A stretch of DNA of 46,729 nucleotides, from positions 1 to 46,729 of the forward strand of contig NZ_JAQTZS010000023.1 in the NCBI RefSeq assembly GCF_028687635.1, given 5' to 3'. The notes beneath the pieces were generated by a model. It did not search any database. It was not told where the DNA came from and saw only the letters and a list, made by a program, of their open reading frames with translations. This DNA is from Malikia sp. Lineage in GTDB: Bacteria; Pseudomonadota; Gammaproteobacteria; Burkholderiales; Burkholderiaceae_C. Numbering within the stretch: the first letter of the stretch is position 1; the number at the start of each line of letters is the position of its first letter. Positions 1-46,729 of this stretch are shown here, in pieces. The translations under genes and the position numbers were made by a program.

Positions 1-240
1 ACGAAAGGGTGACGGAGAACCGGGAGCCAAGGCGATCTGGCTGGGCATGCAGGATGTGGCCGTCTTTGTCGAAGGCATACGGTATGCGCGCCAAGCCGGT
101 GGGATCTGACTTATGTATAACGGGATGGGCTTCAGGGCATCGGGAGTCAGCACGACCGGCACAGGCGCAGTTCTCCAAAATTTCTTGCAACTTGGTGGCA
201 TTTGCCTCATGCTTATTGGCGGACTTGATTGGTGGATATT
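1..240 (-). pseudogene. Possible truncated coding remnant running off the left edge
   Basis: On the minus strand one frame stays open from about position 240 to the window edge. It reads as a protein-like stretch containing NCACAGRADSRCPEAH and IPYAFDKDGHILHAQ. A TGA lies immediately upstream of the open stretch and no ATG is present, only TTG codons near 190, so this is either a gene with a TTG start or a piece that has lost its 5' end. The overlapping plus-strand frame (9-269) has a less protein-like composition. I do not recognise the family. In the integron-cassette interpretation of this region, it would be the content of the cassette preceding the attC-like site at 327-386, in opposite orientation to the next gene. 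Confidence 0.25.
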
Positions 241-326
241 CTCACGTGGTCGGTAGCATAGTGTTTTGAGTTCTTGTAATCAGCACGTCGTACCCTCTAG
301 CCGCGTCATCGCAATGCCGTCCGACC

Positions 327-386
327 TGATAATCCTTAGCTGCACCTGACTCGCCTACGGCGAGCCGGTGAACTAACACGTTAGCC
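327..386 (+). repeat. attC-like recombination site with degenerate left box
   Basis: The segment folds as a bulged hairpin with three paired blocks: TTAG (336-339) with CTAA (373-376), CACC (343-346) with GGTG (367-370), and CTCGCC (350-355) with GGCGAG (359-364), leaving a TAC loop. It ends in GTTAGCC (380-386), one base away from the integron core consensus GTTRRRY. The outer left box would be TGATAAT (327-333), only weakly similar to RYYYAAC. The asymmetric bulges and the spacing before the GTT core match attC architecture. An alternative is a fortuitous hairpin. The matching site on the other side of the next gene raises confidence. Confidence 0.5.
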
Positions 387-399
387 TCCAGGAGAAAGT

Positions 400-1029
400 A
401 TGCAGAGTTACCTCTACCTCAATGAGAATCGTATCAAGAGCGTATTCTCTCAGTTAACGGATGGGCTAGTCACTAAGACGAATGTCGAGTCGTCAAAGTC
501 CGTCGAAGCCGGGATTGGCGCGAGCCTGCTGGGGATGCTCACACCTTCACTGAAGGCGACCAAGGCTGGAAAGCAGTCAACAGAGAAGGTGATGGCACCC
601 GAGAACATGGTCGCACACCTCATAAAGATCATTCCCAAAACGGGGAAGGCCAAGTTGCTTACTACACAAGAGGACTGGAGATCTGTGTATAAAGGAGATC
701 TAGTTGTGTTTCATGGAGAACTCGAATTCGATTCATTTGGGCATACAAAGCAGGAACTCTGGGATGCCTCATGCGAAGAACTGGGACAACGGAAGTTGCG
801 TCACGACCTTCGACTAAAGGGCCAGATCGGCGGAAAGTATGTTGAGATACCTTTCTCATCTAACTGGGTAACAGGCCCGTCTCAATTCACGATGCTTTGT
901 CACGCGGAGTTTGATTCACTAGAGGGCCTTGCAATCGTCATGACAGACCCGGAAAGCAAGCCGGTAATGCTTCAGCCGTTGGCATTTGGGAATTGTTTCA
1001 TTGCGCCCGACGGAGAAACTGAAGGCTAA
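400..1029 (+). CDS. Integron-cassette-borne protein of unknown function, DUF6414-like N-terminus
   Basis: A 209-residue protein with ATG at 400 preceded by a good ribosome binding site (AGGAG, 390-394). No signal peptide or membrane segment is evident, so it is probably cytoplasmic. The N-terminus (YLYLNENRIKSVFSQL) resembles from memory the start of DUF6414 proteins, which begin with a YLD..RV.S...QL pattern; the rest gives no recognisable catalytic motif. Codon use is clearly less GC-rich than in the genes to the right, pointing to horizontal acquisition. The stop codon TAA (1027-1029) is embedded in the GGCTAAC box of the downstream attC-like site, and the gene begins 14 bases after the upstream GTTAGCC box. 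That compact arrangement is typical of a promoterless gene cassette. Function unknown. Confidence 0.75.
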   Translation: MQSYLYLNENRIKSVFSQLTDGLVTKTNVESSKSVEAGIGASLLGMLTPSLKATKAGKQSTEKVMAPENMVAHLIKIIPKTGKAKLLTTQEDWRSVYKGDLVVFHGELEFDSFGHTKQELWDASCEELGQRKLRHDLRLKGQIGGKYVEIPFSSNWVTGPSQFTMLCHAEFDSLEGLAIVMTDPESKPVMLQPLAFGNCFIAPDGETEG

Positions 1030-1081
1030 CCCTTCATTCCAGCTGACCACCTTCCGCGGACGCTGAATTCAAACGTTGAAC
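1024..1081 (+). repeat. attC-like site of an integron gene cassette
   Basis: The site begins with GGCTAAC (1024-1030), which fits RYYYAAC exactly and contains the stop codon of the preceding gene. It ends with GTTGAAC (1075-1081), which fits GTTRRRY exactly. Between them ATTCCAGC (1036-1043) pairs with GCTGAAT (1062-1068) except for one unpaired C, as expected for the extrahelical base of attC arms. At about 58 bp it matches the short attC class. No integrase gene is visible in the window. Confidence 0.6.
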
Positions 1082-1269
1082 GACAGCTTTCCTCAAAGCT
1101 CAATGTCGGCATTGGGTCGAAACCTGCCGGTCGCGGCGAAGTTTTTTCTGACCGCTCCTAGCCTGAACCCGTCATCGACTCAACGGGTTCGGTGGTGGTC
1201 AACTGCTGGCAGATTTCCGTCGATCATTGCACATACGGTGTGCTCAGTCACGCCCATGACTATCGTTCC

Positions 1270-2488
1270 CAGGGCGATCGCGCTATGTTGAGTCTGGCGA
1301 GATTTGACCGAACAGGATCTGCTGGCGGTAGTCGAGGCTGGTGCCGGCGCGCATCTTGCGCCGGCGTATGCTCACGTTGCTGCTGTCGTTGTCGCGCAGC
1401 AGGTTCAGCGCGGCCCGGCGAATGACGGCCAGATTGGCCGCCGAATGGTCCTTGCGCGCCCGATGGGCATCCTCGCCGAACTGCACGTCCAGCACCCAGT
1501 GCTGCTGGTTCTCGATGCGCCAGTGCTCGCGTATCGCCTGCGCGATGCGCGCGGGCTCCCTGATCGAGCACAGGTAGTAGCGCCGCTGCACGCTGGCATG
1601 CAGACGGGCCTTGCCGGCAGGCTCGCGCGTGGACTCCACCATCGCCACGGCCTTGAGCCCCGCCCATTCGGGCTTGGCTTCGAGCCAGTCGAGCTCGGTG
1701 CTCACGACCACGCGGCGCGTCTCCAGCCGTCCATGCTCCTTCTCGACGGACTCGACCTGATACACATCGCCGCTCGCATCACAGTAATCGAGCCAGCTCG
1801 CGACGTCCTCGTGCAGCGTCGGGTGGTTGTCCTTGAGGGCCAGCACATAGTCGGCCTTGTGCTCGACGATGGCCTGTGCGACCGACTTCTGGCAGCCCAT
1901 GGCATCGATCGTCACGACCGCGCCGGCCAGCTCGAGCTGGGCCAGCAGATCCGGAATCGCGTTGATTTCGTTGGACTTGTCCGCCACCGCCTGCACGCCC
2001 AGCACCAGGCGCGCCTGCGTGGCGAACGCGCTCATCAGATGTACCGGTGGCTGCTGCCCGTCCCGACTCCCTCGCAGGCTTTTGCCATCGAGCGCGACCT
2101 GCTGCCCCGCCAGAGCTGGCAGGGACTGCCGCATCCACTGACCAAAGGCGCTCGCAAACGCCTGGCGATCGATGCGTCCCATCACGTCGCTCAAGGTGTC
2201 GTGCGACGGAATGCCGTTGCGCAGCTCCAGGAAACCGCGCAGCCAGGTCTCGTTCTCGCAACCGAAGTCCTCGATACTGACCCAGTCCTCGAAGCCGCAC
2301 AGCACCGCGCACAGCGTGATCATCACGATGTCCTCGAGCTTGTGCAGCTTGTTGCGGGTCTGCCGCCTGGGGTCGGGCAACTCGGCGAAGTAGGTCTGGG
2401 GGTTGGCAAGCATGCCTTCAGTATCCACCCGGCCAGCTCAATAGCCCAGTCTCAGATCATTCCCGGGCTACATAGCGCAATCGCCCTA
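1270..2488 (-). mobile_element. ISAs1-family insertion sequence
   Basis: A single-transposase element of about 1.22 kb. Terminal inverted repeats are visible: AGGGCGATCGCGCTATGT at 1271-1288 and, as reverse complement at 2470-2487, AGGGCGATTGCGCTATGT, which match at 17 of 18 positions. The preceding base gives CAGGG and TAGGG ends. The family usually makes an 8-10 bp target duplication, but the flanks (ATCGTTCC before, GGCCAATCC after) do not match. The element separates the low-GC cassette region from core genes, so it may mark a rearrangement junction. Confidence 0.85.
1283..2428 (-). CDS. ISAs1 family transposase (DDE type)
   Basis: A full-length transposase of 381 residues with the family's typical N-terminus (FAELPDPRR..NKLHKLEDI). 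It has a complete DDE set: D114 in VALDGKSLRGS, D175 in VTIDAMGCQ and E306 in HWRIENQQHWVLD. It cuts and joins the ends of its own element. ATG at 2428 fits the family N-terminus. The stop codon TAG (1283-1285 on the complement) lies inside the left terminal inverted repeat, so the C-terminal codons also form the transposon end. The frame is intact, so the element may still be active. Confidence 0.92.
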   Translation of the reverse strand: MDTEGMLANPQTYFAELPDPRRQTRNKLHKLEDIVMITLCAVLCGFEDWVSIEDFGCENETWLRGFLELRNGIPSHDTLSDVMGRIDRQAFASAFGQWMRQSLPALAGQQVALDGKSLRGSRDGQQPPVHLMSAFATQARLVLGVQAVADKSNEINAIPDLLAQLELAGAVVTIDAMGCQKSVAQAIVEHKADYVLALKDNHPTLHEDVASWLDYCDASGDVYQVESVEKEHGRLETRRVVVSTELDWLEAKPEWAGLKAVAMVESTREPAGKARLHASVQRRYYLCSIREPARIAQAIREHWRIENQQHWVLDVQFGEDAHRARKDHSAANLAVIRRAALNLLRDNDSSNVSIRRRKMRAGTSLDYRQQILFGQISPDST

Positions 2489-2667
2489 GGCCAATCCGGC
2501 CCGGATCGAGCACGTCGGTTGGCAGGCTCTAAAATGAGACTTTTGACTTCCTGTCGCCTGCGGCCCATTCCCGCAGCGGCCTCATTCATGGCCTCTATCC
2601 TTGCGCTCCGGGAGCTTGTCCCGTCCGCCTGCCGTTTCGGCCTGCCCCTCAAGCGGGGGATGGCGCA

Positions 2668-3576
2668 ATGAGCGGGACCTCCGCCGATTTCAGCCAATGG
2701 AGCACGGCGCGTCTGGCCGAGGTCGAGCGCCTGCTGGAGCAGTGGGTGCCCGCGGCGGCTCCGGCCGGCCTGGGCGCCGCGATGCGCTATGCGGTGCTCG
2801 ACGGCGGCAAGCGCCTGCGTCCGCTGCTGGTGCTGGCGACCGCCGAAGCGGTGGCCGGCGCGCTGCCGCCTGCGGGCGCCGCCGCCTGGCGCGCGGCCTG
2901 CGCGCTTGAGCTGATCCACGCCTACTCGCTGGCGCACGACGACCTGCCTTGCATGGACAACGACGTGCTGCGGCGCGGCAAGCCGACCCTGCATGTGCGG
3001 TTCGGCGAGGCGCTGGCGCTGCTCGCGGGCGACGCGCTGCAGGCGCTGGCCTTCGAGCTGCTGTTGCCGCCAGAGGCCTCGCTGGAGCCGGCGCTGATGG
3101 TGCGTCTCTGTCGCCTGCTGGCGCGGGCCGCGGGCTGGGACGGCATGGCCGGCGGCCAGGCGATCGACCTGGCCGGCGTGGGCCAGCTGCTGGACCAGAC
3201 CCGGCTGGAGGACATGCACCGCCGCAAGACCGGCGCGCTGCTGCTGGCCAGCGTCGAGATGGGCGCCGTCGCCTCCGGTGCCAACGAGTCCGCGCTGCAG
3301 GCGCTGGGCCGCTATGGCCGCGCGCTCGGGCTGGCCTTCCAGGTGGTCGACGACATCCTGGACGTGACCGCCGACTCGGCCACGCTGGGCAAGACCGCCG
3401 GCAAGGACGCCGCCGCCGACAAGCCCACCTTTGTCTCGCTGCTCGGGCTGGAGGCGGCGCAGGCCTATGCCGACCGCCTGCTGGCGCAGGCGCATGAGGC
3501 GCTGGAACAAGCCGGCCTGCGACGGGCCGATCACCTGCACGCCATCGCTGACTGGGTCGTGCGCCGCAATCACTGA
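2668..3576 (+). CDS. ispA: Farnesyl diphosphate synthase (short-chain polyprenyl synthase)
   Basis: A 302-residue cytoplasmic enzyme that condenses dimethylallyl or geranyl diphosphate with isopentenyl diphosphate to make farnesyl diphosphate, the precursor of quinones and undecaprenyl phosphate. Both magnesium-binding aspartate-rich motifs are present: DDLPCMD at residues 91-97 and DDILD near residue 230. The GGKRLRP isopentenyl-diphosphate site lies at about residues 46-52. Length matches the family (about 295-300). dxs follows after 53 bp, giving the common ispA-dxs isoprenoid operon. The usual upstream partner xseB is not recognisable in the 179 bp between the insertion sequence and this gene, which suggests that the rearrangement at the IS removed it or that it lies elsewhere. 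Confidence 0.95.
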
Positions 3577-3629
3577 CAAGCCAGCCGCTGCGCTGCCTGC
3601 CGACCCTCGCTACACGAGAACCCCGAACA

Positions 3630-5504
3630 ATGACCGGTTTGCTGTCCACCATCGATTCTCCGGCCGATCTGCGCCGACTGACGCGCGCCCAACTGCCCGC
3701 GCTGGCGACCGAGCTGCGCGATTTCCTGCTGCACAGCGTCGCGCGCACCGGCGGCCACCTGAGCTCCAACCTCGGCACGGTCGAGCTGACCATCGCGCTG
3801 CACTATGTCTTCAACACGCCCGAGGACCGCATCGTCTGGGATGTGGGCCATCAGACCTATCCGCACAAGATCCTGACTGGCCGGCGCGAGCGCATGGGCA
3901 GCCTGCGCCAGCTCGGCGGCATCAGCGGCTTTCCGCTGCGCAGCGAGAGTCCGTACGACGCCTTCGGCACCGCGCACTCGTCGACCAGCATCTCGGCCGC
4001 GCTCGGCATGGCGATGGCTGCCAGGCAAAAGGGTGAGGACCGGCAGGCGATCGCCGTCATCGGCGACGGCGCGATGACCGCCGGCATGGCCTTCGAGGCG
4101 CTCAACAACGCGGGCGTGCTCGACGGCAAGCTGCTGGTGATCCTGAACGACAACGACATGTCGATCAGCCCGCCGGTCGGCGCGTTGAATCGCTACCTGG
4201 CCCAGCTGATGAGCGGGCGCTTCTACTCGGCGGCCAAGCAGGTTGGCAAGCAGGTGCTGGCCAAGGCGCCGCACCTGTTCGAGCTGGCCAAGCGGCTGGA
4301 GGAGCAGGCCAAGGGCCTGGTGGTGCCGGCCACGCTGTTCGAGAAGTTCGGCTTCAACTACATCGGTCCGATCGACGGCCATGACCTCGAATCGCTGCTC
4401 CCGACGCTGGAGAACATCAAGCAGCTCGAAGGCCCGCAGTTCCTGCATGTGGTGACCAAGAAGGGCCGGGGCTACGACCTGGCCGAGGCCGACCCGGTGG
4501 CCTACCACGGCCCGGGCAAGTTCGATCCCAAGGTCGGCCTGCAGCAGCCGGCCACCGCCCCGAAGCCGACCTTCAGCCAGGTGTTCGGCCGCTGGCTGTG
4601 CGACATGGCCGCGCATGACCAGCGCCTGGTCGGCATCACGCCGGCGATGCGCGAGGGCTCGGGCATGGTCGAGTTCCACCAGCGCTTCCCGGACCGCTAC
4701 TACGATGTCGGCATCGCCGAGCAGCATGCGGTCACCTTTGCCGCCGGCCTGGCCTGCGAGGGCATCAAGCCGGTGGTCGCGATCTACTCGACCTTCCTGC
4801 AGCGCGCCTACGACCAGCTGGTGCACGACGCCGCGCTGCAGAAGCTGCCGATGGTGCTGGCGCTGGACCGCGCCGGCCTGGTCGGCGCCGACGGCCCGAC
4901 CCACGCCGGCGCCTACGACATTCCCTTCCTGCGCTGCATCCCCAACGTCAGCATCGCCTGTCCGGCCGACGAGGCCGAGTGCTACCGCCTGCTGTCGACC
5001 GCCTACGCCCAGGATCACCCGGTCGCGGTGCGCTACCCGCGCGGCAGCGGCACCGGTGCCGCCTTGCCCGATGACCTTGCAGGGCTGCCGTTCGGCAAGG
5101 GCGAGCTGCGCCGTCAGGGCCAGCGCGTCGCGATCCTGGCCTTCGGCACCCTGCTGCAGCCGGCGCTGGTGGCCGCCGAGGCGCTCGACGCCACCGTCGT
5201 CAACATGCGCTGGGCCAAGCCGCTGGACCGCGAGCTGCTGCTGCAGGTCGCGCGCAGTCACGAGCTCATCGTGACGATCGAGGAGGGCGCGATCGCCGGC
5301 GGCGCCGGTTCGGCGGTGCTCGAAGCCCTGCAGGTGGCGCGCCTGCCCTTGCCAGTGCTCCAGCTGGGACTGCCCGACCGCTTCATCGAGCATGGCGACC
5401 ACGGCCAGCTGCTGACCGGGCTGGGCCTGGATGCCGAGGGCATCGAGCGCAGCGTGCGCGCCTGGCTGGCGCCCGCCGAGCCGCAGCCAGGAGTCGCAGC
5501 TTGA
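3630..5504 (+). CDS. dxs: 1-deoxy-D-xylulose-5-phosphate synthase
   Basis: A thiamine-diphosphate enzyme that makes DXP from pyruvate and glyceraldehyde 3-phosphate, the first step of the MEP isoprenoid pathway. At 624 residues it has the normal family length. Visible signatures are the N-terminal [17 protein letters not shown] segment, the thiamine-binding [18 protein letters not shown] stretch, the catalytic-glutamate region [15 protein letters not shown], and [15 protein letters not shown] in the pyrimidine domain. It lies 53 bp after ispA, and its TGA overlaps the TTG start of the next gene, so the three genes are probably co-transcribed. Confidence 0.97.
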
Positions 5505-6580
5505 GGCGTCGCCGCGTCGTGCAGCAAGCCGGCCTGGCCGGCATCCTGGCCGCCTGCGCTGCGCCGGCCGTCCATGCCCAGCCGGTCGTGCGCTGGCGCC
5601 TGGCCACGGCCTTTCATGCCACGCTCGACGCCATTCATGGCGGCACCGAGCAGTTCGCGCGTCAGGTCGGCCTGTTGTCGGGCGGTCGGCTCCAGGTCAC
5701 CCTGCTGCCCAACGAGGAGCCGATCCCGCATCTGGCCCAGCTTGAGGCACTGCAGCAGGGCGAGATCGATGCGTTGCACGCGGTGCCCAGCTATTTCGTG
5801 GGCCTCGACGAATGCTTTGCCTTCGACAGCGCCATTCCCTTCGGCCTCAACAGCCGGCAGATGAACGCCTGGCAGCTCGAAGGCAATGGCCTCAGGCTGC
5901 TGCGGGATTTCTACGCGCCGCACCAGATCGTCAACTTCCCGATGGGCAACTCCGGCGCGCAGATGGGCGGCTGGTTCCGGCGCGAGTTGCACTCGGCGGG
6001 CGATCTGCAGGGGCTGCGCATGCAGATCGACGGACTGGGCGCGCGCGTGCTGCAGGCGCTAGGCGGCTCGCCGCAGCAGATGGCGATGGGCGAGCTCGTC
6101 GGTGCGCTGGAGCGCGGCGCGCTCGATGCCGTTGAATGGGTGGGGCCCCACGACGACCGCAAGCTGGGTCTGGGCCGGGTCGCGCGTCATTACTACTACC
6201 CGGGCTGGTGGGAAGGCGGATCCCAGCTCAGCCTGTACTGCAATCTCAAGGCCTGGCGCGCCCTGGCGCCCGAACTCAAGGCCGTGGTCGAGGCGGCTGC
6301 CCAGTGCGTCCATGCCACCATCCAGGCGCGCTACGACCTGCTCAACCCGGTGGCGCTCAAGCAGCTGGTGGCGGCGGGCGCCAAGGTCAAGGCCTTTCCG
6401 CTGCCGGTGATGGATGCGGCCTTCAAGGCTTCCAGCGCGCTGCATGCCGAACTGTCGCGCCGCAACCCGAACTGGCGGCGCATCCATGCCGATTTTTCCG
6501 CCTTCCGGCGCGAGCAAAACCTCTGGCACCGGCTCGCCGAGGCTTCCTTCGACCGCTACATGCAGTCGGCCCGGCTCTGA
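5501..6580 (+). CDS. TRAP transporter substrate-binding protein (DctP family)
   Basis: A 359-residue periplasmic solute-binding protein. The start is TTG at 5501, overlapping the dxs stop (TTGA), which suggests translational coupling. The N-terminus [20 protein letters not shown] followed by PAVHA-Q is an export signal with twin-arginine character. Conserved family features include [10 protein letters not shown] at the mature start, the [19 protein letters not shown] substrate-site region and [10 protein letters not shown]. The membrane subunits DctQ and DctM are absent, so it is an orphan that must work with a permease encoded elsewhere, or in another role. The ligand cannot be told from sequence; mannitol or 2-oxo acid binding is typical of related proteins. 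Confidence 0.85.
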
Positions 6581-6616
6581 TGCCCTCTGATGCCAGGCTC
6601 AATTCACCCATTCAAG

Positions 6617-7066
6617 ATGCAAATCGACGTCAAGATCCTCGACCCGCGGCTCGCGCAGCAGCCGCCCGCCTACGCCACGCCCGGCAGCGCCGGCCTCGAC
6701 CTGCGCGCCTGCCTGGAGCAGCCGCTCACGCTGGCGCCCAACGCCTGGCAGCTGGTGCCGACCGGCATGGCGATCCATCTGGCCGATCCGGGCTTTGCGG
6801 CGCTGATCCTGCCGCGCTCGGGCCTGGGCCACAAGCATGGCATCGTGCTGGGTAATCTGGTCGGGCTGATCGACAGCGACTACCAGGGCCAGCTGATGGT
6901 CAGCGCCTGGAACCGCAGCGAGGTGGCGTTCACCATCGAGCCGATGGAGCGCATTGCCCAGCTGGTGATCGTGCCGGTGCTGCAGGCCAGCTTCAACATC
7001 GTCGATGATTTCGCTGCCGCGACCGAGCGCGGCGCTGGCGGCTACGGCTCGACCGGTCGCGGTTGA
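6617..7066 (+). CDS. dut: dUTP diphosphatase
   Basis: A trimeric dUTPase that hydrolyses dUTP to dUMP and pyrophosphate, keeping uracil out of DNA and feeding thymidylate synthesis. All five family motifs are present in order: [34 protein letters not shown] and the C-terminal [13 protein letters not shown] that closes over the active site. I chose ATG 6617 ([12 protein letters not shown]) because it gives 149 residues, the normal length, and the homologous N-terminus; an in-frame start at 6590 would add nine unconserved residues. It is 36 bp downstream of the TRAP gene on the same strand and convergent with the next gene. Confidence 0.96.
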
Positions 7067-7086
7067 GTCCTGGCTCCTGACCCCAG

Positions 7087-7115
7087 CTACCCGGCGCCGA
7101 TCGGCCGCCGGGTAG
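7087..7115. terminator. Hairpin between convergent dut and slyD-like genes
   Basis: CTACCCGGCG (7087-7096) pairs perfectly with CGCCGGGTAG (7106-7115). It sits 20 bp after dut and 21 bp beyond the stop of the converging gene, where a bidirectional terminator would be expected. No T-tract follows on either strand, so it may act weakly or only as an mRNA 3' end structure. Confidence 0.4.
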
Positions 7116-7136
7116 CGGGCCGGTGGCTGGTCGTCC

Positions 7137-7679
7137 TCAGTGCAGGGTCTGGCCGCTGCTGTTGACCAGGCCCTGGTTTTCCGAGGCCTGGCCGCCGAGG
7201 CGGAAGAAGCCCGTGCCCATCGTGCCCTGGCCGATCTCCTCGGCATAGGCCTCGCGCACCTCGTGCACCTTCAGCTGCAGCCGCAAGGCGATGCCGGCCA
7301 GCGGGTGGTTGGCGTCGAGCACCACATGCTCGGGGTAGATTTCGCTGACGAAGTAGACCAGGTCGCGCGGCGCCTCCGGGTTGCAGCCCTCGGGCAGGCC
7401 CTCGAAGGTCATGCCTTCTTCCAGCTCCTGCGGGAAGGCCGCGCGCGGCTCCAGGAACAGCTTGCGGTCGTCGAAGTCGCCGAAGGCGTCCTCGGGCTCC
7501 AGGTGCAGCTCGAGCTCGGCCTCGGGCTCCAGGCCCTGCAGTTTTTCCTCGATCTTGGCCAGCAGATCGTCGCCGCCGAGCAGGAATTCGACCGGCTCGT
7601 CGAGTTCGTCCAGCGTTTCGCCCAGGGTGTCTTTGAGCGTCCAGGTCAGCGACACGACGCATTGTGGAGTGATTTTCAT
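7137..7679 (-). CDS. FKBP-type peptidyl-prolyl isomerase, SlyD-like
   Basis: A 180-residue cytoplasmic protein of the SlyD/FkpB group, which catalyses prolyl isomerisation and acts as a chaperone. The N-terminal half shows the FKBP strand pattern (VVSLTWTLKDTLGETLDE, then EFLLGGDDLLAKIEEKLQGLEPEAELELHLEPEDAFGDFD), with the insert-in-flap region in the middle and HPLAGIALRLQLKVHEVREA near the end, equivalent to the conserved NHPLAGK..F.V.V. SlyD segment. The histidine-rich metal-binding tail of E. coli SlyD is missing; the tail here is short and neutral. It is transcribed divergently from the RoxA-like gene, with only 14 bp between the start codons. Confidence 0.88.
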   Translation of the reverse strand: MKITPQCVVSLTWTLKDTLGETLDELDEPVEFLLGGDDLLAKIEEKLQGLEPEAELELHLEPEDAFGDFDDRKLFLEPRAAFPQELEEGMTFEGLPEGCNPEAPRDLVYFVSEIYPEHVVLDANHPLAGIALRLQLKVHEVREAYAEEIGQGTMGTGFFRLGGQASENQGLVNSSGQTLH

Positions 7680-7693
7680 CGCACAATTGTCCC

Positions 7694-8842
7694 ATGATCG
7701 CCACCTATCTGCCTTTCCCCCCCGAGTCCGACCAACCGCTCGCCTTGCTCGGCGGCCTCACGCCAGCCCAGTTCATGCGTGACTACTGGCAGAAGAAGCC
7801 GCTGCTCGTGCGCGGTGCCTTGCCCGGCTTTCAGCCCCTGCTGTCGCGCCCGCGACTGTTCGCGCTGTCCGGCCAGGACGATGTCGAGTCGCGCCTGATC
7901 GTGCAAAAGCCCGGCCAGGGCTGGACGCTCAAGCATGGGCCTTTCGCCAAGTCGGCCTTTCCGGCCTTCAAGCAGCCGCACTGGACGCTGCTGGTGCAGG
8001 GTGTCGACTTGCACGACGACGGCGCGCACGCGCTGATGCAGCAGTTCCGCTTCCTGCCCGATGCCCGGCTGGACGACCTGATGATCTCCTGGGCCAGCGA
8101 GGGCGGAGGCGTCGGTCCGCATTTCGACAGCTATGACGTGTTCCTGATCCAGGCCCAGGGCAAGCGCCACTGGCGCATCGGTCGCCAGGACGACCTGAGC
8201 CTGGAGGACGACGTGCCGCTCAAGATCCTGAGCCACTTCAAGGCCGAGGAGGACTATGTCTGCGAGCCTGGCGACCTGCTCTACCTGCCGCCAAAATACG
8301 CCCATGACGGCGTGGCGATCGAGGGTGAGTGCATGACCTACTCGGTCGGTTTCCGGGTGCCGCAGCGTGGCGGCCTGGCCGGCGAGATCGCGCAGCGCCT
8401 GGCCGATGATCACGAGGACGAGACGCTGTACGAGGACCCCGACCAGCCCGCGACCCGCCAGCCCGGCCGCATCCCGGCCGGTCTGCAGGCCTTCACGGCC
8501 GACGCGCTGCGCCGCCTGCTCGAACAGCCCGAGGACATGGCACGCGCGCTGGGCGAAGTCATGACCGAGCCCAAGCCCAAGGTCTGGTTCGACGAGCCCG
8601 AGGGCGACTGGGAGCCCGACGCTGTTCGGCTCGACCGTCGTACCCGCATGATGTACGATGAGCGCCATGTGTTCATCAACGGCGAGGCCTACCGTGCCGG
8701 TGGCGAGGATGCCGAACTGATGCGCCGCCTGGCCAATGAACGGCGCCTGGACGCGGCGGCCGTGCGTGACGCGAGCGAGGATGCCCAGGCGCTGCTGGGC
8801 GAGTGGTTCGTGGCGGGCTGGCTGCACGCGCGGGAAATCTGA
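7694..8842 (+). CDS. Cupin/JmjC-type ribosomal oxygenase, RoxA-like
   Basis: A 382-residue 2-oxoglutarate/Fe(II)-dependent oxygenase. Bacterial RoxA (YcfD) hydroxylates an arginine of ribosomal protein L16. The metal triad is visible: H143 and D145 in GPHFDSYDVF and H204 in LPPKYAHDGVA. The JmjC core spans about residues 90-215 and the C-terminal half corresponds to the dimerisation and winged-helix region of the family. The N-terminal motif TPAQFMRDYWQKKPLLVRGALPGF is characteristic of the RoxA/MINA53/NO66 ribosomal oxygenases. Substrate assignment rests on family resemblance; the length matches RoxA (about 370-390). Confidence 0.88.
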   Translation: MIATYLPFPPESDQPLALLGGLTPAQFMRDYWQKKPLLVRGALPGFQPLLSRPRLFALSGQDDVESRLIVQKPGQGWTLKHGPFAKSAFPAFKQPHWTLLVQGVDLHDDGAHALMQQFRFLPDARLDDLMISWASEGGGVGPHFDSYDVFLIQAQGKRHWRIGRQDDLSLEDDVPLKILSHFKAEEDYVCEPGDLLYLPPKYAHDGVAIEGECMTYSVGFRVPQRGGLAGEIAQRLADDHEDETLYEDPDQPATRQPGRIPAGLQAFTADALRRLLEQPEDMARALGEVMTEPKPKVWFDEPEGDWEPDAVRLDRRTRMMYDERHVFINGEAYRAGGEDAELMRRLANERRLDAAAVRDASEDAQALLGEWFVAGWLHAREI

Positions 8843-9010
8843 GCCCGACCGGCCGGCCGGCGCTGCGATCCCGGGGCGCCTGTTGACAATTTGCTACAAA
8901 AAAAGGGGGGATCAGGGTTATCCCTCTCTTATTTTGGCGATATGATTGAAAATGAACTTGTGATCACTGACTCCGCTTGTCAGCATCGCGAAAGTTTCAC
9001 TGGCGGCCAT

Positions 9011-9063
9011 ACCAGGATGGTGGCACCAGCTGATTCAAATGATCGTCCTGGTTGATTTTTTTT
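9011..9063 (+). promoter_or_regulatory. Terminator-like hairpin with T8 tract in the leader of the lipoprotein gene
   Basis: ACCAGGA (9011-9017) pairs with TCCTGGT (9046-9052), followed three bases later by eight T residues (9056-9063), only ten bases before the ATG at 9074. The loop contains a second potential pairing (TGGTG with CACCA). This looks like an intrinsic terminator placed in a 5' leader and could be an attenuator, or a 3' end for a short leader RNA starting near the TTGACA at 8883. No matching antiterminator was identified. Confidence 0.4.
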
Positions 9064-9073
9064 GGACCGTAAC

Positions 9074-9310
9074 ATGAACAAGACTCTCGTTATCGCTGCT
9101 CTGATGGCTGCCGCTGCTCTGTCCGCTTGCGGCAAGAAGGAAGAAGCTGCTGCTCCGGCACCGGCACCCGCACCCGCTGTTGAAGCTCCCGCTGCTGCTC
9201 CGGCCGCCGCCCCGGCTGCTCCGGCCGCTGAAGCTGCTCCCGCCGCCGCTCCGGCTGCTGAAGCTGCTGCTCCGGCTGCTGCTGCTCCGGCCGCTGAAGA
9301 GAAGAAGTAA
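9074..9310 (+). CDS. Small alanine/proline-rich lipoprotein
   Basis: A 78-residue protein beginning MNKTLVIAALMAAAALSACGKK. It has a type II signal peptide with lipobox LSAC; after cleavage the cysteine at about residue 19 would be lipidated. The mature part is KKEE followed by about 55 residues made almost only of Ala, Pro and Glu in PAA/APA/AEA units, ending EEKK, and is probably an extended, flexible periplasmic stalk. I preferred ATG 9074 over an in-frame start four codons upstream because the signal peptide begins there. The 231 bp upstream is AT-rich, with a TTGACA at 8883 and a TATGAT at 8941 that are not ideally spaced as one promoter. A strong terminator follows. Similar short Ala/Pro lipoproteins are common in Burkholderiales; their function is unknown. 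Confidence 0.8.
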   Translation: MNKTLVIAALMAAAALSACGKKEEAAAPAPAPAPAVEAPAAAPAAAPAAPAAEAAPAAAPAAEAAAPAAAAPAAEEKK

Positions 9311-9331
9311 TCCCTTCTGCTCCCGGCAAGG

Positions 9332-9357
9332 AAACCGCCGCAAGGCGGTTTTTTTTC
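9332..9357 (+). terminator. Rho-independent terminator after the lipoprotein gene
   Basis: AAACCGCC (9332-9339), loop GCAA, GGCGGTTT, running into a tract of eight T residues. It starts 22 bp after the stop codon at 9310 and is a canonical intrinsic terminator. Confidence 0.9.
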
Positions 9358-9461
9358 GCCTGCTTGATGTCCCCAGCCGAGCTGTCGCGGATTCATTTCC
9401 GGACACCGACGGAAAAAACAGCCCCTGTAAAGGGGCCGTTGCGCTGGATGCAAGCCGTGGC

Positions 9462-10607
9462 TTACTTCAGCTCGTCGGCCAGCAGTTGCAGGATCTTCCT
9501 GGCCGGAGCCGACCCGTCAGGCTGGCCGGCGGCGTCGAGTACCGACACGGTGCTCTGGGAGGCCGCGCTGTCGACCTTGATGCGGTAGCGCTGCGGCGTG
9601 GCATCCTGGGACTTGGAGCCGAACAGGCTGGCGAAGAAGCCGGGCTTGTCCTTCGCGGTGTCCGCTTCGCTGGGCACATAGCGCACGAAGTAGACGCCCT
9701 GCGTGCGGTCGCGGTCCTCGACCGTGAAGCCGGTCCGGTCCAGCGCCAGGCCGACGCGGCGCCAGGCGCGGTCGAAACCCTCGCTGACTTGAAGGGCGGA
9801 CACGCCGTCCACGCTCGCGAGTCTGGAGGCCTGGGGCTGGGTCCCGGTTGTCAGCACGGCCTTGGCCTGCTCGGCCGAGGTGCCGAGCTTGATCATCAGA
9901 CGGCGCAGGAACTCGGCTTCGAGTTCGGGGTCGGACGGGCGCGGCTGCCAGGCGGTCGACTCCTTCTTGTCGCTGGTGTAGACCTCCTGCATGCCGCGAT
10001 GGCTGATGTAGATCTCGCTGTCGCCCTGGGCATTGCGCTCGATGCGGGTGCGGAACTTGTCGCGCTCGCCGCTCGAATACAGGTTGTCGAAGACCTTGCC
10101 TATGGTCTGGCGGATGAAGTCCTGCGGGATCTTGGCGCGGTTTTCATTCCACTCGGTTTCCATGATGCCGAGATTTTCCTGCTCAAGCGTGAGGGTGAAG
10201 CCGCTTTCCTCCCAGAACGATTTCAGCGGCTCCCAGAGCTTCTCGGGCGCGCGGTCGATCACCAGCCAGCGCTGGCTGCCGGCGCGCTCGATGCGCAACT
10301 CCGACTTGACCGGAGCCGCCACGACGCCCGCCGTGGCCTGGGCCGCTTTCGGCGCCTGCATGCTGGAGGCGGTGACCGAGGCACCTGGCGCGATGTAGCG
10401 GGTGTCGCGGCTGAGCTGGGTCAGGTCGGGCGGCACCTCAAGGGTGCTGACTTTCTTGGCGCTGCGGTAGTCGATCTTTTCCTCATCGAGCATGGCGCAG
10501 CCCGTCGCCAGCAGGGCCGCCAGGCTGACGGCTCCCCAGCGCAGGGCAGCGTGGGGGCGAGGGTCGATTCGGTGGCCGGCTTGGCGCTGAGAGGAGGGCA
10601 AGGTCAT
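9462..10607 (-). CDS. bamC: Outer membrane protein assembly factor BamC
   Basis: A 381-residue lipoprotein of the BAM complex, which inserts beta-barrel proteins into the outer membrane. A lipobox (LLATGC, lipidated Cys 37) follows a somewhat long basic N-terminus. Residues after the cysteine (DEEKIDYRSAKKVSTLEVPPDLTQL) match the conserved BamD-binding segment of BamC/NlpB. Two helix-grip domains follow at about residues 105-220 and 250-375. It lies 40 bp downstream of dapA on the same strand, the widespread dapA-bamC pairing. An alternative start closer to the signal peptide is possible. Confidence 0.9.
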   Translation of the reverse strand: MTLPSSQRQAGHRIDPRPHAALRWGAVSLAALLATGCAMLDEEKIDYRSAKKVSTLEVPPDLTQLSRDTRYIAPGASVTASSMQAPKAAQATAGVVAAPVKSELRIERAGSQRWLVIDRAPEKLWEPLKSFWEESGFTLTLEQENLGIMETEWNENRAKIPQDFIRQTIGKVFDNLYSSGERDKFRTRIERNAQGDSEIYISHRGMQEVYTSDKKESTAWQPRPSDPELEAEFLRRLMIKLGTSAEQAKAVLTTGTQPQASRLASVDGVSALQVSEGFDRAWRRVGLALDRTGFTVEDRDRTQGVYFVRYVPSEADTAKDKPGFFASLFGSKSQDATPQRYRIKVDSAASQSTVSVLDAAGQPDGSAPARKILQLLADELK

Positions 10608-10647
10608 ACAGGCAGTGGCTGGGTCAGCGAAAAAATAGGGACTGGTT

Positions 10648-11535
10648 TCAGAGCAGGCCGCAGGCGCGCAGCGCCGCCTCGACCACCGGCTCGCAGCCAG
10701 CCGACAGCCGGGTCATGGGCAGGCGCATGGCGTCGTTGCACAGGCCCAGGCGCTTCATGGCCCACTTGACCGGGATCGGGTTGGCCTCGACGAAGAGGTG
10801 CTTGTGCACCGGCAGCAGCTGCAGCTGGATCGCCATCGCGCGCTTGACGTCGCCGGCAATCGCCGCGACGCAGAGCTCGTGCATCAGGCGCGGCGCGATG
10901 TTGGCCGTCACGCTGACGTTGCCCTGGCCGCCCATCAGCATCAGGCCGACCGCAGTCGCGTCGTCGCCCGAGTAGACCGAGAAGCTGGCCGGGGTTTCCT
11001 TGATCAGCCACTGCGCGCGCTCGAGGTTGCCGGTGGCCTCCTTGATGCCGAAGATGCCGTCGACCCGGGCCAGGCGCAGCACGGTGTCGTGTGCCATGTC
11101 GGCGACCGCGCGGCCCGGCACGTTGTAGAGCATGACCGGCAGGTCGCCGCCGGTGGCTTCGGCGATGGCCTTGAAGTGCAGGTACTGGCCTTCCTGGGTC
11201 GGCTTGTTGTAGTAGGGCACGACCTGCAGCTGGCAGTCGGCGCCGACCTTGCGCGCGAATTTCGCGAGCTCGATCGCCTCGGTGGTCGAGTTGGCGCCGC
11301 AACCGGCCAGGATCGGCACCCGCTTGGCGGCCTGTTCGACCGCGACGCGGATGATCTCGCAGTGTTCCTCGACGTTGACGGTCGGGGATTCGCCGGTGGT
11401 GCCGACCACGCCGATGCAGTCCGTGCCTTCGGCGATATGCCAGTCGATCAGCTTGCGCAGCGCCGCGTAGTCGACGCTGCCGTCCTCATGCATGGGAGTG
11501 ACGAGGGCGACGATGCTGCCGGTGATGGGTTTCAT
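10648..11535 (-). CDS. dapA: 4-hydroxy-tetrahydrodipicolinate synthase
   Basis: A 295-residue cytoplasmic enzyme that condenses pyruvate with aspartate semialdehyde, the first committed step toward diaminopimelate and lysine. The Schiff-base lysine is K165 in [10 protein letters not shown], the catalytic tyrosine is Y137 in [10 protein letters not shown], and the GTTGES motif (residues 45-50) supplies the Thr of the proton relay. Length fits the family (about 292). It precedes bamC in the usual order, and the methyltransferase gene on the same strand ends 38 bp upstream of its ATG. Confidence 0.97.
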
Positions 11536-11573
11536 GGGCGGAGTCTCGAGAGTTTTGAATATCGACTTACATT

Positions 11574-12182
11574 CTACCCAGCGCCGTGCAGGGCATGGCG
11601 GGGCGGCGCGACGGCTTTGTCACCAGTGGTGACGGCTGGTTCTGCCGCGCCGCTCTCGCGCACCGCGGCGATGCGCTGCACATAGCGCTCGGGATGGGTC
11701 AGGAAGCCGTCCTCGTAGGCCACCACGCGCAACTCGGCACAGGCCCGCAGCAGCTCGCCAGGCTGCAGCAGGAAGTCGGGCCGCGATGGCCGGCCGACGC
11801 TGGCGTTGCCGTGGGCGAAGGTTTCGTGGATCAGCAGGCCGCCGGGCGCCAGGCTGGCCAGGATGTCGGGCCAGAGCGGGCGCCAGAGGTAGTTCGTGAC
11901 GACGACCGCCTCGAACTCGCGGCCCGCCAGCGGCCAGGGGCCGTTCTCGAGATCGGCCCGCAGCGTGCGCACCCAGGGCGCGAGCTCGGCCAGGCCGGCC
12001 AGTGCCTGCGCGTCGCGGTCGACCGCGGTCACCTGGTGGCCCTGTCGCATCAGCCAGCGACTGTGGCGCCCCGACCCGCAGGCCAGGTCCAGTACGCGCG
12101 CGCCGCCGGGCCGGTCGGGAACCAGATGGCCCCAGCGGCGCACCCAGTCGGAGGGGGCCTGTGTGTTGTGCTCGATCGTCAT
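11574..12182 (-). CDS. Class I SAM-dependent methyltransferase
   Basis: A 202-residue Rossmann-fold methyltransferase. Motif I is [15 protein letters not shown] (about residues 30-44), followed by the acidic end of strand 2 (VTAVDRD). The later strand [37 protein letters not shown] corresponds to the motif IV-VI region, like TehB/UbiE-type small methyltransferases. The substrate cannot be inferred. It lies upstream of dapA on the same strand and 10 bp downstream of the small membrane ORF, so it could share a transcript with the MFS gene. Confidence 0.85.
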
Positions 12183-12192
12183 GTCCCGGATT

Positions 12193-15650
<3,458 letters not shown>

Positions 15651-15686
15651 TCTGTGCGGGTGTCTTGCTGGCGTTGTGGCGTGAGC

Positions 15687-15740
15687 CGGACCGGCGGCCA
15701 CCTCATGCTGGGGTACCAGAAATCGGCGTCCGCCGGTCCG
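15687..15740 (+). repeat. Hairpin-flanked core repeat, copy A
   Basis: Perfect 11-bp arms CGGACCGGCGG (15687-15697) and CCGCCGGTCCG (15730-15740) enclose a core of about 32 bases that starts CCACCTCATGCTGG and ends ATCGGCGT. Inside the core CTGG and CCAG can pair. The core returns in inverted orientation in copy B at 15844-15877, while the arms differ. The hairpin lies 37 bp after the parE stop and may also act as a transcription terminator or mRNA 3' end. The family is unknown; it resembles a REP-type element. Confidence 0.7.
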
Positions 15741-15824
15741 ACCCACGCCGCGCAGGGTGCGGCTTCACGCTGAAGTCGTAGCAATCCGCTTGCCAGTTCT
15801 ACTCATGCAATGCTGTGGGTAGGC

Positions 15825-15896
15825 GCCGGTGGCAGGGCGGGCGGACGCCGATTTCTGGTACTCCAGCATGAGGTGGTCGCCCGCCCTGTCACCGGC
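15825..15896 (-). repeat. Hairpin-flanked core repeat, copy B (inverted)
   Basis: The same core as copy A in reverse orientation, differing at 2 of 42 positions across 15843-15884. It is enclosed by different arms: GCCGGTGGCAGGGCGGGCG (15825-15843) pairs with 15878-15896 at 18 of 19 positions. ACCCAC (15741-15746) and GTGGGT (15815-15820) add a further inverted match between the two copies, so the whole interval 15687-15896 forms one large discontinuous inverted repeat. Confidence 0.7.
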
Positions 15897-15900
15897 AACC

Positions 15901-15959
15901 ATGGCAGACCTTGAACAGATCCTGCTGATCGGCATCGAATTGATCGAGATGCGCGTCAA
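15901..15959 (+). pseudogene. 5' part of a small ORF interrupted by the TnpB element
   Basis: ATG at 15901 opens MADLEQILLIGIELIEMRVK and runs straight into the left end of the TnpB element at 15960. If the element (15960-17344) is removed, the frame continues across the junction as SRIAASSRAGNGR and stops at TAG near 17386, giving a 33-residue product. The reconstruction depends on my placement of the element ends, and the product is not recognised, so this is tentative. Confidence 0.3.
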
Positions 15960-17344
15960 ACCCCGTCCTTCAGGACGGGGAAGGATAGCGCGGACGCCGA
16001 AGGCGTCCCTGGGACGGTCAGTGCAGCGTCTACCGGACCCCACTATACTGACCCCATGCAGCGCCTGCAGGCATTCAAGTACGAACTGCGCCCGAACTGC
16101 GAGCAGGAGCGGCAGATGCGCCGCTTCGCCGGGGCGTGCCGGTTCGTGTTCAACCAGGCGCTGGCGTTGCAGAAGGCGAATCACGAGATGGGCGGCCAAT
16201 TCATCGGCTATGTGGCGATGGCCAAGCACCTGACCGTGTGGCGCAATGGCAGCGAGACGCCGTGGCTCAAGGACGCCCCCGTCCATCCGTTGCAACACGC
16301 GCTCAAGGACTTGGATCGGGCGTACCGGAACTTCTTCGCCCAGCGCGCGGCCTTCCCGCGCTTCAAGAAGAAGGGTCAGCGCGAGAGCTTTCGCTACCCG
16401 GACCCGAAGCAGATCCAACTCGATCAGGCCAACGGTCGTATTTTCTTGCCCAAGCTCGGCTGGCAGCGTTACCGCAACAGCCGCGAGGCGCTGGGGACGC
16501 TGAAGAACGCCACGGTGTCCTGTAACGGCGGCAAATGGTTCGTCTCGATCCAGACCGAGCGCGAAGTCGAGCCTCCGGTCCCGAAGGCCAGCAGCGCCAT
16601 CGGCATCGACGTGGGAATCAACCGCTTTGCCACGATGAGCGACGGCAGCCATCTGGTGCCGCTCAACAGCTTCAAGAAGCACGAGGCGCGCTTGCGCCGC
16701 CACCAGCGGGCCATGAGCCGCAAGGTGAAATTCAGCCAGAACTGGAAGAAAGCCAAGGCCCGAGTCCAGCGTCTCCATGCCCGCATCGGCAACGTCCGCC
16801 GCGACTACCTGCACCAGGCCACGAGCGCCATCAGCCAGAACCACGCGATGGTCTGCATCGAGGACTTGCAGGTCAAGAATATGTCGAAGTCGGCGGCCGG
16901 CAGCGCCGAGCAGCCGGGCAAGAACGTGAGGGCCAAGTCGGGACTGAACAAGGCCATCCTTGACCAGGGCTGGGCCGAGTTCCGCCGCCAGCTCGACTAC
17001 AAGCTGGCCTGGAACGGGGGTCTGCTGATCGCCGTGCCACCGCAGAACACGAGCCGGACCTGTCCCGCCTGCGGTCATGTCTCGGCGGACAACCGGCAGA
17101 CGCAAGCGAGATTCGCGTGCGTGCAATGCGGTTACGAGGAAAACGCCGATATGGTCGGCGCGATGAACATACTGGCGCGGGGACACCGCGTTGCAGCCCG
17201 TGGAGAGGCAGTCAGTCAAGCCAGGCCCGCAAGGGCCAGGCGTGCCGCCTCGGCGAAGCAGGAACCCACCGAAGCGACGGAGTCAGGCGCCATGCCCCTC
17301 CGCGCCGTAGGAATCCCCTGCCTTTAGGCAGGGGAGGATGTCAA
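15960..17344 (+). mobile_element. IS200/IS605-type element carrying only tnpB (element 1)
   Basis: The left end has two tandem hairpins: CCCCGTCC-TTCA-GGACGGGG (15961-15980) and GGACGCC-GAA-GGCGTCC (15992-16008). The right end has CCCCTGCC-TTTA-GGCAGGGG (17315-17334) followed by AGGATGTCAA. There is no tnpA and no terminal inverted repeat, as in IS605-related elements mobilised in trans. The left boundary is inferred from GTCAA being present both just outside the left end (15955-15959) and at the very right end (17340-17344). A second element with the same end organisation is at 26526-27720. Confidence 0.75.
16056..17327 (+). CDS. tnpB: TnpB, RNA-guided transposon-associated nuclease
   Basis: A 423-residue TnpB protein, ancestor-like to Cas12, that cleaves DNA guided by an RNA from the element's right end and promotes element retention. 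The RuvC-type catalytic residues are intact: D185 in AIGIDVGIN, E269 in MVCIEDLQ and D365 in ENADMVGAMNIL. The zinc ribbon has C336/C339 and C355/C358. The N-terminus has the usual YELRPN..Q...RRFAGACRFVFNQAL. About 50 basic, low-complexity residues follow the last RuvC motif; the DNA there probably doubles as guide-RNA scaffold. The stop codon TAG lies in the loop of the right-end hairpin. A TATACT at 16044, seven bases before the ATG, could drive a nearly leaderless transcript. Confidence 0.9.
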   Translation: MQRLQAFKYELRPNCEQERQMRRFAGACRFVFNQALALQKANHEMGGQFIGYVAMAKHLTVWRNGSETPWLKDAPVHPLQHALKDLDRAYRNFFAQRAAFPRFKKKGQRESFRYPDPKQIQLDQANGRIFLPKLGWQRYRNSREALGTLKNATVSCNGGKWFVSIQTEREVEPPVPKASSAIGIDVGINRFATMSDGSHLVPLNSFKKHEARLRRHQRAMSRKVKFSQNWKKAKARVQRLHARIGNVRRDYLHQATSAISQNHAMVCIEDLQVKNMSKSAAGSAEQPGKNVRAKSGLNKAILDQGWAEFRRQLDYKLAWNGGLLIAVPPQNTSRTCPACGHVSADNRQTQARFACVQCGYEENADMVGAMNILARGHRVAARGEAVSQARPARARRAASAKQEPTEATESGAMPLRAVGIPCL

Positions 17345-17364
17345 ATCCCGGATTGCCGCATCAA
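17200..17364 (+). ncRNA. Candidate omega RNA of TnpB element 1
   Basis: By analogy with characterised IS200/IS605 systems, the guide RNA covers the 3' part of tnpB, the right-end hairpin (17315-17334) and then about 15-20 bases of flanking host DNA as guide. Here that guide would start at 17345 with ATCCCGGATTGCCGCATCAA. The 5' limit is arbitrary. Only the hairpin and the conserved GGAATCCCC...GGGGAGGATGTCAA frame shared with element 2 are seen directly. Confidence 0.45.
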
Positions 17365-17403
17365 GTCGTGCAGGGAATGGACGATAGCGCAGCAATATCT
17401 GCG

Positions 17404-18204
17404 TCAGAGACGGGACAGCAATTCGGCTTTCTTGCTGCCGTATTCCAGATCGCTCAGCAGGCCGCGTTGGTGCAATTCGGCCAGTCGTTCGATCAGCGTG
17501 AAGATATCGCTTTCGCCCGCAAGCGGCCGCGCGGGGGCCGGCTGCCAGGCGCCGGGGTCGCTGGCCAGCGGTGGCTGCGGTGCAGCTGCCACTGGTGTCG
17601 CCGGTGTTGCCACCACCTGGCCATCGATGCTGAGCACCGGCAGGCGGTTGACGTCGATCAGGCCGTACTGGCTGTTGAAGCTCAGCGAGCCGCCGTAGCC
17701 CTGCTGCTGCGAGATGCCGCCGATCTGGTGGTCTAGCGTGTCGTAGATCGTGACCTGGCCGTTGACCTCGATCGCGAGCCGGTGCGCCTGCGAGAAATAG
17801 GCATAGCGCACGCCGTTCTGCGCGCCGCTGCTGTCGGGCCAGCGCAGCTCCGGCCCCCACCAGTCCGGACCCGGCGGCGCGAACAGGCTGGCGCCGTTCT
17901 GGTCCTGCGGCTGGACGCTGCCGCGCTGGATCAGGTCGGCCTGGCTGGCGAGCAGGGCGGCCAGCTCGGCGCACAGGTTGTCGACCCGACCCTTGAGGTA
18001 GTGGTTGAACATGTCGGACAGCATGGTCATGCCGCCCGCCATCCACTGACCCGAGCCGCCGAATTCGGGGTGGCTGAATTGGGCCATGCTGCCATTGCCG
18101 TCGAGGACTGCGTCGAGCATGACCAGTACGGCCTCGACGCTGAAGCCATGGCGCTGCGCGAGCTGGTTGACGGCCTGCTGGCCGGAGGGGGTGAGGGGTC
18201 GCAT
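17404..18204 (-). CDS. SHOCT-domain protein of unknown function
   Basis: A 266-residue protein, with ATG chosen at 18204 (MRPLTPSGQQAVNQLAQRHG); the frame extends upstream, but that stretch is unconserved in character. The N-terminal region is helical, with QRHGFSVEAVLVMLDAVLDGNGSMAQFSHPEFGGSGQWMAGGMTMLSDMFN. The middle (about 110-200) is beta-rich and aromatic. A Pro/Ala linker leads to a C-terminal SHOCT motif (IERLAELHQRGLLSDLEYGSKKAELLSRL), a short helical module often found at protein C-termini. No signal peptide is seen. It lies between parE and parC on the opposite strand; the 287 bp to parC carries no recognised gene. Function unknown. Confidence 0.8.
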   Translation of the reverse strand: MRPLTPSGQQAVNQLAQRHGFSVEAVLVMLDAVLDGNGSMAQFSHPEFGGSGQWMAGGMTMLSDMFNHYLKGRVDNLCAELAALLASQADLIQRGSVQPQDQNGASLFAPPGPDWWGPELRWPDSSGAQNGVRYAYFSQAHRLAIEVNGQVTIYDTLDHQIGGISQQQGYGGSLSFNSQYGLIDVNRLPVLSIDGQVVATPATPVAAAPQPPLASDPGAWQPAPARPLAGESDIFTLIERLAELHQRGLLSDLEYGSKKAELLSRL

Positions 18205-18491
18205 CGTCTGGATCCTGTGGGCCTGGAAATGAATGGGTTGGGATTGTCTTCGATAGCGGGAATTCCGCTGCCTGGAATGGATAAATGTAATCCAGTCGCG
18301 CGCTGCAGGAATTTTCCTCAATTCGATCGTTGGCATTCTTGTGGCCTATTGTGATTGCGCACGATAGCGGTGCATAAAGGCCCGAAAATGGGCGTTGAAT
18401 GGCAGGTTTTGGGCTTCTGGATGCCGCTTGCACCCGCCTGGCCGCCGCTGCTGCGTGGGGCCTGGGTCCGAGGCGCTACGATAGCGTCCCC

Positions 18492-20903
18492 ATGACCGAA
18501 GCAATCCTCGACCTCAAGCCCGCCACGGGCGACCCCGACAGCCTGGCCGGCTACGCCCAGCGCGCCTACCTCGAATACGCGCTCAGCGTGGTCAAGGGCC
18601 GCGCGCTGCCCGATGTCTGTGACGGCCAAAAACCCGTGCAGCGCCGCATCCTGTACGCGATGCAGCGCATGGGCCTGGGCTATGGCGGCACCAACAACAA
18701 CACCCCGGCCAAGCCGGTCAAGAGCGCGCGCGTGGTCGGTGACGTGCTGGGCCGCTACCACCCGCATGGCGACAGCGCCGCCTATGACGCGCTGGTGCGC
18801 ATGGCGCAGGACTTCGCGCTGCGCTACCCGCTGATCGATGGCCAGGGCAACTTCGGCAGCCGTGACGGCGATGGCGCCGCCGCGATGCGCTACACCGAGG
18901 CGCGCCTGTCTCGCATCACCAGCCTGCTGCTCGACGAGATCGACCAGGGCACGGTCGACTTCATTCCCAACTACGACGGCAGCACCCAGGAGCCGAAACA
19001 GTTGCCCGCGCGGCTGCCGTTCGCGCTGCTCAACGGCGCCAGTGGCATCGCGGTCGGCATGGCGACCGAAATCCCGAGCCACAACCTGCGCGAGATCGCG
19101 ACCGCCTGCGTCGCGCTGGTCAGGAACCCGCAGCTGGGCGATGTCGAGCTGTTCGAGCTGATCCCGGGGCCGGACTACCCCGGTGGCGGCCAGATCATCA
19201 GCAGCGCGGGCGACATCGCCGACGCCTACCGCAGCGGGCGCGGCAGCCTCAAGGTGCGCGCGCGCTGGAAGATCGAGGACCTGGCGCGCGGCCAGTGGCA
19301 GCTGGTCGTGACCGAGCTGCCGCCCGGTGTCAGCTCGCAGCGCGTGCTGGAGGAAATCGAGGAGCTGACCAACCCCAAGTTCAAGGCCGGCAAGAAGGCG
19401 CTGAGCCAGGACCAGACCCAGCTCAAGGCGTCGCTGCTGGCGGTGCTCGACGGCGTGCGTGACGAGTCGAGCAAGGACGCGCCGGTGCGGCTGGTGTTCG
19501 AGCCCAAGAGCCGCAGCACCGGGCAGCAGGAGCTGATCACCGCGCTGCTGGCACACACCAGCCTGGAAAACTCGGCGCCGATCAACCTGACCATGGTCGG
19601 GCTCGACGGCAAGCCGGTGCAGAAGTCAATGCGCCAGATGCTGGTCGAATGGGTGGCCTTCCGCCAGACCACCATCACGCGCCGCACCCGGCACAAGCTG
19701 CACAAGGTGCTGGACCGCATCCATATCCTGGAGGGGCGCCAGCTGGTGCTGCTCAACCTCGACGCGGTGATCGCGATCATCCGCGAGAGCGACGAGCCCA
19801 AGGCGGCGCTGATCGAACGCTTCAAATTGTCGGAGCGCCAGGCCGAGGACATCCTCGAAATCCGGCTGCGCCAGCTCGCGCGGCTCGAAGCGATCAAGAT
19901 CGAGCAGGAGCTGGCCGAACTGCGCGGCGAGCAGGGCAAGCTTGAGGACATCCTGGCCAATCCGAACAGCTTGAAGCGGCTGATGATCAAGGAGATCGAG
20001 TCCGACGCCAAGACCTTCGGCGACGAGCGCCGCACCCTGATCCAGGCCGAGAAGAAGGCCGTGGCCGAAATCAAGGTGGTCGACGAGCCGGTCACGGTGG
20101 TGATCTCGGCCAAGGGCTGGGTGCGCGCGCGCACCGGACACGGCCACGAGGCGGGCGGCTTCGCCTTCAAGGCCGGCGATGGGCTGCACGGCACCTTCGA
20201 GTGCCGCACGGTCGACCAGCTGATCGTGTTCGGCAGCAATGGCCGGGTCTATTCGGTGCCGGTCGCCAGCCTGCCCGGCGCGCGCGGCGATGGCCAGCCG
20301 ATCACGACGCTGATCGAGCTCGAAGCCGGCACCCAGCCGGTGCATTATTTTGCTGGCGCGGCGCCCGCGCTGCTGCTGCTGAGCAGCTCGGGTGGCTATG
20401 GCTTCCTGGCCCGGGTCGAGGACCTGGTCGCGCGCAACAAGGGCGGCAAGGCCTTCATCACGCTGGCCGGGGATGAGACGGTTTGCCTGCCTTCGCTGGT
20501 GCAAGGCGGCGGCGCCGTCCGGCTGGCCGGCCAGGACGGCAGCGTGCTGGCGCCCGTGCCGGGCGAGGGCGCCGAGGCCGCCGGCGCCGCGCTGGCGGCG
20601 ACCCATGTCTGCTGCATCTCGCAGGCCGGACGCATCCTGACCTGCGAGCTGGCCGAGCTCAAGCACCAGCCCAAGGGCGGGCGCGGCCTGCAGCTGCTGG
20701 CGCTGGAGGAGCCGGACCGCTTGGCAGGCGCCGTCGGCTACATCCGCAGCGTGCGCATCGAGGGCGTGGGTCGCGGCGGCAAGCTGCGCGAGGAGACGCT
20801 GGAGATCCGCAGCCTCAACAACGCGCGCTCACCGCGCGGGCGCAAGGGCAAGGACGCTACCAGCCTGGGCTTCAAGCCGAACCGGGTGCTGCGCTGGGTC
20901 TGA
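18492..20903 (+). CDS. parC: DNA topoisomerase IV subunit A
   Basis: The DNA breakage-reunion subunit of topoisomerase IV, 803 residues. The active-site tyrosine is Y134 in [12 protein letters not shown], and the quinolone-resistance region [19 protein letters not shown] (residues 91-109) carries the usual Ser. A coiled-coil arm is visible around [22 protein letters not shown], and C-terminal beta-pinwheel repeats follow. ATG 18492 gives the expected N-terminus; the frame stays open upstream without a better start. It partners ParE encoded upstream, and a bidirectional terminator follows immediately. Confidence 0.97.
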
Positions 20904-20907
20904 ATGA

Positions 20908-20942
20908 AAAACCCCTGCCTCCTGGTGGGAGGCAGGGGTTTG
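20908..20942. terminator. Bidirectional terminator between parC and the RTX gene
   Basis: A 13-bp stem AACCCCTGCCTCC / GGAGGCAGGGGTT with a short loop sits between the parC stop (20903) and the stop of the converging RTX gene (20962). A run of A on the left gives a T5 tract for minus-strand transcripts; the plus-strand side has only TTT. Confidence 0.85.
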
Positions 20943-20961
20943 AGCTGAAACTCAAGAGCGA

Positions 20962-21855
20962 TCAGGCAACAAGGATGTCCGCACCCTCCATGTCGGTCAC
21001 GCCGGCCAGCTTGATGACAGTGCCCCAGCCGAAGGCACCGTCATCCGCGACGAGGTAACCATCGCCGTTGAATACTCCGAAGTAGTAATCGGAACCCTCA
21101 GCATGCGCCGCCGCAGCAGCAGTACCCAATGCATCCAAGGATTCGGCAGCGACGAGGTTTTCAACGTAGCTGCCTGCAACGCTTCCGGCTTTGAAATCGC
21201 CGATTTCGTCGTTGAGTGCCGCGAAAACAATCTTTTCCGAGCCTGAATTGAAGTCGGTGATGGTGACGATATGGTTGAAATCCGACTGGCCATCGCTCCA
21301 GGTAAGACCGGTGAAGTCGAATACGTCATCGCCCTTGCCGCCGGTCAGCGTGGCCTCGACGCCTTCCGACCAATAATTGGCTTGCACGTACAGCATGTCG
21401 CTACCGCTGCCGCCATCCAGAACGTCGGCGGAAGCCGATCCATAACCGGCGTCGGTATAGAGTGCGTCGTCACCGTTGCCGCCAGTCAAGGTGTCTCCGC
21501 CGGTGCTACCGTACAGCGTGTCATTTCCGTTCCCACCATCCAGGATGTCGCCGAAATATTCCACGGAATAGGTGTCCCCATCCTGATATTCCCAAGCATC
21601 CTCGCCTGCGTACAGCACGTCGTTACCGTTGCCGCCAGACAGTATGTCAGGGTTGTTGTAATCGTCTGGAGCTGTCCCCTGATGGGAATCGTCGCCAGCG
21701 TAAAGCGTATCGTTGCCGTTGCCGCCAATCAGGTTGTCGGCGCCCTCATCCCCGAACAGGATGTCGTCACCGTTGCCACCATCCAATATGTCTGCGCCGG
21801 TGGTGCCGTGCAGCAGGTCGTCACCGTTGTTGTCGGGTGCTTTTTTGCTTGCCAT
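20962..21855 (-). CDS. RTX (hemolysin-type calcium-binding repeat) protein
   Basis: A 297-residue acidic protein made largely of nonapeptide RTX repeats of the GGxGxDxLx type: LDGGNGDDILFG, LIGGNGNDTLYAG, LSGGNGNDVLYAG, LDGGNGNDTLYGSTGGDTLTGGNGDDALYT, LDGGSGSDMLYV and LTGGKGDDVFDF. These bind calcium and fold into a beta-roll outside the cell. There is no Sec signal; the C-terminal portion (TDFNSGSEKIVF to the end, DILVA) resembles the C-terminal domain and uncleaved signal of type I secretion substrates. No enzymatic domain is present and no secretion genes (HlyB/HlyD/TolC type) are in the window. ATG 21855 follows a good ribosome binding site (GGAGG). The AT-rich DNA upstream suggests foreign origin. 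Confidence 0.88.
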   Translation of the reverse strand: MASKKAPDNNGDDLLHGTTGADILDGGNGDDILFGDEGADNLIGGNGNDTLYAGDDSHQGTAPDDYNNPDILSGGNGNDVLYAGEDAWEYQDGDTYSVEYFGDILDGGNGNDTLYGSTGGDTLTGGNGDDALYTDAGYGSASADVLDGGSGSDMLYVQANYWSEGVEATLTGGKGDDVFDFTGLTWSDGQSDFNHIVTITDFNSGSEKIVFAALNDEIGDFKAGSVAGSYVENLVAAESLDALGTAAAAAHAEGSDYYFGVFNGDGYLVADDGAFGWGTVIKLAGVTDMEGADILVA

Positions 21856-22478
21856 GATGTTACCTCCACTGATTTGGGTTAATTTGGCGACTCGGCTGGT
21901 TAGTGGTATTCACGTCTATTCCATGTCAAGTGCAAAATTTCGGATTTGCATGCGGCTTTTGCAAGTCGATGCAAGACCCATTATTTTCCATCAAGATGTT
22001 TTTGAAATAGGATAAACCACTGAATTTTCAGGGAGTATTTGTCCTGTTGTGTGCGTGGTAGCTGGAAAGCATGGTTTTGTTTTTGCTTTTTATTTGATAA
22101 TTTTAGCACTTCATATCGATATATCTGGTATTGAAATTCATTGTGTAATTGGTGTTGTTGCAGTATTTTTTATTTTTTGGTGTGGCTCATGTGAGCTGTT
22201 GGTTCATCTGATTAGCTGGTGCCCTATTGTTTTTTCCAGGTTTACCAGGATAAATGTCCTGTTGACAAAGTCCGACTATCTGCTTAATTTTTGCTGTCGT
22301 GACGGAAGTGGCGCGTGGCGTGGCTCGGACCCTTCATGCCGGCTGCCGCCAGTGAGCTCCAAGTCACTGGGTTTCATTCAGTTACCGTAAAACCTGCTCA
22401 ATTCTGCTCTTTCATGCTCATACCTGCTCACGCACTGTGACAGAACGGTCAGCCGATTCGCCTGCAGAGAGGCCGCCC
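21856..22478. other. AT-rich intergenic region (623 bp)
   Basis: Base composition drops sharply against both neighbours, with many T-runs and GATAT/TTTTAT stretches. No convincing gene was found; the longest frame (22049-22390) is a low-complexity hydrophobic translation of T-rich DNA. It probably holds the promoter of the divergent RTX gene and part of the PilZ leader, and is the kind of sequence bound by H-NS-type proteins. A CCAGGTTTACCAGG direct repeat is seen at about 22237-22252. Confidence 0.6.
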
Positions 22479-22778
22479 ATGTCTATATCGCCAGATCCTG
22501 ACCGTCGTGCCACGAAGCGCCACCGCTTCGAGTGCCCGCTCGAATTTCGCGGCGGTCAGGGCATGACGCGCAACCTCAGCACGCACGGCATCCTGTTTTC
22601 CACCATCGAGCCGTTCGCGCCCAGGCAGCGCTTCGCTTTCACCTTGCAGCCCTACCACTCATCGCCGGTTCATTGCCTGGCCGAGGTGTTGCGCGCCGAG
22701 CGCCAGTCAGACCACTACGATGTGGCGGCGTTGCTGACGGTCGTGACGGTCGACCGGCCGGTGCCAGGCTTGGACTGA
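22479..22778 (+). CDS. PilZ-domain protein (probable c-di-GMP binder)
   Basis: A 99-residue protein. The N-terminal RRATKRHRF (residues 9-17) contains the RxxxR motif and NLSTHGILFS matches the (D/N)xSxxG motif, the two signatures of c-di-GMP-binding PilZ domains. The remainder fits the six-stranded barrel of a single-domain PilZ protein. I preferred ATG 22479 (MSISPDPDRRA) over a GTG at 22437 because of the AGAGG upstream and normal domain length. It probably affects motility, adhesion or secretion. It is convergent with msrQ and has no operon partners. Confidence 0.75.
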   Translation: MSISPDPDRRATKRHRFECPLEFRGGQGMTRNLSTHGILFSTIEPFAPRQRFAFTLQPYHSSPVHCLAEVLRAERQSDHYDVAALLTVVTVDRPVPGLD

Positions 22779-22822
22779 ATCCAGCGCCTGCAACGGCTGG
22801 GCTGTGACCAGGCTGGACCGAC

Positions 22823-23575
22823 TCAGCGTGAGTCCTTGCCGGTGGCGGGCCGCTTGCGGTGGAAGGTGATCGGTGCGATCTGCGCTCCCATCGCATCTGA
22901 TGGTCGGGAGGGCGTGGTGCTCGGGCCATGGGCATGGCCGCAGCTGTGGGGACCAGCCGAGAAGAAGCCCGCGAAGCCGCCTTTCCTCCACTTGTCGTGG
23001 ATGCGCCAGCCCAGCAGGACGGTCAGCAAGCCAGCATGGACCCAGACCTCGGCGAAATCATGCTTGCCGGCTTTCTTCAGCAGGAAATGCAGCACCGAGA
23101 GGATGGCGACCAGATAGACCAGTCGGTGCAGGCGCTGCCATTTCCGTGCGCCCAGCCGCCGGATCGCGCCGTTGGTCGAGGTCGCACCGAGCGGCAGCAT
23201 GAAGGCCAGCGCCAGCCAGCCGACCGTGATGAGCGGGCGGGTCATGAGGTCGTGCAGGATCTCGGCCAGGTTCAGCCCCAGGTCGAGCCAGGCATAGGCG
23301 GCCAGATGCAGCAGCGCGTAGACGAAGGACCAGACGCCCAGGAGGCGTCGCCAGCGCGCCAGTGCGTGCAAGCCCAGCTGCTTGCGCAGCGGCGTGACCG
23401 CCAGCGTGGCCAGCAGCAGCCGCAGCGACCAGTCGCCGGTGCTGGTCACGATGTGCTCGACCGGATTGCTGCCGAGCTGATCGTGCAGGCCCGCCCACAA
23501 CAGCCAGGCCAGGGGCAGGGCACAGGCCAGCAGCGCGAGCGGTCGCAGGAGGTTGAGCAGGCGGGTGGAGGTCAT
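22823..23575 (-). CDS. msrQ: Heme-binding membrane subunit of methionine sulfoxide reductase (MsrQ/YedZ)
   Basis: A 250-residue inner-membrane cytochrome of the YedZ/ferric reductase-like family that passes electrons to the periplasmic molybdoenzyme MsrP for repair of oxidised methionine. Six hydrophobic helices and the conserved segments GDWSLRLLLATLAVTPLRK, RRLLGVWSFVYALLHLAAY (heme-ligand His) and WQRLHRLVYLVAILSVLHFL (further His ligands) identify it. It is longer than typical MsrQ (about 200-215): the last 45 residues form a hydrophilic tail with HSCGHAHG. The usual partner msrP is not adjacent; neighbours are amtB upstream and a convergent PilZ gene. Confidence 0.9.
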   Translation of the reverse strand: MTSTRLLNLLRPLALLACALPLAWLLWAGLHDQLGSNPVEHIVTSTGDWSLRLLLATLAVTPLRKQLGLHALARWRRLLGVWSFVYALLHLAAYAWLDLGLNLAEILHDLMTRPLITVGWLALAFMLPLGATSTNGAIRRLGARKWQRLHRLVYLVAILSVLHFLLKKAGKHDFAEVWVHAGLLTVLLGWRIHDKWRKGGFAGFFSAGPHSCGHAHGPSTTPSRPSDAMGAQIAPITFHRKRPATGKDSR

Positions 23576-23648
23576 GCGACGATTGTAGGCAGCCGCTGCC
23601 AGCAGGTTGACCAGTAGCGCGGCTTGTCCTTGCTGCCTGGCCGGATAT

Positions 23649-23675
23649 GAAAAAGCCGCCTGGGCAGGCGGCTTG
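23649..23675 (-). terminator. Intrinsic terminator after amtB
   Basis: On the minus strand AAGCCGCC-TGCCCA-GGCGGCTT is followed by a T-run (A-run at 23650-23654 on the plus strand), 22 bp past the amtB stop. It separates amtB from msrQ. Confidence 0.88.
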
Positions 23676-23696
23676 GATACGCGCTGGAAACGCGTC

Positions 23697-24899
23697 TTAC
23701 CAGCTGGCCTCGCGCTCGGGCGTGGCGCGGATCTTGTGGATGCTGAGGTCGGCGCCCTCGTATTCCTCCTCCTGGCTCAGGCGCAGGCCGAAGACGGCCT
23801 TGATCGTGCCATAGACGACGAAGCCGCCGGCCAGCGCCCAGCCCACGCCCATGGCGGTGCCGATGAGTTGCGCGCCGAAGCTCACGCCGCCCAGGCCGCC
23901 GAAGGCCTGCAGGCCGAAGATGCCGGCCGCGATGCCGCCCCAGGCGCCGCACAGGCCGTGCAGCGGCCAGACGCCGAGCACGTCGTCGATCTTCCAGCGG
24001 TTCTGTGTCAGCGTGAACATGCCGACGAACAGGGCACCGGCGACGGCGCCGACCACCAGTGCACCAATCGGGTGCATCAGGTCGGAGCCGGCGCAGACCG
24101 CGACCAGTCCGGCCAGCGGGCCGTTGTGCACGAAGCCGGGGTCGTTCCTGCCGGCGAGCAGCGCGGCCAGCGTGCCGCCGACCATGGCCATCAGCGAGTT
24201 GACCGCGACCAGGCCCGAGATCTTGTCGATGGTCTGTGCGCTCATGACGTTGAAGCCGAACCAGCCGACGATCAGGATCCAGGCGCCCAGCGCCAGGAAG
24301 GGGATGTTGGACGGCGGGTGCGCGCTCATGGCGCCATCCTTGCGGTAGCGGTTGGCGCGCGGACCCAGCAGGATCACCGCACCGAGCGCGATCCAGCCGC
24401 CGACGGCGTGCACCACCACCGAGCCGGCGAAGTCATGGAATTCGGCGCCGGTCAGCTGCTTGATCCAGCCTTGCACGCCGAAATGCTGGTTCCAGGCGAT
24501 GCCCTCGAAGAAGGGGTAGACGAAGCCGACGATGACGGCCGTGGCCAGCAACTGGGGCCAGAACTTGGCGCGCTCGGCGATGCCGCCCGAGATGATGGCG
24601 GGGATCGCGGCGGCGAAGGTCAGCAGGAAGAAGAACTTGACCAGCTGGTAGCCGTTCTGTTGCGCGAGCTGCTCGGCGCCGATCAGGAAATGCGTGCCGT
24701 AGGCCACGCCATAGCCGACCAGGAAGTAGACCACGGTCGAGACCGAGAAGTCGACCAGGATCTTGACCAGGGCATTGACCTGATTCTTGTGGCGTACGGT
24801 GCCGAGTTCGAGGAAGGCGAAGCCCGCATGCATGGCCAGCACCATGATGCCGCCGAGCAGTATGAAGAGGGCATCCGTGCCCTGTTTGAGTGCGTCCAT
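23697..24899 (-). CDS. amtB: Ammonium transporter
   Basis: A 400-residue Amt/Rh channel protein of the inner membrane with eleven hydrophobic helices and no long signal peptide. The pore histidines are H164 (FAGSVVVHAVGGW) and H314 (WPLHGLCGAWGG); the signature DFAGSVVVHAVGGWIALGAVILLGPR is intact. A P-II gene (glnK), often adjacent, is not in the window. A sigma-54 promoter lies about 75 bp upstream of the start, and a terminator follows. It scavenges ammonium under nitrogen limitation. Confidence 0.95.
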   Translation of the reverse strand: MDALKQGTDALFILLGGIMVLAMHAGFAFLELGTVRHKNQVNALVKILVDFSVSTVVYFLVGYGVAYGTHFLIGAEQLAQQNGYQLVKFFFLLTFAAAIPAIISGGIAERAKFWPQLLATAVIVGFVYPFFEGIAWNQHFGVQGWIKQLTGAEFHDFAGSVVVHAVGGWIALGAVILLGPRANRYRKDGAMSAHPPSNIPFLALGAWILIVGWFGFNVMSAQTIDKISGLVAVNSLMAMVGGTLAALLAGRNDPGFVHNGPLAGLVAVCAGSDLMHPIGALVVGAVAGALFVGMFTLTQNRWKIDDVLGVWPLHGLCGAWGGIAAGIFGLQAFGGLGGVSFGAQLIGTAMGVGWALAGGFVVYGTIKAVFGLRLSQEEEYEGADLSIHKIRATPEREASW

Positions 24900-24971
24900 G
24901 CTTGACTTTGGTGAATGAAGTGGAGGTTTGCTGTCTGGAAATAGGCCGTCTCAGCCTCTGCACCAAACTCA

Positions 24972-24987
24972 AGCATGAAATGTGCCA
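24972..24987 (-). promoter_or_regulatory. Sigma-54 promoter of amtB
   Basis: On the minus strand TGGCACATTTCATGCT matches TGGCACRNNNNTTGCW at all defined positions but one (A for T in the -12 element), with the invariant GG and GC correctly spaced. Transcription would start near 24961, leaving a leader of about 60 bases. A GCACCAA half-site near 24960 resembles half of an NtrC box. Confidence 0.75.
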
Positions 24988-25051
24988 GTTTTGGGGAAAA
25001 TGCCCCGGCGATGCATCAGATTGGTGATTGAAATCCGATGGGCAGGCCGGG

Positions 25052-25519
25052 TCAGGCGAGTTCGGCGATCAGCTCGATCTCGACGCAGGCGCCCAGCGGG
25101 ATCTGTGCCACGCCGAAGGCGCTGCGCGCGTGCGTGCCGGCGGCGCCGAAGACCGCGCCCAGCAGTTCCGAGCAGCCGTTGGTGACCAGATGCTGCTCGG
25201 TGAAGGTGGAAGTCGAGTTGACCAGGCTCATGACCTTGACGATGCGCTTGATGCCGTCGAGGTCGGTGCCGGCGGCGCGGCAGGCGTGCTCCAGCGTGCC
25301 CATCAGGTCGATGGCGATGGCGCGGGCGGCGGCCCGGCCTTGCTCGGTGGTCATGGTCAGGCCGAGCTGGCCAACCCAGGGCTTGCCGTCCTGCTTGGCG
25401 ATATGGCCGCTCAGGAAGACCTGCTTGCCGCTTTGCACATAAGGCAGATAGGCCGCGGCCGGCACGGCGACCGGGGGCAGGGTAATGTTCAGGGCTTGCA
25501 GTTGGTCGTAGACGCTCAT
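25052..25519 (-). CDS. RidA family (YjgF/YER057c/UK114) protein
   Basis: A 155-residue protein related to the enamine/imine deaminases that clear reactive 2-aminoacrylate. The start MSVYDQLQALNITLPP (ATG 25519) was chosen over upstream in-frame codons because it matches the YjgF-like N-terminus. The conserved core is VFLSGHIAKQDGKPWVGQLGLTMTTEQGRAAARAIAIDLMGTLEHA, then HARSAFGVAQIPLGACVEIELIAELA. The usual catalytic Arg of true RidA is represented by R132 in HARSAFGVAQIPLG. It is 52 bp downstream of the transglutaminase gene on the same strand and may be the last gene of that operon. amtB, next downstream, has its own promoter. Confidence 0.88.
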   Translation of the reverse strand: MSVYDQLQALNITLPPVAVPAAAYLPYVQSGKQVFLSGHIAKQDGKPWVGQLGLTMTTEQGRAAARAIAIDLMGTLEHACRAAGTDLDGIKRIVKVMSLVNSTSTFTEQHLVTNGCSELLGAVFGAAGTHARSAFGVAQIPLGACVEIELIAELA

Positions 25520-25571
25520 GGGGGCTCCGTTAAGGGCTGTCGGTGAAGACGGGTAATGGTCGAAGCTGATT

Positions 25572-26522
25572 CTAGTCAGCGGCCGAGCCGCCGGGATCGG
25601 TCGCCGCTGGCGGACTGGAGCTGTCCGCGCACAGCTGCTCATACTCCTCGGCCGGCGCGACCGTGACCTCGACTTGCAGGCTGTGCGCGCCGCCGCCCTG
25701 GATCACGCCGCGCAGCGGCGAGATGTCGCCGAAGTCGCGGCCCAGCGTGAGCGTGACATAGTCCTCGCCGGGACAAGGGCTGCCGCAGCGGTCGTTGGTC
25801 GGGTCGAAGTCGTGCCAGCCGCCGTCGCACCAGACCGAGACCCAGGCGTGCGAGGCGTCGGCGCCGATCAGACGCGGCTGTCCCGGCGGGGGCTGCGTCA
25901 GCAGGTAGCCGCTGACATAGCGCGCGGCCAGCCCCAGGCTGCGCAGGCAGCCCAGCATGATGTGGGCGAAGTCCTGGCAGACGCCCTTGCCCTGCGCCAG
26001 GGCTTGCAGCGCCGGCGTGTTGACCTGGGTGCTGGCGGTCTCGTACTGCAGTTCCTGGTGGATCTTGCCGCAGAGTGCTTCGCAGGCGTCGAGCAGCGCA
26101 CGTTCGGGCGTGAAGACGGGGCGCGCGAAGGCGGCGAAGGCTTCGTCGAGCGGGACATAGGGCGAGGCGAACGTGAACTCGGTGGCCGGCTCGTAGCTGG
26201 CGCCGGCATGGTAGCGGAAACCGTCGCGCACCTGTTCCCAGGCCGGCGAGTCCGGCAGCGGGCCGGGCGGCGAGGTGCGCACCAGGCTGTCGGCGCTGAC
26301 GTCCAGCTTGTCATGCGCGCTTTGCAGCGCGAAGAAGCAGCGCCAGTTGCCGAAGGCGTCCAGACCCTGGAGCCACTGGGCCGGTTCGGGGCTGATGCTC
26401 AGCTGGTGCTCGATGACTTGCTGGCCCTGGCGTTCGAGCGGGCGCAAATGGGCCAGGTGCTGGGCCAGCAGCACCGGGGTCCGATAGCGGTAGCGGGTGT
26501 GGTGAATGATGCGCAGCAGCAT
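25572..26522 (-). CDS. Transglutaminase-like cysteine peptidase family protein
   Basis: A 316-residue cytoplasmic protein with N-terminal beta-domain (LLRIIHHTRYRYRTPVLLAQHLAHLRP) and a transglutaminase-fold catalytic domain. The catalytic triad is C182 (GKGVCQDFAH), H225 (DASHAWVSVW) and D240 (HDFDPTND). The family is genomically linked to circularly permuted ATP-grasp and alpha-E proteins and is predicted to cleave or transfer peptide amide bonds in that system. The adjoining upstream genes on the same strand, beyond an inserted TnpB element, are exactly these partners. ATG 26522 lies 3 bases past the element's right end; the only Shine-Dalgarno-like sequence (GGGGAGGA) is within the element. 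Confidence 0.92.
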   Translation of the reverse strand: MLLRIIHHTRYRYRTPVLLAQHLAHLRPLERQGQQVIEHQLSISPEPAQWLQGLDAFGNWRCFFALQSAHDKLDVSADSLVRTSPPGPLPDSPAWEQVRDGFRYHAGASYEPATEFTFASPYVPLDEAFAAFARPVFTPERALLDACEALCGKIHQELQYETASTQVNTPALQALAQGKGVCQDFAHIMLGCLRSLGLAARYVSGYLLTQPPPGQPRLIGADASHAWVSVWCDGGWHDFDPTNDRCGSPCPGEDYVTLTLGRDFGDISPLRGVIQGGGAHSLQVEVTVAPAEEYEQLCADSSSPPAATDPGGSAAD

Positions 26523-26680
26523 GGTTTGACATCCTCCCCGTCTTAAAGGACGGGGATTCCTCCCACGAGACGGCCATGCCCGGCCGCGAGAATGTTCCTG
26601 GCCGCGTTGACGTCCCGGTCGTGGACCGTGGCGCAGGCGCTGCAAGTCCATTCCCTTATTCCAAGACCGGCTCTACCTTT
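26500..26680 (-). ncRNA. Candidate omega RNA of TnpB element 2
   Basis: The right-end hairpin (CCCCGTC with GACGGGG, 26536-26555 on the plus strand) and the terminal GATGTCAA (26526-26533) mark the scaffold end. The guide would then begin at 26525 with ACCATGCTGCTGCGCATC, the first codons of the downstream transglutaminase gene. The 5' limit is arbitrary and expression is inferred from characterised TnpB systems. Confidence 0.45.
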
Positions 26681-27720
26681 TGGACTGCTGGCAGGGATGA
26701 CCCTGCAGCACGAGCAAGTCTGGGTCGAATACGCTTCGTTGACTACCTCGAAGACGATGCCGGCCTGATGGCTCTTGTACTCCAACATCGTCTTCAACAT
26801 GGTCCAGCCCGCGTCGAGCGTGGACTTGGCCATTCTTGTCTTGACCAGCTTGGCGCTGGCCACATCGCCCACGAAGAGGGCGGCGTTGTTCTGTACCAGT
26901 TGGGTGCTGAACTGGTGCAGCGCGTCCTTGCGCTGGTTGGCGATCCTGGCGTGGATCGCATTGACGCGGCGTTTCTTGCGCGCCCGTTGGGCGGTCGCCA
27001 GCTTGTGCTCATGCGCTCGGTACCAGCGGCCTTCGAGGCGCTGGCCGTCCGAGGTGGTGGCGCAGTCCTTGAGCCCCAGATCGATGCCGACGCAGGCGGT
27101 CGGGCCGGGGAGGCGCGGGCCAACGAGTTCCGGGATCTCGACGGCAACATTCAAGTACCAGCGGCCCCGGCGGTCCTCGCTGAACGAGCCGCTGCGGAGT
27201 TCGTAGTCCGCCAGGCCATAGCTGTCCCACAGGCTGAAATACTGCCCGGCGAACTGGATCCGACCGGCCTTGTAGCGGGCGTGACCGATCTTGAACGGTA
27301 TCCAGCCCAGCGAATATTTCGATGATTTCGGATTCGAGACGCGCCAGTTCAGGCGTGAGCGTTTGAACTGCCTGCGCCGGGTGGCGTATTCCGCGCAGAC
27401 CACCTGCACGGTGCCACTGCCGACCGAGATGTCCTCGCACTGGCTGAAGCCGGCGGTGAGCTTTTGCAGGTCGTAGCCCGAGAGGTAGCGCGGTTGGCCC
27501 GAGAAAGGGCGAGCGGCCTTGGCCGATACTGCGTTGATGTGGTTCCAGACCTGATTGACCTCGCGCGCCATCTGACGCAGCACGCGGGCGTGCTTGTCCT
27601 TGATGCGCAGCTGGAGGGTCTTGGTCGTGTTCACGCCGAATATCATAGAGCACATGACCGCGCAGCGGACCACGGGCCGTGCCGGCCTGATCGCTCGAAC
27701 CTCGGGCTGAACCCCGAGGC
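26526..27720 (-). mobile_element. IS200/IS605-type element carrying only tnpB (element 2)
   Basis: On the minus strand the left end has hairpins CCTCGGGG-TTCA-GCCCGAGG (27700-27719) and GGCCG-GCA-CGGCC (about 27679-27691). The right end has the GGAATCCCC...GGGGAGGATGTCAA arrangement shared with element 1. No tnpA and no target duplication. Removing it joins CTGAGCGGCAA (from 27731 to 27721) to ACCATG, restoring a short gap between the fused ATP-grasp gene and the transglutaminase gene. Confidence 0.75.
26543..27646 (-). CDS. tnpB: TnpB-family protein with rearranged RuvC-II glutamate
   Basis: A 367-residue protein of a TnpB lineage distinct from element 1 (N-terminus KTLQLRIKDKHARVLRQMAREVNQVWNHIN). 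RuvC-I D189 (CVGIDLGLKD) and RuvC-III D345 (HDRDVNAARNIL) are present, as is a zinc ribbon (C311/C314, C335/C338). At the RuvC-II position, where TnpB normally has I-E-D/N, this protein reads ALFVGDVASAKL, so the glutamate is replaced by G260. Glutamates E300 and E304 in GIVFEVVNEAYSTQTCSCC, just before the zinc ribbon, may replace it; TnpB lineages with a relocated catalytic glutamate have been reported. ATG 27646 is used, and GTG 27634 is possible. The stop codon TAA is inside the right-end hairpin loop. Confidence 0.85.
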   Translation of the reverse strand: MIFGVNTTKTLQLRIKDKHARVLRQMAREVNQVWNHINAVSAKAARPFSGQPRYLSGYDLQKLTAGFSQCEDISVGSGTVQVVCAEYATRRRQFKRSRLNWRVSNPKSSKYSLGWIPFKIGHARYKAGRIQFAGQYFSLWDSYGLADYELRSGSFSEDRRGRWYLNVAVEIPELVGPRLPGPTACVGIDLGLKDCATTSDGQRLEGRWYRAHEHKLATAQRARKKRRVNAIHARIANQRKDALHQFSTQLVQNNAALFVGDVASAKLVKTRMAKSTLDAGWTMLKTMLEYKSHQAGIVFEVVNEAYSTQTCSCCRVIPASSPKGRAGLGIREWTCSACATVHDRDVNAARNILAAGHGRLVGGIPVL

Positions 27721-27742
27721 TTGCCGCTCAGATCGGGTCAGG

Positions 27743-30280
27743 TCAGGTCATCAGGCTGGTGTTGACGCGGTCGGCGTGGCTGAAGTAGCGCTGCGCGAGC
27801 TGGTCGGACAGCGCCAGCATGGCGGATTCGATCTGGCGCATCAGCGGCAGCAGGGGCGGGTCCATCAGCGAATCCAGCGTCCAGTCGTCGGGATTGGGCA
27901 GCAGGTGCTTGAGCTTGATCCCGTCCTCCTTGGCGCGCGGCAGCTTGGACAGGCGCGAGCGCAGCGACGAGAGCACCCAGCCCAGCGAGCGCGGGTTGTC
28001 GCGGTTGACGATCAGCACGTCGAGCAAGGCGATCCGGTCGCGCCGCTGCTGGTACTGGAAGTGGAAGGTGATCGTGCTGTCGAACAGCGCCAGCACCGCC
28101 TCGAAACCGTCGTCATGGCGCAGGCAGCCGCTGTCCATCGCCAATGCCAGCGCGCCCGCCAGCGTGTGCAGGCGCTCGATATGGCGGCCGATGCTGAGCA
28201 TGCGCCAGCCGTCGTCGCGCACCATGCGGTCGGTCTGCTCGCCGGTGATGGCCGTCAGCAGCCCGCTGGCCTCGTTGAGCGCGTCGAGCGCGTCCTGTGG
28301 CGCGGAATCGGCATCGGCGCAGAGGATGGCCTGGCGTGCCGTGAACTGCGCGTCGACGCGCTCGGTCAGTGCCCGCAGGTCCAGCGACAGGCGCTCGCGT
28401 ACCTGGCCGGCGGCCAGGCGCAGGGCGCGCAGGTTGTAGCCCACGCTGCTGGTACCCGATTCCGCGCCGAGCTGTCTGATCAGCGCGCGCTCGAAGTCGC
28501 GTGGGGACGGTGCGGTTTTTGTCGTGCCCCAGGGCAGCAGGCCCTGGTGGCGCGCGGCCATGCCGAGCCAGTTCAGCAGGTTGGCGCTGTTGAGTTGTTC
28601 GCCCTGCAGCAGGCGCAGCGTCAGCCTGGCCAGCCGCAGGCTGTTGTCGGCGCGCTCGGTGTAGCGCCCGAGCCAGAACAGGTTCTCGGCCGAACGGCTG
28701 GAGACGATGCGTTTTTGCTGGGCGTGCGCGCGCGCGTTGTGTGCGTCGGACAGCAGGCTGGTGCGGTCGATCTCGCCCTCGGTCCGGACCCAGCAGTCGG
28801 CGCTGCTGCCGCCGCTTTGCATCGAGGCGATCGCCTGTCCGGGTGGCGCCATGCGCACCAGTCCGCCGGGCAGCACGCGCCAGGATCGCGGCCCGTCGCA
28901 GAGCGCGAACACGCGCAGCATGGCCGCGCGCGGCACGATCTCGCCCTCGCGCCAGGTCGGCTGCTGCGACAGCGGCAGGTAGGACTGCAGCGTGTACTGG
29001 TCGGGCTGGTCGCGGATGCGCTCGCGCAATCGGGCCATTTCCTTCGGGCTCAGCAGGGGGCCGATCTCGGTCTCGTTGCTGGCCCTGGGGTAGGTGCGCT
29101 TGACCACGCTGCGTTCGAGCCGGTGCAGGCCGTCCGCCAGGCTGGCGGCCTCGCCGCACCACCAGGTGGGCAGCGAGGGCAGGCTGAGTTCCTCGCCCAG
29201 CAGGCGCCGGCTGATCGCGGGCAGGAAACCCTGCAGCGCGGTCGATTCCAGTGGCGCCGATCCCGGTGCGTTGGCCAGCAGGACATGGCCGGCACGCACC
29301 GCCTGCATCAGGCCTGGCACGCCCAGCGCCGATTCCGAGCGCAGCTCGAGCGGGTCCAGCCACTCGTCGCCCAGGCGCTTGATCAGCACGTCGATCGGCT
29401 CCAGCCCGTGCAGGGTCTTGAGGTAGACGCGCTGGTCGCGCACGGTCAGGTCATTGCCCTCGACCAGCGGCAGGCCCAGGTAGCGCGCCAGGTAGGCATG
29501 CTCGAAATAGGTCTCGTTGTAGGGGCCGGGCGTCAGCAGGGCGATGCGCGCGTCGGCGCCCTTGGGGCTCAGCGCGCGCAGCCCCTGCATCAGCGCCTGG
29601 TAGCTCGCGCCCAGACGCTGCGCCTTCATCGCGTTGAAGGCGTTCGGGAACTGGCGGCCAATCGCGATGCGGTTTTCCAGCAGGTAGCCCAGGCCGGAGG
29701 GGGCCTGGGTGCGGTGCGAGACCACCCGCCAGCGGCCGTCGGGACCATGGGCCAGGTCGACCGCGACCACATGCAGCCAGGTGTCGCCAGGCGGTCGCAC
29801 CCCATGCATGGCGCGCAGGTAACCCGGGTGTCCCTGCACCAGGGCTGGTGGCAGCAGGCCCTCCCGCAGCAGCCGCTGCGGGCCGTAGAGATCGGCCAGG
29901 ATGGCGTTGAGCAGTCTTGTGCGCTGCAGCACGCCAGCCTCGATCCCGGCCCATTCGGTCGCCGGGATGATCAGCGGAAACAGGTCGACCGACCAGGGGC
30001 GCTGCAGGCTGTCTTGGTCGGCATAGACGTTGTAGGTCACGCCGTTGTCGCGCAACTGGCGCGCCACGCTCTGCTCGCGCCGGTCCAGTTCGGCCAGCCC
30101 CTCGCTGTCGAGATGGGAGAAGAACTCGGCCCAGTCTGGCGCCAGCTGGTCTGGCAGGTCCGCGCCGGCCAGGCCGCCGCGCAGTTCGTCGTGGTGGCCG
30201 GCGGAGACCGGACGCGCGAGCGCCAGCGCCTGCGGACAGGCGATGGCGGGTTCAGGCTTGGGCTGGAGGGTGTCGTTCAA
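27743..30280 (-). CDS. Fused circularly permuted ATP-grasp / alpha-E domain protein
   Basis: About 845 residues. Residues 30-515 form a circularly permuted type 2 ATP-grasp domain (COG2308 type: NGVTYNVYADQDSLQRPWSVDLFPLIIPATEW, then LTPGPYNETYFEHAYLARYLGLPLVEG). From about residue 525 an alpha-E domain follows, starting SSRSAENLFWLGRYTERADNSLRLARL. The ATP-grasp half probably forms amide bonds; alpha-E is a helical domain of unknown biochemistry. The stand-alone homologue at 36434 has a glycine-rich loop (VHGAGGYGMLVG) and an SSQGGGTKDTWV motif; here these read KRTYPRASNETEIG and SMQSGGSSADCWV. No ATG is suitable; TTG at 30280 or TTG at 30316 (with GGGGGCGAAG upstream) are the candidates. 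It follows the DUF2126 gene by about 80 bp or less. Confidence 0.9.
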   Translation of the reverse strand: MNDTLQPKPEPAIACPQALALARPVSAGHHDELRGGLAGADLPDQLAPDWAEFFSHLDSEGLAELDRREQSVARQLRDNGVTYNVYADQDSLQRPWSVDLFPLIIPATEWAGIEAGVLQRTRLLNAILADLYGPQRLLREGLLPPALVQGHPGYLRAMHGVRPPGDTWLHVVAVDLAHGPDGRWRVVSHRTQAPSGLGYLLENRIAIGRQFPNAFNAMKAQRLGASYQALMQGLRALSPKGADARIALLTPGPYNETYFEHAYLARYLGLPLVEGNDLTVRDQRVYLKTLHGLEPIDVLIKRLGDEWLDPLELRSESALGVPGLMQAVRAGHVLLANAPGSAPLESTALQGFLPAISRRLLGEELSLPSLPTWWCGEAASLADGLHRLERSVVKRTYPRASNETEIGPLLSPKEMARLRERIRDQPDQYTLQSYLPLSQQPTWREGEIVPRAAMLRVFALCDGPRSWRVLPGGLVRMAPPGQAIASMQSGGSSADCWVRTEGEIDRTSLLSDAHNARAHAQQKRIVSSRSAENLFWLGRYTERADNSLRLARLTLRLLQGEQLNSANLLNWLGMAARHQGLLPWGTTKTAPSPRDFERALIRQLGAESGTSSVGYNLRALRLAAGQVRERLSLDLRALTERVDAQFTARQAILCADADSAPQDALDALNEASGLLTAITGEQTDRMVRDDGWRMLSIGRHIERLHTLAGALALAMDSGCLRHDDGFEAVLALFDSTITFHFQYQQRRDRIALLDVLIVNRDNPRSLGWVLSSLRSRLSKLPRAKEDGIKLKHLLPNPDDWTLDSLMDPPLLPLMRQIESAMLALSDQLAQRYFSHADRVNTSLMT

Positions 30281-30360
30281 GATCGGAGGGCGCGCAGGCA
30301 GCTGGGACAGTGGCAAGTATGCCTGCTTCGCCCCCTGGCGCCCGCCGGTCGCTCGCGCTT

Positions 30361-33300
30361 TCAGCGCCTCAGGTCGAGCGTGAACGGGAACTCGCGGCTC
30401 GGCGTTGCCGGCTCCACCTGCATCCGGCCCGGCGTGTGCCCCAGCTGGAAGAAGCGCGCCAGCCGGCGGCTCTCGGCCTCGTAGGAGTTGACCGGGAAAC
30501 TGTCGTAGTTGCGCCCGCCCGGGTGCGTGACATGGTACTGGCAGCCGCCCAGCGAGCGCTGCATCCAGCTGTCGACGATGTCGAACACCAGCGGCGCGTG
30601 CACGCCGATGGTCGGATGCAGGCTCGACGGCGGATTCCAGGCCTTGTAGCGCACGCCGGCCACGTAGTCGCCCACGGTGCCGGTGTTGTGCAGCGGCAGC
30701 GCGCGGCCGTTGACGGTCAGACAATAACGGCTGTCGTTCCAGCCGCGCACGCGCACCTCGATGCGCTCCAGCGACGAATCCACATAGCGTGCCGTGCCGC
30801 CCGCGGTGCTTTCCTCGCCCATCACATGCCAGGGTTCGAGTGCGTTGCGCAAGGTCAGCTCGATGCCGCGCGTGGCCAGCTGGCCCACCAGCGGGAAGCG
30901 GAACTCGAAATGCGGCGCGAACCAGGCCCGGTCGAAGCGGTAGCCGAAGGCGGCCAGATCGTCGAGTACGTCGTCGAAGTCCATCCGCACGAAGGTCGGC
31001 AGCAGGAAGCGGTCGTGCAGCTCGGTGCCCCAGCGTGCCAGCTGGCCTACCTGGGGCTGCTGCCAGAAGCGGGCCACCAGCGCGCGCAGCAGCAGCTGCT
31101 GGGCGATGCTCATGCGGGCGTGTGGCGGCATCTCGAAAGCGCGCAGCTCCAGCAGGCCGAGCCGGCCCGTGCTGCTGTCGGGCGAATACAGCTTGTCGAT
31201 GCTGAACTCGCTGCGATGCGTGTTGCCGGTGATGTCGATCAGGATGTTGCGCAGCGTGCGGTCGACCAGCCAGGGCGGCATCGATTCACCGTGCAGTTCG
31301 CGGTTGCGCGCGATCTGTTCCAGCGCGATCTCCAGCTCGTAGAGCTGGTCGTTGCGCGCCTCGTCGACCCGCGGCGCCTGGCTGGTCGGCCCGATGAACA
31401 TGCCGCTGAACAGGTAGCTCAAGGAGGGGTGGTTGTGCCAGTAGGCCAGCAGGCTGGCCAGCAGCTCGGGCTTGCGCAGGAAGGGCGAGTCCGAGGGCGT
31501 CGCGCCGCCCATCACGAAATGGTTGCCGCCGCCGGTGCCGGTGTGGCGGCCATCGGTCATGAACTTCTCGGCACAGAGGTGGGTCTGGTGCGCGGCCTCG
31601 TAGAGGAACTCGGTGCGCTCGACCAGCTCGGGGAAGCTGCTGGCCGGGTGGATGTTGACCTCGATCACGCCCGGGTCGGGGGTGACTTGCAGCAGCTTGA
31701 GGCGCGGGTCGCGCGGCGGCGGGTAGCCTTCGAGCACGATCTTGACCTGGAGCTCGGCGGCCGTGGCTTCGAGCGCGGCGAGCAGGTCGAGGTAGTCCTC
31801 CAGGCGCTGCAGCGGCGGCATGAAGACGTAGAGCTGGCAGCTGGCGCCGCCGTTGCTGACCTCGGCCTTGGGGCCGTTGGCGCGCTGCGGGTCGCGCGCC
31901 TCGACGCACAGCGCGGTGCGCGTGAGCCAGCGCGCCGATTCGTGGCGGGTTGGCAAGCGGGTCGCGTCGGCCGGCGTCAGACCGCTGGCCTGATCCGTGC
32001 TGGTGCCCTTGCCGGCGCCAGCCTCGTGCCAGCCGTATTCGCGGTTTTGCATCGCGACCGTGCCACCTTCGGCAAAGCCGCCGCCGACCTGGTGCGGGGC
32101 GTACTGGTGCAGGAAGGTCGCGCCGGCCGGCAGGGCGTCGCGCGGCACGCTCGGGTCCTGCTCGATGTGATGCGGGTAGTCGCGCGCCGCGATCCAGGGC
32201 AGCGAGTCCAGCGGCAGCCGGTAGCCCATCGGCGAGTCGCCCGGGATCAGGTACATGCGCTCGTCGCGCAGGAACCAGGGGCCGCTGCCCCAGCGCGGAC
32301 CGCTCGGCTCGACATCATGCCTGGCCTGCAGCGGCAGCACATAGCCCACCGCCGCTTCCAGCCCCTGGCTGAAGACGCGGCGCAGGCGGGCGCGCTCGAG
32401 CTCGTCGCCGAGCCTGGAGTCGAACGGGTCGACGTTGATCGGCAGCTTGCGCTCGCGCCACAGGTAGTACCAGCTGTCCTCGTAGCCTGGCGTGATGAAG
32501 TCGGCGGCCAGTCCGAGCTTGCGCGCCAGCGCCTGGGTGAAGCGCCGCGCGTCCTCGGCCGTATAGCGGGCCGGGTCGCGCTCGTCGGCGAACAGCGACG
32601 GGTCGTGCCAGATCGGCTCGCCGTCGGCGCGCCAGTGGAGCGACAAGGCCCAGCGCGGCAGCTGCTCGCCCGGGTACCACTTGCCCTGGCCCAGGTGCAC
32701 GAAGCCGCCCGCGCCGTACTGCTCGCGCAGGCGACCGAGCAGCTCGGTGGCGTAGTCGCGCTTGGTGGGGCCGAGCGCGTCGGTGTTCCATTCGGCCGCG
32801 TCACGGTCGCGCGTCGCGACATAGGTCGGCTCGCCGCCCATGGTCAGGCGCACGTCGCCCGCGACCAGGTCCTGGTCGACCTGCTCGCCCAGCGCCAGGA
32901 TGGCCTGCCACTGCTCGTCGCTGTAGGGTCGGGTCACGCGCGGCGACTCATGGATGCGCGTGATCTGCATCTGGTGCTCGAACGAGACTTCGCACTCGTC
33001 GAGCGCGCCATCGATCGGCGCGGCGCTGGAAGGCTGGGGCGTGCAGGCCAGCGGGATATGGCCTTCGCCGGCCAGCAGGCCCGAGGTCGGGTCGAGTCCG
33101 ATCCAGCCCGCGCCCGGCAGGAAGACCTCGCACCAGGCGTGCAGGTCGGTGAAGTCGACCTCGGTGCCGCTCGGGCCATCGACGGCCTTGACATCGGGGG
33201 TGAGCTGGATCAGGTAGCCCGAGACGAAGCGCGCCGCCAGGCCCAGCTGGCGCAGCAGCTGCACCAGCAGCCAGCCGGTGTCGCGGCAGGAGCCGCTGCG

Positions 33301-33825
33301 CTTTTTCAGCGTGTCCTCGGGCGTCTGCACGCCTGGCTCCATCCGGATGGTGTACGAGATGTCCTGCTGCAGCTTCTGGTTGATGCCGACCAGGAAGTCG
33401 ATCGTGCGCTGCTCCTTCAGGTCCACCTGTTTCAGGTAGGCCGCCAGCAGCGGCGTCAGCTCGGACTTGATGCGGTAGGGCGCGAGCTCGGCTTCGAGTT
33501 CGGGGGCATAGCCGAACGGGAAGTTCTCGGCGCTGGGTTCGAGGAAGAAGTCGAACGGGTTGTGCACCGCCATCTCGACCACCAGGTCGACCGTGACCTT
33601 GAACTCGCGCGTCGGCTGCGGGAACACCAGCCGGGCCTGGTAGTTCGCGAACGGGTCCTGCTGCCAGTTGATGAAATGCCCGGCCGGCTCTATCGTCTGC
33701 GAATACGACAGAACCTTGGTGCGACTGTGCGGCGCCGGGCGCAGGCGCACGACCTGGGGTCCCAGATTGACCAGGCGGTCGTAGCGGTAATGGGTGACGT
33801 GATTCAGGGCAACATGGATCGCCAT
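30361..33825 (-). CDS. Transglutaminase-DUF2126 giant protein
   Basis: 1154 residues, no signal peptide. The N-terminal 290 residues are a transglutaminase-like module with beta-domain (MAIHVALNHVTHYRYDRLVN) and triad C180 (RSGSCRDTGWL), H229 (DLHAWCEVFLPG) and D245 (IGLDPTSG). The remaining 850 residues are DUF2126, with MGGEPTYVATRDRD, HLGQGKWYPGEQLPRWALSL, NFHVMGGAT-like NHFVMGGATPSDSPFLRKP and DITGNTHRSEFSIDKL; these fit a glutamine-synthetase/amidoligase-like enzyme. Such proteins are encoded with CP-ATP-grasp and alpha-E genes in predicted peptide-ligation or -modification operons. It is the first gene of the minus-strand operon, with a sigma-54-like promoter at 33901-33916. ATG 33825 fits the family N-terminus. 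Confidence 0.93.
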   Translation of the reverse strand: MAIHVALNHVTHYRYDRLVNLGPQVVRLRPAPHSRTKVLSYSQTIEPAGHFINWQQDPFANYQARLVFPQPTREFKVTVDLVVEMAVHNPFDFFLEPSAENFPFGYAPELEAELAPYRIKSELTPLLAAYLKQVDLKEQRTIDFLVGINQKLQQDISYTIRMEPGVQTPEDTLKKRSGSCRDTGWLLVQLLRQLGLAARFVSGYLIQLTPDVKAVDGPSGTEVDFTDLHAWCEVFLPGAGWIGLDPTSGLLAGEGHIPLACTPQPSSAAPIDGALDECEVSFEHQMQITRIHESPRVTRPYSDEQWQAILALGEQVDQDLVAGDVRLTMGGEPTYVATRDRDAAEWNTDALGPTKRDYATELLGRLREQYGAGGFVHLGQGKWYPGEQLPRWALSLHWRADGEPIWHDPSLFADERDPARYTAEDARRFTQALARKLGLAADFITPGYEDSWYYLWRERKLPINVDPFDSRLGDELERARLRRVFSQGLEAAVGYVLPLQARHDVEPSGPRWGSGPWFLRDERMYLIPGDSPMGYRLPLDSLPWIAARDYPHHIEQDPSVPRDALPAGATFLHQYAPHQVGGGFAEGGTVAMQNREYGWHEAGAGKGTSTDQASGLTPADATRLPTRHESARWLTRTALCVEARDPQRANGPKAEVSNGGASCQLYVFMPPLQRLEDYLDLLAALEATAAELQVKIVLEGYPPPRDPRLKLLQVTPDPGVIEVNIHPASSFPELVERTEFLYEAAHQTHLCAEKFMTDGRHTGTGGGNHFVMGGATPSDSPFLRKPELLASLLAYWHNHPSLSYLFSGMFIGPTSQAPRVDEARNDQLYELEIALEQIARNRELHGESMPPWLVDRTLRNILIDITGNTHRSEFSIDKLYSPDSSTGRLGLLELRAFEMPPHARMSIAQQLLLRALVARFWQQPQVGQLARWGTELHDRFLLPTFVRMDFDDVLDDLAAFGYRFDRAWFAPHFEFRFPLVGQLATRGIELTLRNALEPWHVMGEESTAGGTARYVDSSLERIEVRVRGWNDSRYCLTVNGRALPLHNTGTVGDYVAGVRYKAWNPPSSLHPTIGVHAPLVFDIVDSWMQRSLGGCQYHVTHPGGRNYDSFPVNSYEAESRRLARFFQLGHTPGRMQVEPATPSREFPFTLDLRR

Positions 33826-33900
33826 CGGTGACTTTCTGGGATGGTGGACAGGGAGGACTATGGACCTTATCGATCGCTTGAACCTTGTTCTTTGCATCCT

Positions 33901-33916
33901 AGCAAGTAACGCGCCA
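33901..33916 (-). promoter_or_regulatory. Sigma-54-type promoter of the DUF2126 operon
   Basis: On the minus strand TGGCGCGTTACTTGCT matches the TGGCACRNNNNTTGCW consensus except for one base (G for A). GG and GC are correctly spaced. The predicted start is near 33890, giving a leader of about 65 bases. The element is almost identical to the one at 36384-36399 that precedes the other ATP-grasp operon. Confidence 0.72.
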
Positions 33917-33934
33917 GTTTCCATGACAAGGCGC

Positions 33935-33948
33935 TTGATTTCCATCAA
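33935..33948. promoter_or_regulatory. FNR-like palindrome upstream of the DUF2126 promoter and comEC
   Basis: On the minus strand TTGAT-GGAA-ATCAA is a perfect match to the FNR/ANR box (TTGAT-N4-ATCAA), extended to CTTGAT/ATCAAG. Its centre is about 51 bases upstream of the predicted sigma-54 start and 14 bases separate it from the comEC ATG on the other side. Binding by an FNR-type regulator is inference. Confidence 0.5.
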
Positions 33949-33962
33949 GGATTGATTGGCCC

Positions 33963-36347
33963 ATGATCATCGTCTTGCTGGGCGCGGTCGCGGGCGTTGC
34001 CTTGCAGCTGTTGCAGGCCGGGCTCTGGGCGCCGCGCGCCTACCAGGGCCTGATTTTTCTTGGGCTGCTGCTGGTGCTGGCGGCCTGGGGTGGCGGTCGG
34101 GGGACTCGCCGGCGCCTGCTGCTGGCGACACTGGCGGCCACCGCGCTGATGGCCGGCTCGACCGGGCTGCGCGCGCTCGACCGCCTGGGGCAGATCCTGC
34201 CGGCCGCGCTGGAGGGACAGGACCTGCTGCTGGTCGGCCATGTCGCGGGTTTGCCGCGCCCGGGGGACAAGGGCGTGCAGTTCGAGTTCGAGGTCGAGTC
34301 GGCGCGCTGGAACGGCCAGCCGGTCGCGATCCCCAGGCATGTCCAGCTGGGCTGGTGGAGCCGGCCCGCCGAATCCAAGGCTGACCTATCCGCTGCCGCT
34401 GAGTTGCCGGCCGTTCTGCCCGGGCAGCGTTGGGAGCTGGTCGCGCGTCTGCAGCGCCCGCACGGCCTGGCCAATCCGCAGGGTTTCGATCTGGAGCTCT
34501 GGCTGTGGGAGCAAGGCCTTGGGGCGACCGGATCGGTGCGTCTGGGGCGAGGGCAGCCGGCGCCCCAGCTGTTGCCGGGGCGGGTCAGGGTGCCGGTGGC
34601 ACGGGCACGCCACGCGGTGCGCGCCGCCATCCAGGGCGCGGTGCCGGACGCCCGTGCCGCTGGCGTGCTGGCCGCGCTGGTGGTGGGCGACCAGGCCTCC
34701 ATCGACAGCGCCGACTGGGAGGTGTTTCGCCTGACCGGGGTCGCGCATCTGGTCAGCATCTCGGGGCTGCATGTGACGATGTTCGCGCTGTTCGCTTCGG
34801 TCCTGGTCGGTCGGCTCTGGCGCGCGCTGGCCCGGATCTGGCCCGGCCTGCTGCTGTGGCTGCCAGCTGGCAGCGCGGCGGCCATCGGCGGCCTGGCGCT
34901 GGCCTTTGCCTATGCGCTGTTCGCCGGCTGGGGGGTGCCGGCCCAGCGCACCTTGCTGATGCTCGCCTGTCTGACCTGGCTGCGCCTGAACGGCCTGCGC
35001 TGGCCCTGGCCGGTGCTGCTGCTGGCCGTCATGGTCGCGGTGCTGCTGCTCGACCCCTGGGCGCTGCTGCAGGCGGGCTTCTGGCTCAGCTTCGTCGCGG
35101 TCGGCGTGCTGCTGGCCTCGTCCTGGCTGGGTCAGGTCGAGCCGGGCGGCGCGCGCGCCTGGTTGGTCGGACTGCTGCGTACCCAGGCCATCGTGAGCGT
35201 GGCGCTGGCGCCGCTGACGCTGTGGTGCTTCGGCCAGTTCTCGCTCGTGGGCCTGTTGGCCAATCTGGTCGCCGTGCCCTGGGTCACCGCCGTGATCACG
35301 CCGCTGGCCATGCTGGGCCTGCTCTGGTCGCCACTGTGGCGGCTGGCGGCCTGGGGCGTGCAGGCCATGAATGCCGGCCTGGAGTGGCTGTCCCGGCTGC
35401 CCTGGGCCGCGTTCGAGCGTCCCGAGTTGCCGCCAGCGCTGGCGCTGTTCGCGCTGGCCGGCGGCGTGCTGCTGGTGCTGCGCCTGCCCGGGCGGTCCCG
35501 CGCCTGGGGTCTGTTGCTGGCCTGGCCCTTGCTGGCCTGGGCGCCCGCGCGACCGCAGGCCGGGCAGTTCGAGCTGATGGCGCCCGATATCGGGCAGGGC
35601 AGCGCCATCGTGGTGCGCACGGCGCGCCACACCCTGGTGCATGACACCGGACCGGGGCAGGGGACGGCCAGCGCGGCGCGGCGGGTGCTGCTGCCGCTGC
35701 TGCGCGCCGGCGGCGACCGGCTTGATGCGCTGGTCGCCAGCCATGACGACCTCGACCATGTCGGCGGCCTGCCCGAGCTGCTGCGCCAGCACCCGCGCGC
35801 CGAGCTCTGGGCCTCCTATGACACGCGGCGCGACGCGGGCCGCCTGGCGCGCACCTGCGAGGCGGGGCAGCAATGGTCCTGGGATGGCGTGAATTTCGAG
35901 TGGCTGCACCCGCGCGCCGAGGACCATGCGGCGGGGCTGACTGACAACGCGCTGTCCTGCGTGCTGCGGGTCACCAGTGCCGATGGCCGGGTGGCGCTGC
36001 TGACGGGTGACATCACGGCACGCGAGGAAGCGCGACTGCTGCGCGACCAGCCCGGCTTGCGCGCCGACCTGCTGCTCGCGCCACACCACGGCAGTTCGAC
36101 CTCGTCGAGCGAGGCCTGGCTCGACGGGCTGCGCCCGGGCCGGGTCGTGATCCAGTCGGGTCATCTGAACCGCTTCCAGCACCCCGCGCCCGAGGTGCTG
36201 CGGCGCTACCGGGCGCGCGGCATTCCCTGGACCGACAGCCCGGCCTGTGGCGCGGCCAGCTGGCGCAGCGCGCAGCCGGCCGACATCCAGTGCTGGCGCC
36301 ATGCGCGCCCGCGCTACTGGCAGGCTGGGGCCCGGGCTGGCAATTGA
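33963..36347 (+). CDS. comEC: DNA internalization competence protein ComEC/Rec2
   Basis: A 794-residue polytopic inner-membrane protein that forms the channel for single-stranded DNA uptake during natural transformation. The N-terminal soluble DUF4131/OB-like part spans about 30-185. The Competence domain follows, with RAAGVLAALVVGDQASIDSADWEVFRLTGVAHLVSISGLH and many helices. The C-terminal metallo-beta-lactamase-like domain has SHDDLDHVGG (about 592), LTGDI and APHHGSSTS. The motif set is complete, so it should be functional. It is flanked by the two amidoligase gene sets and starts 137 bp from the divergent DUF2126 gene. Confidence 0.95.
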   Translation: MIIVLLGAVAGVALQLLQAGLWAPRAYQGLIFLGLLLVLAAWGGGRGTRRRLLLATLAATALMAGSTGLRALDRLGQILPAALEGQDLLLVGHVAGLPRPGDKGVQFEFEVESARWNGQPVAIPRHVQLGWWSRPAESKADLSAAAELPAVLPGQRWELVARLQRPHGLANPQGFDLELWLWEQGLGATGSVRLGRGQPAPQLLPGRVRVPVARARHAVRAAIQGAVPDARAAGVLAALVVGDQASIDSADWEVFRLTGVAHLVSISGLHVTMFALFASVLVGRLWRALARIWPGLLLWLPAGSAAAIGGLALAFAYALFAGWGVPAQRTLLMLACLTWLRLNGLRWPWPVLLLAVMVAVLLLDPWALLQAGFWLSFVAVGVLLASSWLGQVEPGGARAWLVGLLRTQAIVSVALAPLTLWCFGQFSLVGLLANLVAVPWVTAVITPLAMLGLLWSPLWRLAAWGVQAMNAGLEWLSRLPWAAFERPELPPALALFALAGGVLLVLRLPGRSRAWGLLLAWPLLAWAPARPQAGQFELMAPDIGQGSAIVVRTARHTLVHDTGPGQGTASAARRVLLPLLRAGGDRLDALVASHDDLDHVGGLPELLRQHPRAELWASYDTRRDAGRLARTCEAGQQWSWDGVNFEWLHPRAEDHAAGLTDNALSCVLRVTSADGRVALLTGDITAREEARLLRDQPGLRADLLLAPHHGSSTSSSEAWLDGLRPGRVVIQSGHLNRFQHPAPEVLRRYRARGIPWTDSPACGAASWRSAQPADIQCWRHARPRYWQAGARAGN

Positions 36348-36357
36348 TCCTGATCAA
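36344..36357. promoter_or_regulatory. FNR-like palindrome overlapping the comEC stop
   Basis: TTGAT-CCTG-ATCAA is a perfect match to TTGAT-N4-ATCAA. It overlaps the comEC stop codon and its centre is about 60 bases upstream of the start predicted for the promoter at 36384-36399. A very similar palindrome lies in front of the other operon. Confidence 0.5.
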
Positions 36358-36383
36358 GGATCCTGTGAACGTGGCTCAGGGAC

Positions 36384-36399
36384 TGGCCCGTTACTTGCT
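36384..36399 (+). promoter_or_regulatory. Sigma-54-type promoter of the ATP-grasp/alpha-E operon
   Basis: TGGCCCGTTACTTGCT fits TGGCACRNNNNTTGCW with one mismatch (C for A). Including its flanks, ACTGGCSCGTTACTTGCTAR is shared with the promoter at 33901-33916. The predicted start is near 36410, 24 bases before the ATG. Confidence 0.75.
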
Positions 36400-36433
36400 A
36401 ACATGAAACTGCCAACATAAACGCGAGCCTCCC

Positions 36434-37882
36434 ATGAGCCGACACCAATTCGACGAAATGTATGCCGCACCCGATCAGGTCCGCGGGCATTACCTCCAAT
36501 ACGCGCGCTGGCTCGCCGAGCAGCCTGACGATGTGATGCGGGCTCGGCGCGAGGAAGCCGAGCTGATCTTCCGCCGCGTCGGCATCACCTTCGCGGTCTA
36601 CGGCGCCAAGGACGAGGACGGCGCGGGCACCGAGCGCCTGATCCCGTTCGACCTGATCCCGCGCGTGATTCCGGCAGCCGAATGGCGCTCGATGGAAAAG
36701 GGCCTGGAGCAGCGCGTCACGGCGCTGAACCGCTTCCTGCACGACATCTACCACGAGCAGGAGATCCTGCAAGCCGGCATCGTGCCGCGCGAGCAGATCG
36801 AGGGCAACGCGCAGTTCCGCCCCGAGATGGTCGGCGTCGATGTCCCGGGCGGCATCTACTCGCATATCTCGGGCATCGACATCGTGCGCGCGCCGGTGCC
36901 GGGCGGTCAGGGCGAGGCCGAGTACTACGTGCTGGAGGACAACCTGCGCGTGCCCAGCGGCGTGAGCTACATGCTGGAAGACCGCAAGATGATGATGCGG
37001 CTCTTTCCCGAGCTGTTCAGCCAGAACCGGGTCGCGCCGGTCGCGCATTACCCCGATCTGCTGCTCGATACGCTGCGCTCGGTCAGCCCCGCGCACACGG
37101 TCAATCCGACCGTGGTGGTGCTGACCCCGGGCATGTACAACAGCGCCTATTTCGAGCACGCCTTCCTGGCGCAGCAGATGGGCGTCGAGCTGGTCGAGGG
37201 CCAGGACCTGTTCGTCAAGGACGGCTTTGTCTGGATGCGCACCACCCGAGGCCCCAAGCGCGTGGACGTGATCTACCGCCGCGTCGACGACGACTTCCTC
37301 GATCCGCTGGCCTTCCGCTCCAGCTCGACCCTGGGCTGCGCCGGCCTGCTCGACGTCTACCGCAAGGGCAACGTAACGCTGTGCAACGCGATCGGCACCG
37401 GCGTGGCGGACGACAAGTCAATCTACCCCTATGTGCCGCGGATGATCGAGTTCTACCTCGGCGAGAAACCGATCCTGAAGAACGTGCCGACCTATCTGGG
37501 CCGCAAGCCCGATGAGCTCAAGTACATCCTGGCCAACCTCAAGGACCTGGTGGTCAAGGAGGTGCATGGCGCCGGCGGCTACGGCATGCTGGTGGGGCCG
37601 GCCTCCACCCAGGCCGAGATCGAGGAGTTCCGCCGCGCCGTGATCGCCAAGCCCGAGGGCTATATCGCCCAGCCCACGCTGAGCCTGTCGAGTTGCCCGA
37701 CCTATGTCGAGCGCGGCATCGCGCCACGCCACATCGACCTGCGCCCCTTCGTGCTGTCGGGGCAGAAGGGGGTGCAGACGGTGCCGGGTGGCCTGACCCG
37801 CGTCGCGCTGAAGGAGGGCTCGCTGGTGGTGAACTCGTCGCAAGGCGGCGGCACCAAGGACACCTGGGTACTGGAAGACTGA
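36434..37882 (+). CDS. Circularly permuted type 2 ATP-grasp protein
   Basis: A 482-residue cytoplasmic enzyme of the COG2308 family, predicted to ligate an amine to a carboxylate through an acyl phosphate. Visible signatures are ITFAVYGAKDEDG..ERLIPFDLIPRVIPAAEW, HDIYHEQEILQAGIVPREQI, GVDVPGGIYSHISGIDIVR, YYVLEDNLRVPSGVSYMLEDR and TPGMYNSAYFEHAFLAQQMGVELVEG. The nucleotide-binding lysine (about 375) and glycine-rich loop lie in VVKEVHGAGGYGMLVG, and the C-terminal NSSQGGGTKDTWV is intact. It is followed after 13 bp by the alpha-E gene. Substrates are unknown; the partner families suggest peptide-like products. Confidence 0.94.
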   Translation: MSRHQFDEMYAAPDQVRGHYLQYARWLAEQPDDVMRARREEAELIFRRVGITFAVYGAKDEDGAGTERLIPFDLIPRVIPAAEWRSMEKGLEQRVTALNRFLHDIYHEQEILQAGIVPREQIEGNAQFRPEMVGVDVPGGIYSHISGIDIVRAPVPGGQGEAEYYVLEDNLRVPSGVSYMLEDRKMMMRLFPELFSQNRVAPVAHYPDLLLDTLRSVSPAHTVNPTVVVLTPGMYNSAYFEHAFLAQQMGVELVEGQDLFVKDGFVWMRTTRGPKRVDVIYRRVDDDFLDPLAFRSSSTLGCAGLLDVYRKGNVTLCNAIGTGVADDKSIYPYVPRMIEFYLGEKPILKNVPTYLGRKPDELKYILANLKDLVVKEVHGAGGYGMLVGPASTQAEIEEFRRAVIAKPEGYIAQPTLSLSSCPTYVERGIAPRHIDLRPFVLSGQKGVQTVPGGLTRVALKEGSLVVNSSQGGGTKDTWVLED

Positions 37883-37895
37883 GGAAAGACTGATC

Positions 37896-38855
37896 ATGCT
37901 GTCGAGAACCGCCGACCATTTGTTCTGGATGTCGCGCTACACCGAGCGCGCCGAAAACACCGCCCGCATGCTGGACGTCAACTACCAGACCGCGCTGCTG
38001 CCACAGTCGGCCGCGGTGGCCAAGCTGGGCTGGGAGGGGCTGCTGCGCATCAGCGAGCTGATGCCTGCCTACGAGTTCCTGCACGGCGAGGTCAACAGCA
38101 AGGATGTGCTGGACTTCATGGTGCGCGACGAGTCCAATCCGTCGAGCATCCTGTCCTGCCTCAAGGCCGCGCGCGAGAACGCGCGCGCCGTGCGCGGCGC
38201 GCTGCCGACCGAGGTCTGGGAAACGATCAACCACACCTGGCTCAAGCTGCTCCAGCTGCTCAAGGGCAAGGACTTCGAGCGCGACCCGGCCAAGTTCTTC
38301 GACTGGGTCAAGCACCGCTCGCATCTCTCGCGCGGGGTCGCGATCGGCACCATGCTGCGCGACGAGGCCTTCTACTTCTACCGCATGGGCACTTTCCTGG
38401 AGCGGGCCGACAACACGGCGCGGCTGCTCGATGTCAAGTTCCACGCGGTCGAGAGCGACTTCTACGGCGCCGCCTCCGAGCAGGACCAGGAGTACGATTT
38501 CTACCACTGGAGCGCGATCCTGCGCAGCGTCTCGGCGTTCGAGGTCTACCGCAAGGTCTACCGCGACGTGATCACCCCTGAGCGCGTGGCCGAGCTGCTG
38601 ATCCTGCGCGCCGACATGCCGCGCAGCCTGCACGCGAGCCTGCAGGGCGTGGTGACCAACCTGGGCCGGGTCAGCAACTCGGTCTCGGGCGAGACCGAGC
38701 GCCGCGCCGGCAAGATGCTGTCCGACCTGCGGTACGGCAGCCTCGACGAGATCATGGAGACCGGCCTGCACGCCTACCTGACGCAGTTCCTCGACCGCGT
38801 CAACGAGCTCGGCGGGCGCATCAGCCGCGACTTCCTGGTGCCCGCGTCGGTCTGA
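37896..38855 (+). CDS. Alpha-E domain protein
   Basis: A 319-residue all-helical cytoplasmic protein of the alpha-E (COG2307, DUF403) family, with the signature MLSRTADHLFWMSRYTERAENTARMLDVNYQ at the N-terminus and RMGTFLERADNTARLLDVKFHA in the middle; both halves repeat an R.-ERA-N-AR motif. It has no known catalytic motif. Alpha-E is always linked to CP-ATP-grasp, either adjacent as here or fused as in the protein at 27743-30280, and may be a partner or carrier-binding subunit. It is convergent with the mltB-like gene, with a 14 bp gap and no terminator visible. Confidence 0.93.
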   Translation: MLSRTADHLFWMSRYTERAENTARMLDVNYQTALLPQSAAVAKLGWEGLLRISELMPAYEFLHGEVNSKDVLDFMVRDESNPSSILSCLKAARENARAVRGALPTEVWETINHTWLKLLQLLKGKDFERDPAKFFDWVKHRSHLSRGVAIGTMLRDEAFYFYRMGTFLERADNTARLLDVKFHAVESDFYGAASEQDQEYDFYHWSAILRSVSAFEVYRKVYRDVITPERVAELLILRADMPRSLHASLQGVVTNLGRVSNSVSGETERRAGKMLSDLRYGSLDEIMETGLHAYLTQFLDRVNELGGRISRDFLVPASV

Positions 38856-38869
38856 GTCCCTTTGTCGGA

Positions 38870-40090
38870 TCAGCGCGCGGCGTTCGGTTCGGCCAGCGCG
38901 GCCTGCACCGCCTGGCCCAGCTCGATCACGGCCAGCGCGTAGTAGCTGCTCCAGTTGTAGCGCGTGACGACGTAGAAGTTCCCGGTCCCGGCCACGAAGC
39001 TGGGCGCGGCGCCGCCTTGCAGCGGGTCGCCGTTCTTCAGCTCGACCAGGGCCAGCGGTCCGGCGTGCTGCAGCGCCTGGCCCGCCAGCCGGGCGCCCAG
39101 CGCCTGGAAGCGGGCCGCGTCGAAGCTGGGCTTGATGTCGGGCGCGAGCAGGGTGGCCAGCTCCGCGTCGCTCGCCTCCACCTTGACCGGGTAGTGGGTG
39201 GGCATGCCGCTTTGCCAGCCATGCTGCCGCAGGTAATGCGCCACCGAACCGATCGCGTCGGCCGCGTTGGTGCGCAGGTCGATGCGGCCGTCGCCGTCGA
39301 AGTCGACCGCGTGCCTGGCCCAGCTGCTGGGCATGAACTGCGGCAGGCCCATGGCGCCGGCGTAGCTGCCGCGCCAGCTGTCGGGATCCAGCCCCTGATC
39401 GCGCGAGAGCCGCAGCAGGGTTTCGAGCTCGCCGCGAAAGTAGGCCTGGCGCTCGGCCGCGCGTGGGTGGCTGCTGGGGAAATCCAGGCTCAGCGTCGCG
39501 AGTGCGTCGAGCACCCGGTAGTTGCCGGTGTGGCGGCCGTAGAGGGTCTCCACGCCGATGACGCCGACCACCAGCCAGGCCGGCACGCCGTAGCTCGCCT
39601 CGGCGCGTTCGAGTGCCGCGCGTTGCGTCTGCCAGAAGCGTTTGCCCGCCTCGATGCGGGTCGGCTCGATGAGGCGTGCCCGATAGGTGGCCCAGTTCTT
39701 GGCGGCGGCTGGCGCTGGCGTGACCAGCCGGATCACGCTGGGCAGCTGCTGCGATTGCCCGATCCAGTGTCGTACCCATTCGACATCCCAGTCATTGCGC
39801 TGCGCGATCTCGCGCGCAAGTTCTTCCGCCGCGGGCTTGCCGGCGTAGCGGCCACCCTGGGGCTGTTTCCTGGCCTGCGTGCGCTGGCTGGGTTGACTGG
39901 TTTCGGCTTGGCCCGGGCGGGCCGGTGCCGGGCTCTGGTCGTTCGCTATTGTGGTGGCGGCGGTGGCGCTCGTGCCCGCCAGGATCAGCCCCAGCGCGGC
40001 CAGCCACAGGGCCTTGCGCCCGGCTCTGGCCCGCAGGTGCAAGGCGTTACGGCTGGACGCCGGGTCGGTGGGCAGGAAGGTGTCGGGCAT
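38870..40090 (-). CDS. mltB: Lytic murein transglycosylase B
   Basis: A 406-residue exported enzyme that cleaves the glycan strands of peptidoglycan to form 1,6-anhydro-muropeptides. ATG 40090 gives a signal sequence (ALWLAALGLILAGTSATAA, residues 27-45) after a basic N-terminus; no lipobox cysteine is seen, so it is probably soluble periplasmic. The catalytic glutamate is E181 in GVIGVETLYGRHTGNYRV. SYAGAMGLPQFMPSSW and DFDGDGRIDL are conserved MltB motifs. It lies 22 bp downstream of the TgpA-like gene on the same strand, so it appears to be the last gene of the MoxR-DUF58-TgpA operon. Confidence 0.93.
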   Translation of the reverse strand: MPDTFLPTDPASSRNALHLRARAGRKALWLAALGLILAGTSATAATTIANDQSPAPARPGQAETSQPSQRTQARKQPQGGRYAGKPAAEELAREIAQRNDWDVEWVRHWIGQSQQLPSVIRLVTPAPAAAKNWATYRARLIEPTRIEAGKRFWQTQRAALERAEASYGVPAWLVVGVIGVETLYGRHTGNYRVLDALATLSLDFPSSHPRAAERQAYFRGELETLLRLSRDQGLDPDSWRGSYAGAMGLPQFMPSSWARHAVDFDGDGRIDLRTNAADAIGSVAHYLRQHGWQSGMPTHYPVKVEASDAELATLLAPDIKPSFDAARFQALGARLAGQALQHAGPLALVELKNGDPLQGGAAPSFVAGTGNFYVVTRYNWSSYYALAVIELGQAVQAALAEPNAAR

Positions 40091-40112
40091 GGCGGACGAG
40101 CGTGAAAAACCT

Positions 40113-42167
40113 CTAGCGTAATACAGAAGGTGGCACGGGACGGCTGGTCGCGCGCAAGGGTGGCGGCCAGTCCAGTTTGTCCGCCTGGCGCCGCAGCTCG
40201 GCCAGCGAGTGGCGGCTGGACGGGTCGTAGCGCTGGCGTTCGAGCGCGAGCAGCCAGTCCCGCAGCGCTGGCCAGCGCCCGGCGGCGGCCGCATCGACCT
40301 CCAGCAGCCCAGCGAGCTGGCGCGGCGTGGCCTGCGGCGCCACCGGGTAGCCGGCGCGCAGCAGTCGTTGCCGCGCGCGCTGCAGCAGCCTCAGCCAGGG
40401 GTCGCGCCTGTGTCCCTGCCGCAGCGCCCAGGCGGCGCCGGCCAGGCCCAGCAGGCCGAGCAGGCCGGCCAGCAGCCGCACCAGGTCGGCCGAATCGGGG
40501 GCGGCAAAGCCCAGCCGCCTGAGCAGGTCGAGCTGGCGGGTCTGGCTGTAGTCGAGCACCCACTGGTTCCAGCGGTGGTTGAGCGCCTCCCAGGCCTGAC
40601 CCCATTGCGCCACCAGCGTCGGGCTGACCCGGATCATGGCGTCGGCCAGCAGGCCGGGTGCGGGCCGCAGGCGTTGCAGCGTGCCGATCCGGTCGGGCTG
40701 CACCGCGGCGGTCGGATCGACCCGGGTCCAGCCCTGGCCGGGCAGCCAGACCTCGGCCCAGGCATGGGCGTCGCTCTGGCGCACGCTCCAGAGGCCGTCG
40801 ACCGGGTTGCGCTCACCGCCCTGGTAGCCCGTGACGACGCGCGCCGGCACGCCCGCCGCGCGCAGCAGGATCACGAAGCTGGCAGCGATATGCTCGCAAA
40901 AGCCGGCGCGGCGATCGAACCAGAACTCATCCGCGCTGTCGCGACCGTAGCCACCCGGCTCCAGCGTGTAGCGGTAGCCGCCGCGCCGCAGGCGATCGAG
41001 CCCCCGCTCTATCAACGCCGCGCCGGGATCCTGCCCCGCTGGCAGCGACCGCTCCAGCTCGCTGCGCAGTTGTCGCGCCAGTGCCAGGGTGCGCGGGTTG
41101 TAGCCGGCGGGCAGTTCGACCTGTTCCTGCAACGCGCCGTTGGCGCGCTCGGGGCCGTGGCGGAAACTGGTGTAGCTCTGCGCCTCGTAGCGCACCAGCT
41201 CGGTCAGTGGCTGGCGCGTGAGCCACTGCAGGTCGGCGCTCATGTAGGGCCGGTGTCCAGGGACCAGCGGCGCCTGTGGCGTCGCTTCGAGCACGAACAG
41301 CCAGGGCCGGCGGCTGGGTTCCAGCGTGACCTGGTAGCGTACCGGCTCGCCCGCGACCCGCAGCGCGGCCCGCGCCGCGTCGGGCAGGGTTGGTGCCGGC
41401 CGCCATTCGATGCCGTCGAAGCGGCTCAGTACCGGGCCGCGGAAGTAGAGCGCATCCTGCGTCGGCGGCTGGCCGTCGAAGCGGATGCGCAAGGCGACGC
41501 TGGGGTCCAGCGCCAGTTGCGCGACCTGACCGACCTGCATCCGGTCCGACAGGCCGCTGCGTCCGCCCAGCGCGTCGGCGGGCAGTCCCCACAGCGGCGC
41601 CAGCCGCGGGAACAGCAGGAACAGCACCAGCATCAGCGGCGTGCCGAGCAGCATCATGCGACCCGCCAGCCGCGCCGACAGCAGCAGGGGCGGGCGTCCG
41701 AGCGGCAGGTTGGCGTTGACCAGTGCCGTCAGCAGCCCGAGCAGCGCGAGCAGGATGCCCAGCGCGGTCGGCAGCGACTGCGAGTGAAAGAACAGCGTCA
41801 GCAGGGCGAAGAAGCCGAGGAAGAAGACGACGAAGGCGTCGCGGCGCGCGCGCAGCTCCAGCGTCTTGAGCGCCAGCAGCAGCGCGACCAGCGCGACGCC
41901 GGCCTGCTGCCCGAGCAGGGTCCGGTAGTCCAGCCAGGTCGCGGCCACGGCCAGCGCCAGCAGCGCGACGCGCCAGGCCAGTGGCGGCAGCGCGCGTTGC
42001 GTCAGCGCCAGCCAGCCGCGCCCCAGCAGCATCGTCAGCGCAAGCGCCGTGCACCAGAGCGGCAGGTGGCCAGCCTGCATCAGCAGCACCCAGGCGATCA
42101 CGGCCAGCAGGAACAGTGTGTCGCGCGTCTCGCGCGGCAGGGTGGCCAGGCTGCGGGCGTTCAGCAC
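40113..42167 (-). CDS. tgpA: TgpA-like membrane transglutaminase (DUF3488)
   Basis: A 684-residue inner-membrane protein. About six N-terminal helices (residues 17-190, DUF3488) are followed by a periplasmic transglutaminase domain with triad C424 (RAGFCEHIAASFV), H468 (SDAHAWAEVWLPG) and D484 (TRVDPTAAV), then another helix (about 560-580) and a C-terminal DUF4129-like cytoplasmic part (LAGLLEVDAAAAGRWPALRDWLLALERQRYD). The start is GTG 42167, overlapping the DUF58 stop (GTGCTGA). In Pseudomonas aeruginosa TgpA is essential, with a proposed role in the cell envelope. The operon mates MoxR and DUF58 are the standard partners. Confidence 0.92.
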   Translation of the reverse strand: MLNARSLATLPRETRDTLFLLAVIAWVLLMQAGHLPLWCTALALTMLLGRGWLALTQRALPPLAWRVALLALAVAATWLDYRTLLGQQAGVALVALLLALKTLELRARRDAFVVFFLGFFALLTLFFHSQSLPTALGILLALLGLLTALVNANLPLGRPPLLLSARLAGRMMLLGTPLMLVLFLLFPRLAPLWGLPADALGGRSGLSDRMQVGQVAQLALDPSVALRIRFDGQPPTQDALYFRGPVLSRFDGIEWRPAPTLPDAARAALRVAGEPVRYQVTLEPSRRPWLFVLEATPQAPLVPGHRPYMSADLQWLTRQPLTELVRYEAQSYTSFRHGPERANGALQEQVELPAGYNPRTLALARQLRSELERSLPAGQDPGAALIERGLDRLRRGGYRYTLEPGGYGRDSADEFWFDRRAGFCEHIAASFVILLRAAGVPARVVTGYQGGERNPVDGLWSVRQSDAHAWAEVWLPGQGWTRVDPTAAVQPDRIGTLQRLRPAPGLLADAMIRVSPTLVAQWGQAWEALNHRWNQWVLDYSQTRQLDLLRRLGFAAPDSADLVRLLAGLLGLLGLAGAAWALRQGHRRDPWLRLLQRARQRLLRAGYPVAPQATPRQLAGLLEVDAAAAGRWPALRDWLLALERQRYDPSSRHSLAELRRQADKLDWPPPLRATSRPVPPSVLR

Positions 42168-43201
42168 AGCGCGAGCGCCTCCAGGCAGCGCTGCTGCTGT
42201 GCCGTGCCGTGGCCGGGCGCGATCTCCAGCGCGCCCAGGCGCAGGCCGTAGTCCAGCCCTTGCGCCTCGGCGGCCAGCACCCAGGCGCAGAGCCGGCTCA
42301 GGCGCTGCTCCGGATCGGACAGGCCGGTGCGGGCCGGTTCGAGCCAGCACCGGCGCCCGCTCGGCTGGGCGAAATCGCGGCTGACCCAGTCATCGCGGCC
42401 GCTCTCCGCCTGGCGGGCCACCTTCTTCCAGGCCACCCAGCGCAGCGGGTCGCCACGGCGCCAGGGGCGCAGGCCTTCCCACTCGTCGCTGGAGCCGCTG
42501 GTGGCCTGGGTGGCCAGACCTTCCTCCTCCCCGGTTGGGGCTGGCAAGGGCGGCGCCGGGCTCTCGGGCGCGGGGTAGACCAGCTGCAGCGCGGCCGGCC
42601 GCCACCAGCACCAGGCGCGGAAGGTGCCCAGCGGAAAGCGGGTCTGCGCCTGCAGTGGCGCCAAGGCGTGGCGTCCGCGCCGTGGCATGACGCAGCGCAG
42701 CCGCAGCGCGACCTGGCCTGGCCCGGGCAGGTCGGCCCAATGCCCAGGTGAATCGCTGGCGCAATCAGTCGTGCCCGGCGCCAGCCAGTCCAGCGCGATC
42801 GCCCAGCGCTCGCGCCGTGTCGGGTTGTGCAGCGTGATGCTGACCGTGGCGGCCTGGCCGGCGAAGACCGGCTCGCCCGGCTGCAGTTGCAGCCGCAGGC
42901 CGTTGAGGTTGCCGTGCGTGAGGTGCAGCGCCGCCAGCGCGCTGCCAGCGATCAGGAAGGTCAGCAGATAGCCCAGGTTGAGCTGGTAGTTGATGCTGCC
43001 GATCAGCAGCACGAGCAGCGTCAGCGCCAGCAGCAGTCCGGCGCGCGTGGGCAGGATGTAGACATTGCGTTGCGTCAGTTCGAGCTGGTCGGTCGCGGGC
43101 AAGCGGCGCAGCCACCAGTCCCGCCACCTGGCTGGCCAGCGCAGGCGGGCGCGCCTTTCACTGTGGGGGGCGGGTCTGGTGTGTGCGACGCTGGCGGACA
43201 T
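42161..43201 (-). CDS. DUF58 domain protein
   Basis: A 346-residue protein with two N-terminal transmembrane helices (about 50-95, AGLLLALTLLVLLIGSINYQLNLGYLLTFLIAGSALAAL). A beta-sandwich region follows, and then the DUF58 hallmark SSDEWEGLRPWRRGDPLRWVAWKKVARQ (typically D-F-..-R-Y..GD..R.I.W...AR). These proteins are partners of MoxR AAA ATPases and often contain von Willebrand-like folds. Its stop overlaps the GTG of the TgpA gene and its start follows the MoxR stop by 10 bp. Confidence 0.9.
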   Translation of the reverse strand: MSASVAHTRPAPHSERRARLRWPARWRDWWLRRLPATDQLELTQRNVYILPTRAGLLLALTLLVLLIGSINYQLNLGYLLTFLIAGSALAALHLTHGNLNGLRLQLQPGEPVFAGQAATVSITLHNPTRRERWAIALDWLAPGTTDCASDSPGHWADLPGPGQVALRLRCVMPRRGRHALAPLQAQTRFPLGTFRAWCWWRPAALQLVYPAPESPAPPLPAPTGEEEGLATQATSGSSDEWEGLRPWRRGDPLRWVAWKKVARQAESGRDDWVSRDFAQPSGRRCWLEPARTGLSDPEQRLSRLCAWVLAAEAQGLDYGLRLGALEIAPGHGTAQQQRCLEALALC

Positions 43202-43211
43202 TTGCTGTGCC

Positions 43212-44135
<924 letters not shown>

Positions 44136-44164
44136 CGACTCGACCTTAACGGAAAACGCCAATC

Positions 44165-45118
44165 ATGAATGCGACAGGTTATTACACTCACCGATTGTTC
44201 CGCAAACACGAAATGGGGCCGGGCCACCCGGAATGCCCGGAACGGCTGGGGGCCATAGAGGACCGGCTGCTGGTCACCGGGGTGTTCGATGCGCTCGATC
44301 ACCGCGACCCGACCCCGGCCTCGGTGGCCGAGATCGAGCTGGCGCACGGCCGCATGCACATCGCCGCCATGCGCGGTCTGTGCGACTTCCTCAAGGAAGA
44401 CATCGTGGCCGGCGGTCCCACCCATTACCACGTCGATGCCGACACCGCGCTCAACGAGTTCAGCTATGACGCCGCGCTGATGTCGGCCGGCGCCGCGATC
44501 TGCGCCACCGACGCGGTGATCGCCGGCGAGATCGAGAACGCCTTTTGCGCGGTGCGTCCGCCCGGCCACCACGCCTGCCGCGACAAGGCCATGGGCTTTT
44601 GCGTCTTCAACAACGTGGCGATCGCCGCCAAGTACGCGCTGGAGCGTCACGGGCTGGAACGGGTGGCGATCGTGGACTTCGACGTCCACCATGGCAACGG
44701 CACCGAGAACATCGTCGCTGGCGATGACCGCATCCTCATGTGCAGCTTCTACCAGCACCCCTTCTACCCGGAAGGCGGCGCGCTGTCCGACGCGCCCAAC
44801 CTGCTCAACCTGCCGGTGCCGGCCTACACCAAGGGCCTGGAAGTCCGCGAGCTGATCGAGGCCAGCTGGCTGCCGCGCCTGGAGCAGCACCAGCCGCAGA
44901 TGATCTTCATCAGCGCCGGCTTCGACGCCCACCGCGAGGACGACATGGGTCAGCTCGGCCTGGTCGAGCAGGACTTCGCCTGGATCACGAAGCAGCTCAA
45001 GGCCGTCGCCAAGCGCCACGCCCAGGGCCGCATCGTGAGCTGCCTGGAGGGGGGCTACGACCTGAGCTCGCTCGCGCGCAGCGTGGAGGCGCATCTGCGC
45101 GTGCTGGCCGACGTCTGA
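44165..45118 (+). CDS. Histone deacetylase family (acetoin utilisation/acetylpolyamine amidohydrolase-like) protein
   Basis: A 317-residue zinc hydrolase of the arginase/deacetylase fold. Zinc ligands are D173 and H175 (DFDVHHGNGT) and D254 (SAGFDAH). The catalytic histidine pair is H135/H136 (RPPGHHACRDKAMGFCVFNN). GHPECPERL at residues 20-28 is the usual N-terminal motif. Bacterial members remove acetyl groups from polyamines, proteins or acetoin-related substrates; the substrate here is unknown. It starts only 29 bp from the divergent MoxR gene. Confidence 0.92.
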   Translation: MNATGYYTHRLFRKHEMGPGHPECPERLGAIEDRLLVTGVFDALDHRDPTPASVAEIELAHGRMHIAAMRGLCDFLKEDIVAGGPTHYHVDADTALNEFSYDAALMSAGAAICATDAVIAGEIENAFCAVRPPGHHACRDKAMGFCVFNNVAIAAKYALERHGLERVAIVDFDVHHGNGTENIVAGDDRILMCSFYQHPFYPEGGALSDAPNLLNLPVPAYTKGLEVRELIEASWLPRLEQHQPQMIFISAGFDAHREDDMGQLGLVEQDFAWITKQLKAVAKRHAQGRIVSCLEGGYDLSSLARSVEAHLRVLADV

Positions 45119-45143
45119 GACCGATGGGGGCGCCGGGAACGCC

Positions 45144-46511
45144 TTGAATCTGTGGCAAGCTAGCGGTTTTGTTGCAACGCCGCCGCCCCCAGTGACCGCC
45201 ACTCCCACTCCCATCCCCATCAACGATTTCTCGCTCTGGCTGACCTCCTTCGGTCAGCCGGAGGCACTGCTTGAGCTCGCCATCCTGGCCACTTGCGGGC
45301 TGCTGGCCTGGGGCCTGGTCGCGCTGCTGCGCCGCGTCTTCTCGCCCGACGAAAGCCATTCGATCTGGTTCGGCAGCGGCTTGGTCGATGGCGTGCTGTT
45401 TCCGACCCTGCTGCTGGGCCTGGGATTCGCCGCGCGCACGCTCTGGTCCGCCAGTCATCCGGTCCATCTGTTGCGCATCGCGATTCCGGTGCTGTTGGCG
45501 CTGGTCGTGATCCGCGTCGGCGTCAAGGTGCTGCAGGTCGCCTTCCGGCAGGCCGCCTGGCTGCGCCCGATCGAGCGCACCATCTCCTGGGTCGCCTGGC
45601 TCACCATGGTGCTGTGGGTCAGCGGCCTGCTGCCCGTGCTGCTCAACGAGCTCGACCAGATCAGCTGGAAGATCGGCGGCAGCAAGCTCTCGGTCCGTAC
45701 CCTGATCGAAGGCGCGCTGACGGCCTGCGCGGTGCTGCTGGTGACGCTGTGGATCTCGTCGGCGATCGAGTCGCGGCTGCTGCGGGCGGCCACCGGCAGC
45801 GAGCTGTCCTTGCGCAAGGCCGCCAGCAACGCGACCCGCGCGCTGCTGATGTTCGTCGGCCTGATCGCCGCGCTGACCTCGGTCGGCATCGACCTGTCGG
45901 CGCTGTCGGTGCTGGGTGGCGCCATCGGCGTCGGCATCGGTTTCGGCCTGCAAAAGCTCGCGGCCAACTACGTCAGCGGCTTCGTGATCCTGACCGAGCG
46001 CAGCATGCGCATCGGCGACATGGTGCGGGTCGACAATTTCGAGGGCCGCATCACCGACATCAAGGCCCGCTTCACCGTGATCCGCTCGATTGCCGGGCGC
46101 GAGGCCATCGTCCCCAACGAGATCCTGATCACGAGCCGGGTCGAGAACCTGTCGCTGGCCGATCCGCGGGTCTCGCAATCGACCCTGGTCAACGTGGCCT
46201 ACGAAAGCGACGTCGATCGGGTGGCCAGCCTGCTGACCGAGGCGGCGCGCGCCCAGCCGCGCGTGCTGGCCGATCCGGCGCCGATGGCCGCGCTGTCGGC
46301 CTTTGGCGCCGATGGCCTCGAATTCACGCTGAGCTACTGGATCGCCGATCCGGAAGTCGGCACGCTGGGCCTGAAATCCGACATCAACCGAGCCATCCTG
46401 ACCACTTTCCGCGCGCAGGGCATCGATATTCCCTACCCGCAGCGGGTGCTGCATGTGACCGGCAATCAGCCGACTGTCGCCACGCCGGGACGTCCGCCGG
46501 GCGTGGTCTGA
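45144..46511 (+). CDS. MscS-type mechanosensitive ion channel
   Basis: A 455-residue inner-membrane channel that opens on membrane tension to release solutes under osmotic downshock. Several N-terminal helices (from about residue 30) precede the pore helix and the conserved MscS beta-domain: [71 protein letters not shown]-terminal alpha/beta domain follows. The start is uncertain: TTG 45144 gives the longest frame, GTG 45192 is an alternative within a Pro/Thr-rich leader, and neither has a strong ribosome binding site. It is 26 bp after the deacetylase gene. Confidence 0.93.
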
Positions 46512-46566
46512 AGTCCGGGCAAGCTGGAATAGAATTCCTGTCGATCATTTACAGCAGGAGTCAGAC

Positions 46567-46729
46567 ATGAAGATCCTCGTCCCCGTCAAGCGCGTGGTGG
46601 ACTACAACGTCAAGGTGCGCGTCAAGGCCGACGGCACGGGCGTTGACATCGCCAACGTCAAGATGAGCATGAACCCCTTCGACGAGATCGCGATCGAGGA
46701 AGCGGTGCGCCTGAAGGAAAAGGGCGCCG
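46567..46729 (+). CDS. etfB: Electron transfer flavoprotein beta subunit (partial, cut by window edge)
   Basis: ATG 46567 after a good ribosome binding site (AGGAG at about 46557). The first 54 residues, [20 protein letters not shown] followed by [23 protein letters not shown], match the N-terminus of EtfB, which carries AMP and, with EtfA, transfers electrons from acyl-CoA and other dehydrogenases to the quinone pool. The rest, and probably etfA, lies outside the window. A TAGAAT inside the palindrome GGAAT-AGA-ATTCC at 46527-46539 may be its -10 region. Confidence 0.93.

Follow-up and report, generated by a model that had tools for sequence, protein, structure and literature searches.

What chemistry is encoded by the two sets of ligase-like and transglutaminase-fold genes that flank the DNA-uptake gene comEC in Malikia sp., and when is it called upon? 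The locus lies in a stretch of 46,729 nucleotides, hereafter the window, from a genome of 3.23 Mb that is 96% complete. The original prediction regarded it as a candidate for an undescribed biochemical system; the families are, however, already known as an Anbu/amidoligase system (PMC5666114, PMC6376114). The same prediction held that no product had been described for these families, and we likewise found none in open-licence PMC papers. Our analysis leads us to lean toward a dispersed Anbu-associated amidoligase system that is induced by nitrogen limitation and carries out peptide amide ligation and hydrolysis.

Two operons of amidoligase-type genes flank comEC

Profile searches of the window place a DUF2126 operon on the minus strand and a split operon on the plus strand, with comEC between them (Table 1). 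The gene families and their order, as first proposed, are borne out by the coordinates and Pfam matches, as are the two transglutaminase-fold enzymes, both of which match PF08379 and PF01841. The two Alpha-E modules also stand, and are the only Alpha-E matches in the genome; the separate Alpha-E gene starts 13 nt downstream of the CP-ATP-grasp gene. Judged by eye, the N-termini carry no obvious signal peptides, in agreement with the earlier reading. A search elsewhere in the genome for a third transglutaminase to serve the split set gave no clear orthologue.

Table 1. Positions of genes and promoter elements in the window
Feature	Coordinates	Strand	Basis
Ammonium transporter	23697..24899	-	PF00909
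Sigma-54-like site of ammonium transporter, TGGCACATTTCATGCT	24972-24987		pattern match
RidA-like	25052..25519	-	PF14588
Small transglutaminase-fold enzyme, 316 aa	25572..26522	-	PF08379, PF01841
TnpB transposon, approximate ends	26526..27740	-	7 paralogues
Predicted pseudo CP-ATP-grasp/Alpha-E fusion, 845 aa, TTG start assumed	27743..30280	-	PF14403, PF04168
Transglutaminase-DUF2126, 1154 aa	30361..33825	-	PF08379, PF01841, PF09899
Sigma-54-type promoter of DUF2126 operon, TGGCGCGTTACTTGCT	33901..33916	-	pattern + conservation in relatives
comEC, intact	33963..36347	+	TIGR00361
Sigma-54-type promoter of split operon, TGGCCCGTTACTTGCT	36384..36399	+	pattern + conservation in relatives
CP-ATP-grasp ligase (separate), 482 aa, predicted active	36434..37882	+	PF14403/PF04174
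Alpha-E protein (separate), 319 aa	37896..38855	+	PF04168, E 1.7e-100

The arrangement around comEC is conserved beyond chance, the order DUF2126(-) comEC(+) ATP-grasp(+) recurring in 32 of the 80 best-matching loci from a pool of at least 596, a set that is not a random draw and in which many contigs are cut. A complete TnpB reading frame (26543-27673, minus strand), missed in the first reading, separates the fused gene from the gene for the small transglutaminase. It is IS200/IS605-like, scoring 226.5 bits against NF040570 (cut-off 100) and carrying the TNB domain PF07282, and the element is absent in M. spinosa.

An intact ligase and a predicted pseudo-ligase

The separate CP-ATP-grasp protein is a close homologue of PDB 3n6x (E 1.8e-213), the putative glutathionylspermidine synthase Mfla_0391. 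Its ExN motif (E168-D169-N170) and the Gly-rich loop residues G379, G381, G382, Y383 and G384 are kept in 81/81 split homologues, that of the window included, and with these catalytic motifs intact it is predicted to be an active enzyme. Among 33 homologues of the fused protein, by contrast, none keeps the E and N of ExN, and the loop glycines survive in few (G379 in 0, G381 in 5, G382 in 11 and G384 in 2). The fused ATP-grasp/Alpha-E protein is thus a predicted pseudo-ligase whose ATP-grasp domain is probably inactive in catalysis. Its fold matches 3n6x, to which it is 33% identical in the fold alignment, and glutathione synthetases. A sequence search of the PDB with Alpha-E gave no match.

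We predict that DUF2126 is a second amidoligase, of another family than ATP-grasp. In the protein that carries it, the transglutaminase residues Cys180/His229/Asp245 are invariant in 30 aligned sequences, and the small transglutaminase has the corresponding catalytic-type residues Cys182/His225/Asp240. The AF2 model of the DUF2126 protein is of low confidence (pLDDT 61); a fold search with this model returned significant matches only to the transglutaminase domain, and the weak Pfam matches of DUF2126 include none to any ligase. The two ligases originally counted must be recounted: the fused ATP-grasp, which lacks key catalytic residues, leaves the list and DUF2126, as a predicted amidoligase, enters it. 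Nor are the two gene sets twin copies of one ligase in fused and split form, since an intact ATP-grasp on one side faces a pseudo-ATP-grasp beside DUF2126, whose predicted ligase type is a different one. Going by Pfam family descriptions, the amidoligase systems that Iyer et al. described in 2009, a study cited in PMC5666114 and PMC6376114, reportedly comprise the same components, namely active and inactive CP-ATP-grasp, Alpha-E and a transglutaminase fused to a ligase domain.

Matched sigma-54-type promoters precede both operons

Both operons are preceded by near-identical -24/-12 sigma-54-type promoters, TGGC[C/G]CGTTACTTGCT. The exact pattern occurs at 13 sites in the 3.23 Mb genome, two of which are these promoters, compared with 3 sites for a reversed-pattern control. 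In related loci, a sigma-54 score of at least 13 of 15 is reached upstream of the ATP-grasp gene in 55/79 cases (one of the 80 loci was omitted for having too little upstream DNA) and upstream of DUF2126 in 38/43 (two of 45 rows, L022 and L071, were removed as paralogue matches), whereas only 2.8% of random stretches score as high. Four of the five DUF2126 genes that fall below 13 are co-directional with the split operon, and the fifth scores 12.9. Six other genes of the same loci reach this score in 4/238 cases in total: comEC 1/59, Alpha-E 0/80, the fused gene 2/37 (after removal of 17 paralogue matches from 54 rows), SLT 1/25, TgpA 0/22 and RidA 0/15. Spacings other than N4 between the -24 and -12 elements yield 0-4/79 for ATP-grasp and 0-2/43 for DUF2126. 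A good site is also present in 20/29 loci sampled across the phylum (30 loci, own genome left out), against a background of 3%. The matched, conserved promoters before both operons are a new observation; a search of open-licence PMC papers gave no prior report of sigma-54 sites with these genes in Comamonadaceae.

RpoN and NtrC are both encoded in the genome. The best NtrC boxes before the two promoters score 6.8 and 6.2 of 10.4, neither of them good; in relatives, boxes show only a slight excess ahead of the ATP-grasp gene (20/90 versus a 4.5% background) and hardly any ahead of DUF2126 (4/56, in rows not filtered for paralogues). NtrC would be the probable activator of both operons here.

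Published expression data point in the same direction, with one exception. In Pseudomonas putida, PP_2688 and PP_2685 are higher on nitrate than on ammonium by about 4 log2 (PMC8050072), and PP_2686-2688 rise 11-15 fold in the wild type under nitrogen limitation (PMC7801951). In Burkholderia cenocepacia, I35_5080-5083 are listed as common NtrC and sigma-54 targets, with log2 changes of -6.0 to -9.4 in an ntrC mutant (PMC5491218). These NtrC data fit the sigma-54 sites. The exception is that PP_2686-2688 are still induced 14-20 fold, about as in the wild type, in a P. putida rpoN mutant (PMC7801951 Table 2), which speaks against strict sigma-54 dependence in that species. Expression of the Anbu operon is described as unchanged under several other conditions in PMC5666114. 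Overall, the sigma-54 sites and the published induction support the link to nitrogen limitation and predicted peptide or amide chemistry suggested at the outset.

Two known gene sets resemble this locus. The Anbu operon (for example in P. putida, PP_2685-PP_2688, and in Yersinia bercovieri) comprises ATP-grasp, Alpha-E, transglutaminase and Anbu; it shares the same families and the adjacent ATP-grasp and Alpha-E genes, and the P. putida set is induced by nitrogen limitation. Here, unlike in that operon, Anbu is found elsewhere in the genome, after mutS, and no transglutaminase gene follows Alpha-E in the plus-strand set. The B. cenocepacia H111 genes I35_5080-5083 encode DUF404/407, DUF403, a transglutaminase and a large transglutaminase protein, presumably DUF2126, and match our locus in having ATP-grasp, Alpha-E and two transglutaminase proteins. 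Those genes form a single cluster, whereas here two divergent operons surround comEC, each with its own sigma-54-type promoter.

Anbu is unlinked and co-occurs with Alpha-E

A search with PF00227 gave only HslV, suggesting that Anbu was absent from the genome; a genuine Anbu query then located it (G000:C31:6171-6902, E 1.8e-71) outside both operons, after mutS on another contig. Thr1, Asp17 and Lys32 are present, as read by eye from the translation. Anbu lies behind mutS in 17/20 loci inspected, a non-random choice from 161 Anbu genomes, and a search of open-licence PMC papers, judged by their titles, gave no prior report of this linkage. Anbu, being unlinked, shows no sigma-54 site upstream (0/20 at a score of at least 12.5), which counts against co-regulation of all parts.

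Among 200 genomes of the family, Alpha-E is present in 160/161 that carry Anbu and in 131/131 that carry DUF2126, and 24/25 genomes without Alpha-E also lack Anbu. Conversely, 15/175 Alpha-E genomes have no Anbu match and 44 have no DUF2126. This asymmetry points to ATP-grasp and Alpha-E together as the core, with the other proteins acting on or beside their product.

Possible functions of the system

In the amidoligase reading that we favor, nitrogen shortage would cause NtrC and sigma-54 RNA polymerase to start both operons from the matched promoters. The split ATP-grasp, partnered by Alpha-E, would couple an amine or amino acid to a carboxylate at the expense of ATP, presumably through acyl-phosphate chemistry like that of glutathione-synthetase-like ATP-grasps. 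DUF2126 would act as the second ligase alongside the catalytically dead ATP-grasp/Alpha-E protein, which might serve as a scaffold or substrate binder. The Cys-His-Asp enzymes of the transglutaminase fold would cut or trim the peptide-like product, as might Anbu, a putative Thr hydrolase expressed separately with mutS. The net role would most likely be to process or recycle peptides or amines for their nitrogen, rather than to store nitrogen. In favor of this reading, the Yersinia ATP-grasp homologue releases phosphate from ATP (PMC6376114). Against it, pull-downs in PMC6376114 gave no specific interaction among Anbu-operon proteins and no peptidase activity of Anbu was detected there, while another group considers Anbu a protease and is skeptical of peptide synthesis (PMC5666114).

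A rather less likely possibility is that, during nitrogen starvation, the ligases tag proteins with a peptide or amino acid, with Anbu and the transglutaminase-fold enzymes removing the tag or degrading the tagged proteins. Tagging has been proposed for the Anbu operon in PMC6376114, and Anbu is lost jointly with Alpha-E despite being unlinked in most loci inspected. Yet some Alpha-E genomes have no Anbu match (see above), Anbu here is outside the sigma-54 operons, and a casual look noticed no tag candidate gene. The absence of detected Anbu peptidase activity in PMC6376114 also speaks against tagging.

Scavenging, in which amines or small peptides are glutamylated for catabolism as in gamma-glutamyl-polyamine or methylamine routes, strikes us as doubtful. 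It would suit the sigma-54-type promoters, the nearby ammonium transporter gene, which is likewise preceded by a sigma-54-like site, and the fold kinship to glutathione and glutathionylspermidine synthetases, but it leaves the Anbu link unexplained, no amine oxidase or transporter is found among the identified operon genes, and the DUF2126 hit to the glutamine-synthetase-type gamma-glutamylmethylamide synthetase falls short of significance (E 1.1). The nitrogen-rich storage peptide originally envisaged, although compatible with several ligase-like proteins at one locus, is very improbable, because the promoters and published data indicate nitrogen starvation, when storage is not expected.

A functional tie to DNA uptake can be virtually dismissed: in 65 of the best 80 loci (of at least 596) comEC precedes the ATP-grasp gene by no more than 800 nt, but it matches within about 1.5 kb of that gene in only 2/29 phylum-wide loci, rarely has a sigma-54 site of its own, and is interrupted in M. 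spinosa, where the ligase genes keep essentially their full length. The RidA-like gene, tentatively assigned to the minus-strand set before, adjoins comEC with the ligase genes on the other side in 6/20 stretches (L102, L104-L106, L117, L118). We considered RidA and comEC as system parts and rejected both on this synteny; each is probably a positional neighbor.

Implications

Anbu is a proposed proteasome ancestor, and the open-licence PMC papers searched give no substrate either for it or for its ligase partners. Mycobacterium tuberculosis presumably carries genes of these same families. More speculatively, and in our estimation improbably, the system could place an amide mark, unrelated to ubiquitin and Pup, on proteins or peptides during nitrogen starvation: two ligases that differ in fold, together with a pseudo-ligase as scaffold, would write it under sigma-54 control, and the erasers, transglutaminase-fold hydrolases and Anbu, would stand partly outside that control, Anbu being expressed with mutS. 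The twin sigma-54-type promoters indicate ammonium limitation as the condition under which to look, and the pseudo-ligase prediction points to the ATP-grasp that merits assay. Genomes missing only Anbu or only DUF2126 offer ready natural deletions.

Sigma-54-Type Promoters of Both Operons

Sigma-54-type sites precede both the ATP-grasp gene of the split operon (TGGCCCGTTACTTGCT) and the DUF2126 gene (TGGCGCGTTACTTGCT), and the pattern TGGCNCGNNNNTTGCW occurs 13 times genome-wide, compared with 3 times for its reversed control. Among the best 80 of at least 596 related loci, a best site scoring at least 13 of 15 lies upstream of 55 of 79 ATP-grasp genes and 38 of 43 DUF2126 genes. This score is reached by 2.8% of random stretches and upstream of six other genes from the same loci in 4 of 238 cases (paralogue rows were removed for this count and for that of DUF2126). 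Spacings N2, N3, N5 and N6 yield 0, 0, 4 and 0 of 79 sites for ATP-grasp and 0, 0, 0 and 2 of 43 for DUF2126. Four of the five DUF2126 genes scoring below 13 are co-directional with the split operon, and the remaining one scores 12.9. Phylum-wide, a site of at least 13 precedes 20 of 29 ATP-grasp genes, against a background of 3%.

RpoN and NtrC genes are both present in the genome. The ammonium transporter gene carries its own sigma-54-like site (score 13.6). This site lies ∼9 kb from one of the other promoters and ∼11 kb from the second, a hint that nitrogen-response elements cluster in this region. In three Hydrogenophaga loci (L017, L019, L024), NtrC-box-like palindromes (GGCACC-N5-GGTGCG and variants) are situated ∼150 nt ahead of the sigma-54 site. 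In the window, NtrC boxes are at most putative.

Published expression mostly fits nitrogen regulation. Expression of P. putida PP_2685 and PP_2688 is consistent with nitrogen control (PMC8050072), and PP_2686-2688 are up 11–15 fold in the wild type; contrary to this reading, they are still up 14–20 fold in an rpoN mutant (PMC7801951). In B. cenocepacia, I35_5080-5083 are named as targets shared by NtrC and sigma-54, the large transglutaminase protein among them (PMC5491218), and an RpoN paper (PMC13207237) includes a Bradyrhizobium site upstream of a CP_ATPgrasp gene. Thus, nitrogen control of this gene family was already known, while no prior report of paired sigma-54 promoters on two divergent operons was found in the open-licence PMC literature. 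The amidoligase system is probably nitrogen-regulated.

A Predicted Pseudo-Ligase in the Fused Protein

The window is contig C15 of a genome of 3.23 Mb (96% complete), and domain searches uphold the domain assignments of the original prediction for its amidoligase genes. Glutathione-synthetase-type ATP-grasps bind Mg through an ExN motif, and inactive CP-ATP-grasp forms are, according to Pfam, often fused to Alpha-E. E168-D169-N170 and the glycine-rich loop (G379, G381, G382, Y383, G384) are invariant in the split ATP-grasp across 81 aligned proteins. In contrast, the 33 fused proteins carry S (26), G (4) or A (3) at position E168 and R in every case at N170, and the loop is lost (G379 in 0, G381 in 5, G382 in 11 and G384 in 2); K375 is K in 29. 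In a fold search, a model of the fused protein best matches 3n6x (E 5e-31), with glutathione synthetases next. Alignment and sequence reading place Cys-His-Asp in both transglutaminase-fold proteins. Because the catalytic motifs are kept in split and lost in fused proteins, one of the two ATP-grasps is listed as intact and the other as a pseudo-ATP-grasp; a single predicted ligase of the DUF2126 type, together with two each of Alpha-E and transglutaminase-fold proteins, completes the inventory read from sequence. A transglutaminase gene lies immediately 3′ of the split Alpha-E gene in 19 of the best 80 of at least 596 relatives; the window has none there.

Features of the Malikia genome (window unless a contig is named)
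Feature	Position	Strand	Remark
DUF2126 protein	start 33825	-	
Fused ATP-grasp/Alpha-E protein	start 30280	-	TTG start
TnpB element	∼26526-27740		
Small transglutaminase	start 26522	-	
RidA	start 25519	-	
Ammonium transporter sigma-54-like site	24972-24987		
Second, distant TnpB match	16524-17192	+	37% identical
anbu	C31:6171-6902		unlinked to the window's operons

Neighbors and Insertions

RidA had been named as a possible member of the system. It is probably a positional neighbor, since in 6 of 20 stretches it still adjoins comEC where the ligase genes sit across comEC.

The fused gene and the small transglutaminase gene are separated by a complete TnpB gene, which the original prediction overlooked. 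Its catalytic Glu is presumably at the alternative position (NEAYSTQ), as in some TnpBs. The genome holds 41 TnpB-like matched stretches; 11 (this copy and ten others) form a group of 81–100% identity, each aligned over at least 320 residues, two with a stop. Judged from seven paralogues and from M. spinosa, whose site is empty and has the two flanking genes only 5 nt apart, the element runs from ∼2 nt past the fused gene's stop to ∼3 nt ahead of the transglutaminase ATG, such that neither adjacent reading frame is disrupted. Its right end, GGGGAGGATGTCAA, by chance resembles a ribosome-binding sequence.

Other loci are interrupted as well. The M. spinosa comEC is broken near codon 247 by a ∼29.5 kb Tn7/Tni-like island (L155/L156, G167:C57 ∼6428-35921) encoding TniB, TniQ, IrrE/M78, Mrr (weak match) and PIN-TPR-GreABC. 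In genome G051, an 8.4 kb cassette (L100:2050-10500), on the strand opposite to the interrupted operon, separates DUF2126 from the fused gene and encodes one protein with a caspase domain (PF00656) and one of the Tubulin_2 family (PF13809).

Anbu and Its Dependence on Alpha-E

Anbu, classically the fourth gene of the set, is encoded apart from the others in this genome; its protein is 49% identical to a same-class Anbu encoded downstream of its own ATP-grasp operon. The gene shares 4 nt with the end of mutS (L159:5076-8971). Among 20 hand-chosen, non-random loci from 161 Anbu genomes, mutS is directly upstream on the same strand in 17 (gap −3 to 72 nt); the other three have mutS at 847 nt, no mutS in the stretch, and a classical operon, respectively. 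No sigma-54 site scoring at least 12.5 precedes anbu in any of the 20 loci, and no earlier report of the mutS-anbu arrangement was found in the open-licence PMC literature.

Of 200 family genomes, 118 have Alpha-E, Anbu and DUF2126, 42 Alpha-E and Anbu, 13 Alpha-E and DUF2126, 2 Alpha-E alone, 1 Anbu alone and 24 none, absence meaning no match at the thresholds used, with some genomes incomplete. Anbu co-occurs with Alpha-E (Fisher p 9e-20, uncorrected for kinship). Tables read by hand contain nine genera with both Alpha-E-positive and Alpha-E-negative genomes. Anbu switches with Alpha-E in seven (g5, g22, g25, g26, g41, g70, g94; the g41 genome lacking Alpha-E is only 70% complete), and in g73 and g86 it is missing from both kinds alike. 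This switching argues that the association does not merely reflect deep ancestry. In the overall pattern Alpha-E is the hub, with Anbu and DUF2126 each depending on it and not on one another.

The amidoligase genes form a conserved enzyme system of a kind already known, here in dispersed form. What these findings chiefly offer is a guide to functional tests: the timing, the protein and the natural deletion strains to choose.
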